A DNA stretch of 40,179 nucleotides, taken from assembly GCA_009692745.1 (NCBI GenBank), contig SHYO01000015.1, positions 1 through 40,179 of the forward strand, given 5' to 3'. Under the pieces are notes generated by a model. That model was not told where the DNA came from. It saw nothing but the letters and a program-made list of their open reading frames with translations, and did not search any database. Made by a program: the position numbers and the translations under genes. Below are positions 1-40,179 of the stretch, piece after piece (position 1 is the first letter of the stretch; each line of letters begins with the position of its first letter). Source of the DNA: Chloroflexota bacterium (lineage in GTDB: Bacteria; Chloroflexota; Anaerolineae; Epilineales; SHYO01).

Positions 1-1
1 G

Positions 2-127
2 GCGCCATATATCCAGGCACGTCTGGCCTATGTGGCTGCCATGTTCAACATCCTGCTTGACTTGTTTCACAGGCTTCATCCTGAGGCCAATCCTTTTAAG
101 ATGAGCATCGCTGAGTTCTCACTCTAA
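2..127 (+). CDS. 3' end of an unidentified gene (possible transposase C-terminus)
   Basis: An open frame runs in from the left edge and stops at TAA 125-127, giving about 41 residues that end in ...KMSIAEFSL. The composition (hydrophobic VAAMFNILLDLFHRL followed by a short polar tail) looks like a real protein C-terminus. It reminds me of C-termini of some transposases, but no catalytic motif is in view, so the assignment is a guess. The gene-poor region that follows would fit the edge of a mobile element, but I see no clear terminal inverted repeat or target duplication. Confidence 0.4.
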   Translation, partial: APYIQARLAYVAAMFNILLDLFHRLHPEANPFKMSIAEFSL

Positions 128-226
128 AACTAGCACCATTGGTTAATAGGAGAGACGCCCAGGAAGATTAACACACCTTCATGATAACGCCATGCAGAGA
201 ATTTGAGCGTGAACGGGAGGCAAAAT

Positions 227-246
227 TTGCGTTAATATTGCGTTAA
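227..246 (+). repeat. Direct repeat TTGCGTTAA, 11-base spacing
   Basis: TTGCGTTAA occurs at 227-235 and again at 238-246, one helical turn apart. The core can be read as GTTAA-N6-GTTAA. Tandem half-sites with 11-base spacing are typical of OmpR/PhoB-type response regulators. No gene start lies close downstream, so its target is unclear. Confidence 0.4.
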
Positions 247-838
247 GAAAGGGGGGTTGAGATGGAGACAAAAAAAGAGAGAGTAACAATCTGCTGAGTT
301 TATCCCGTCAGATAAACCCACCGTGGTTGCTGCCTAAGTGACCTTTCAATCTCTTAGACTAACACAACTGACCAGTTGAGTGTCCTGCAACTTGCGAGTA
401 AATCAGGCCACTTTTTCTGATCGTTCCTGGGGTGGATTGCCTGAGCAATTCACCTGAGGAACTCACGGCAGTAATCCCGCCGCCCAGATTTATTACCAGA
501 TTGCCTGGCTCACTCTGCGGCTTTTCGAGATCACTCTTAGCCAAGTAATTAGATAAAAGCCGAAGCTCTTATCCTTTTAACCGGCCCCGGCGTCGGTAAG
601 ATCTCCGTCAAGATCCTCCTGTAACCGGTTTCAGATTGCTACTCTCTGCTATCCCCTCTTTTGAATTGCTTGCGCTTTTCTTTAGAGGTAAGCATATCAT
701 ACACCATTTTCGCGGTGAAGTCAAGGGGGGGATAAAAACGAAAAACGCCAATGTATGGGGCGCTAAGACTTACGGATACTACCTGTTGAGCAGCGGCGTG
801 ATGAAGACCCAACTTGTAGAGTACAAAATTGGATAATT

Positions 839-858
839 TTTAAGAATTCTTTAAGAAT
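839..858 (+). promoter_or_regulatory. Tandem TTTAAGAAT box upstream of a promoter
   Basis: TTTAAGAAT at 839-847 is repeated exactly at 850-858 (period 11). The box ends 10 bases before the -35 hexamer at 869. Exact tandem half-sites one helical turn apart just upstream of -35 are the usual arrangement for an activating OmpR/PhoB-family regulator. The identity of the regulator is unknown. Confidence 0.5.
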
Positions 859-868
859 ACACCTCAGC

Positions 869-896
869 TTGACTTTTCACTGGCGCAGTATAAACT
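869..896 (+). promoter_or_regulatory. Sigma70-like promoter for the 969 gene
   Basis: TTGACT at 869-874, a 16-base spacer, then TAAACT at 891-896 (an overlapping TATAAA at 889-894 is the alternative). Predicted transcription starts about 65 bases before the ATG at 969. Confidence 0.5.
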
Positions 897-968
897 AAGG
901 TTGCATACCATAATAATGGTTTCACACCACAATTTTATCCCGGCAAATATTCCCACAGAAGGTCAGCT

Positions 969-1664
969 ATGCCCCTCAAGGACGCATTTAAAGAAGGATT
1001 AGATACCTCGGCCGCGGCCATGATCACGGAGCACGAGCGTCTCTCCAGCCTGTATCTCTACAACGCCCAGACGAGCCAGCAAAGCACTTCCAACTACCTG
1101 ACCACTACCTCGTTTGGCTTTGCCGTCTTACTGGGCCTGGCGCAGTTGGGTTTGCAGATAACATCCCTGCTGTGGCCCAGCGCCGGTATGTTGGCTGGTC
1201 TGCTCCTCTTAGGCGTCATCGCATTCCGACGCCTTGTTGGGCGGCGCATCCGGGCCACCGAATTCCTCCGCGCTATTAATCGCACCCACAATTATTTTGT
1301 CCAGCTTAACCCTGAGCTAGAGACCTTCTATTGGTGGCCCCCCTATGACGATGTACCGCCGTATGGCAGTAAGATCGCGGCTTTGGGTGAACTGCGCGAT
1401 GCTATCGCCGCCCTGAACAGTCTCTTTTTTGGCGCTCTGCTGAGTGTTATCTTTTATGTTTTGCTGGATGATTATCGCCTCGCGGCCATCCTGGGCATCA
1501 TAGCTCTGATTGCCGCCTGGCTCTTGCACCGCAAATACGAAGAGGATATCTTCACCGCTGCCGGAAAATCCGCCATCAAAAATGAGATCTTCACCAGGAA
1601 AGCCGGGCTACACCACTTTTCAGATAGGCAGCGCGACGAGGGAGAACAGGCGTCTGAACCTTAA
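969..1664 (+). CDS. Hypothetical four-helix membrane protein
   Basis: The 231-residue product is not one I recognise. It starts with a soluble polar stretch (1-45), then two closely spaced hydrophobic helices (about 48-64 and 67-84), a basic and aromatic middle section rich in R, W, P and Y (85-145), a second helix pair (about 147-168 and 170-187) and a charged C-terminal tail of about 44 residues. This 2+2 helix hairpin layout with both tails probably cytoplasmic resembles small effector or sensor membrane proteins, but I see no catalytic motif. A GAAGG stretch lies about 7 bases before the ATG, and a promoter with a tandem repeat box lies just upstream, so it is probably monocistronic and regulated. 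Confidence 0.75.
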   Translation: MPLKDAFKEGLDTSAAAMITEHERLSSLYLYNAQTSQQSTSNYLTTTSFGFAVLLGLAQLGLQITSLLWPSAGMLAGLLLLGVIAFRRLVGRRIRATEFLRAINRTHNYFVQLNPELETFYWWPPYDDVPPYGSKIAALGELRDAIAALNSLFFGALLSVIFYVLLDDYRLAAILGIIALIAAWLLHRKYEEDIFTAAGKSAIKNEIFTRKAGLHHFSDRQRDEGEQASEP

Positions 1665-1672
1665 ACTTCCAC

Positions 1673-1700
1673 TTGCCTCTAACCCGTAGATAGGTATAAT
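1673..1700 (+). promoter_or_regulatory. Promoter for the acyl-CoA ligase gene
   Basis: TTGCCT at 1673-1678, 16-base spacer, consensus TATAAT at 1695-1700. This would leave a leader of about 200 bases before the ligase start. It begins only 8 bases after the stop codon of the preceding gene. Confidence 0.5.
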
Positions 1701-1893
1701 AGATTGAGCGGACTCTGATCCGCTTACGGCAAATCATCGCACAAACTGCTCCACCTAACACTGATGGGCCACCTGCATCCCCCACGTCTGCCCATCATAT
1801 AACACCTGATACTGTCTGGGTAGCTACGCCAACAGCGCGCCTGGGGAGAAAAACTTAGCCGAATAAGCTGAACGATGACGAGCAACTGTCCCT

Positions 1894-1902
1894 AAAAGGA
1901 GG
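1894..1902 (+). promoter_or_regulatory. Ribosome binding site deciding the ligase start
   Basis: AAAAGGAGG is a near-perfect Shine-Dalgarno. Two ATG codons follow in a row at 1905 and 1908. The spacing (2 versus 5 bases) favours 1908. Confidence 0.6.
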
Positions 1903-1907
1903 CAATG

Positions 1908-3446
1908 ATGTTGAATCTGTCGACGGTGTTAGAGAACAGTGCCAAAGAGTACCCCGGTAACAAGGCGGTGATTTTCAACGATATCCACCTGAACTATGCC
2001 CAGGTCAACGGCGCCGCCAACCAGTTCGCCAATGTCCTCCGCGAGATGGGGGTGCAGCCCGGCGAAAAAGTCGCCCTCATGATCCCCAATATCCCGTATT
2101 TCCCGATCTGCTATTACGGCATCCTGAAAACTGGGGCAGTTGTGGTGCCAATGAATGTGCTCTTCAAGGGACCAGAAGTTGAATACCACCTGGAAGATTC
2201 AGAATCTGTGATGTTGGTGGTGTGGGAAGGTTTCGTCGAAGAGGCGCTCAAAGGCTTCCAGGTGGCCGAAACCTGCCACCGCATCATGGTCATCCAGGCC
2301 CCCGGCAGCCAGGCGGCCTACCCGGAGGAGGTGCATATCTACCAAAAGCTGATGACCCAATCCAAGCCGGTGACGGAGACCCATCCCACGATGCCCGACG
2401 ACACGGCTGTGATCCTCTACACCTCAGGGACCACCGGCCGGCCGAAGGGCGCCGAGCTGACCCACTTTAATATGTTTTCTAACGCCGTTTACGCCGCGCG
2501 GGATCTGCTCGGGTTGCAACCTGGGGATATTGCCCTGGCGGTATTACCCCTCTTTCACTCTTTCGGCCAAACGTGTGTCATGAACGCCTGCTTCGGCATT
2601 GGCGCCGGTATCACCCTGCTACCGCGCTTTGAGCCTGACAAGGCCCTGGCGATTCTGGAACGGGATGGGGTCAATTATTTCGCCGGGGTACCCACAATGT
2701 ACTGGTACCTGTTGAACTATCCCGAGGCGCACAAGTTTAACCTGGATAAGATCGCCAGCAACCTGCGCATCTGCGCTTCCGGCGGATCTGCTATGCCGGT
2801 GGAAACCATGCGCGCCTTCGAAGAGAAGTTTAAAGTACAAATTCTCGAGGGATACGGTCTATCGGAAACCTCCCCGGTAGCCTCCTTCAACGTCAGGTCC
2901 CGGCCGCGCAAGCCCGGTTCCATCGGTGTGCCTATCTGGGGCGTTGAAATGAAGATCGTGGACGATAATGACCACGATCTGCCCCAGGGCGAGTCCGGGG
3001 AAATCGTGATCCGCGGCCATAACGTCATGAAAGGGTACTACCGGCGCCAGGAAGCCACCGCTGAAACGATTAAGAATGGCTGGTTCCATTCTGGCGATAT
3101 CGGCTATATGGACGAAGATAGCTATTTCTTTATCGTAGATCGTAAAAAGGATATGATTATCCGCGGCGGGTTCAACATCTATCCGCGGGAGGTCGAGGAT
3201 GTGCTGATGGGTCACCCGGCCGTCTCGCTGGCGGCGGTGTTGGGCGTGCCCCACGAGGGTCTAGGGGAGGAAGTTAAAGCCTTTGTCGTGCTGAAAGCGG
3301 GGACACAGGCTACGGCCGAAGAATTGATCGCGTATAGCAAGGAGCGATTGGCGGCTTACAAGTATCCGCGTACCATCGAATTCCGCGACCAGTTGCCGCT
3401 CAACGCCACCGGTAAGATATTGAAGCGCGAGCTGCGCATGATATAA
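1908..3446 (+). CDS. Acyl-CoA ligase (AMP-binding, long-chain fatty acid-CoA ligase type)
   Basis: A 512-residue adenylate-forming enzyme of the ANL superfamily, the usual length for long-chain acyl-CoA synthetases. It would activate a carboxylic acid with ATP to an acyl-adenylate and transfer it to CoA. Visible motifs: the P-loop YTSGTTGRPKG at about 171-181, the adenine/Glu motif GYGLSETSP near 315, the core motif GWFHSGDIGY with the downstream hinge DRKKDMIIRGG, and the C-terminal catalytic lysine in NATGKILKREL (K503). No signal peptide, so cytoplasmic. An ATG three bases upstream (1905) is the alternative start. The next gene starts 20 bases after its stop, so the two are probably co-transcribed. 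Chain length and substrate cannot be read from sequence. Confidence 0.93.
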   Translation: MLNLSTVLENSAKEYPGNKAVIFNDIHLNYAQVNGAANQFANVLREMGVQPGEKVALMIPNIPYFPICYYGILKTGAVVVPMNVLFKGPEVEYHLEDSESVMLVVWEGFVEEALKGFQVAETCHRIMVIQAPGSQAAYPEEVHIYQKLMTQSKPVTETHPTMPDDTAVILYTSGTTGRPKGAELTHFNMFSNAVYAARDLLGLQPGDIALAVLPLFHSFGQTCVMNACFGIGAGITLLPRFEPDKALAILERDGVNYFAGVPTMYWYLLNYPEAHKFNLDKIASNLRICASGGSAMPVETMRAFEEKFKVQILEGYGLSETSPVASFNVRSRPRKPGSIGVPIWGVEMKIVDDNDHDLPQGESGEIVIRGHNVMKGYYRRQEATAETIKNGWFHSGDIGYMDEDSYFFIVDRKKDMIIRGGFNIYPREVEDVLMGHPAVSLAAVLGVPHEGLGEEVKAFVVLKAGTQATAEELIAYSKERLAAYKYPRTIEFRDQLPLNATGKILKRELRMI

Positions 3447-3466
3447 CAAGTGAGCATGGGAACGGT

Positions 3467-5074
3467 ATGGGGAATGAGGCGCTGGTTTTTGTAAACGGTA
3501 AAATTTACACTGTGGATGCCCACCAGCCCTGGGCTGGCGTCCTGGCGATGCGCCAGGGTACCATTGTCTATGTCGGGGATGATGTGGCCGCCGCACGGGA
3601 AGCGGCCGGAGTAGGCGCCGAGGTCATCGATTTGCGCGGCACCCTGGGGCTGCCGGGCTTCACCGATAGCCATATCCACCTGATCAATACGGCCCTGACC
3701 CTGGACCAGGTGAGCCTGGATGGCGTTCGCGGGGTGGAGCAGGCGCTGGAGCGCATAGCAGAGCGCGCCCGGCAGGCCCCCGCCGGTCAATGGCTCTTGG
3801 GCTGGGGGTGGGACCATAACGTCTGGGGCCGGTACCCCAACGCCGCCGAGCTCGACCACGTGGCACCCCATTGCCCGGTCTCCCTGACCCGCAAAGACGG
3901 GCACCTCTTATGGGTCAATTCCCTGGCGCTCCACCTGGCGCAGATCACCGACGAAACGCCAGACCCGCCAGGCGGGCATATTCAGCGCGATGCCAACGGC
4001 CATACTACCGGTATCTTGTTGGAGCGGGCGCGGGAGTTGGTCTTAAAGCAGATCCCGGAGCCGGATGCCGGGGTGCGCGAGGCGACCCTGAAACGCGCCT
4101 TTCCCCGCGCCCATGCCCTGGGATTGACCGGCGTACACGAGATGGGCTACCTGGGAGGTGCTCAGGCTTTGGCCGATTACCAGCGGCTATGGCAGCGGGG
4201 CGAATTGGGATTGCGGGTGCTATCCTCCATTCCGCGCCACAGCCTGGACGCGGCCTGCGCTGTGGGTCTGGCCACTGGATTCGGCGACGATTGGCTGCGC
4301 ATCGGCGCGGTCAAGGTCTTTATGGATGGCACGCTAGGCTCCCAAACGGCAGACATGCTGGCCGACTTTGAAAAGCAACCCGGCAACCGGGGCATTATTA
4401 TCACCGACGAAGAGGAGATGCGCCAGATCACCTGCCAGGCCGGGCAGGCTGGCATCGCTGTAGCCGTCCATGCCATCGGCGATGCTGCCAACCGCAAAGT
4501 GCTCAACGCTATCGAAGCCTACCAGGCAGGGGGCAGTTCCCGTCCCCTGCTGCACCGCATTGAACATGCCCAGTTACTGGATCCCGACGACCTGCCTCGC
4601 TTCGGCCGGCTGGGGATTGTGGCTTCGGTACAACCGATTCACGCCACCTCCGATATGCTCATCGCAGAGAGATATTGGGGCGCCCGCAGCAGTTGCGCCT
4701 ACGCCTTTCGCAGCCTGAAGGAAACCGGCGCCCAACTGGCCTTCGGCTCGGACAGTCCGGTTGAGACCTGGGATGTGCTGCAAGGGATCTACGCCGCCGT
4801 GACACGCCGCCGGGCTGACGGTACCCCGGCGGGAGGCTGGCACCCCGAGCAGAGGTTAACGTTGGCCGAAGCCATTCATGGCTATACGATGGGCGCTGCC
4901 ACTGTAGCCAGGGAATCGCAAAGCAAGGGCAGCTTAGCCGTGGGCAAAGTCGCCGATATGGTGGTGCTAGACCGGGACTTATTCAGCCTGCCGCCAGAGG
5001 AGATACTACAGGCGCGGGTGCGGCTGACGGTGCTGGACGGGGCTATCGTCTATGGTGGCTCCCAGGCCACCTGA
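3467..5074 (+). CDS. Amidohydrolase family 3 (YtcJ-like metal-dependent hydrolase)
   Basis: A 535-residue member of the amidohydrolase superfamily, YtcJ/AepA-like subgroup. Features seen: N-terminal beta domain (NGKIYTVD), then the metal-binding GFTDSHIHL (H69, H71), the subgroup hallmark KVFMDGTLGSQTA, AVHAIGDAANRKVL and RIEHAQLL carrying further metal-ligand histidines, FGSDSPVETWDVL with the catalytic Asp, and the C-terminal KGSLAVGKVADMVVLD typical of the return of the beta domain. Such enzymes hydrolyse amides, formamides or related bonds; the substrate is unknown. No signal peptide. It lies 20 bases after the acyl-CoA ligase, which suggests an operon, and no other gene of a pathway is visible next to it. 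Confidence 0.92.
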   Translation: MGNEALVFVNGKIYTVDAHQPWAGVLAMRQGTIVYVGDDVAAAREAAGVGAEVIDLRGTLGLPGFTDSHIHLINTALTLDQVSLDGVRGVEQALERIAERARQAPAGQWLLGWGWDHNVWGRYPNAAELDHVAPHCPVSLTRKDGHLLWVNSLALHLAQITDETPDPPGGHIQRDANGHTTGILLERARELVLKQIPEPDAGVREATLKRAFPRAHALGLTGVHEMGYLGGAQALADYQRLWQRGELGLRVLSSIPRHSLDAACAVGLATGFGDDWLRIGAVKVFMDGTLGSQTADMLADFEKQPGNRGIIITDEEEMRQITCQAGQAGIAVAVHAIGDAANRKVLNAIEAYQAGGSSRPLLHRIEHAQLLDPDDLPRFGRLGIVASVQPIHATSDMLIAERYWGARSSCAYAFRSLKETGAQLAFGSDSPVETWDVLQGIYAAVTRRRADGTPAGGWHPEQRLTLAEAIHGYTMGAATVARESQSKGSLAVGKVADMVVLDRDLFSLPPEEILQARVRLTVLDGAIVYGGSQAT

Positions 5075-5442
5075 GGAGGTCCCCCTCGGGGATAGCTGAT
5101 CTGGGGGGGAGGCTTTTTGTGAATACACGTTGACAATTCGTCCTACGTATGATATCATTTCTTCAGTATAATCTCGACCAATGCCGTCCGAATCTTCGCG
5201 CCCATTAACCAAACTTCCTCTGAATGCGCGAATTTTCCGTGCTATGTCGTTTATAGCAATAACCGGCCAGCTTCTTGGACATTTTGATAGCCGGCCAGGT
5301 CGATGAAACGTTAATCATCTGCCCCAATAACGTGGCTCTGCAAGGTTTGTAGCAATCCAGGTGGGGAAACTCTCCCTGGCCTCGATGTTTATATAGATAA
5401 GATCGATGTAATGCCGAATACGCTAATAGGAGTGTATAGATA
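5075..5442 (+). other. Intergenic region, leader of the radical SAM gene
   Basis: 368 bases between the amidohydrolase stop and the radical SAM start. A short hairpin (TCCCC, three bases, GGGGA at 5080-5092) and a later CTTTTTG give only weak support for a terminator. A strong promoter lies at 5130-5158. It leaves a leader of about 275 bases that contains a small GCTAT/ATAGC hairpin, a repeated CCGGCCAG and an imperfect stem at 5357-5379. No riboswitch class is recognisable. TAGGAG at 5427-5432 serves the ATG at 5443. Confidence 0.5.
5130..5158 (+). promoter_or_regulatory. Strong sigma70-like promoter
   Basis: Consensus TTGACA at 5130-5135, exact 17-base spacer, TATCAT at 5153-5158 (five of six). 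It is the best promoter match I found in the window and drives the radical SAM/MBOAT/SGNH cassette. An isolated TATAAT at 5167-5172 is a second possible -10. Confidence 0.65.
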
Positions 5443-6915
5443 ATGACTTTGACTCAGTTATCCTTTGAGAAGAATATTGCTAAGAACCAGCAGGAGTTTA
5501 CTGAAGGCAAACTCATCCTTGAATCCCGCCCCACTTTTGCGTGGCTGGCATTCACTGGGCGCTGCAACCTAAATTGCGCCCATTGTGCCCGCCGGCTGCG
5601 CAGCTTTCGCGCTCTACCGGAAACCCCGGATCTGACCCCTGAGCTCTTTGGTAAGCTCAAGACACAACTTCTTCCCTGGCTGACTCGCTACCAGTTAGGG
5701 GGCAATAACCTGGGCGAGCAACTGTATGCCCCTAACTTTGACGAATACTTTGACGATATGCAGCAATATCCCGGCCGGCCTGTGATCCAGACCAGCGGCA
5801 TGTTGCTCAATACAGAGCGTATCGAGGCCCTGGCGGCCTCAGGGGCGCAAATCAACCTATCGCTGGAGGGGGCGACACCCGGCACATATAACAGTGTACG
5901 GGGCCGGAATCTGGATGAGTTGATCGAATTTGCCCGCTATCTGGATGTTGAACGGAAGCGGTTGGATTCAAAGGCCACGATTAAGCTGACCTTTACTTCC
6001 TTTTATGACAACATTCGGGAATTGCCGGACCTGGTAACCATATGCAAGGATACCGGCGTAGATATGTTGGTGGTAACCCACCTGCTGCCCCTACACGAGG
6101 GCCAGCGCTACCAATCCCTGGTTTACCACCAGAGCATGGCCAACGAGATGTACGACAAATCCGAGCGTCTGGCTGCCGAGTTGGGGGTTAAGATTGCCAC
6201 ACCCCACCGGTTTAAGATCAAGCCGCTGCATAAATCCCCCGAACCCATGGAAGTAGGGCTATTCAATCCGAAAACGATCCCGGTCGGAAAAGAGCGCGGA
6301 GCTGCGAACGGGAATGGGTTGAAAGCCAGCGTGCCAGTGGCTGCTGGGGTCATGGCCAACAGCAATGAAGCGCCTGCCAACGACAACGGGATATCGGCTA
6401 ACGGCAACGGGGCGACTGCCAACGGCAATGGAAATAAACAGGTTGGAAATGGCCACGCAAAATCGAACCAGATCAAGATTATCGGGCCGGGTCGATCAAC
6501 CAGTAAATCTATGCCCATCTGTACCCATCCCTGGACCTCTGTTTCTATTGACGAGATGGGGGACGTACATCCATGCTGCGCCAGTGGTATGGTGATGGGT
6601 AATCTTAATGAGAATACCCTCGAAGAAATCTGGAACAATGGCCGCTACCAAAAGATGCGGGCGACGGTCAATACCCCTCATCCGGCCTTTACCGACTGCC
6701 GGTATTGTGTGCTACGCGGTGTGGACATGGAGAACGACTTTGGCGGGGATCTGCTCTGTGGAGAGCCCAAGGTTTTGCTGGCGCATATTGATGTAGCCAA
6801 CGCGGGACTGGTCTTTGCCGTGATGAAGCGCGTGCAAAAGGCACTTTTGGCCCATCCAGTCGGAAAGCGCTTCTATCCTCTGGCACGGCGCATCCATCAT
6901 CGGATCTTTAATTAG
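5443..6915 (+). CDS. Radical SAM protein with SPASM domain
   Basis: A 490-residue radical S-adenosylmethionine enzyme. The [4Fe-4S]/SAM motif C41-NLN-C45-AH-C48 lies in an N-terminal TIM-barrel segment, followed by QLGGNNLGEQL and INLSLEGATPGTYNSVRG, typical of the PqqE/MoaA-like group. The C-terminal SPASM part has C360, C378-C379 and C419-RY-C422 with NLNENTLEEIWNNGRY between them, enough to bind auxiliary clusters. Between core and SPASM sits a low-complexity Asn/Gly/Ala insert (about 286-341) with repeated NGNG units, an unusual flexible linker. SPASM enzymes usually modify peptides or small molecules; I see no precursor peptide gene nearby. A strong promoter lies upstream, and a long hairpin separates it from the MBOAT gene. 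Substrate unknown. Confidence 0.9.
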   Translation: MTLTQLSFEKNIAKNQQEFTEGKLILESRPTFAWLAFTGRCNLNCAHCARRLRSFRALPETPDLTPELFGKLKTQLLPWLTRYQLGGNNLGEQLYAPNFDEYFDDMQQYPGRPVIQTSGMLLNTERIEALAASGAQINLSLEGATPGTYNSVRGRNLDELIEFARYLDVERKRLDSKATIKLTFTSFYDNIRELPDLVTICKDTGVDMLVVTHLLPLHEGQRYQSLVYHQSMANEMYDKSERLAAELGVKIATPHRFKIKPLHKSPEPMEVGLFNPKTIPVGKERGAANGNGLKASVPVAAGVMANSNEAPANDNGISANGNGATANGNGNKQVGNGHAKSNQIKIIGPGRSTSKSMPICTHPWTSVSIDEMGDVHPCCASGMVMGNLNENTLEEIWNNGRYQKMRATVNTPHPAFTDCRYCVLRGVDMENDFGGDLLCGEPKVLLAHIDVANAGLVFAVMKRVQKALLAHPVGKRFYPLARRIHHRIFN

Positions 6916-6958
6916 AATTTTCCAGATGGGGTATCAACATCCTTCTGACAGTTTATTC

Positions 6959-6994
6959 GTCCTGGATTTCCGGGGTCTCCTGGAAATCCAGGAC
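6959..6994 (+). terminator. Long stem-loop between radical SAM and MBOAT genes
   Basis: Perfect 13-bp inverted repeat (arms GTCCTGGATTTCC at 6959-6971 and its complement at 6982-6994), extended inward by three pairs to a GTCT tetraloop. The stem is very stable, but the tail that follows (ATTTCT) is only mildly T-rich. It could be a partial terminator or an mRNA-processing/stability hairpin that sets a lower level of the downstream genes. Confidence 0.55.
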
Positions 6995-7022
6995 ATTTCT
7001 ATGCTAGAAGCAGGCTGAAGCA

Positions 7023-8462
7023 TTGATCTTTAATTCGTTTTCATTTTTAATCTTCTTTCCGATTGTCACAGTTCTATACTTCGTTTTGCCCCATCGCTAT
7101 CGGTGGATTTTACTCCTGACCGCCAGTTGTATTTTCTATATGGCCTTCGTGCCCGCCTATATCCTGATTCTCTTTGTGTTGATTGGTATAGATTATGTGG
7201 CGGGTATCATTATTGAGGAATCTGAGGGCAGAAAACGGAAGCTCTACCTGATCTTAAGTTTGGTGTCGAATGTCGGGATGTTGTCCTTCTTTAAGTATTT
7301 TAATTTCGTCAACGAAAACCTGGCGGCTTTGTACCATACCTTATCCCTTTCCTACCCCGTCCACGATTTGGGTATCCTCCTACCCATCGGCCTATCTTTT
7401 CACACCTTCCAGTCTATGAGTTATACTATCGAAGTCTTCCGCGGCCGGCAGAAAGCAGAACGGCACTTGGGGATTTACGCGCTGTATGTGATGTTCTACC
7501 CCCAGCTCGTGGCAGGCCCCATTGAGCGCCCGGGGCACATGCTACACCAGTTTCGCGAAAAACATTCCTTTGACTATGACCGGGTCACTGACGGTCTGAA
7601 ACTGATGCTTTGGGGATTCTTCAAAAAACTGGTTATCGCAGACCGGTTGGCGATTCTGACCAATCAAGTCTTTAATCACCCCACAGATTATACCGGCTGG
7701 CCTTTGATTATCGCGCTCTATGCCTTCGCCATCCAGGCGTTTTGCGATTTCTCCGGGTACTCCGATATCGCGATTGGAGCAGCCCAGGTGATGGGATTCA
7801 AGCTGATGGTGAATTTCCGGCAGCCATTCCTTTCCCAATCCATAGGGGAGTTCTGGTCACGCTGGCATATCTCCTTAACAAGTTGGTTTCGCGATTACAT
7901 CTACATCCCTCTGGGAGGAAACCGCGTCCCTAAACTCCGGTGGGTGTTCAACATTATGATTGTCTTTATCATCAGCGGATTATGGCATGGGGCCGCCTGG
8001 ACTTATATCCTCTTTGGCGCCATCCACGGCGCTCTGATCGTAGCCAACGATATGTTCCAGAACGTCCAGAAGCGTTTGGGGAAGCCGTTCCATTGGACCG
8101 TGCCTCCAACCCTGAGCAAATTAGCCGGCATTTTCTTCACCTTCAACATGTTTGTTTATAGCTTGATCTTTTTCAGGTCAAACACCATATCAGATGCTTT
8201 CTATTACTTAACCCACTTATTTACCGACCTGCGGCAGAAGCCAAATCTCAATTTAGGGCTGACTTCTATCGACATGGTTATCTTGCTTTTGGCTATCCTA
8301 TTTCTGGAGACTGTCGAGATATTACAGCACCGCACTTCTGCCAGACAGTTTGTTGCCCAGAGGCGTCCCTGGATTCGCTGGGGGCTGTATTTTGCTGGGG
8401 TTCTCAGTTTAATTTTGTTCGGAGAGTATGCCACACAGCAGTTCATCTATTTCCAATTCTAA
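7023..8462 (+). CDS. MBOAT family membrane O-acyltransferase (AlgI/DltB-like)
   Basis: A 479-residue polytopic membrane protein of the membrane-bound O-acyltransferase family. The start is TTG at 7023: the sequence from there, MIFNSFSFLIFFP, is the standard N-terminus of AlgI-type proteins, although the ribosome binding site is weak. Family motifs seen: PQLVAGPIERP, the DFSGYSDIAIG segment, FWSRWHISLTSWFRDYIYIPLGGNR, and LWHGAAWTYILFGAIHG with the invariant catalytic histidine. Such enzymes move acyl groups across the membrane, usually to a surface polysaccharide, with an SGNH-type partner. The partner is encoded 48 bases downstream. It probably acetylates an extracellular glycan; the acceptor is not known. 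Confidence 0.93.
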   Translation: MIFNSFSFLIFFPIVTVLYFVLPHRYRWILLLTASCIFYMAFVPAYILILFVLIGIDYVAGIIIEESEGRKRKLYLILSLVSNVGMLSFFKYFNFVNENLAALYHTLSLSYPVHDLGILLPIGLSFHTFQSMSYTIEVFRGRQKAERHLGIYALYVMFYPQLVAGPIERPGHMLHQFREKHSFDYDRVTDGLKLMLWGFFKKLVIADRLAILTNQVFNHPTDYTGWPLIIALYAFAIQAFCDFSGYSDIAIGAAQVMGFKLMVNFRQPFLSQSIGEFWSRWHISLTSWFRDYIYIPLGGNRVPKLRWVFNIMIVFIISGLWHGAAWTYILFGAIHGALIVANDMFQNVQKRLGKPFHWTVPPTLSKLAGIFFTFNMFVYSLIFFRSNTISDAFYYLTHLFTDLRQKPNLNLGLTSIDMVILLLAILFLETVEILQHRTSARQFVAQRRPWIRWGLYFAGVLSLILFGEYATQQFIYFQF

Positions 8463-8510
8463 GATACGGGCGGTCGCACCCCCTGGCGAAAGGATTTACT
8501 GAGACTTATC

Positions 8511-9560
8511 ATGGCTGAGAATATTAATATAGTTGAAACACCTGCGTCTGCGGTCATCGATCAACCTGGTGTAGTGGAGAGAGAGCAGGTGACTGAGCGC
8601 GCAAAGATTGATAGTGGTGTGATGAAGTTCTTTACGAACGTGCTGCTACTAGGGGTGACTACGGCCATCATTCTGCTAGGGATCTGGTTTGCCCCCAACA
8701 CGCAACTGACCTACGTAGCAGCGTTGATTGACAAACATCGGCTGCTGGATACAACCCCCTCCCCGCGCATGATCTTTATCGGCGGCTCCAACCTGGCCTT
8801 TGGCTTAGATTCGGGTTTGGTGCAGCAAACCTTCGGCTATCATGTGATTAACATGGGACTGGAACATGACCTTGGGCTACGTTATATGCTGGGCGAAGTC
8901 AAATCCAGCCTCAGGCCCGGAGATGTAGCGGTGATCAGCCCGGAATACGGCCATTTTGTAGGCAACCTAAACGGAGATTTTTCGCTGCTGGAATTGCTCT
9001 ATTATTACCCGCAAGCGCTTAAGTATTTTGATTCCCCGTCGCAATACCGGGCTCTGTTGTCACCTGTCCCCTTTCAAAGACGGGCTAAGGGGCTCTTCGT
9101 GGCCTATGTGCTGCGCCAGGATTACCAGGCGGAAGAGATTTACAAAATTTACAACCGCGATTCCTTTAATCAATATGGCGATTTAATCGGCCACATCGGC
9201 TGGCCATCGAAAATCTTTCCCACAGATCAACTCTTCCCCAAAAACAGCGCCCAAATCGACCCTGAGATTTTCCAGGTGCTACGAGACTTCAAAAAATTGG
9301 CGGACCAGCGCGGGGTAAAAGTTTTTATTTCCTTTCCGTGTGTAGCAGATACGGTAGTTACGAAATACAAAAGCGCTTTGCGGGATATGTATTATCGCAC
9401 GAAAGCAGAGTCGAACATTACGGTATTGGATAGTCCCGACCTTTGTGCCCTGCCCTTAGACAATTACTATGATAACGTCTATCACTTAAATGGCAAAGGG
9501 CGGGAAAACCGCACCGAGTATTTGATAAAAACCCTCTCTCCGGTGCTGCAGCCAAAATAA
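8511..9560 (+). CDS. Membrane-anchored SGNH/AlgJ-like acyltransferase partner of MBOAT
   Basis: A 349-residue protein with a 40-residue cytoplasmic tail, one transmembrane helix (about 41-60) and an extracellular domain. The domain opens with MIFIGGSNLAFGLDS, the block I GxS of SGNH hydrolases (Ser93), and ends with DNVYHLNGKGRENRT, which supplies the late His (H325) as in AlgJ, AlgX or PatB-type proteins. Between them SPEYGHF may form another active-site block. Such proteins take the acyl group from the MBOAT and place it on the glycan. It lies directly behind the MBOAT gene and is the last plus-strand gene before the convergent EPS cluster. The assignment rests on motifs and neighbourhood, since overall similarity in this group is low. 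Confidence 0.8.
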   Translation: MAENINIVETPASAVIDQPGVVEREQVTERAKIDSGVMKFFTNVLLLGVTTAIILLGIWFAPNTQLTYVAALIDKHRLLDTTPSPRMIFIGGSNLAFGLDSGLVQQTFGYHVINMGLEHDLGLRYMLGEVKSSLRPGDVAVISPEYGHFVGNLNGDFSLLELLYYYPQALKYFDSPSQYRALLSPVPFQRRAKGLFVAYVLRQDYQAEEIYKIYNRDSFNQYGDLIGHIGWPSKIFPTDQLFPKNSAQIDPEIFQVLRDFKKLADQRGVKVFISFPCVADTVVTKYKSALRDMYYRTKAESNITVLDSPDLCALPLDNYYDNVYHLNGKGRENRTEYLIKTLSPVLQPK

Positions 9561-9569
9561 AGCACGACA

Positions 9570-9592
9570 GTGCGGTTACAAACCGCATCTAC
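9570..9592. repeat. 23-base palindromic repeat (GTGCGGTT...CTAC family), copy 1
   Basis: Arm GTGCGGTT at 9570-9577, loop ACA, near-complementary arm AACCGCAT, then CTAC. It matches 21 of 23 positions of the element at 24542-24564. Placed 9 bases after the SGNH gene stop, between two convergent genes, where the hairpin could act as a transcription end in both directions. Confidence 0.6.
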
Positions 9593-9654
9593 GAAAGAGG
9601 GCTTGTAGGGCGATTTGCCGAAAATTGGCGCCTTAAAATGTAAAAACCATGACC

Positions 9655-12600
9655 CTAAGGGTTGCGCGTCATGCTCCAGATATCCAGGTCATTGCCGCAA
9701 CCTGCCAGGGAGATGGAGTTAGCATTAAGCTCTCCACGTACCAGGTAGATGGTGCGCTCGTCAGCCGTCATACTGCCGCCCACAATCAGCGAGCGATTGG
9801 GATTCGCACCTGGCAATGGAAATTTCAGCGGTAGTGGCACAGTCCAATTCCCCGAATCCATGAAGAAACTATAGTAAAGCGTAGGCAAGTACCTGTGGGA
9901 AATCCGCGCTGACGAAGCGAATAGTAACGTGCGGTTGTCCTTCGCCAGGTGGGGTTGGTACGAGACCCCCAGAGGCGTCAAGGCATTATCGTTGACCGGG
10001 TACGGCAGCGGTAGAGGAGTCGACCAGCAGGTATCACAATGGGGATCATTGCGTTCACTCGCCATTAACACCCAACCGGTGTCATCCTGCATAGCAGAGC
10101 GGCCGAAGAAGAGCTTTTTACCATCGGGCGAGATGTCTACCGTATCTTCCTCCAGCGCGGTATTGATCTGTGACCCCAGGTTAACCGGCGCGCCCCACTC
10201 TCCATTGGGCTGCCGGTGCAATACGTAAATGTCCCTATTGGCCGGCACATTAATATTGTGCGCTCGGGTGATGTACATATCGTTCCCATCCGCCGTCATG
10301 ATGATAGAGGTCTCGGGCCTGTCAGAGTTTACCGGAGCTCCCAGCCGTATCGGTACACTCCAGGCGCCGGTGATGGTACGATCTACGCGGAAAATATCGA
10401 AATCCGGGAATACCGGAGCATTGGGTACTGCAGGTGGGCCCTGGCCGGGGCAGGCAGTGTAGATGTAATACATGGAACTTCCATCCGGCCTCAGGTAAGG
10501 CACATCGGCCCAACCTCCCTGGTTCAAATGCATCCCATTAGCCAGAACGCGGGTAGGCGTGCTCCAGGTGGCATCGGTAAAGGTTGAGCAGGTCTTGCCC
10601 CACTGGGACGCGACATTGAGAATATCGCGCACATCAATCACACCATCGGGCGCCAGATCATAGATATCCTCGAAGCCGGCGCCATTTCGGGTGGCACCCC
10701 AATGTTGCAGCGTCTCAATAATATCCTGTATATCCATCTTACAGTCACAATTGACATCGCCGGGCATACAGGCAGATGGCGCCCGCACCAGGCCAAAGTT
10801 CATGCCTGCCAAAGTGATCCCTGGCAGCACTGTCAGGATGGTAGCCTGGTCCCATTGGCTGGTATTGCCCAGGAAGAGATTGTAATACCGGCCATCGGTG
10901 CTATTTGCCTTAAGCTTATATTGGCCGGGGGGCAAACCCACAAGGCTATAACTGCCATCTGCTGCCGCCGAAACGGAAGCAATGGGTGGGCCTACCGCCA
11001 GGATCTCGGCAGTGACAATCACCCGTGAAAGGCTCCCTGAGCCCGTCAGAGGAACCAGCCGGCCGGTAATTGCCCCGCCTTGCTGGAGCGCAAAATTAAT
11101 CCCGCCCACCTCCGCGCCTAATGTCACAGTTACCGGCTGCGCCTGGTCCGGTGTTACGGAATGGGGCCAATACTGTAAGATATAATTGCGGACATCCGGC
11201 AAAACTGCCACCTGATACATGCCTTGCGGCACGCCATAGGCATGGTAGACCCCATTTTCATCGGTCTGGCCGGCGCCCTGCTGCTGTCCAGAAGCCGGAT
11301 CTAATACGGCGACGACCACGTTAGAGATCGGTTGCCCGCTAACCGCATCCAGCACCAGCCCACTGACAGCTCCGCCGCGGCTCAAGCTGAAATTGATGTG
11401 CTGGATCTCCACGTATGATGGAATCTGTATGATGCTGGCACTGCCTCCCTCAGGTGTACCATCGAAAAATTGGGGGATATAATTGCGCCCGTCCGGCGGA
11501 GCAAAGGCACGATATCTGCCCGGTGCTACACCTAAAATCCGGTAATTCCCGTTGTTATCGGTTTGGGCGCCAATACGCCGGCCACCGTCCACCGGCAACA
11601 AATCGACCACCTGATTCGGTACCGGTGCGCCGCTTTCCTGCAGCACCACGCGCCCGGAAAGGGCACCTCCAGCACTCAATGGCACATTGATATTTTCCAG
11701 GCTGCCTCCGGCTGTCACCGTCAAAATAGCCGGGTCGCTCCCATTGCCATAATATCGGCCCTGGTACATCCGCTGATCACTGGGCACATAGAGCCGGTAT
11801 TGGCCGGGAGATACGCCACTCAATTGGAAGCGGCCATCTGCGCCGGTGCGCCCCTCGATAAGCACTAACCCGGCGAGAGGCTGCAAGATGATCCCAAGTT
11901 GCGCCACAGGCGCCCCTGTCACCCCATCGGTAATCCGGCCACTGATGCTACCACCCTGGAACAGGGAGAAGTTGACCGGCGAGATTACCTGACCGGCGCT
12001 CAGCGTCAGAATTGTGGCTTGCGTACGGGAAATGGTATTCTGGTAATAGGTGCCTACATAGCCTCGACTATCAGGTTGGCTATAGACCAGGTACTGCCCG
12101 GCGGGCAATCCATGATAGACGTACCGGCCGACCGCGTCGCTCAAGATACCGAAAGTCCTGGCATGTTGATCATCGATGAAGTACAGAGGAATGGCAGCGA
12201 TGGCGCTAGCGGTCTGCTGGTCCGTGACGCGCCCACCAATAGCTCCCCCCTGCTTCAGGCTAAAATCTATCCCGTCGAATTTTGCCCCTGAGCTGATATC
12301 AATAGGTACACTGCGGCTCTCTTCAATCACGCCGGGATAGTAGAGCGGCACATAATTGCGGCTATCGCTGGGCACATGCAAATCATACGTCCCGGGTGGC
12401 AGACCGTTGACCCGGTAGTGACCCTGGCTATCGGTGCGCGGTGCATACTGAGTAACCTCAGCGCCAGCTAACCCAGTGCCGGGCTGGCGTGGCACCACCG
12501 AAACGGTCATATCTGGCAGAGGTTGTGCGGTGTCGAAATCCTGCAAGGTACCGGAAATGCTGCCACCCAGCGTCAAGTTAAAGTCAACCCCCGGTACGGT

Positions 12601-14520
12601 CGGCCCGGCTGGGAGATGGACTTGGGCAGCGCTGGCAGGATCCTCCACCTGATTATAATACTGGGTGACATAATTCTCACCATCGGTGGGAATGGCAACC
12701 CGGTAGTTACCCGGCGCCACCCCGTGTAGCTGATATTGGCCGTTCGTTGCGGAAATGGCACTAAAGGCCAGCCGGTTATCATTCCAATCCTGGAAATAGA
12801 CGGTGCGCCCGGCCAGGGGTTGGCCCGTGCTATTGGACTTTACCACACCACGCACACCGGCGCCCTGGATGAGGGATAACTGCAACCCCGTCAGCACCTG
12901 CCCGACAGTTATCGTGATAGGCGGCGCCGCAGAAAGCTGCGCCACATTCCCATTGTAGCGATCATAATAATTGCGCTCATCGCTGCGCACCCAGACACGA
13001 TAGCGTCCAGCAGAGATATTCGCCAATTGGAATACCCCATTCTGATTTGTGACGGACAAACTAGCTTGCTGGCTCGTGTCATAATCCAGGGCCACGACCA
13101 ACGTACCACTTACTGGCTGGCCAGTGGATTGGGCCACGACCAGGCCGACAATCCCGCCGCCACGCGTCATCTGGAAATCCAGGTTGGGTTGTTCTCGGCC
13201 CGCCTGCACCAGCAGCGTCACCGCTTGATCGGCAGTCAGCGAGTTATTGTAGAACTGGGGCAAGTATGCGCCGTCTGGGCTAAAGGCAACGAGTTTATAA
13301 CTCCCCACGGCTACCCCGTTTATCCTGTAATGACCATTAGTATCCGTGGTCGCCAGAATAGATAGCCCACCGCTTACCGGCTGCGCCTGTACCACATGGT
13401 TCGCCAGCGGTTGGCCCATTTCCTTGTCGATGACTCGCCCAGAGAGGGCGCCTCCCTTGGGCAAGGCAAAATTCAGCGGCGAGATAAGACTCCCGGCTGT
13501 TACCGTTACTGGAGTGGTGTTGGTAGGATAAATCGTATTGGGGTAGAAAGTAGTCACATAATTCCGGCTGTCGCCCGCTACAAATAGCAGGTAGACGGAT
13601 GTCGGCAGGCCCAAAATGCGATAATTTCCCTGGGCATCTGTCGTACCGGCGAAGGGGAACCTGGTCACCCAATCGAGGGCGCCAACCACCATGTTAGCCA
13701 CCGGCGCGCCGGTGCCGGCATCTACTACTCGTCCAGCTATGGTACCTCCCGGCTCCAGGGAGAAATCTATGCCGTTGAGGTGTGCTCCTCCCGTAATAGT
13801 CAGCGGGGTGGCAGCAGCAGAATTGCTGGTCAGGTGGTAATATTGAGCGATATATCCGCGCGCGTCCGTTGGCGCCAGGAGTTTATACCCGCCAGGAGCC
13901 AATCCGCGCAACACGAAGCGGCCCGTGCTGTTACTCTGTGCAAATTGGACGAACTTACCGGTGCCAAATTCATAGGCAAAGATAACCACATCGGAAATCA
14001 GGGCACTATTATCAAGACGCGTCACCAGACCCTGCACGGCGCCACCGAGCGGCAGGTGAAAATCGATATTAGCGCTATGAGCACCGGCAGCAACGGTCAC
14101 GGCCTGGGCATCTACCAAAGCCAGCTTATCGGGATAATAAAGGGCGGCATAGTCGAGGGTATTGGAATAGGGCCGGGCTTGCAAGAGGTAAGCTGCCGGT
14201 GGCAGATTAATGACCGTGTATCGTCCCTGGTCATCGGTGAGCGCCAGTCCCGCTACCTCGTTCGTATCATATTTGATGGCCATGATCAACATGCCAGACA
14301 AGGGAGTGCCTGTCTCTTGTACCGTTACCCGCCCGCTGATATCCCCCGGCAGTCCACCCTGCTCAAGCCCGCTGGCTGAGATGACCGGTATACCTGATTC
14401 CCCAAAGGTGAAAGCTGGCAATTGGGCCACAAAGATCACCAGGAAACCGGCGCAAAGGCCCAGGAATATGGCTACCGGCAACCGGCGGCCCTTGAATTTA
14501 TGCGAGCTCTTCTCACGCAT
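9655..14520 (-). CDS. Giant secreted protein: 12 carboxypeptidase-regulatory-like repeats, dockerin, PD40-like domain
   Basis: The frame can be extended to 14667, but the ATG at 14520 gives a proper signal or anchor sequence (basic MREKSSHKFKGRR, then hydrophobic LPVAIFLGLCAGFLVIFVA) and 1,621 residues. Residues 59-1246 are 12 tandem units of about 99 residues. Each starts GG-(A/S)-(I/L/V)-SGRV-x-D-x2-(T)G-x-P and contains a DxxGxYx(I/V)xG(L/V)xPGxYxL core, as in CarboxypepD_reg/Cna-B-like beta-sandwiches, plus a recurrent xxYYP-type motif. A dockerin type I module follows (1254-1310; GDVNCDCKMDIQDI and DLAPDGVIDVRDIL are the two calcium loops). The last ~310 residues carry PDG/SPDGK-type repeats (DISPDGKKLFFGRS, SMTADERTIYLVRG) like TolB/PD40 propeller blades. 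Last gene of the EPS cluster. Probably an extracellular adhesive or scaffold protein; no enzyme motif is visible. Confidence 0.88.
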   Translation of the reverse strand: MREKSSHKFKGRRLPVAIFLGLCAGFLVIFVAQLPAFTFGESGIPVISASGLEQGGLPGDISGRVTVQETGTPLSGMLIMAIKYDTNEVAGLALTDDQGRYTVINLPPAAYLLQARPYSNTLDYAALYYPDKLALVDAQAVTVAAGAHSANIDFHLPLGGAVQGLVTRLDNSALISDVVIFAYEFGTGKFVQFAQSNSTGRFVLRGLAPGGYKLLAPTDARGYIAQYYHLTSNSAAATPLTITGGAHLNGIDFSLEPGGTIAGRVVDAGTGAPVANMVVGALDWVTRFPFAGTTDAQGNYRILGLPTSVYLLFVAGDSRNYVTTFYPNTIYPTNTTPVTVTAGSLISPLNFALPKGGALSGRVIDKEMGQPLANHVVQAQPVSGGLSILATTDTNGHYRINGVAVGSYKLVAFSPDGAYLPQFYNNSLTADQAVTLLVQAGREQPNLDFQMTRGGGIVGLVVAQSTGQPVSGTLVVALDYDTSQQASLSVTNQNGVFQLANISAGRYRVWVRSDERNYYDRYNGNVAQLSAAPPITITVGQVLTGLQLSLIQGAGVRGVVKSNSTGQPLAGRTVYFQDWNDNRLAFSAISATNGQYQLHGVAPGNYRVAIPTDGENYVTQYYNQVEDPASAAQVHLPAGPTVPGVDFNLTLGGSISGTLQDFDTAQPLPDMTVSVVPRQPGTGLAGAEVTQYAPRTDSQGHYRVNGLPPGTYDLHVPSDSRNYVPLYYPGVIEESRSVPIDISSGAKFDGIDFSLKQGGAIGGRVTDQQTASAIAAIPLYFIDDQHARTFGILSDAVGRYVYHGLPAGQYLVYSQPDSRGYVGTYYQNTISRTQATILTLSAGQVISPVNFSLFQGGSISGRITDGVTGAPVAQLGIILQPLAGLVLIEGRTGADGRFQLSGVSPGQYRLYVPSDQRMYQGRYYGNGSDPAILTVTAGGSLENINVPLSAGGALSGRVVLQESGAPVPNQVVDLLPVDGGRRIGAQTDNNGNYRILGVAPGRYRAFAPPDGRNYIPQFFDGTPEGGSASIIQIPSYVEIQHINFSLSRGGAVSGLVLDAVSGQPISNVVVAVLDPASGQQQGAGQTDENGVYHAYGVPQGMYQVAVLPDVRNYILQYWPHSVTPDQAQPVTVTLGAEVGGINFALQQGGAITGRLVPLTGSGSLSRVIVTAEILAVGPPIASVSAAADGSYSLVGLPPGQYKLKANSTDGRYYNLFLGNTSQWDQATILTVLPGITLAGMNFGLVRAPSACMPGDVNCDCKMDIQDIIETLQHWGATRNGAGFEDIYDLAPDGVIDVRDILNVASQWGKTCSTFTDATWSTPTRVLANGMHLNQGGWADVPYLRPDGSSMYYIYTACPGQGPPAVPNAPVFPDFDIFRVDRTITGAWSVPIRLGAPVNSDRPETSIIMTADGNDMYITRAHNINVPANRDIYVLHRQPNGEWGAPVNLGSQINTALEEDTVDISPDGKKLFFGRSAMQDDTGWVLMASERNDPHCDTCWSTPLPLPYPVNDNALTPLGVSYQPHLAKDNRTLLFASSARISHRYLPTLYYSFFMDSGNWTVPLPLKFPLPGANPNRSLIVGGSMTADERTIYLVRGELNANSISLAGCGNDLDIWSMTRNP
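10783..14346 (-). repeat. Coding tandem repeat, 12 units of about 297 bp
   Basis: The 12 repeat units of the giant secreted protein occupy this stretch (about 3,564 bases). The units are alike at protein level but clearly diverged in DNA, so they are old duplications under selection for fold rather than a recent expansion. Unit boundaries recur at the GG-x-x-x-G-x-V motif. Confidence 0.75.
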
Positions 14521-14632
14521 AAACACCAGGCCCGCAAAGGATCTGATACCGGGATAGCACAGCGCTGAAATTCGCCGTTCCGGTGGAGCATGCAAAAAAT
14601 GGGAAAGCACCTTCCAACATACGTTCTCCGCC

Positions 14633-15571
14633 CTAACTGTGTTGAGACCTGATCCGGTTATCGGCAATCACCTCGTCAATATAGCCGTCCAGTGTCCGGC
14701 TCGGCCGGTATCCCAGCAAAGCGCGCGCCCTGGAGATATCGGCTACGGAGTAGCGCAACTCACCCGCTTGGGCGGGGGCATACTCCGGCTGCAGGTCTGG
14801 CCGCAGCCGCTGGCAGAGCAGCGATGCCACTTGATTCACCGTGGTACCAACACCGGTACCTATATTGATAGTCGCACCGGCCACCGGTGCGGATACGGCA
14901 CTCACAGTACCGTCTGCTACATCTGCTACATGCACAAAATCGCGGGTTTGCTGGCCGTCGCCGAAGATCACCGGCGGTTCGCCGGCCAATAGGCGACGGA
15001 TGAATATCGTAATCACCCCCACGTATGGGGTATAGGTCTGCCCCGGGCCGAAGGTGTTGAAATAGCGCAAGACCACAACTTCCAGATTCTTTAACCGCCC
15101 CATCAACTGGCAATACTGCTCTGAAGCCAGCTTTGAAATGCCATAAGGGGAAAGGGGCGCCTGGAGAAAGGACTCGTCGACCGGCGTAGGGTTTGGTGCA
15201 TCGGCATAGACAGCCATAGAGGATATCAAGACCAGGCGCCGTACGTGCTGATCCAGGCAGGCGCGCAAGATTTGTAAAGTACCCATCAGGTTTACATCGG
15301 CATCGGCCACCATCTGTTCTACGGAGGCGCGGATACTGACGCGCGCGGCCAGATGGCACACCACATCCGCCCCTTTCACCACCTGGTCTACAGTGGCAGC
15401 GTCGCGGATATCGCCCACTACCAATTCGGCCCCTGCCGGGACCCTTTGGCGGGTGCCCATAGAGAGGTCATCCAAGACCGTCACCGGGCGCCCGACTGCG
15501 AGCAAACGCCTGGCAACATTAGCCCCGATAAAACCTGCGCCTCCGGTGACGACCACCCGTTCCGGCCTCAT
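14633..15571 (-). CDS. NAD-dependent sugar epimerase/dehydratase (GalE-like extended SDR)
   Basis: A 312-residue extended short-chain dehydrogenase. Seen: the NAD-binding GGAGFIG (10-16), the D(L/I)RD turn, VCHLAARVS, the catalytic S-x24-Y-x3-K set (ISSMAVYAD with Ser117/118; Y143-GIS-K147), RYFNTFGPGQ and FGDGQQTRDFVHVADVADG, as in UDP-glucose/UDP-GlcNAc 4-epimerases. It would interconvert nucleotide sugars for the neighbouring polysaccharide assembly. Its ATG overlaps the stop of the upstream nucleotidyltransferase (TAATG), with GGGGAG as ribosome binding site. Exact substrate is not determined; a 4,6-dehydratase is less likely because the catalytic DE pair of that group is absent. Confidence 0.88.
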   Translation of the reverse strand: MRPERVVVTGGAGFIGANVARRLLAVGRPVTVLDDLSMGTRQRVPAGAELVVGDIRDAATVDQVVKGADVVCHLAARVSIRASVEQMVADADVNLMGTLQILRACLDQHVRRLVLISSMAVYADAPNPTPVDESFLQAPLSPYGISKLASEQYCQLMGRLKNLEVVVLRYFNTFGPGQTYTPYVGVITIFIRRLLAGEPPVIFGDGQQTRDFVHVADVADGTVSAVSAPVAGATINIGTGVGTTVNQVASLLCQRLRPDLQPEYAPAQAGELRYSVADISRARALLGYRPSRTLDGYIDEVIADNRIRSQHS

Positions 15572-16527
15572 TACACTCCCCCCAGGGACGTTAGAATCCG
15601 TTCTGGCGTTACGATGGATTCCACAATGTTCTCACGGGTCTGCACCTGGGCGCCCGCCCAGATTAAGCTACGCTGGATGGAAATCGGGTAGAGCACCCGC
15701 ACCCCGGCCCCGATGACCGAGCTCTCCACGGTGCAGCCCGGCGCCAGATCTGCCTGAGGACTAATCACCTTTGTCTGGCCGGAAGTTACCAGCATCCGCA
15801 AATTGCATTCCAGCAGATCGGCGGGAAAGGTCATATTCATATCCCACTCTACCACATTGGCGACTTGCACCCGGCAGCCGTCGTCTATATAGACCTGGAT
15901 GGCATCGGTAATCTCATATTCATTCCGTAACATGGAGCGCGGGGTACGCCTGAGGGCATCGAAGAAGGCGGGTTTAAAGAGATAAACACCGCAGCCCTTC
16001 AAGTCATTGGGGGGATGGCGCGGCTTTTCGATTACCCGCACCACCTTACCAGTATCATCCAGCAAGACGGCGAAATTGCGCATGATATATTCGCGCATCG
16101 GCTCATGTTTCACAATCAGGACGCCATCGACCTCAGGCAGCGCCAGCATCTCCACAGCCGTCTGTAACCGGTTGAACTTGAGAAAGATGTCGCCCAAGAA
16201 GATCAACATCGGTTGGTCAACATGGCTTTCCAGGGTCAACAGTGCGTGGGCAATACCTTGGGGATGGCTCTGTTCAACATAGGTGATCTGCACACCCAGC
16301 GCGCGCCCATCTCCCAAGGCGCTCCGGATTTTATGTCCCAGGTGACCCACAACGATATAGACGCGGCGGATACCCACACTGGCCATGTCCAGGATTTGCC
16401 ATTCCATGATGGATTTGTCCAACACCGGGAGCAGCGGCTTAGGCATTTCAACGCTGAGAGGTGCGATGCGTTTCCCCTGACCGGCGGCCAATATCACCCC
16501 TACCAGGGGTTGCGTTGTTACCACCAA
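15571..16527 (-). CDS. Sugar-1-phosphate nucleotidyltransferase
   Basis: A 318-residue nucleotidyltransferase of the RmlA/GalU/ManC fold. The N-terminal signature VILAAGQGKRIAPLSVEMPKP (glycine-rich loop 13-20, Lys30) binds the NTP, and LIFLGDIFL carries the metal-binding Asp. MLRNEYEITDAIQ is the family's product-binding region. A short C-terminal hexapeptide-like stretch follows (VESSVIGAGVRVLYPISIQRSLIWAGAQV in part). It makes an NDP-sugar for the EPS pathway; base and sugar cannot be fixed. The start is TTG at 16527 (or GTG at 16524), behind a perfect AGGAGG nine bases upstream. Its stop overlaps the next gene's start, so the two are translationally coupled. Confidence 0.88.
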   Translation of the reverse strand: MVVTTQPLVGVILAAGQGKRIAPLSVEMPKPLLPVLDKSIMEWQILDMASVGIRRVYIVVGHLGHKIRSALGDGRALGVQITYVEQSHPQGIAHALLTLESHVDQPMLIFLGDIFLKFNRLQTAVEMLALPEVDGVLIVKHEPMREYIMRNFAVLLDDTGKVVRVIEKPRHPPNDLKGCGVYLFKPAFFDALRRTPRSMLRNEYEITDAIQVYIDDGCRVQVANVVEWDMNMTFPADLLECNLRMLVTSGQTKVISPQADLAPGCTVESSVIGAGVRVLYPISIQRSLIWAGAQVQTRENIVESIVTPERILTSLGGV

Positions 16528-16543
16528 AGTTAGTATCCTCCTA

Positions 16544-19061
<2,518 letters not shown>

Positions 19062-19062
<1 letters not shown>

Positions 19063-20285
19063 TAGCCTTTACTCCGGTTAAGAGTACTCAATTCCAGAGA
19101 ATCCTCGCCGATCTGGGCTGGGCTGCCGGCTATGGCAGGGCTTGCAGTTTTGATCGTTTTTCCATCGCGCAACGCGCTCTCATATCCCTTGCGAAAGTAA
19201 TACGTCATGGCCTTCCAATAGAGCAGCCGTGCCAGTCTAGACCAGTGGGGTCTCTGCTCCAACCATTCGATAGCAGGCCGCAGCACGCGCGGCACCGTGG
19301 CGTCGTTGAGTAAAAGGCACCGGGCCACGTCGCGCGCCTGCCCGCGCAGCCACTCCGGCGATGACTTCGAGACCATAGGATTGGGCAGCGGATACCAGCG
19401 GTAGATCCGTGGGTCCGGCACACGTTGCATCAAGAAAGGCAGGCCCCGGCCCAGGAGATATTGGCGCTGGCACTCAGCGGCAAAAGTGGTGGGGTGATGG
19501 TGGTAACCCAAGGCGTCGGGTAGATAAAACAACTCCAGCCCGCCGCGCTGCAACCGGTATCCGATTTCGATATCCTCGTGAGCGCCAAAAGGCACTTCAC
19601 TAAAGGCCCCCATGTCCAAAAGGAAGGACTTTTTGAGGGAGAGATTCATGGTCCAGCAAAAAGTATAATCCAGGCGCACATACTCCAGACCCGGTGATTT
19701 GTGCTGAGAGTACTCAGCCGAGTGCTGAGAGGACTCAGCTTTGCGGGCTATTTCCTGAGCCATCCAGTAAGGGAATGGCGCCCACCAGGCCATAAAAGGC
19801 GTGGTTTTGATAGCCGGATCCTGCTCCACATGCCCCAGGCCACCGATTTGAGGTTGAGGATATTTGCGATGCAGCGTAGCATGGGCAGTGATAAATTCCG
19901 GTGTCACAAAGACATCATCATTCAAGAAAACCACCACCTGTCCGGTGGCATGGCGCAAGCCCAAATTGCGATTGGAGCCTGGGCCGAAGGCATCGGTAGG
20001 CAGCAGTTTCTCCCCGGCAGAGGCATGCTGCCGTTTTTGGGTGGAAAGATCCGTGCCGGAGCCCTCCGGCCCACCCTGGCGAAAGGCTTTAAGCTGGAAA
20101 GGCGCCTGCCCGATGCGCGCCTGGACCGCCGCCGTGGTGCCATCGTTGCTGCCGCCGTCCACCACAATCACCTCGAATTCCTGGGCGGCAGCCGTCTGGC
20201 GAGACAGGTGATCCAAAACTCGCATCACATTATGTCGCCGGTTATAGGTAGCAATAATCACACTAATAAAAAGCTCTGCGGCCAT
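19062..20285 (-). CDS. Glycosyltransferase family 2 with repeat-derived insertions
   Basis: A 407-residue GT-A fold glycosyltransferase: SVIIATYNRRHNV, EVIVVDGGSNDGTT, the metal-binding FLNDDVF and HEDIEIGYRLQ, with no transmembrane helix. Two stretches look inserted. One (about 72-100, GPEGSGTDLSTQKRQH...) lies between the second strand and SNRNLG. The other, AESSQHS-AEYSQHK, is encoded by two 21-base copies of the palindromic repeat GCTGAGTACTCTCAGC (19701-19739). The C-terminus (LSTL) is encoded by another partial copy at 19081-19090. It presumably adds one sugar to the lipid-linked repeat unit; donor and acceptor unknown. Both insertions fall in probable surface loops, so the enzyme can still be active. 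Confidence 0.88.
19701..19739. repeat. Two in-frame copies of the GTGCTGAGAGTACTCAGC repeat inside a GT2 gene
   Basis: GTGCTGAGAGTACTCAGC at 19701-19718 and GTGCTGAGAGGACTCAGC at 19722-19739, offset by 21 bases so the reading frame is kept. Related units occur at 19081-19090, 20325-20410 and 29733-29748. Confidence 0.7.
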
Positions 20286-20324
20286 AAATCTTCGTCCTCA
20301 CTCCCAATGTCGCGTTCGATCCTT

Positions 20325-20410
20325 GCCGAGAGTACTCAGTTCTGAGTAACCTCACCAGCTATATACACAGTTCCGTGCTGAGAGTACTCACGGCTGAGGT
20401 TACTCAGCAG
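20325..20410. repeat. Cluster of four CTGAG-N-CTCAG palindromic units at the wzx/GT2 junction
   Basis: Units at 20325-20340 (GAGAGTACTCAG core), 20341-20355 (CTGAGTAACCTCA), 20375-20391 (GTGCTGAGAGTACTCAC) and 20392-20410 (GGCTGAGGTTACTCAGCAG). The last one contains the TAA stop of the flippase gene and encodes its final residues. The cluster fills the whole gap between wzx and the GT2 start and could fold into alternating hairpins in the mRNA. Confidence 0.7.
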
Positions 20411-21890
20411 CCACCCGCCGGCTGGGCAAGAACATCCGCAACTCATCCAGGCGAATAACTCGCAGCACAAACAGGGCCAGGAGATAGACCACGCAGCCGC
20501 AAATTGTGCCCAATAACCAGCCGGAGAGGAGCTGGGATTTGCCGGCAATGAGGGCCACACCGGCCAGGAGCGCAGAAGCGAGACCGATGCGCGACAGAGT
20601 TCTCAGCCGTAATGCTACCCCGGTCTTACGCCGGATAATCTCATGCCCTACCAGGGCCGCGAATAGAGCCGTAATCAGAATGGCTACGGCGGAGCCGGTG
20701 ATGCCCCAGATAGGAATGAGCCAGAAATTCAACGCTATATTTAATCCCGCTCCCACACTATCGGTGACGACTTGTAACCTTTGCCAATTAATGGCGATCA
20801 AAGTAGCCCCTACCACATTCCCAAAAAAAAATGCAACTGAAGTCCAGAGCATAATGCGCAAAGACATGGCCGCTCCAGCATAACTGGGACCGAAGAGCAA
20901 TGTCACCAAATCCTCGGCAAACAAGGTCGTCACTACTGCCATGGGGATGATGACCATCATCAGCAGATCAAAGGATTTTTGATACAAGGCGATAAACTGG
21001 TAATGGGTGTGCTGATGGTAATATTGGGCCAGCAGCGGAAAGAGTGAACCCATGAACAGTCCCGATATCGCCAGGTTATACTCCAGGATTTGGTGCGTAG
21101 CCGAATATAAGCCCACTGCATTCGGCCCCAACATCTTGGCCAGCATCAGTAAATCGGCACGCAGGTAGATCATCAGCATGACAGCCGACATGGCTACCGG
21201 CAAGGCATCCAAGCCCATGCGCTTCATGGCGGCCTTGTCAAACTTCAGTCCCAGGCGTTGGGTGCGTTGCGCTACCCCCCAGTAAGCTACGGCCCCGATG
21301 AGACCGGCTGCCAGGCGGGCCAGGATCATCTCCCGTAAGCCGCCTCCCAGCAAGGCCACCAGCAGGATCAAGCCCGTATCCGCCAAGCGCATAACGGTCA
21401 GCACGATCACATCATAGTGCATGTTCAGGCGGGCGCGGAAAACCAGGGTAGGCGAGCTCAGAGCGCGAATAATCAAAGTGGCCGAGGCCAACACCGCCAG
21501 GCCGCGTAGCTCCGGCGGATAGTTCAGTACCAGCGGGAGAATACCTGTAAGCACGATACCCACCGCAGCGAAACCGAGGCGCAATACTGTGGCGGCTGTC
21601 AGCAGCTTATTTGTTTGGGCCGGATTGCGCGCCAGCTCTCTTACGGCGACGTCCCCCAGGCCAATATCGGCGGTGTAGTCGATCAGAGTAATGAGTGCAA
21701 AAATCGTGGCGAAATGGCCGTAGCTGGTTGGTCCTAAATATCGCGTGAGGATGACGGTGGCGATGACATTCAGCGCGAAGGTAATAATGCGCCCCAATCC
21801 CATGGCTGCCGTATTCCGGGCCGCCCGGCGGCCGACTCCTGGATCTGGTGGCGCCGCAGCAAATGTTTCGATATCAGGTGGATTGCTCAT
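20400..21890 (-). CDS. Polysaccharide flippase (Wzx-like, MATE/MurJ fold)
   Basis: A 496-residue protein with about 12-14 hydrophobic helices and the N-terminal ARNTAAMGLGRIITFALNVIATVILTRYLGPTSYG typical in part of Wzx/RfbX exporters. It would move undecaprenyl-pyrophosphate-linked repeat units across the membrane to the polymerase encoded two genes downstream. The ATG overlaps the stop of the BY-kinase gene by four bases (ATGA). The stop codon lies inside a palindromic repeat (20392-20410), so the last residues (VAAE) may be repeat-derived. Confidence 0.9.
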   Translation of the reverse strand: MSNPPDIETFAAAPPDPGVGRRAARNTAAMGLGRIITFALNVIATVILTRYLGPTSYGHFATIFALITLIDYTADIGLGDVAVRELARNPAQTNKLLTAATVLRLGFAAVGIVLTGILPLVLNYPPELRGLAVLASATLIIRALSSPTLVFRARLNMHYDVIVLTVMRLADTGLILLVALLGGGLREMILARLAAGLIGAVAYWGVAQRTQRLGLKFDKAAMKRMGLDALPVAMSAVMLMIYLRADLLMLAKMLGPNAVGLYSATHQILEYNLAISGLFMGSLFPLLAQYYHQHTHYQFIALYQKSFDLLMMVIIPMAVVTTLFAEDLVTLLFGPSYAGAAMSLRIMLWTSVAFFFGNVVGATLIAINWQRLQVVTDSVGAGLNIALNFWLIPIWGITGSAVAILITALFAALVGHEIIRRKTGVALRLRTLSRIGLASALLAGVALIAGKSQLLSGWLLGTICGCVVYLLALFVLRVIRLDELRMFLPSRRVAAE

Positions 21891-22810
21891 GCTTTAGGGC
21901 TTTTAGATCCTTTGCCCCGGCGCTCCTGGTCGCCACGCTCCTCGTAGTAGCGGTAAAGCGCATATTCTTTGCTAGTTGCCTGCTCAAATCGATTCAGGAC
22001 TACCCCCACCACATTTCCCCCGGCACTCGCGAGGCGCTTAACCATCCGCCGGGCGTTGGCCTCACTAACTCGGCCCACTTGAATCACCAGCAAAATACCA
22101 TCGACCTGGGAAAACAGCACCTGGCTATCGGAAACCGCCTCAATTGGCGGCACATCGATCAAGACCCAATCGTAAGCCTGGGCCGCCATATTCAGCAGTT
22201 GCTTTAACGTGGGATTGCGTAACAACTGCAAAGGAGAGGCTCGCCGCTGTCCGGCCGGAATAAAATCCAGGCCCGGCAGAATGTTATGCAATATCACCTG
22301 GTGTACAGGCGCATTTTCCCACACCTGACCTGGATTATCGCTTTCAGCCCCTTTGGCACTCTTGCCGTCCGCCAACCGCCCCCCCAGGTAATCCGAGAGA
22401 CCTGCCCGGTTGGGCAGCCCTAAAGCGTCGTGCAGCGCGGGGCGGCGTAGGTCCGCATCTATCAACAGGACCCGATCTCCCACCTGGCAAGCCATCCTGG
22501 CAAAACCGGCCAGGGTGCTGGTTTTGCCTTCCTCCGGATAAGCACTCATGGCCATCAGGCTATACCCTTTGACGCCGGCACGGATATAGCTCAATTGGCT
22601 ATGGAGCGTCGCCAAGGATTCCTCTACTACGGCTCTCTCCCGGTCCAGCCGTTCCATCTCCTGCAGCTCCCGCCGGTCCTGGTAAGTGCGCCAAATGGGT
22701 ATATTCCGTAACATGGTATCTAATCCCGATCCAAGCCGCTGTGTCCAAGAGCGGACAGGTTGGGCTGAAACTTCACTCTCTGCTTGCATTAAAGTCTTCA
22801 CAGGTTCCAT
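21887..22810 (-). CDS. Bacterial tyrosine kinase (BY-kinase, CapB/CpsD-like)
   Basis: A 307-residue cytoplasmic P-loop protein: Walker A SAYPEEGKTST (89-99), Walker A' LLIDADLRRP (115-124), Walker B DWVLIDV (214-220) and a C-terminal tyrosine cluster (Y283, Y286, Y288, Y289), as expected for autophosphorylation. As in Gram-positive CpsC/CpsD systems the activator is a separate protein, the Wzz-like product encoded just upstream, and the two frames overlap by 13 bases. It would control polymer length and export by cycles of phosphorylation. No matching tyrosine phosphatase gene is seen in the window. The first ~75 residues are a longer than usual, charged N-terminal extension. Confidence 0.9.
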   Translation of the reverse strand: MEPVKTLMQAESEVSAQPVRSWTQRLGSGLDTMLRNIPIWRTYQDRRELQEMERLDRERAVVEESLATLHSQLSYIRAGVKGYSLMAMSAYPEEGKTSTLAGFARMACQVGDRVLLIDADLRRPALHDALGLPNRAGLSDYLGGRLADGKSAKGAESDNPGQVWENAPVHQVILHNILPGLDFIPAGQRRASPLQLLRNPTLKQLLNMAAQAYDWVLIDVPPIEAVSDSQVLFSQVDGILLVIQVGRVSEANARRMVKRLASAGGNVVGVVLNRFEQATSKEYALYRYYEERGDQERRGKGSKSPKA

Positions 22811-24429
22811 TTCTTCTCTTCAGAACTCCCGCTATTAAAATACCGCATAGCTGCCGGACTGACGGATGGCATCGTCGCCAGGATAGGCAGGCCTAATCCC
22901 GACTCAACCTGGGATACCGTGCGCAGGCTGGTATCAAACCCGGTCAGGATGGAAGCCACAATCAACCCAATCAGCAACCCTACGCCTAACCCTATGGCGC
23001 CGTAAAGGCCCTTGATAGGCCCTTTAGGATAGGATGGAGGGACAGCGCGACTGGCTATACTAATCTCACCCACCTGGCGCGCTTCGCGGAAGAGGGCATC
23101 ATTATACTCCGTGCGCATCTTGAGATAAGCATTTTGGGCCGCTGTGACACCCAATTCCAACCGCGTAGTCTGTGACATTTTGGTAGGAAATGCCTGCAAG
23201 CTATTCTGGGAGTTGGAAATCAGATTGACAAGCTCCAGCCGCTTAGCCTGCAAGCCCTTGAGATCCGATTCCAGTGCCAGAATATTTTTATCTACTTCCT
23301 GGTAGGTAGGATTGGGGTAAACTGTTACACTGGAAGAATCTCCCAGTTGTTGTTGAGAGACTGAATTGGTGGCTGTATTGCTTTGGGACTCTGTCCCCGT
23401 TAGATTTTTGGAGGTTGAAGCCTTACCGGAAGCATCATTCTCGGAACTGCTACGCTGGTTTGACGCATTCGCATTACTGCGCTGCTGGGCATCGCTGAGG
23501 GTTTGTTCGGCGGAACTCTGTTCTGAACTAATCTGCGCCAGAGTGGTACCTGAGGATTGCCCGGTAACCTTGCCCGAAGCGGAACCAGATGTCTGGCTCT
23601 GCACCGTCAGAGGCACTTTGGTCAGTTGATCCCGCGAGCTTTGCAGCTTCTCCGTGGAATTACGAATCTGCAGGTCCACTTCGCGCAAGAGATTCTGCGC
23701 CTGGCTCAAGCTTTGCAGATCAAGCCTGGCCTGGTCTGGTAGGGAGACGATCTGCTCCTTCTGCTGGAATTCTTTGAGATCCTTCTGAGCCTGATCCAAA
23801 TCTGCCTGGGATCGATCCAGTTGCTCACTAACGTATTTGCGATAGATCGTGGCATCTCCACCGGCTATGTCCCGGCTCATCTCCAGAAATATATCGGCCG
23901 ACGTGTTCGCCAGTACCGCTGCCAGCTCAGGATCCTGCCAACTGACGCCTAAGTTAATAAAATAGGAATCATTGACCGGGGCCGCATCAATACTCCCCTG
24001 CAATTTGCGGATGAGAAACTCACGCCGCGGCAGCTCGCTATGGTAGCCGTAGAGCACATAATCTTTCGCTACCGTGTACAGGTTTTTAAACCAATCCTTG
24101 GTCCGTTTGATCCAATTACCTTCATCCTCTTTTAATTGGTCCAGCTTGAGCTTATCCACTACTTGCTCGGCCAATGCCCGGCTTTTAATCGCCTGGGCAT
24201 AGGTCTCACCATAGCTTTTGGAGGTGGGGAGGGTAAAAGGCACGTTTTGGGTGGGATCCAAGAGCGTAGCATTCCCACCAACCTTGAAACGGATGGGTGT
24301 TACAGCCACGTATTGCGGGCTGAGAATATAGGTCAATCCCACTGCCGTAATAGCAGCAATCAGGGTGGTTGCGATTATCAGCCACTTGAATCGCAACACG
24401 ATCGACCAACCCTGACGAATTTCATCCAT
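22798..24429 (-). CDS. Wzz-like chain-length determinant / BY-kinase activator
   Basis: A 543-residue PCP-type protein. A short cytoplasmic N-terminus (MDEIRQGWSIVLRFKW) leads into helix 1 (about 15-35), then a long extracellular domain with coiled coil (about 200-290 and 375-415), then helix 2 (about 475-497) preceded by the proline-rich RAVPPSYPKGP typical of the family. The C-terminal cytoplasmic tail would touch the kinase. In the middle of the coiled coil is an insertion of roughly 90 residues (about 280-370) made mostly of Ser, Gln, Asn, Thr and Ala, which is not usual. AAAGGA lies about 12 bases before the ATG. Confidence 0.88.
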   Translation of the reverse strand: MDEIRQGWSIVLRFKWLIIATTLIAAITAVGLTYILSPQYVAVTPIRFKVGGNATLLDPTQNVPFTLPTSKSYGETYAQAIKSRALAEQVVDKLKLDQLKEDEGNWIKRTKDWFKNLYTVAKDYVLYGYHSELPRREFLIRKLQGSIDAAPVNDSYFINLGVSWQDPELAAVLANTSADIFLEMSRDIAGGDATIYRKYVSEQLDRSQADLDQAQKDLKEFQQKEQIVSLPDQARLDLQSLSQAQNLLREVDLQIRNSTEKLQSSRDQLTKVPLTVQSQTSGSASGKVTGQSSGTTLAQISSEQSSAEQTLSDAQQRSNANASNQRSSSENDASGKASTSKNLTGTESQSNTATNSVSQQQLGDSSSVTVYPNPTYQEVDKNILALESDLKGLQAKRLELVNLISNSQNSLQAFPTKMSQTTRLELGVTAAQNAYLKMRTEYNDALFREARQVGEISIASRAVPPSYPKGPIKGLYGAIGLGVGLLIGLIVASILTGFDTSLRTVSQVESGLGLPILATMPSVSPAAMRYFNSGSSEEKKWNL

Positions 24430-24506
24430 TTCTACGACGTCCTTTCTAAACCGCTCTCAATTTACTCTGTTCACCCAATCAACGATGGTTTGACTATCTG
24501 GCGCAC

Positions 24507-24529
24507 GGGCGCAGTCACCACGCCCCTAC
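24507..24529. repeat. 23-base palindromic element (GGGCG...CGCCC CTAC)
   Basis: Arms GGGCG at 24507-24511 and CGCCC at 24521-24525, then CTAC. Same total length and same CTAC end as the element 12 bases further on, so probably a diverged member of the same family. Confidence 0.5.
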
Positions 24530-24541
24530 CGGCCCAAAAGC

Positions 24542-24564
24542 GTGCGGTTAAAAACCGCACCTAC
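24542..24564. repeat. 23-base palindromic repeat (GTGCGGTT...CTAC family), copy 2
   Basis: Perfect 8-bp arms GTGCGGTT (24542-24549) and AACCGCAC (24553-24560) around AAA, then CTAC. It shares 21 of 23 positions with 9570-9592. Together with the preceding element it fills much of the 171-base gap between the FAD gene and wzz, the largest gap inside the EPS cluster. Confidence 0.65.
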
Positions 24565-24600
24565 AGAATTTCATTCAATATTAGTTTGGTAGTCCACTAG

Positions 24601-25914
24601 TTACTCTGCTGCTTCACTCTCGATAGCAAAATCGGCGTACTGGGCTAACTCGGCGGCCTTCTTGCCACTGAGGATGGCTTCATCGCTCCAGAAATACGCC
24701 CAACTGCCATACCGTCCAAAAGGGCGGATGCCCTTAGATAGCAAGAATTGATGGATCACCTTGATGGCACCAGGCCGATTATGGTCAAAGATAACATAAG
24801 CATAGGGCAAATTGACTGTATCGGCAACAACTACTTTGTCAGCGGGGCGTAAAATTTTTGCCCGCCGCAGATCCTCCTCAACCCGGTGGATGATTTCCTT
24901 GCGATCCGGCGGGTTGCCGGGGCGGTATGACACCTCTGCCTGGACGGAACTCGTATGGGCCGGCACTAAACCTGGCGCAAAATTGGAGGGAAAGCTGATG
25001 CGAAAGAACGCGAAATCCGATTCCGGGAAATGGATCCAATGACTCGGATTGATATCGGCGCGATCTATCCCCAGATTAACCACCATGATTGAATTCCAGC
25101 GCAACTGGCCAACGGCCTGCTGCACTTCCGCCGGCACATCATCCATCATTTTGATCAACTCCGGTAACGGCAGTGTGCTTAAGAGTTGGTCATAGGTGGT
25201 GCGCTCTTTCGTTTCCTGTCCCGGCTGGCCCACCGCGAATTCCACCTGGCGCTGTTCGGGGAATATGCGGTTTACCCGCTTTTCCAGGCGAATGTCCTTT
25301 AGTTGTCCGGCCAACCCATTGGCAATCCGGCCAAAACCGGCCTGCGCCGGGTAGCGGAAGATGGCATTCGAGCCAAAATGGGTCTTTTGCTCACGAAAAG
25401 CGCCCATGACCACATCCCGTACCCGGGGTTGGGGCACTCGATTTCCGGTCCACTCAAAGGACATCTCCCGCGGATGGACTCCCCAGAATTTCTGGCTGTA
25501 AGGAATCATAAAAGTCTCGGCGAAGCCATCGCCCATACTATTGCGAATCCAATCTTCGTAATTATGCTGCTCTCGCTGGCGCCCAGTATTAACCAAGAAA
25601 CTGGAAACGCACCTGGCACGGACGCTCCAGGGCAGATTATAGGTATGGACCTGAAAAGGATATTTGCTATAGGCGCGGTAAGAATAGATGCGGGCGTCTC
25701 GTTCCACCTGCAGCATATCTACACCCAAGTTCTGCAGTAGATTCAGAACATAGGCGTTTTTAGTTTGTAGGACGTGAATGCCTTCATCAAAAACGAAGCC
25801 GTCGATATTTTTTGAACTTGAATGTCCACCAATGTAATTGTGCTGCTCATATACGGTTCCCCCGCCGTGATAGGCAGCGCTAAGACCTGCCAAGCCAGCT
25901 CCCAAGATAATCAC
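24601..25914 (-). CDS. FAD-dependent oxidoreductase, UDP-galactopyranose mutase / amine oxidase-like
   Basis: A 437-residue flavoprotein. The N-terminal IILGAGLAGLSAAY is the FAD-binding Rossmann motif, followed by YEQHNYIGGHSSS and FDEGIHVLQT, as in the UGM-like/protoporphyrinogen-oxidase group. KFWGVHPREMSFEW and the C-terminal GRYGSWAYFWSDEAILSGKKAAE close the FAD site. In a polysaccharide cluster it may isomerise or oxidise a nucleotide sugar; true UGM activity is not established. The start is GTG at 25914 with GGAGGGAGG upstream. The start lies inside the preceding gene, with a 35-base overlap, and because the glycine motif begins at residue 5 no later start is possible. Confidence 0.8.
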   Translation of the reverse strand: MIILGAGLAGLSAAYHGGGTVYEQHNYIGGHSSSKNIDGFVFDEGIHVLQTKNAYVLNLLQNLGVDMLQVERDARIYSYRAYSKYPFQVHTYNLPWSVRARCVSSFLVNTGRQREQHNYEDWIRNSMGDGFAETFMIPYSQKFWGVHPREMSFEWTGNRVPQPRVRDVVMGAFREQKTHFGSNAIFRYPAQAGFGRIANGLAGQLKDIRLEKRVNRIFPEQRQVEFAVGQPGQETKERTTYDQLLSTLPLPELIKMMDDVPAEVQQAVGQLRWNSIMVVNLGIDRADINPSHWIHFPESDFAFFRISFPSNFAPGLVPAHTSSVQAEVSYRPGNPPDRKEIIHRVEEDLRRAKILRPADKVVVADTVNLPYAYVIFDHNRPGAIKVIHQFLLSKGIRPFGRYGSWAYFWSDEAILSGKKAAELAQYADFAIESEAAE

Positions 25915-26728
25915 GCAGCGCCTCCCTCCAGGGTCGCATTGTATCTAAACCTAACATCTCTAGCTTGAAATTCCGCACGACCTCCGAGCGAGGTCTGGGC
26001 GCAGGCAGTGGAAACTCTGCGCTCGACACAGGAATTACTTGCACTTTAGCGTCCAGGTAATCAACAATCTCCATGGCGATCTCGTACCGGCTGGCGCCTC
26101 CGGAGTTGACCAAGTCATAGATGCCATATTGCTCTGTTTCAATTAACCGACGCAAGACCTCCACAAAATCTTTACAGTAGGTTGGGTTGCCAAAAGTATC
26201 GTGAACCACCCGTAATTGGCTGCGCTCGCGGCACAAGCGGGCTATTACCCCGACAAACTTCTTGTCTTTGACGCCACCGCCCATCATCCATCCGGCCCGC
26301 ACAATGAAATGGCGCAGCACGAAGGTCTGAACTGCTATCTCACCTTGCCATTTGGCATAAGCGTAGGTATTCACTGGAGCAGGAATATCATACTCAGTAT
26401 AAGGCTCAGTTTTCTCACCGTCAAAAACTCCGGCAGTACTGATATAAACCATAACTGCATCCACGCTACGACATGCCAGAGCCACATTCTGCACCCCCAT
26501 GGCATTTACCTGAAAAGCCATATCGGGCTGCTGCTGGCACAAATCTACATTCGTTTGGGCTGCCAGGTGTAACACCACCTGAGGCCGCAACTCCCGAATA
26601 AGTCGCGATACGGCCCGATGATCGGTCACATCCAAAGTCTGGCGGGTGGTTAACATCATCTCATCGGGGTGAAAAGTGGGGATAAGATAATCACCAATCA
26701 TACCCCCGGCACCCGTAACTAGCATCAT
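25880..26728 (-). CDS. RmlD-like NAD(P)-dependent sugar reductase/epimerase
   Basis: A 282-residue SDR resembling dTDP-4-dehydrorhamnose reductase: LVTGAGGMIGDYL at the N-terminus, VVLHLAAQTNVDLCQ, YISTAGVFDGEKTEPYTEYD and the catalytic Y122-AYA-K126. WMMGGGVKDKKF and the later DLVNSGGASRYE also fit the RmlD fold. It would reduce a 4-keto-6-deoxy sugar nucleotide for EPS synthesis. RmlA, RmlB and RmlC partners are not all present here, so dTDP-rhamnose itself is uncertain. ATG at 26728 follows GAGAGG. Its last 11 codons overlap the next gene's start. Confidence 0.82.
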   Translation of the reverse strand: MMLVTGAGGMIGDYLIPTFHPDEMMLTTRQTLDVTDHRAVSRLIRELRPQVVLHLAAQTNVDLCQQQPDMAFQVNAMGVQNVALACRSVDAVMVYISTAGVFDGEKTEPYTEYDIPAPVNTYAYAKWQGEIAVQTFVLRHFIVRAGWMMGGGVKDKKFVGVIARLCRERSQLRVVHDTFGNPTYCKDFVEVLRRLIETEQYGIYDLVNSGGASRYEIAMEIVDYLDAKVQVIPVSSAEFPLPAPRPRSEVVRNFKLEMLGLDTMRPWREALRDYLGSWLGRS

Positions 26729-26790
26729 CAGGTTTTCCTCTCAATCTTCAATATAGACAAGCCATACCAGGTATGCCTTAAACCTACCGC

Positions 26791-27834
26791 TCAGCGCACG
26801 CTGTGCCAATCCTGACCAGAGAGCATCTCCTTCAACAACACTGTGATCTCTTTTAAGCGCAACAGGCTCTGATCGGCGCGCTGGTTTGTAGCGCCCTCTT
26901 TACGCCTCCTCCCTGCCAGGGTATAGCCCGCCCACCTGACACCAAATCCCAAGAGACCCATAGGTTGGAGCCAGAAAGCTGAGCGGGGGCCGTTATGCAT
27001 ATGGAAATAGGTACTCAAGCTGCGCCAGGCATTAGGAGCATGGGGCTGGACAACTTTGCGGGTTGTACCATTAGCATAATGCACAACGGTGGCTGTCGGA
27101 TCGTATAGGACGATCCAACCCTCCTCTTTTAACAAGCGACAACATTCCGTATCTTCCAGAAAGGCAGGGTAGATGGTGGGCAGCAGACCGATATCGAAGA
27201 GTGCCTGGCGCCGCAGCAACATGCAGGCGCTGGAGATCCAGTCGACCTCGGTCACCTGCGAGAGCTCACCGGGTAGAAAAAGACCCTGGAAGAAGCGCTG
27301 GCGCGGGAAAATTTGGTTGGTGAAGAAAAGATAATTAAAAGCTGTGCGCAAGGTTGGGAATAAGCCGGCGGAGGATCGTTGCAGCACTTGGAACCGGTCA
27401 ATGAGTCGCGGCCCGATGCACCCGACTTCGGGATGGGCCGCCAACAAGCATACCAATCGCTCCAGGGCGCCATCCAGTACGAGGGTATCTGTATTTAACA
27501 GGAGAATCTGCTCCCCTTTGGTCGCCAAGACACCCGCATTTGTACCGCGGGAAAATCCCAGGTTATCCTGCTGGGTTAAAAGCTTCACCTGCGGAAAAAT
27601 CTTGGCGCAGGAGTCCGGACTGCCATCAATCGAGCCATTATCCACCACAATCACCTCAAAATCGAGATGGTGGGTATGCTGGTAAATCGATGCCAGGCAA
27701 TCCAGCAGCATTTGCCGCGTGTTCCAATTAACAATTACAATTGAAAGCTGGCAGGTGTCCTGCCTCGCCCGCATACCGGTCGTTTGATCTTGGTTATCGA
27801 TAATCGTATCAGGATACATGGCGCTGCTGCACAA
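26791..27834 (-). CDS. Glycosyltransferase family 2
   Basis: A 347-residue GT-A enzyme: LSIVIVNWNTRQMLLDCL, FEVIVVDNGSIDGSPD, NLGFSRGTNAGVLA, LLLNTDTLV (DXD-like) and WISSACMLLRR, as in rhamnosyltransferase-like WbbL proteins. Cytoplasmic or peripheral, adding a sugar to the lipid-linked unit. The TTG at 27834, with GGAAAGAG just upstream, overlaps the preceding GT4 gene by 26 bases. The ATG at 27819 is an alternative start with a poorer ribosome binding site. Donor sugar unknown; the resemblance to rhamnosyltransferases would fit the adjacent RmlD-like gene. Confidence 0.88.
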   Translation of the reverse strand: MCSSAMYPDTIIDNQDQTTGMRARQDTCQLSIVIVNWNTRQMLLDCLASIYQHTHHLDFEVIVVDNGSIDGSPDSCAKIFPQVKLLTQQDNLGFSRGTNAGVLATKGEQILLLNTDTLVLDGALERLVCLLAAHPEVGCIGPRLIDRFQVLQRSSAGLFPTLRTAFNYLFFTNQIFPRQRFFQGLFLPGELSQVTEVDWISSACMLLRRQALFDIGLLPTIYPAFLEDTECCRLLKEEGWIVLYDPTATVVHYANGTTRKVVQPHAPNAWRSLSTYFHMHNGPRSAFWLQPMGLLGFGVRWAGYTLAGRRRKEGATNQRADQSLLRLKEITVLLKEMLSGQDWHSVR

Positions 27835-28939
27835 TCTCTTTCCAGGCGGACAAAGTTAATCGAGCTGTTTCTTCCCAAGAAAATCGGGCCGCCTGCACCG
27901 GACCACTCTGCCGGTAGCGCGATTGTAGCTCCCGATCGTGCATCAGCCGATCCAGAGCGGCCGCGATTTCAGCCGTATCTAAGGCATTCACCAGCAGTGC
28001 GCTATCTGCCACAACCTCGGGAATGGCACTTGCCGCAGAAGCAACTAGAGGTGTGCCACAAGCCAATGCCTCCGCCGCCGGCAAGCCGAAGCCTTCGTAT
28101 AAAGAAGGATAGACTGCCAACTCGGCCGCATTATAAAAGAGCGGCAAATCGGCCGTAGGCACAAAATTTGTCAGGACGACCTGGTCTTCCAGGTGGCGTA
28201 CTTTAATCTCATCCAGGAAGGTTACGCCCCGGTATTTAGCCCGTCCCACCATCACCAGGGAAATATCCAACCTACCCTTGGATTTTAGCATCACCAGGGC
28301 ATCCAGCAGCCGGTATATATTTTTTCGTGGCTCAAGGCTACCCACGCACAACATAAAACGCTGCGGCAGTCGATACCGCTGGCTCAGCTCAGCGCGAGCT
28401 GCGGCTGGATCCATAGGATGGAAAAGACTGAAATCCACTCCTGGTTGCGTCACCAGGATACGCGATTCGGGCAGCCCGTATGTAGCGACAATCTCCCGCT
28501 TCATAGCATACGAAAGCGTTAAAATCTTGCCCGCCCGGCGCGCCGAGAATGGTATCATGTATTTTAGCCGTATCCGCATCAGTAATGGCAAAGATGCGGG
28601 ATAGGCCAGATAAGACAAATCGTACCACATCAATGCGTAAGGATTGGGCGACCAGGGGGGGCCGACATGTATAGCGTGCAACACATCTACCGGATTTCGT
28701 AACATCTGCATGGGTAATCCGATTGGTATGCGGACCCAGGAGTTAGCCGGGCGTAACACATAAAACCGGTAATTTGGCGCCAAAGGCCCCAAAATCGCCT
28801 GGTCTTCAGCACAGCTAATATAGAGGTCGTATGAATTGTGTTGGTCCAGGCGAGACAGGTAGCGCACCAAGTTCACCAGATAGGTCTCACCGCCTCCATG
28901 ACCTTTGCCAATATAGGTCAGATCTATACCTACCCGCAT
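27809..28939 (-). CDS. Glycosyltransferase family 4 (GT-B fold)
   Basis: A 376-residue glycosyltransferase. The N-terminus MRVGIDLTYIGKGHGGGETYL has the glycine-rich acceptor loop, the linker carries FMLCVGSLEPRKNIYRLLDAL, and the C-terminal domain has the EX7E motif in LYEGFGLPAAEALACGTP followed by ASAIPEVV. All are hallmarks of GT4, which transfers with retention from an NDP-sugar. It starts two bases after the stop of the priming transferase gene, so it may add the second sugar, though this order is inference. Sugar specificity cannot be read. Confidence 0.9.
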   Translation of the reverse strand: MRVGIDLTYIGKGHGGGETYLVNLVRYLSRLDQHNSYDLYISCAEDQAILGPLAPNYRFYVLRPANSWVRIPIGLPMQMLRNPVDVLHAIHVGPPWSPNPYALMWYDLSYLAYPASLPLLMRIRLKYMIPFSARRAGKILTLSYAMKREIVATYGLPESRILVTQPGVDFSLFHPMDPAAARAELSQRYRLPQRFMLCVGSLEPRKNIYRLLDALVMLKSKGRLDISLVMVGRAKYRGVTFLDEIKVRHLEDQVVLTNFVPTADLPLFYNAAELAVYPSLYEGFGLPAAEALACGTPLVASAASAIPEVVADSALLVNALDTAEIAAALDRLMHDRELQSRYRQSGPVQAARFSWEETARLTLSAWKEIVQQRHVS

Positions 28940-28941
28940 GC

Positions 28942-29700
28942 CTAATATGCCCCAACTCGCTTAAATGTAATAATTACTGTCTTAAGAACAATTTGCAGAT
29001 CCAGCAGAAAGCTGCGGCATTCCACATATTCTACATCATAGGCCAAAGTCTGCTGAAATTTCAAGATCGCTCGCCCATTGGCCTGGGCCAGGCCGGTGAT
29101 ACCGGGCTTAACCTGGAATTTGCGCAGTTGCCAGGGTTCGTAATAGCGCAACATCTGCGGCAGATCAGGGCGCGGTCCTACAATCGCCATTTCACCTTTT
29201 AGTACATTGATGAAATTGGGCAATTCATCCAGGCTGGAACGCCGCATCCAACTACCCATCCGCGTTATGCGGGGATCCTCTATCAACTTAAAATACATAT
29301 TGTTGATCTCTTCATCAGTATACTTATACGTGTATAGCTCAGGCCAACGTTGGCGTGCATCCACATACATGGTGCGGAATTTATAAAATGTAAAGGGTTT
29401 CATATTTTTGCCAACCCGAGTTTGGCGGAAGAGCACTGGTCCCGGGGAGTCAAGCTTAATCAATATAGCCAGGACAAGCATCACAGGGGCGGCTAATATG
29501 ATCCCAACAATTGCCAGGATCCGGTCCCAAAGCTCCCACAGGCTGTTGGTCAGAGAGAGATTCTCGCCGGAAGTGTGGCCAGCTCCCCTGGCAGCCGGAT
29601 CAACTTGGGGGGGCAAAGCCATAGTTTGTACCTCGTTTTTGTTAGACAAATGATTTTTATACATTATTGATATCGTTTCCTCTGAAACTGCAGGCTCCAA
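28942..29700 (-). CDS. Undecaprenyl-phosphate sugar phosphotransferase (priming enzyme)
   Basis: A monotopic phosphoglycosyl transferase of about 252 residues (WbaP/PglC catalytic domain), without the extra N-terminal helices of long WbaP forms. One hydrophobic segment (ILAIVGIILAAPVMLVLAIL) precedes FRQTRVGKNMKPFTFYKFRTM. Then come MRRSSLDELPNFINVLKGEM, VGPRPDLP and KPGITGLAQANGR, the complete motif set with the catalytic Asp-Glu pair in LDELP. It transfers a sugar-1-phosphate to undecaprenyl phosphate, the first step of repeat-unit assembly. The frame extends to a GTG at 29724, but the AGGAGG at 29707-29712 points to the TTG at 29700; an ATG at 29622 is also possible. Confidence 0.9.
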   Translation of the reverse strand: MEPAVSEETISIMYKNHLSNKNEVQTMALPPQVDPAARGAGHTSGENLSLTNSLWELWDRILAIVGIILAAPVMLVLAILIKLDSPGPVLFRQTRVGKNMKPFTFYKFRTMYVDARQRWPELYTYKYTDEEINNMYFKLIEDPRITRMGSWMRRSSLDELPNFINVLKGEMAIVGPRPDLPQMLRYYEPWQLRKFQVKPGITGLAQANGRAILKFQQTLAYDVEYVECRSFLLDLQIVLKTVIITFKRVGAY

Positions 29701-29706
29701 AGAACA

Positions 29707-29712
29707 CCTCCT
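29707..29712 (-). promoter_or_regulatory. Ribosome binding site of the priming transferase
   Basis: AGGAGG on the minus strand, six bases before the TTG at 29700. It decides the start against the upstream GTG at 29724 and the later ATG codons. Confidence 0.55.
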
Positions 29713-29732
29713 GATCCATGACACGTTGGCAA

Positions 29733-29748
29733 GCTGAGCATACTCAGC
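29733..29748. repeat. Palindromic unit GCTGAG-CATA-CTCAGC
   Basis: Perfect 6-bp arms with a 4-base loop in the gap between methyltransferase and priming transferase. It belongs by sequence to the CTGAG...CTCAG family found at 19701-20410, which places members in two separate parts of the cluster. Confidence 0.55.
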
Positions 29749-29779
29749 GAAGAATAGACGATACTTCGCGATGTGAGTT

Positions 29780-30736
29780 TCATCGTCTGATTAGCACAAT
29801 AAGCCAGGGATTTAGTGGCGATGAGCGGAATAGTGAAAGCCAGGAAGCAGATAGGAGATTAAAATGCAGACCCATCATTTGTGCTGCTAACCGGCCTGCA
29901 ACGCTATTAGATTTCTTAAGAAAACCCCAATATCCTGCCATGGGTAACAATTCTGTCGCCTTACAACCGGCCTGGCGGATAAATAAATCCTGGTGATCGG
30001 CATAGGAAAGTAGAAATGGTTCACGCGGCGAATGTAACCTCACCCAGGGCAATGGGCCGGCTATATGGAAAGGGTCTACCGGACATAATTTATTAGCAGT
30101 GGCATGGAGGATATAGCCGCCTGGCCTGGTAACACGCACCATTTCCTGGACAAATGCTAAACGCTGCGCATTATAGTCCAGAGCCACCTCCGCCGAATCC
30201 CCCACGGTCCCTACATGCGGAATTACACAACCGGCATAGACGAAATCAAAAAACTCATCGGGAAAAGGCAGCCGTTTGCCGTTGGCAATCGCCAACCGGT
30301 CAGGGCAGGAGCGCCGCTGCCAGATCCAGGTCCGGTTGCCACAATCGATGCCATAGGCATTGTGTCCAGCCGCGGTAAACATCTCTACATCTACACCTAC
30401 ACCACACCCATCTGAAAGAATGCGCAAAGGCAAGGCCCTCGAGCCGGGAAAAAGCCGGGTAATCAAGGGCAACGTATAGTGCTCCATGGTGAAGGCCGAA
30501 ACCCGCTCTTCGTGCAAGTCCCGTTCTGGCTCGGATTCATCGTCGAAACGATCCTCAAGATCGGCCAACAGAACAGGAAAATTCGCATCGAAAGGATAGC
30601 GGCGGCTACAACGGCGGCACTGCAATTCCTCGCCTGCCAGTTTTAAGTCTGATCGGCAAACGGGGCAACGCCACACCTGCTCCAGGTGTTTCACCATAGG
30701 GGGAACGATGGTAATCACCTGCTGCTCAGTTTCCAT
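29780..30736 (-). CDS. SAM-dependent methyltransferase with N-terminal zinc ribbon
   Basis: A protein of about 318 residues. It opens with a small Zn-ribbon of the Trm112/YbaR type (C24, C27, C40, C43; WRCPVCRSD and CRRCSRRYPFD). A class I methyltransferase domain follows: ILSDGCGVGVDVEMF is a variant of the glycine-rich motif I, IANGKRLPFPDEFFDFVYAGCVIPHV is motif II, and EMVRVTRPGGYI is the post-II motif. It may methylate a sugar or the growing chain; such modification is common in EPS clusters. The frame could extend to 30820, but the ATG at 30736 has GGAAGGA before it and follows the upstream stop by one base, so I use it. Confidence 0.83.
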   Translation of the reverse strand: METEQQVITIVPPMVKHLEQVWRCPVCRSDLKLAGEELQCRRCSRRYPFDANFPVLLADLEDRFDDESEPERDLHEERVSAFTMEHYTLPLITRLFPGSRALPLRILSDGCGVGVDVEMFTAAGHNAYGIDCGNRTWIWQRRSCPDRLAIANGKRLPFPDEFFDFVYAGCVIPHVGTVGDSAEVALDYNAQRLAFVQEMVRVTRPGGYILHATANKLCPVDPFHIAGPLPWVRLHSPREPFLLSYADHQDLFIRQAGCKATELLPMAGYWGFLKKSNSVAGRLAAQMMGLHFNLLSASWLSLFRSSPLNPWLIVLIRR

Positions 30737-30737
30737 G

Positions 30738-31658
30738 CTATCCTTCCCGGCTTTGCGAGGATGTACGTGACCCGGCTTTCCTGGGGTTCGAACGAATAGC
30801 ATTGTGCGCCAGCAATACACCTGTACGCAATGTCAACCCCGCCAGAGCAGCATACCGCATTGGATGCCATCGGCTCTTGGCATGATGCTTACAATAATAT
30901 TGGTAGACCCCTTGATGGAAGCCTATAATCGCCTGGGGGCGCTGTTTCATAATCGTTTGAGACTCAAAATGTACCACCCGGGCAGACGGCACGACATATA
31001 TCTCCCAGCCATGCTCCTTCATCACCCGGCACCAATCTACATCGCCCCAATACATGAAGAAATCCTGATCCATCCCGCCGGTTTGGGCAATAGCTGTCTG
31101 GCGCACCAGCATACACGCAGCAGAGGTACTATCAACGGGATATGGTCCGGTGGCAGAAATATATTTGCTAATTAAATACCGCCGGGAAAAAGGATTTTGG
31201 GGGAAAACACGCGTCAGAAGGCTCTTGCGACCGAAAAAGGCTGCCGCAGGAGTGGGAAAGGCTTTTGAAGCCCCTTGCTCGGTCCCGTCAGCATATACCA
31301 ACTTGGGTCCCACAACACCGGCCCGCGGATGACTCTTCATAAAATCCAGCAAGCACCGGATCACATCCGCATCCAACTCAGTGTCGCTATCCAACAAAAG
31401 GAAGAAATCGCCGCGAGCATATTGCAGGGCGGTATTAACACCCTTTGTCAACCCCATATTCGATTGCAGCGCTATCACCCTTACCGCCGGAAATTTTTTT
31501 GCAAGCAACCCCAAGGTGTTATCTGTAGATCCGTTATCGACTACGATAACCTCAACTTCAGAGTCCTCAAGGAACCCCAAATTACCGTACACCGTCTGTA
31601 AACACCCATCGATAAATGATTCTCTATTATATGTCACAATAGCAACAGTCAATATCAT
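30738..31658 (-). CDS. Glycosyltransferase family 2 (first gene of the EPS cluster)
   Basis: A 306-residue GT-A enzyme: LTVAIVTYNRESFIDGCL, EVIVVDNGSTDNTLGLL, SNMGLTKGVNTALQYA, LLLDSDTELD (DXD) and DSTSAACMLVRQ, then YWGDVDWCRVMKEHG, as in WbbL-type rhamnosyltransferase-like enzymes. The C-terminal ~40 residues contain a hydrophobic patch (YAALAGLTLRTGVLLAH) that may attach it to the membrane. The ribosome binding site is weak (AAGAGAA). It is the promoter-proximal gene; candidate promoters and a 16-base palindrome lie upstream. Confidence 0.88.
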   Translation of the reverse strand: MILTVAIVTYNRESFIDGCLQTVYGNLGFLEDSEVEVIVVDNGSTDNTLGLLAKKFPAVRVIALQSNMGLTKGVNTALQYARGDFFLLLDSDTELDADVIRCLLDFMKSHPRAGVVGPKLVYADGTEQGASKAFPTPAAAFFGRKSLLTRVFPQNPFSRRYLISKYISATGPYPVDSTSAACMLVRQTAIAQTGGMDQDFFMYWGDVDWCRVMKEHGWEIYVVPSARVVHFESQTIMKQRPQAIIGFHQGVYQYYCKHHAKSRWHPMRYAALAGLTLRTGVLLAHNAIRSNPRKAGSRTSSQSREG

Positions 31659-31720
31659 AGATATTCTCTTGAAATCAGCTCGTCGGGTGCAATACCCACA
31701 TGGTACTTTTTTCCAACTTT

Positions 31721-31748
31721 AGTATAAATGAAATTAGATCTTTATTAA
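31721..31748 (-). promoter_or_regulatory. Candidate proximal promoter of the EPS cluster
   Basis: On the minus strand: TTAATA (31743-31748), 16-base spacer, TATACT (31721-31726). Predicted start near 31714, about 56 bases before the first ATG. The palindrome at 31771-31786 would be centred near -64, a position used by activators. Confidence 0.4.
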
Positions 31749-31770
31749 GATTGGTCTGGCGCTTAGTTGA

Positions 31771-31786
31771 GTACTTTTAAAAGTAC
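31771..31786. promoter_or_regulatory. Perfect 16-base palindrome, possible operator
   Basis: GTACTTTTAAAAGTAC is fully self-complementary. TTG on the left and CAA on the right extend the symmetry if one A is skipped. It lies between the two candidate promoters of the EPS cluster, so it could be the binding site of a dimeric regulator. Confidence 0.45.
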
Positions 31787-31807
31787 CAAGGGAATTCTAA
31801 GAGGTTA

Positions 31808-31836
31808 ATATTATCCCGCATTGATCTCTAAGTCAA
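31808..31836 (-). promoter_or_regulatory. Candidate distal promoter of the EPS cluster
   Basis: On the minus strand: TTGACT (31831-31836), exact 17-base spacer, TAATAT (31808-31813). A start near 31801 would put the palindrome at about +15 to +30, where a bound protein would block transcription. Confidence 0.4.
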
Positions 31837-32068
31837 GCAAAAATACCTCTTATAATTATAGACGATCTTGCCGATAATATTAGTACACCGGAACATACCT
31901 ATACTATATCCATACTTTTTAGCTCTCGCAATGCCGTACTCTGCAGCAATCCCTCGCTCAGCGCCACCCTCTCGCTGCTTGACTTATGAAGTCGTCTGGC
32001 TAAAATCAATACTTTGTGCAGCAAAAAGCCTTCAGACATGCTTAGAACTACAAATCTGAGGATCCTTA

Positions 32069-33037
32069 TTGAAAAACGAACCCTCCAGGCGGTCGCTCCT
32101 GGTAATCATTTTTATCGGTATTCTGGCAGTCTCATCAGCCTCCATCTTAATCCGGATGGCCCAACAGGAAGCTAACTCTCTGGTAATTGCCGCCTATCGC
32201 CTTACCATTGCCAGCCTGGTGCTGCTACCTATCTGCTTCATAAATTACCGGGCCGCACTACAGGCCTTAACGCGTCGCGATATGCTCCTGGCCGTTTTAT
32301 CGGGCCTCTTCCTGGCTATCCATTTTGCAACCTGGATTACTTCCCTGGCCTATACCAGTATCGCCAGCTCGGTAGTCCTGGTATCCACCCACCCGTTTTG
32401 GGTGACTCTAGCAACCCTCCTGATCTTTCGCGAAGTGCCGGCGCGCCCCACCTTGACTGGTTTGATATTGGCCCTTGTTGGTGGTGCAATCGTGGGATTC
32501 GGGGATATAGGTATCGGAGCGAACGAGTGGCTAGGGGATATCCTGGCGCTACTGGGAGCCCTGGCGGCGGCAGGATACTTCTTAATTGGTCGCCACTTGC
32601 GCAGCAAGCTCTCTTTAATACCTTACATTACCCTGGTATATGGTACCTCGGCTATCCTGCTGATATCGTTTTGTCTGATTACCGGACAGCGCCTCTCAAG
32701 CTTCAGCCCAACAACATATCTCTGGTTGATCCTGCTCGGGATCGTGCCCCAACTGATCGGCCATTCCTCCTTTAATTACGCGCTACGCTATCTGTCGGCG
32801 ACCTTCGTCGCTGTGACGGTGTTGGGTGAGCCGATCGGCTCCAGTATGCTGGCTTTCCTCATACTCAACGAGACGCCCACAGCCGCTAAACTCCTCGGCG
32901 GTGGCCTGATCCTGGCCGGCATCTTTTTGGCATCCCGCACGGAACAAGCTGTGCCGCCCCGCGGGAATCTGGTACCTGCTGAAGTAGCGAAACCCGTTTT
33001 CTCTCCTGACACAGGTATGGAGAGACCAGATTTCTAA
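32069..33037 (+). CDS. EamA/DMT family permease
   Basis: A 322-residue membrane protein with ten hydrophobic helices in two homologous EamA halves (about 12-140 and 155-295), the classical drug/metabolite transporter layout. The start is TTG at 32069 with GAGGAT five bases upstream. LAIHFATWITSLAYTSIASSVVLVSTHPFW in part and the second-half PQLIGHSSFNYALRYLSATFVAVTVLGEPIGS are typical. The substrate is unknown; such proteins export amino acids, nucleosides or other small metabolites. The next gene starts 22 bases downstream, so it probably forms an operon with the HAD and presenilin-like genes. Confidence 0.9.
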   Translation: MKNEPSRRSLLVIIFIGILAVSSASILIRMAQQEANSLVIAAYRLTIASLVLLPICFINYRAALQALTRRDMLLAVLSGLFLAIHFATWITSLAYTSIASSVVLVSTHPFWVTLATLLIFREVPARPTLTGLILALVGGAIVGFGDIGIGANEWLGDILALLGALAAAGYFLIGRHLRSKLSLIPYITLVYGTSAILLISFCLITGQRLSSFSPTTYLWLILLGIVPQLIGHSSFNYALRYLSATFVAVTVLGEPIGSSMLAFLILNETPTAAKLLGGGLILAGIFLASRTEQAVPPRGNLVPAEVAKPVFSPDTGMERPDF

Positions 33038-33059
33038 TTTTGTGCCATAGGAGAAACGG

Positions 33060-33722
33060 ATGATTCAACACCTATTACTAGATCTTGACGAAACTCTCTA
33101 CACACCGGATACGGGTGTTATGCATGCAATCCGCGACCGAATACGGAGTTTCATGATTCAAGAAGTCGGCATTGCTGAAGCCGAAGTAGATCAGGTGCGG
33201 CGCCGTTTCAACCGCGAATATGGCACGAGCTTACGCGGACTACAAGCTGAATGCGAAATCGACACACCGTACTTCCTACGTTATGTCCATGATGTGCCCG
33301 TGGAAAAACTGTTAAAGCCTAGCCCGGCTCTGCGCCAGATGCTAGAAACCCTACCGATGCACAAACATATATTTACCAATGCTTACACCGACTACGTAGT
33401 CCGCGTCTTAAATGCCCTGGACATCACCGAATATTTCGACAATATTTTTGATGTAATCTCTTTCGAATACCGCAGCAAGCCCGATCCTTATGCCTATGAG
33501 CTGGTGCTCCAAGTTCTACAGTGTACGGCAGCAGCATGTCTGGTAGCCGACGATTCACCGCCCAATGTACGGACCGCCAAAATGATGGGTATGATCCCTG
33601 TCTTGGTCGGTCCCCTGCCCCAAGAAGCGCAGGAATTTCAGTACGTCATTCCCGATATCCTGCACTTACCCGACATATTGACAACCCTGGAACAAACCTA
33701 TAAAGGCGATAGCCTCAGATGA
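33060..33722 (+). CDS. HAD hydrolase, pyrimidine 5'-nucleotidase-like
   Basis: A 220-residue HAD-superfamily phosphatase. Motif I is LLLDLDETLYTP (nucleophile D8, acid/base D10), motif II is IFTNA, motif III is the Lys in RSKPDPYAYE, and motif IV is VADDSPPNV. The DLDETLY form with a small helical cap beginning YGTSLRGL is characteristic of the yeast Sdt1/Phm8 pyrimidine 5'-nucleotidase group, which dephosphorylates UMP/CMP or related nucleotides. Cytoplasmic. GGAG lies 9 bases before the ATG. It ends inside the start of the next gene (ATGA), so the two products are translationally coupled. Confidence 0.88.
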   Translation: MIQHLLLDLDETLYTPDTGVMHAIRDRIRSFMIQEVGIAEAEVDQVRRRFNREYGTSLRGLQAECEIDTPYFLRYVHDVPVEKLLKPSPALRQMLETLPMHKHIFTNAYTDYVVRVLNALDITEYFDNIFDVISFEYRSKPDPYAYELVLQVLQCTAAACLVADDSPPNVRTAKMMGMIPVLVGPLPQEAQEFQYVIPDILHLPDILTTLEQTYKGDSLR

Positions 33723-34576
33723 GATCTGCACCTATCTCTTTCGCAGGATTCCAAAAGATATCTGGCTGGTTGAGGTTTATCCTGGCCGGTATCGGATTTA
33801 TAGTGGTATTTTCGCTTGCCACCTGGTTGGCTCCCCGCCTGTCGCTTCCCCCTGAACCCTGGGGGTTGCTTATCACAGCTTTACTTCTGGTCAGCACCAG
33901 TGGCATCTGGATCTACCAGGTGAAATTTTTACCAACAGGAGGTCCCGCCGGCCAAATCCCCTCATCTAGAACAGCTCTGATAGTGCTGCCTGTCATGGTG
34001 TTTATGGCAGTGATAAACTACCTCTTCGTCGCCATCCTTCCCGTACCCTGGATTTCGACCCTGCTGGTGATCCTCCTGGCCTGTAGCTTGGGTTTACTAA
34101 TGGCCACATATCTCTTCTTTGACCCGGATATATTATTCCTCATCTGTGTCCTCTACATTCTAGTAGATATCTACTCGGTGTACCTGGGTCCGACAGGGGT
34201 GTTGGTTGCCAAGGGGGGCGTCGGGCTCAATCTCATGACGGTGCAGTATCCCATCTTCGGCAGCCGGGTGATCCAGCCGGTGACGGGCATGGCCGATTAT
34301 GCCGTCTGGACGGCCTGCCTACTCTCCGCGCAGCGTTTCAATTTCAATTACACCAATTCTTTTTGGGGTCTTTTTCTAGGACTGGTTGGTAGCGCCCTGG
34401 TAAGCATCTTGTCTGCTACTGCCGTACCTGCCTTGCCATTGATGATGGCAGGATACCTGATTGCAAACCGGCGCCACATCAACCTGAAGCGACGCGATCT
34501 CTGGTTCGCTGGTTTTTTCGCCCTGGCAGTGGCCATCGCTGCTGGCACGGTAGTCCGGTTCTTGATTGAAAGATAA
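33719..34576 (+). CDS. Multi-spanning membrane protein with presenilin-like motifs
   Basis: A 285-residue protein with about nine hydrophobic helices (roughly 18-37, 48-66, 86-105, 108-131, 137-156, 187-204, 215-232, 235-249, 261-281). I do not recognise it as a named bacterial family. Three spots match the catalytic layout of presenilin/SPP aspartyl proteases: D150 in LVDIYSVYLGPTG (presenilin YDLVAVLCPKG), D193 in TGMADYAVW (presenilin GLGDF), and P237-A-L-P240 in AVPALPLMM (presenilin PALPI). Order, helix number and distances all fit. Differences: V instead of Y before D150, and GMAD instead of GxGD. The start ATG overlaps the HAD stop by four bases. Could be an intramembrane protease or an inactive relative; function is inference. 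Confidence 0.75.
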   Translation: MRSAPISFAGFQKISGWLRFILAGIGFIVVFSLATWLAPRLSLPPEPWGLLITALLLVSTSGIWIYQVKFLPTGGPAGQIPSSRTALIVLPVMVFMAVINYLFVAILPVPWISTLLVILLACSLGLLMATYLFFDPDILFLICVLYILVDIYSVYLGPTGVLVAKGGVGLNLMTVQYPIFGSRVIQPVTGMADYAVWTACLLSAQRFNFNYTNSFWGLFLGLVGSALVSILSATAVPALPLMMAGYLIANRRHINLKRRDLWFAGFFALAVAIAAGTVVRFLIER

Positions 34577-34615
34577 ATTCGATACTTTTTATCGCTAATA
34601 TAGGCGAATCTTACC

Positions 34616-34644
34616 TTGACAAACCACTGCAATTCCTGTAAGGT
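34616..34644 (+). promoter_or_regulatory. Candidate promoter of the ABC exporter operon
   Basis: Consensus TTGACA at 34616-34621, 17-base spacer, weak TAAGGT at 34639-34644. The good -35 and correct spacing support it; the -10 is poor. The leader to the ABC start would be about 210 bases. Confidence 0.35.
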
Positions 34645-34744
34645 TACCTAATGTCAGGTTTTAACTCGTAGTAGCCTATATTCTTGACTACTTTGAACCA
34701 TATTATTTGTTAAATATGCATGCAAGACCAAGCGACCTGGACCG

Positions 34745-34841
34745 GAGCGCGGTTTGGCAGAGTGCATTTCCTTGCCGGATCTCCTAGCCCTGGTTTTCGT
34801 TTGGAAAAAGAATCTACAAAGAACATGGCCAAACCGCGCTC
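34745..34841 (+). repeat. 14-bp inverted repeat bracketing the ABC exporter leader
   Basis: GAGCGCGGTTTGGC at 34745-34758 and its exact complement at 34828-34841, 69 bases apart. In RNA they would form a long-range stem that ends nine bases before the GGAG ribosome binding site (34851-34854). Either a regulatory leader or a very small mobile-element relic; no target-site duplication is visible. Confidence 0.65.
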
Positions 34842-34861
34842 TGTTCTATTGGAGATAAACC

Positions 34862-36835
34862 TTGTCAAACAGCGAAAGCACAGACCCAATACCTTTTAGT
34901 CCCCCCGGGGGAAGAGCAATCTTGTGGCGCTGCTTCAAGTACCTCCGCCCCTATTTGGGTATTACCCTTGGCTCTTATTTGTTGATGTTGGGCATTGATA
35001 TACTTGTCCTAATCATCCCGCAAGTTATCGGCGCATCGGTGGACCAGGGAATTCACGGGCAAAACACGGCGTTCCTTGGCGTGGCAGTACTACAACTCCT
35101 TGGCCTGACGCTCGTGAGAGGTATCTTCATCTTCCTCCAGGGGAGATGGATAGAAATGGCCTCCCAGGGAGTTGCCTATGACATGCGCAATGAGATCTTC
35201 CGCAAGATTACCCACCTCTCCTTCTCTTACCACGACCGCACCGAAACCGGCCAGCTCCTTTCTCGGACCGTACAGGATGTAGAACGCATCCGTTTCCTCA
35301 CGGGACGGTCTGTATTGCGCCTGATAGATGGTTTTATATTGCTGATCGGCACCGGTACCGCCATGTTTTGGATTAATCCCCGCCTGGCGCTGCTGGCATT
35401 GGTTACCATGCCCTTCCTCATTCACCGGGGCTACCACTTTAGCCGCCACTTCCGTCCGATCTCCATGGCTATCCAGCAACAGATGGCCGTCTTGACCACC
35501 CGGTTGGAACAAAACCTACGTGGCTCCCGGGCGGTGAAATCCTTTGCCCAGGAGAACATGGAGATCGAACGGTTCAATAAGGAAAATCAAACCTGGTACG
35601 ATCTCTCGTCCACATCAGTCCGGATTCAGGCCGTGAACGTGCCCCTTATGAGCCTGATTTCAAATATCAGCACCGTTATTATCATCTGGTACGGCGGCCA
35701 ACTGGTGATCAACAATCAACTCACGTTGGGCGAATTGGTGGCCTTCACCACCTACGTGGCTCAGCTTATCGCGCCGGTGCGCCAGATTGGCGTGATCATC
35801 CCGGCCATTTCCCAGGCCTCTGCCTCTGCCGAGCGGCTCTTCGATATTCTGGATGCTCAATCTGAGGTACAGAACGCGCCGGATGCCATTCCGCTGCCGC
35901 CGGTTCAGGGCCATGTCCGCTTCGAGCATGTCTCCTTCGGCTATGTTACCGAAGCCATTCGCGACGATCTCTATAATACCGAAAAGAGTCGACTACGGGT
36001 GAAAGAACGGGCAAATGGAGCTACACCTGACCGTATGATCTATATCGGCTCTGGAGATGATCATTTCCAGCCCAGCCGCCGGCGCCTGAATATATTAAAA
36101 GATATCGATTTTGAAGCCAAACCGGGAATGGTTGTCGCTCTATTAGGAACCACAGGCTCGGGAAAATCCTCGATTATCAACCTGATCCCACGCTTTTATG
36201 ACATCAGCGAAGGCCGGATCCTGATCGATGGGCACGAGATACGGGATGTGACCATCGAATCTTTGCGCGCTCAGATCGGCATTGTGTTGCAAGAAACCAA
36301 CCTCTTCGCCACTACGATTCGCGAGAATATTGCCTTCGGCCGCTCTAATGCGACTGAGGAAGAAATCATTGAGGCCGCCAAAGCCGCCCAGGCCCATGCC
36401 TTCATCGAGACAATGCCCCTGGGTTATGATACCTTGGTCGGTGAACGGGGTGTCACCCTTTCCGGTGGGCAAAAACAGCGTGTCGCTATCGCCCGTACCA
36501 TCCTCAAAAATCCCCGTATCCTGATCCTGGACGACGCCACCTCGGCGGTGGATACGGAAACCGAGCACTTGATCCAACTGGCTCTGGAAAGGCTAATGCA
36601 CGGCGGACCCAATTCCACCCGACCAACATCCTTTGTGGTAGCGCAACGCCTCAGTACTGTACGCAACGCCGACTTGATCCTGATAATGGAAAAAGGGCGG
36701 ATCGTCGCCAGAGGTATGCATGATGAACTCATGAAGTCTAATCCCACCTATGCCGAGATTTACCGGTACCAACTGCGGCCGGAGGAGGACAGCGACAGAG
36801 CCACTCTCCACCTGACCGGGTCTGGGAGATCATAA
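34862..36835 (+). CDS. ABC exporter half-transporter, degenerate-site subunit
   Basis: A 657-residue fusion of a six-helix type IV exporter membrane domain (about 25-335) with a nucleotide-binding domain. The NBD has Walker A GTTGSGKSS (429-437), Q-loop VLQETNLF, signature LSGGQ (533-537), Walker B LILDD with Asp558 where the catalytic Glu normally stands, and Gln595 in VVAQRLST where the switch His is expected. These two changes match the degenerate subunit of heterodimeric exporters such as TM287/288. An unusual ~48-residue charged insert (362-409) sits between the A-loop region and the Walker A strand. TTG start with GGAG seven bases upstream. The partner gene follows after three bases. 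Substrate unknown. Confidence 0.92.
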   Translation: MSNSESTDPIPFSPPGGRAILWRCFKYLRPYLGITLGSYLLMLGIDILVLIIPQVIGASVDQGIHGQNTAFLGVAVLQLLGLTLVRGIFIFLQGRWIEMASQGVAYDMRNEIFRKITHLSFSYHDRTETGQLLSRTVQDVERIRFLTGRSVLRLIDGFILLIGTGTAMFWINPRLALLALVTMPFLIHRGYHFSRHFRPISMAIQQQMAVLTTRLEQNLRGSRAVKSFAQENMEIERFNKENQTWYDLSSTSVRIQAVNVPLMSLISNISTVIIIWYGGQLVINNQLTLGELVAFTTYVAQLIAPVRQIGVIIPAISQASASAERLFDILDAQSEVQNAPDAIPLPPVQGHVRFEHVSFGYVTEAIRDDLYNTEKSRLRVKERANGATPDRMIYIGSGDDHFQPSRRRLNILKDIDFEAKPGMVVALLGTTGSGKSSIINLIPRFYDISEGRILIDGHEIRDVTIESLRAQIGIVLQETNLFATTIRENIAFGRSNATEEEIIEAAKAAQAHAFIETMPLGYDTLVGERGVTLSGGQKQRVAIARTILKNPRILILDDATSAVDTETEHLIQLALERLMHGGPNSTRPTSFVVAQRLSTVRNADLILIMEKGRIVARGMHDELMKSNPTYAEIYRYQLRPEEDSDRATLHLTGSGRS

Positions 36836-36838
36836 CCC

Positions 36839-38644
36839 ATGGCTGCATCTGCTGTTACTCACAATGAAATGGATCAGAAGCGAGGGCAGGTATTCGATCA
36901 GCGCGTGCTCAGCCGGATGCTAGCATATCTGCGTCCGCACCGCCACCGCATGATATTAGCAATGCTCTTGATGCTCGTAGGCACCGGGCTTAACCTGGCC
37001 ATCCCTTATCTTACCAAGATCGCGATCGACCAATATATTACCCAAAAGGATAGTCAGGGACTGAATCAGATCGCTATTTTACTAACGGCTGCCTTCGTGA
37101 TACTGTATGGTGCCACCGCCGGACAACAATATATGCTTTCCTTAGTTGGCCAGCGGGTGTTGGCCACACTGCGCGACCAACTCTTCCGCCATTTGCAGGT
37201 GCTACCCCTGGGTTTCCATGATACCCATATTACGGGTGTAACTGTTTCACGGGTCATCAATGATGTGGGTGTGATCAATGACCTGATGTCCCAGGGTCTG
37301 GTCACGCTGTTGGGCGATACTTTGCTCCTGGTAGGCATTATCATCGTCATGCTCTCCATGAGCCCTCTCCTGGCCCTCCTGACCTTCAGCGTCATCCCCA
37401 TCATGGTGATTTTGACGTTGCTCTACAACCGGAAAGCCAGGTATGCCTTTCGACAAACCCGTGCCAAGATTGCGGCCTTGGTCGGGAACCTGGCCGAGAG
37501 TATCTCTGGGATGCGCGTGATCCAGGCATTTTCGCAGGAAGAGTTGACGGAAAAACGGTTTGAAAAAGTGAACCGGGAAAATCGAGACGTAAATATTGAT
37601 GCGATGACCCTGTCGTTTCTATTCCTGCCAGCCGTAGAATTTCTTGGTATGGTGGCTACCTGCATCGTATTGTGGATCGGCGGCAGCCTGGTGGCGAACC
37701 TGACCTTGACCTTGGGTGTAGTCGTCGCCTTCTTAGCTTATGTCACCCGCTTTTTCCAGCCTATCCAGGAGCTGAGCCAACTCTATACCACAATGCAAAC
37801 TGCTATGGCCGGCGGAGAACGCGTCTTGGAACTATTGGATACTTATCCTGAAGTCGAAGATCGGCCTGATGCGGTGGAGATGCCCCCGATCCAGGGTCAC
37901 GTAGAATTCCAGCATGTATCTTTCGCCTACCGGAACAATGTCAAAGTGCTACATGAGATCGACCTGACCATTCAAAAGGGGCAAACCGTAGCTTTAGTAG
38001 GACAGACAGGCGCCGGAAAAAGCTCTATTGCCAATCTCCTGGCTCGTTTCTACGACGTGACTGAGGGTCAGGTCCTCATCGATGGCATTGATGTCCGAAC
38101 TATCAAACAACAATCTCTGCGGCGCCAGATGGGCCTGGTGCCCCAGGACCCCTTCCTTTTCACCGGTACTATTGCCGATAACATTCGCTTCGGCCATCCC
38201 GCCGCTCCGGATAGTGCTGTAGAGGAAGCCGCCCGTCTTGCCAATTGTCACGAATTTATCATAGAAACCCCCGACGGCTATAATACCCAAATCTTGGAGG
38301 GAGGCGTCAATCTGTCCAATGGGCAACGGCAGTTGATTTGTATCGCCAGAGCCGCCCTCATGGACCCACGGATCATTATCCTCGATGAGGCTACCGCCAG
38401 CGTAGATACTATGACTGAAGTGCTGATTCAGAAGGCTTTAAACCGGCTGCTATCGGGACGTACGGCTGTGATGATCGCCCATCGTCTAAGCACCATACGG
38501 AATGCTGATATGATCTGTGTGATGCTCCAGGGACGCATCGTGGAACGGGGTAGCCACGGGCAATTATTGGCGCAGGGGGGGATATACCACGACCTCTATG
38601 AACACCAGTTCGCCAAGGCGATGGCTGACCAAGGCGTTTCTTGA
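36839..38644 (+). CDS. ABC exporter half-transporter, canonical catalytic subunit
   Basis: A 601-residue type IV exporter subunit: six helices (about 35-315), then an NBD with Walker A GQTGAGKSS (388-396), Q-loop LVPQDPFLF, signature LSNGQ (492-496; Asn for the usual Gly), Walker B IILDE with catalytic Glu517, and switch His548 in IAHRLST. Its altered signature faces the Walker sites of the upstream partner, so all deviations fall in one composite ATP site. With the three-base spacing this strongly supports a heterodimer. Such pairs export lipids, peptides or drugs; nothing here tells which. A terminator follows. Confidence 0.93.
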   Translation: MAASAVTHNEMDQKRGQVFDQRVLSRMLAYLRPHRHRMILAMLLMLVGTGLNLAIPYLTKIAIDQYITQKDSQGLNQIAILLTAAFVILYGATAGQQYMLSLVGQRVLATLRDQLFRHLQVLPLGFHDTHITGVTVSRVINDVGVINDLMSQGLVTLLGDTLLLVGIIIVMLSMSPLLALLTFSVIPIMVILTLLYNRKARYAFRQTRAKIAALVGNLAESISGMRVIQAFSQEELTEKRFEKVNRENRDVNIDAMTLSFLFLPAVEFLGMVATCIVLWIGGSLVANLTLTLGVVVAFLAYVTRFFQPIQELSQLYTTMQTAMAGGERVLELLDTYPEVEDRPDAVEMPPIQGHVEFQHVSFAYRNNVKVLHEIDLTIQKGQTVALVGQTGAGKSSIANLLARFYDVTEGQVLIDGIDVRTIKQQSLRRQMGLVPQDPFLFTGTIADNIRFGHPAAPDSAVEEAARLANCHEFIIETPDGYNTQILEGGVNLSNGQRQLICIARAALMDPRIIILDEATASVDTMTEVLIQKALNRLLSGRTAVMIAHRLSTIRNADMICVMLQGRIVERGSHGQLLAQGGIYHDLYEHQFAKAMADQGVS

Positions 38645-38671
38645 TCAATGAGAGGATATAAACCAGGGACC

Positions 38672-38703
38672 AAAGCCCGACAAATGTAATCTGCCGGGCT
38701 TTT
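38672..38703. terminator. Bidirectional terminator between ABC exporter and glycyl-tRNA synthetase
   Basis: 8-bp arms AAAGCCCG (38672-38679) and CGGGCTTT (38695-38702) with a 15-base loop. TTTT follows on the plus strand, and the short AAA on the other side gives a weaker T-tract for the minus strand. It sits between two convergent genes. Confidence 0.7.
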
Positions 38704-38715
38704 CCATTTCGTAAC

Positions 38716-40029
38716 TCAAATTTGGAACGGTGCCGGAATCAATTTCCCCCCCAACCAATCCGGCACTTCAGCCACCGGTATGCGCACCTGTTCCATGGAA
38801 TCACGGTCGCGGATAGTAACCTGTTGATCTGCCAGAGAATCCACATCCACCGTGATGCAAAAAGGTGTGCCAATCTCGTCTTGACGGCGGTAAAGGCGCC
38901 CGATACTGGCTGTATCGTCATACATCACCATAAACCTGCGACGCAGGATAACAGCTAGATGGCGCGCCATGTCCACCAATTCCGGGCGATTACGCAAAAG
39001 GGGTAGTATAGCGGCTTTGATAGGTGCCAGATCCCGGTGTAGTTTCAAAACCACCCGTTTCTCTTTGCGTACCACTTCCTCGGTATAGGCATCCAGCAAG
39101 AAGGCCAGGGTGGCACGGTCAGCTCCCGCGGAAGGTTCAATGACATAGGGTAATATATGCTGCTGCGTTTCCTCGTCAAAATAGGAAAGATCCTTTCCGC
39201 TGAACTGGCTGTGCTGGCGTAAGTCGAAATCCCGCCGGTTGGCAATGCCCTCTAACTCCGCCCAACCTTGTGGGAATAGGTATTCGATATCGAACGTATC
39301 TTTGGCATAGTGCGCCAATTCACCCGGCTCCTGTTGGCGCAAGCGGATGCGCTCCTGGGACAAGCCCAAAGTCCGATACCATCCCATGCGGACGTCCAAC
39401 CAGTGACGGTGCCAATCCTCATCCATACCGGGCCTGACAAAATATTCCATCTCCATTTGCTCAAATTCGCGGCTGCGGAAGATGAAATGCCCTGGGGTCA
39501 TCTCATTACGGAAAGCCTTGCCAATCTGAGCAATGCCGAAAGGGAGCTTCAGGCGCATGCTCTGTTGTACCGCCGCAAAATTCACAAAGATGCCTTGGGC
39601 CGTCTCAGGACGCAGATAAGTTTGCGCGGCAGCTTCCTCTACCGGTCCGACGAAGGTCTTAAACATTAAGTTGAATTGGCGCGCCTCGGTTAATTCGCCG
39701 CTACATTCAGGGCAGCGCTCCCCCTCAATCTGATCGGCCCGAAAGCGCCGTTTGCACTGCTTGCAATCTACCATCGGATCGGTAAAACCGGCGACGTGCC
39801 CCGATGCTTCCCACACCTGCGGATTCATTACGATGGCAGAATCCAATCCCACCACATCATCCCGCAATTGCACCACTGCCCGCCACCAAGCACGCTTGAC
39901 GTTATTCTTCAACTCTACACCTAAGGGACCAAAATCCCAAAAGCCGCCGATGCCCCCATAAATTTCACTACTGGGAAATATGAAACCCCGGCGCTTGGCC
40001 AGGGATACAATTGTTTCCATCTGTACCAT
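38716..40029 (-). CDS. glyS: Glycyl-tRNA synthetase (single-chain class II)
   Basis: A 437-residue class II synthetase that charges tRNA-Gly, of the alpha2 type found in Gram-positive bacteria, archaea and eukaryotes. Seen: SSEIYGGIGGFWDFGPLG, a zinc-binding pair DCKQCKRRF and RCPECSGEL, ARQFNLMFKT, motif 2 in FRNEMTPGHFIFRSREFEQ, motif 3 in VIEPSAGADRATLAFLLD, and the C-terminal anticodon-binding domain (KLHRDLAPIKAAILPL, YDDTASIGRLYRRQDEIGTPFC). An open frame extends to 40095, but those residues are unlike the family and overlap the end of the next gene. The ATG at 40029 (MVQMETIVSLAKRRGF) or 40020 fits the family N-terminus. Cytoplasmic housekeeping gene. Confidence 0.95.
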   Translation of the reverse strand: MVQMETIVSLAKRRGFIFPSSEIYGGIGGFWDFGPLGVELKNNVKRAWWRAVVQLRDDVVGLDSAIVMNPQVWEASGHVAGFTDPMVDCKQCKRRFRADQIEGERCPECSGELTEARQFNLMFKTFVGPVEEAAAQTYLRPETAQGIFVNFAAVQQSMRLKLPFGIAQIGKAFRNEMTPGHFIFRSREFEQMEMEYFVRPGMDEDWHRHWLDVRMGWYRTLGLSQERIRLRQQEPGELAHYAKDTFDIEYLFPQGWAELEGIANRRDFDLRQHSQFSGKDLSYFDEETQQHILPYVIEPSAGADRATLAFLLDAYTEEVVRKEKRVVLKLHRDLAPIKAAILPLLRNRPELVDMARHLAVILRRRFMVMYDDTASIGRLYRRQDEIGTPFCITVDVDSLADQQVTIRDRDSMEQVRIPVAEVPDWLGGKLIPAPFQI

Positions 40030-40066
40030 GATAACTGTCCATTCGCTGAAATAAAAATGACATTTC

Positions 40067-40179
40067 TCAATTTTCGGCCAATTTGGTGTAAACATCCGGC
40101 GACAGTCCCAAAAGCTCCAAGATGCGGGTTTGCAAGCCGGTTAAAGGTGGAATGTGGCGGATGGTTTGCCCAGGAAGAT
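40067..40179 (-). CDS. 3' end of an unidentified gene upstream of glyS
   Basis: A minus-strand frame enters from the right edge and stops at TGA (40067-40069). The visible 37 residues (...IRHIPPLTGLQTRILELLGL... ending TKLAEN) look like a genuine protein C-terminus but show no motif I can assign. Its stop lies 37 bases before the chosen glyS start, so the two may be co-transcribed. Confidence 0.45.
   Translation of the reverse strand, partial: LPGQTIRHIPPLTGLQTRILELLGLSPDVYTKLAEN

Follow-up and report, generated by a model that had tools for sequence, protein, structure and literature searches.

The window, a whole contig of 40,179 nucleotides from a Chloroflexota genome (4.37 Mb in 223 contigs, 83% complete), is likely to encode an O-acyltransferase pair of the PatA/PatB type, with the exopolysaccharide of an adjoining Wzx/Wzy-type cluster as its most likely acceptor, and a radical SAM gene ahead of the pair that specifies a separate, probably non-participating enzyme. 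The initial annotation had placed the three open reading frames on the + strand, where all three are indeed present, and had suggested a possible new modification cassette; this suggestion was not supported. The features discussed are as follows.

5130-5158, + strand: sigma-70-like promoter-like site (consensus match alone)
5443-6915, + strand: putative twitch-type radical SAM enzyme, 490 aa (open reading frame, Pfam, motif)
6959-6994, + strand: hairpin between the radical SAM and MBOAT genes (folding)
7023-8462, + strand: MBOAT O-acyltransferase, 479 aa, TTG start (open reading frame, Pfam, motif)
8511-9560, + strand: SGNH acyltransferase partner, 349 aa (motif, conserved residues, structure model)
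14633-31658, - strand: Wzx/Wzy-type polysaccharide cluster, adjoining on the downstream side and convergent

The polysaccharide cluster contains nucleotide-sugar epimerases, a Wzy_C protein, glycosyltransferases, a Wzx-type flippase, a Wzz-like protein with an ATPase and an initiating sugar transferase. Before it, and convergent with the SGNH gene, lies a reading frame (9655-14667) whose very long product contains ten stretches of CarboxypepD_reg repeats; as the TTG start listed for this frame runs into the next gene, the true start is probably further in. On the 5' side of the radical SAM gene are an amidohydrolase gene and an AMP-binding acyl-CoA ligase-like gene, the latter two genes away (1905-3446), which could be a source of an unusual acyl-CoA. 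With GC contents of 0.475 and 0.490, the MBOAT and SGNH genes lie below the radical SAM gene (0.540) and most other genes in the window, a weak hint of a separate origin.

The MBOAT and SGNH proteins and their pairing

The MBOAT protein matches PF03062 (E 4.1e-25, 89.2 bits against a cut-off of 27) and carries at its C-terminus the sequence FIYFQF, which has the form of the FXYXXF hexapeptide. In the window protein and the 71 MBOATs recovered in the genome scan described below, the hexapeptide falls within the final 18 residues (72/72), and Tyr476 and His322 are invariant (72/72). According to PMC12148441, the MBOAT protein PatA acetylates the tyrosine of its own C-terminal FXYXXF motif and requires a conserved His, and the acetyl group is passed onward by its SGNH partner.

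The SGNH gene starts 48 bp 3' of the MBOAT gene. Its product had no Pfam match (a loose cut-off gave DUF459 alone, E 0.12), and the profile of its alignment had no match among PDB sequences at E<=0.1. The SGNH identity was instead assigned from a GGSN motif, conserved Ser and His residues, the AlphaFold model and structural matches to DltD, PatB and others. Ser93, within the GGSN motif, is kept in 81/81 aligned rows, and His325 in 78/81, the other three rows being gapped. The likely catalytic acid, Asp321, is less certain, as this position is Asp in just 62 of the 81 rows and Asn in 13. The model (42 sequences, pLDDT 89.3) consists of one long N-terminal helix, predicted to lie in the membrane, and an SGNH domain. 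Foldseek placed DltD at the top, with PatB and GDSL esterases below, and VIA-align gave Z values of 11 to 13 for many SGNH-type proteins, including 11.7 for DltD (6pfx; rmsd 4.0 over 224 residues). Thus, the MBOAT gene is followed by a gene for a predicted membrane-anchored SGNH protein with a catalytic Ser and His, as expected of a PatAB-type pair. The scanned viral contigs held no relative of the SGNH protein.

The conservation of this arrangement was examined with an alignment of four SGNH proteins (from the window, two from genome G148 and one from a Pseudomonas plasmid) and no MBOAT sequences, used as the query against 84,980 species, each represented by a single genome. The best 80 of 123 related stretches were kept, all of which were examined, with flanks of up to 10 kb per side, shorter at contig ends, so that some loci are short. 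An adjacent MBOAT gene on the same strand was found in 71 of these 80 SGNH loci, spread over many phyla, with the MBOAT first in 67 pairs and second in four (L077, L082, L087 and L090). Among the nine loci lacking an MBOAT, the SGNH gene lies less than 500 bases from the end of the available DNA in three (L051, L062 and L107); the remaining six (L045, L063, L069, L085, L086 and L120) have room for one, yet gave no match. In G148, an Anaerolineales-like member of the same class, two tandem MBOAT-SGNH pairs share one strand (L038:195-5236). Within the order, five of seven genomes have an MBOAT match, the window's own included, and among six same-order MBOAT regions (L134-L139) an SGNH gene is adjacent in one (L134, 7.3e-6).

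The genes beside the pairs are mixed. In a sample of 50 upstream and 50 downstream neighbours, the most frequent Pfam families, the top 25 of 91 and 83 respectively, each occurred in at most 4 of 50. Gene calling here was crude (longest reading frames, ATG starts only), and the sample comprised 50 of 65 called upstream and 50 of 69 called downstream neighbours; the 34 left out were mostly shorter calls, plus an MBOAT itself or genes of a second pair. The variety of neighbours indicates that the MBOAT-SGNH pair is self-standing and turns up in many genomic contexts. It is an ordinary two-part O-acyltransferase of an already known type, and its description in the initial annotation as a known envelope-glycan acylation module agrees with PMC12148441.

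Type and relatives of the radical SAM protein

The radical SAM core is clear, with CX3CX2C at C41/C45/C48 and a match to PF04055 (E 1.6e-9, 38.6 bits against a cut-off of 29.5). The SPASM family PF13186 also matches (E 6.1e-15), and the protein had been annotated as a radical SAM/SPASM enzyme. A full SPASM domain has CX2CX5CX3C and a final Cys for a second auxiliary cluster. The protein has four auxiliary cysteines in its sequence, C360-X17-C378 and C419-X2-C422, together with G373, and C439 is the sole Cys after C422. One four-cysteine auxiliary site with only C439 beyond it indicates a twitch architecture. The radical SAM assignment stands, and by the cysteine pattern twitch type is the better supported description than full SPASM. 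The four auxiliary cysteines are invariant in a 29-row alignment, whereas C360 drops off the invariant list in a 27-row alignment. Between the core and auxiliary domains is an N/G/A-rich low-complexity insert (residues ∼290-350), the linker being encoded by a 21-bp imperfect tandem repeat at 6355-6428.

The closest solved relative by sequence is BtrN (1e-10 with the single protein, 4.3e-29 with a profile), a twitch cyclitol dehydrogenase that oxidises a hydroxyl of a sugar-like cyclitol. BtrN and other twitch enzymes share with the window protein the CX3CX2C core and one four-cysteine auxiliary site; the window protein differs from BtrN in being ∼240 residues longer, with the low-complexity insert and C-terminal helices. 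By fold the order is different. In comparisons with the predicted model (mean pLDDT 66.5; core good, insert and C-terminus poor), SkfB (Z 23.4, rmsd 3.1, 281 residues), SuiB, DesII and BlsE all rank above BtrN (Z 18.0, rmsd 2.7, 218 residues, 22% identity). SkfB and SuiB are peptide maturases, and the substrates of DesII and BlsE are sugar nucleotides. Among the NCBIfam matches listed (25 of 33), the protein scores below every cut-off, the best being TIGR04311 with 93.1 bits against 400. Since BtrN is nearest by sequence, oxidation of a sugar or other small molecule may serve as a first guess for the reaction, clearly weaker than the other assignments made here.

The protein is isolated. Only the window's own copy was found in 298 genomes of the class at E<=1e-30 and in 400 genomes of the phylum at E<=1e-18, and a scan of genome contigs with the single protein, which detects close relatives only, gave no relative, nor did the viral contigs. 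At E<=1e-8, some radical SAM protein was present in 66 of 199 class genomes (own included), the best at 4.9e-19 with 33% identity over partial length; these are general relatives. A phage or defence role was considered and rejected, the weak PADLOC match to prokaryotic viperins (1.8e-6) being read as general radical SAM similarity. On a Methylobacterium plasmid, a radical SAM protein (L037:6470-7972) has an auxiliary domain 51% identical to that of the window protein over 63 residues, and its gene is next to one for a prolyl oligopeptidase and not to an acylation pair.

Association of the radical SAM gene with the pair

A promoter had been proposed ahead of the radical SAM gene, and a promoter-like site is present at 5130-5158, found by consensus match only: TTGACA-17-TATCAT, 11 of 12 consensus positions with a TG before the -10 element. 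The scan called 8 such sites against 5.5 ± 2.5 expected. The site lies ∼285 nt 5' of the start codon, leaving a leader of ∼280 nt whose fold is not unusual (z -0.97); a riboswitch or other known RNA was rejected, as Rfam gave no match at E<=1 over 4900-9700. The hairpin between the radical SAM and MBOAT genes was likewise found as annotated, with a strong 16-bp stem and a 4-nt loop, and the region 6916-7022 folds better than all 200 shuffles (z -4.78). Its tail, ATTTCTATGC, is a poor T-tail. The hairpin might act in termination, in attenuation or in mRNA stability; the idea that it is a dispersed repeat was discarded, as it occurs once in the genome. The two genes are on the same strand with a gap of 107 bp, in which no promoter-like site was called, so that transcription could well continue into the MBOAT gene. 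Together with the poor tail of the hairpin, this makes co-transcription of all three genes possible.

Whether the three genes belong together was addressed by searching the 80 SGNH loci with a profile built from 29 radical SAM sequences, that of the window among them, and with the window protein itself; single radical SAM neighbours were covered by this search and not by the Pfam neighbour counts. No radical SAM gene was found within the available flanks of any of the 71 MBOAT-SGNH pairs, in a search that could miss relatives too distant for the profile, and one was found in a single locus of the 80, L086, which has no MBOAT. Raising the threshold to E 10 added one further weak match (L068, 0.0076). 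None was found in the six same-order MBOAT regions, nor in the 16 kb read around the tandem pairs of G148. At L086, in a glycan-looking stretch ∼2.4 kb before an SGNH gene of the window family, a gene for a 280-aa radical SAM core overlaps through ATGA a gene for a 263-aa protein with a twitch-like cysteine domain (L086:3512-5142), which reflects either a radical SAM/twitch enzyme divided over two genes or a frameshift.

The neighbourhood analysis thus gave no co-occurrence in 71 pairs or in six same-order regions, and the proposed three-gene cassette comes down to one instance of adjacency, with no support among relatives. Of the two observations that the initial annotation had named as refuting a cassette, absence of co-occurrence was therefore made, while for termination at the hairpin a strong stem stands against a poor T-tail. 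The accompanying statement that the radical SAM gene lies outside the classical acylation systems is borne out by PMC12148441, which does not name such a gene among their parts, and the literature searched held no report of a radical SAM enzyme combined with an MBOAT-SGNH pair. Most likely, the radical SAM gene, which has its own promoter-like site and a 3' hairpin, is a neighbour specific to this lineage, and its product probably plays no functional part in the acylation unit.

The best surviving alternative is a true cassette confined to one lineage, in which the radical SAM enzyme would alter a sugar of the polysaccharide by oxidation, epimerisation or deoxygenation and the pair would then acylate it. 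The shared strand and the short gap with no promoter-like site called in it, the polysaccharide cluster next door, the similarity to a cyclitol dehydrogenase in sequence and to DesII and BlsE in fold, and the radical SAM gene near a related SGNH gene in L086 are all consistent with such a cassette. However, the lack of a radical SAM gene in the available flanks of all 71 pairs, the absence of an MBOAT from L086, where the radical SAM enzyme is moreover different and split, and the strong hairpin between the two genes argue against it, and we regard it as unlikely. Its most specific form, in which a co-transcribed, divergent twitch enzyme would make an unusual exopolysaccharide sugar that the MBOAT-SGNH pair of this lineage acylates, is improbable; if true, it would be a glycan modification route using radical chemistry.

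We give still less credence to maturation of a peptide or protein, whether a RiPP or a modified surface protein, with the acyl pair acting on the product. The top fold matches, SkfB and SuiB, and several of the distant NCBIfam matches are peptide maturases, but the curated peptide-maturase cut-offs were missed by far among the matches listed and the leader holds no precursor-like reading frame. Candidate RiPP precursors 5' of the radical SAM gene were rejected: + strand frames of 42-44 codons (starts at 5153, 5172 and 5315) are non-coding by score (-0.01 to -0.22 bits per codon vs 0.20 to 0.38 for 21 window genes), as is an 82-codon frame on the minus strand of the leader.

Proposed acylation mechanism and acceptor

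We return to a PatA/PatB-type pair that probably acts apart from the radical SAM enzyme. This assignment is based on family membership, on conserved residues and a conserved motif, on the fold of the model and on the conserved pairing; the chemistry is taken by analogy from PatAB. By that analogy, the MBOAT protein would use His322 to move an acyl group, probably acetyl from an acyl-CoA, to the tyrosine of FIYFQF at the outer face of the membrane. Ser93 of the SGNH protein would receive the acyl group from this tyrosine, and the SGNH protein would pass it on to an exported glycan, acylating one of its hydroxyls. The most likely such glycan is the exopolysaccharide that belongs to the convergent Wzx/Wzy cluster. 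We infer both the acyl group and the acceptor; the cluster is the most likely source of the acceptor by proximity.

The resemblance to PatA/PatB, the peptidoglycan O-acetyltransferase described in PMC12148441, extends to separate MBOAT and SGNH genes, the MBOAT His and FXYXXF tyrosine, the SGNH Ser and His, and a membrane-anchored SGNH protein; the window pair differs in adjoining a polysaccharide cluster, and PatB is just a distant fold match. As proposed for the window pair, the AlgIJFX and WssHIFG systems, which O-acetylate alginate and cellulose, combine an MBOAT and an SGNH protein on an exopolysaccharide, a likeness set by their description in the same source (PMC12148441), whereas no alginate or cellulose synthase genes were recognised among the window proteins scanned. 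DltB/DltD, which D-alanylate teichoic acid, share the MBOAT family and an SGNH protein of similar fold; in the window, the shuttle motif is fused to the MBOAT. A D-alanylation (Dlt) system is a very remote prospect: DltB proteins are the closest solved relatives of the window MBOAT, the DltB model TIGR04091 is its sole NCBIfam match and DltD heads the Foldseek list of the SGNH model, but TIGR04091 scores 173.3 bits against a cut-off of 375, the hexapeptide is part of the MBOAT itself and not of a DltX microprotein, and no DltA-DltC arrangement lies beside the pair among reading frames of at least 80 aa.

The acylation half of the locus is thus widespread and self-contained, found as a pair in unrelated neighbourhoods, and one adjacency with a radical SAM gene is poor ground for claiming a new pathway. 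The divergent, lone twitch enzyme may merit attention in its own right.

What the first reader, a model, noticed from the sequence alone, without database searches (positions are those of the whole stretch)
33719..34576. Presenilin-like intramembrane aspartyl protease candidate in a bacterium
The protein has about nine hydrophobic helices. D150 lies in DIYSVYLGPTG, D193 in GMADY, and PALP at 237-240. These match in order and context the three active-site motifs of presenilin (YDLVAVLCPKG, GLGDF, PALP). GMAD instead of GxGD and the missing Tyr before D150 make it divergent. The presenilin motif comparison is established knowledge; homology and activity are inference. If real, it would be a bacterial relative encoded in an operon with a nucleotidase and a permease.
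Basis: partly seen in the sequence, partly recalled or inferred. Interest (0 to 1): 0.8.

Follow-up and report, generated by a model that had tools for sequence, protein, structure and literature searches.

The report
Divergent presenilin-like protease in Chloroflexota
A bacterial membrane protein of a tiny, unnamed family keeps the two aspartates and the PAL motif of presenilin, the enzyme behind Alzheimer's amyloid, and its predicted fold resembles presenilin and its relatives more than anything else in the PDB, so it is probably a very divergent bacterial cousin of that protease.

Summary
The ORF at 33719-34576 (+) encodes a 285-aa polytopic membrane protein with D150, G190-x-x-D193 and PALP237-240. 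Two orthologues (36-38% identical overall) from another family of the same order keep D, GxxD, PALP and their spacing (43 and 44 residues) exactly. No curated family matches any member, and direct sequence homology to peptidase family A22 is only marginal. Fold evidence is stronger. Template-free AlphaFold2 models of two orthologues, although of low confidence (pLDDT 62-64), each rank presenilin-1/-2 and SPPL2a as the top 18 and top 17 PDB matches, with a sharp drop to everything else. Best reading: a highly divergent, bacterial A22-superfamily di-aspartyl intramembrane protease. It lacks the Tyr of YD and the second Gly of GxGD, appears to lack one N-terminal helix and has an extra C-terminal helix. 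Activity is unproven. 'A presenilin relative in a bacterium' is not new in itself: canonical PF06550 proteins (YD, GxGD, PALP) occur elsewhere in Chloroflexota, including NfeD fusions, although I found no paper on them. Verdict: new variant of a known kind, moderate interest.

The parts
33719..34576 (+). 285-aa polytopic membrane protein, proposed divergent A22-superfamily (presenilin/SPP-like) protein
   Evidence: ORF; two orthologues; Foldseek top hits presenilin/SPPL2a
34154..34198 (+). residues 146-160, YILVDIYSVYLGPTG: proposed first catalytic Asp (D150, codon 34166-34168) inside a membrane helix; invariant Y146, D150, Y152-S-V, G157-P-T in the family
   Evidence: hhalign pairs D150 with the YD Asp of PF06550 proteins
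34286..34300 (+). residues 190-194, GMADY: proposed second catalytic Asp (D193, codon 34295-34297) at the N-terminal end of the next helix; GxxD in place of GxGD
   Evidence: GATD and GAAD in the orthologues
34427..34438 (+). residues 237-240, PALP: proposed PAL motif, invariant as VPALPLMM in the family
34493..34570 (+). residues 259-284: extra C-terminal membrane helix absent from the Chloroflexota PF06550 proteins and the PSH segment compared
   Evidence: tail after PALP 48 residues versus 15-25 in those proteins
33060..33722 (+). HAD-family, pyrimidine 5'-nucleotidase-like gene (TIGR01993), overlaps the candidate by 4 nt; context, not conserved in relatives
32069..33037 (+). EamA-family permease; its orthologue directly precedes the candidate in L010/L003 but not in L011/L002

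Best explanation
The gene encodes a very divergent bacterial member of the presenilin/SPP (A22, GxGD) superfamily that probably still works as a di-aspartyl intramembrane protease. D150 and D193, on neighbouring helices, would together activate a water molecule that cleaves transmembrane segments of other membrane proteins. The PALP motif at the start of the next-but-one helix would shape the active site, as PAL does in presenilin. Shown here: the sequence features, their conservation, purifying selection and the fold ranking. Inferred: true common ancestry, catalysis, and the orientation. Loop charges weakly favour a cytoplasmic N-terminus with the loop between the two Asp outside, which is the SPP-like orientation for type II segments. 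The substrate is unknown.
For: D, GxxD, PALP and their spacing (43 and 44 residues) are identical in three orthologues only 36-38% identical overall (in P0002 the script caught an earlier PALP, and the motif PALP is at residue 232). Foldseek of the P0001 model against 350,542 PDB chains: ranks 1-18 are all presenilin-1/-2 or SPPL2a, best E 0.011, probability up to 1.00, first non-A22 hit probability 0.11. A second model, of orthologue P0003: ranks 1-17 all presenilin/SPPL2a, best E 0.044, probability 0.99, first non-A22 hit 0.04. In the viral library the highest-probability hit is a giant-virus signal peptide peptidase, 0.66. Profile-profile alignment to Chloroflexota PF06550 proteins pairs all three motifs in one path when the full path is printed; score 24.0 against a shuffle mean of 15.1, sd 2.5, with 1 of 300 shuffles as high. 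dN/dS between P0002 and P0003 is about 0.29 (dN 0.37, dS 1.28).
Against: No Pfam, NCBIfam, PHROGs or PDB sequence match. Direct hmmsearch with the PF06550-like profile gives only noise. hhalign scores with reversed profiles (21.6, 22.3) and with unrelated single membrane proteins (up to 21.0) come close to the real score. Models are of low confidence (pLDDT 62-64, TM-score to presenilin mostly about 0.3-0.4, below the usual 0.5 for same fold). The Gly before the second Asp, whose change to Ala slows archaeal PSH (PMC2947513), is Ala or Thr here, and the Tyr of YD is Val or Ile. The helix count before the first loop is five, not six as in presenilin.
Confidence: 0.6

Rival explanations
1. A presenilin-fold pseudoprotease: it descends from the A22 superfamily but has lost proteolysis and now serves as a membrane chaperone, channel or other non-proteolytic protein.
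For: The second Gly of GxGD and the Tyr of YD are lost in all three members; the corresponding Gly-to-Ala change slows MCMJR1 PSH (PMC2947513).
Against: Both Asp, G190 and PALP are strictly invariant across 36-38% identity, which a dead enzyme need not keep; the Gly change slows but does not abolish activity in PSH (PMC2947513).
Confidence: 0.2
2. An unrelated polytopic membrane protein (for example a small transporter) whose D, GxxD and PALP match presenilin by chance or convergence.
For: No significant sequence-profile match to A22; reversed and decoy profiles score almost as high; low-confidence models; it sits next to or near a permease gene in two of three genomes.
Against: Two orthologue models rank A22 structures as the top 17-18 of 350,542 PDB chains, with a steep drop to all other folds. 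The three motifs are in the right order, the two Asp are on adjacent helices, and all are invariant.
Confidence: 0.18
3. A member of the other GxGD clan, the type IV prepilin/preflagellin peptidases (A24).
For: A24 enzymes are also membrane di-aspartyl proteases with a GxGD motif and are common in bacteria (general knowledge).
Against: No A24 Pfam match and no prepilin peptidase or FlaK structure among the 50 best Foldseek hits of either model; a C-terminal PAL motif is a presenilin/SPP feature.
Confidence: 0.02

Closest known systems
Presenilin (A22A; human PSEN1/PSEN2)
   Same: Two Asp on adjacent membrane helices, Gly three residues before the second Asp, PALP at the start of a later helix; best fold match of both models
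   Different: Bacterial, 285 aa, short loop between the Asp (43 residues apart), no YD Tyr, GxxD rather than GxGD, five rather than six helices before the loop, one extra C-terminal helix
Signal peptide peptidase family / SPPL2a (A22B, PF04258)
   Same: SPPL2a is among the top fold hits; similarly short Asp-Asp spacing (from memory, not tested); loop charges weakly suggest the same SPP-like orientation
   Different: No PF04258 match to any member; GxGD and YD not kept
Archaeal PSH / MCMJR1 and Chloroflexota PF06550 proteins (NCBIfam NF041679 IMP_arch_presen)
   Same: Motif order; spacing from second Asp to PAL 44 here versus 47-53; occurs in the same phylum
   Different: Those keep YD, GxGD and PALP or GLP, end 15-25 residues after the motif and match PF06550; this family does none of these except PALP

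Membership tests
Peptidase A22 (presenilin/SPP) superfamily | Significant match to A22 profiles (PF01080, PF04258, PF06550, NF041679) | tested here: not met
   No Pfam or NCBIfam family for P0001, P0002 or P0003
Peptidase A22 (presenilin/SPP) superfamily | First catalytic Asp in a YD motif inside a membrane helix | tested here: inconclusive
   Asp invariant and inside a helix, but preceded by Val or Ile; an invariant Tyr lies four residues upstream
Peptidase A22 (presenilin/SPP) superfamily | Second catalytic Asp in GxGD on the next helix | tested here: not met
   GMAD, GATD, GAAD: first Gly and Asp invariant, second Gly absent in all three
Peptidase A22 (presenilin/SPP) superfamily | PAL motif at the start of a C-terminal membrane helix | tested here: met
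   VPALPLMM invariant, followed by a helix in both models
Peptidase A22 (presenilin/SPP) superfamily | Presenilin/SPP fold | tested here: inconclusive
   Top 18 and top 17 PDB matches are all A22, but TM-scores are 0.2-0.43 and pLDDT is 62-64
Peptidase A22 (presenilin/SPP) superfamily | Nine membrane helices, Asp on TM6 and TM7, PAL on TM9 | tested here: not met
   Model: Asp on helices 5 and 6, PALP on a short helix 8, extra final helix
Peptidase A22 (presenilin/SPP) superfamily | The two Asp face each other in the membrane | not testable with these tools
   Model coordinates are not exposed
Peptidase A22 (presenilin/SPP) superfamily | Asp-dependent intramembrane proteolysis | not testable with these tools
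   Needs biochemistry
Type IV prepilin peptidase (A24) | A24 profile match | tested here: not met
   No Pfam match

The most novel reading that the evidence does not exclude
A new, deeply diverged bacterial branch of the presenilin/SPP superfamily that catalyses intramembrane proteolysis with GxxD instead of GxGD and without the YD Tyr, on a rearranged helix set (one N-terminal helix fewer, one C-terminal helix more), showing that two residues regarded as hallmarks of the family are dispensable.
Probability: 0.45. Interest if true: 0.75.

Novelty: new variant of a known kind. Interest (0 to 1): 0.52.

Why it matters
Presenilin and SPP are described from eukaryotes and archaea, and I found no open paper on bacterial members. 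A small bacterial relative that lacks the Gly thought to give the second catalytic Asp its freedom, but keeps both Asp and PAL, would test which parts of the GxGD signature catalysis needs, and would provide a compact model protein. It would also extend the superfamily's diversity in Chloroflexota, where canonical members and an NfeD fusion also occur.

Tried and rejected
Single-sequence scan of 84,980 genomes: nothing; the repeat with the alignment found only the two orthologues. Viral contigs: nothing. Profile searches of 396 class, 400 phylum and 245 further genomes: only the three known members plus weak hits (E 5e-4 to 5e-3) to parts of other membrane ORFs. The best of these, L007, is a different sensor-like membrane protein by inspection. 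Full-length global hhalign gave a meaningless end-to-end overlap. PHROGs and PADLOC: nothing. Gene neighbourhood as a guide to substrate was rejected because it is not conserved. A24 peptidase considered and disfavoured (see rivals). Sequence-profile significance alone was rejected as proof because reversed and decoy controls come close.

Full report
What is there. The ORF 33719-34576 (+) encodes 285 aa with seven strong hydropathy peaks, D150 in DIYSVYLGPTG, GMADY at 190-194 and PALP at 237-240. It overlaps a pyrimidine-5'-nucleotidase-like HAD gene by 4 nt, which follows an EamA permease by 22 nt, so the three read like one operon in this genome.

Relatives. No Pfam, NCBIfam, PHROGs, PADLOC or PDB sequence match exists. 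Searching whole genomes found exactly two relatives, in another family of the same order. The same two contigs were found in GTDB as 'Anaerolineae bacterium' MAGs TGS_CHL14 and TGS_CHL1, so the window is from an Anaerolineae-class Chloroflexota bacterium (inference). Wider searches gave none, so the family is rare or too divergent to reach. The three proteins share 77 invariant positions, including Y146, D150, YSV, GPT, G190, D193, R206, VPALPLMM. D-to-D and D-to-P distances are 43 and 44 residues in all three (for P0002 the script reported an earlier, unrelated PALP, the motif one is at 232). dN/dS of the two closer members is about 0.29. The family is therefore a real, selected protein, and the three motifs are its conserved core.

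Gene context. An orthologous EamA gene directly precedes the gene in L010/L003 but lies on another contig in the other relative, where a penicillin-acylase-like gene (annotated by inspection only) precedes it. The EamA gene also exists in order members without the candidate. The neighbourhood therefore says little about function.

Is it presenilin-like? For comparison I collected Chloroflexota proteins that pass the PF06550 (archaeal-type SPP/presenilin) cut-off. Their alignment hits PSH 4hyc and presenilin in the PDB (one search repeats this with a profile that already includes 4hyc), so they are genuine A22 relatives with YD, GxGD and mostly PALP. Profile-profile alignment of the candidate family to them is suggestive: the unforced local alignment pairs D150 with the YD Asp, and when the full path is printed all three motifs pair. 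Its score (24.0) beats 299 of 300 composition-class shuffles, but reversed profiles reach 21.6 and 22.3 and unrelated membrane proteins 21.0, and direct HMMER scores are noise. Sequence alone does not prove homology.

Fold. AlphaFold2 with only three sequences gave low-confidence models (pLDDT 63.9 and 61.7; pTM 0.63 and 0.67). Nevertheless Foldseek ranks presenilin-1/-2 and SPPL2a as hits 1-18 for P0001 and 1-17 for orthologue P0003 among 350,542 chains, with probabilities up to 1.00 and 0.99; the first unrelated hits have 0.11 and 0.04. In the viral library the highest-probability hit is a giant-virus signal peptide peptidase. The two models share the same three-sequence family, so they are replicates rather than fully independent. 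TM-scores are low, and AlphaFold2 may partly recall A22 folds from the motifs. Model coordinates are not exposed, so the Asp-Asp distance was not measured.

Differences from the known family. The Tyr of YD is Val or Ile; the second Gly of GxGD is Ala or Thr. In archaeal MCMJR1 the equivalent Gly-to-Ala change slows but does not abolish cleavage, while either Asp is essential (PMC2947513). Five helices rather than six precede the loop between the Asp, and there is an extra helix after PALP: the tail is 48 residues against 15-25. Loop charges modestly favour a cytoplasmic N-terminus with the loop between the Asp outside, which matches the SPP-like orientation (opposite to presenilin; PMC7366577) if the first canonical helix is missing. 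This is inference.

Conclusion. Probability that it belongs by descent to the A22 superfamily: about 0.8. That it is an active intramembrane aspartyl protease: about 0.6. It fails formal membership tests (profile match, GxGD, helix count), so it should be called presenilin/SPP-like, not filed as an A22 member. Bacterial presence of the superfamily is not new at database level (PF06550 proteins in Chloroflexota), though I found no open paper about it.

Noticed in passing
L013:568-2142 (+), L012:592-2169 (+); similar long ORFs at L037-L040, L042, L043: In one Anaerolineae genus (g16) a 525-aa protein fuses an NfeD membrane domain and NfeD C-terminal domain to a presenilin/SPP domain (PF24961, PF01957, PF06550, PF04258; YD and GFGD present, GLP in place of PALP). 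Nine sampled genomes of the genus have the SPP match over cut-off, eight of them in open frames of 521-542 aa. No paper on an NfeD-presenilin fusion was found.
   Followed up: partly
L014-L022: Other Chloroflexota genomes encode canonical PSH-like proteins (YD, GGGD, PALP or PAMP), over the PF06550 cut-off but below the NCBIfam equivalog cut-off for archaeal PSH where tested.
   Followed up: partly
window 34742-34850: Long-armed inverted repeat (GAGCGCGGTTTGGC ... GCCAAACCGCGCTC) just upstream of the ABC transporter gene pair; folds at -44.4 kcal/mol, z -2.7; no Rfam match in the whole window. Possibly a leader or attenuator structure.
   Followed up: partly
L010:3270-4415, L011:6563-7774: Both relatives carry, immediately downstream of the candidate, homologous-looking putative secreted proteins of about 380-400 aa with no Pfam match; absent after the window gene. 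A possible partner or substrate in that genus.
   Followed up: no
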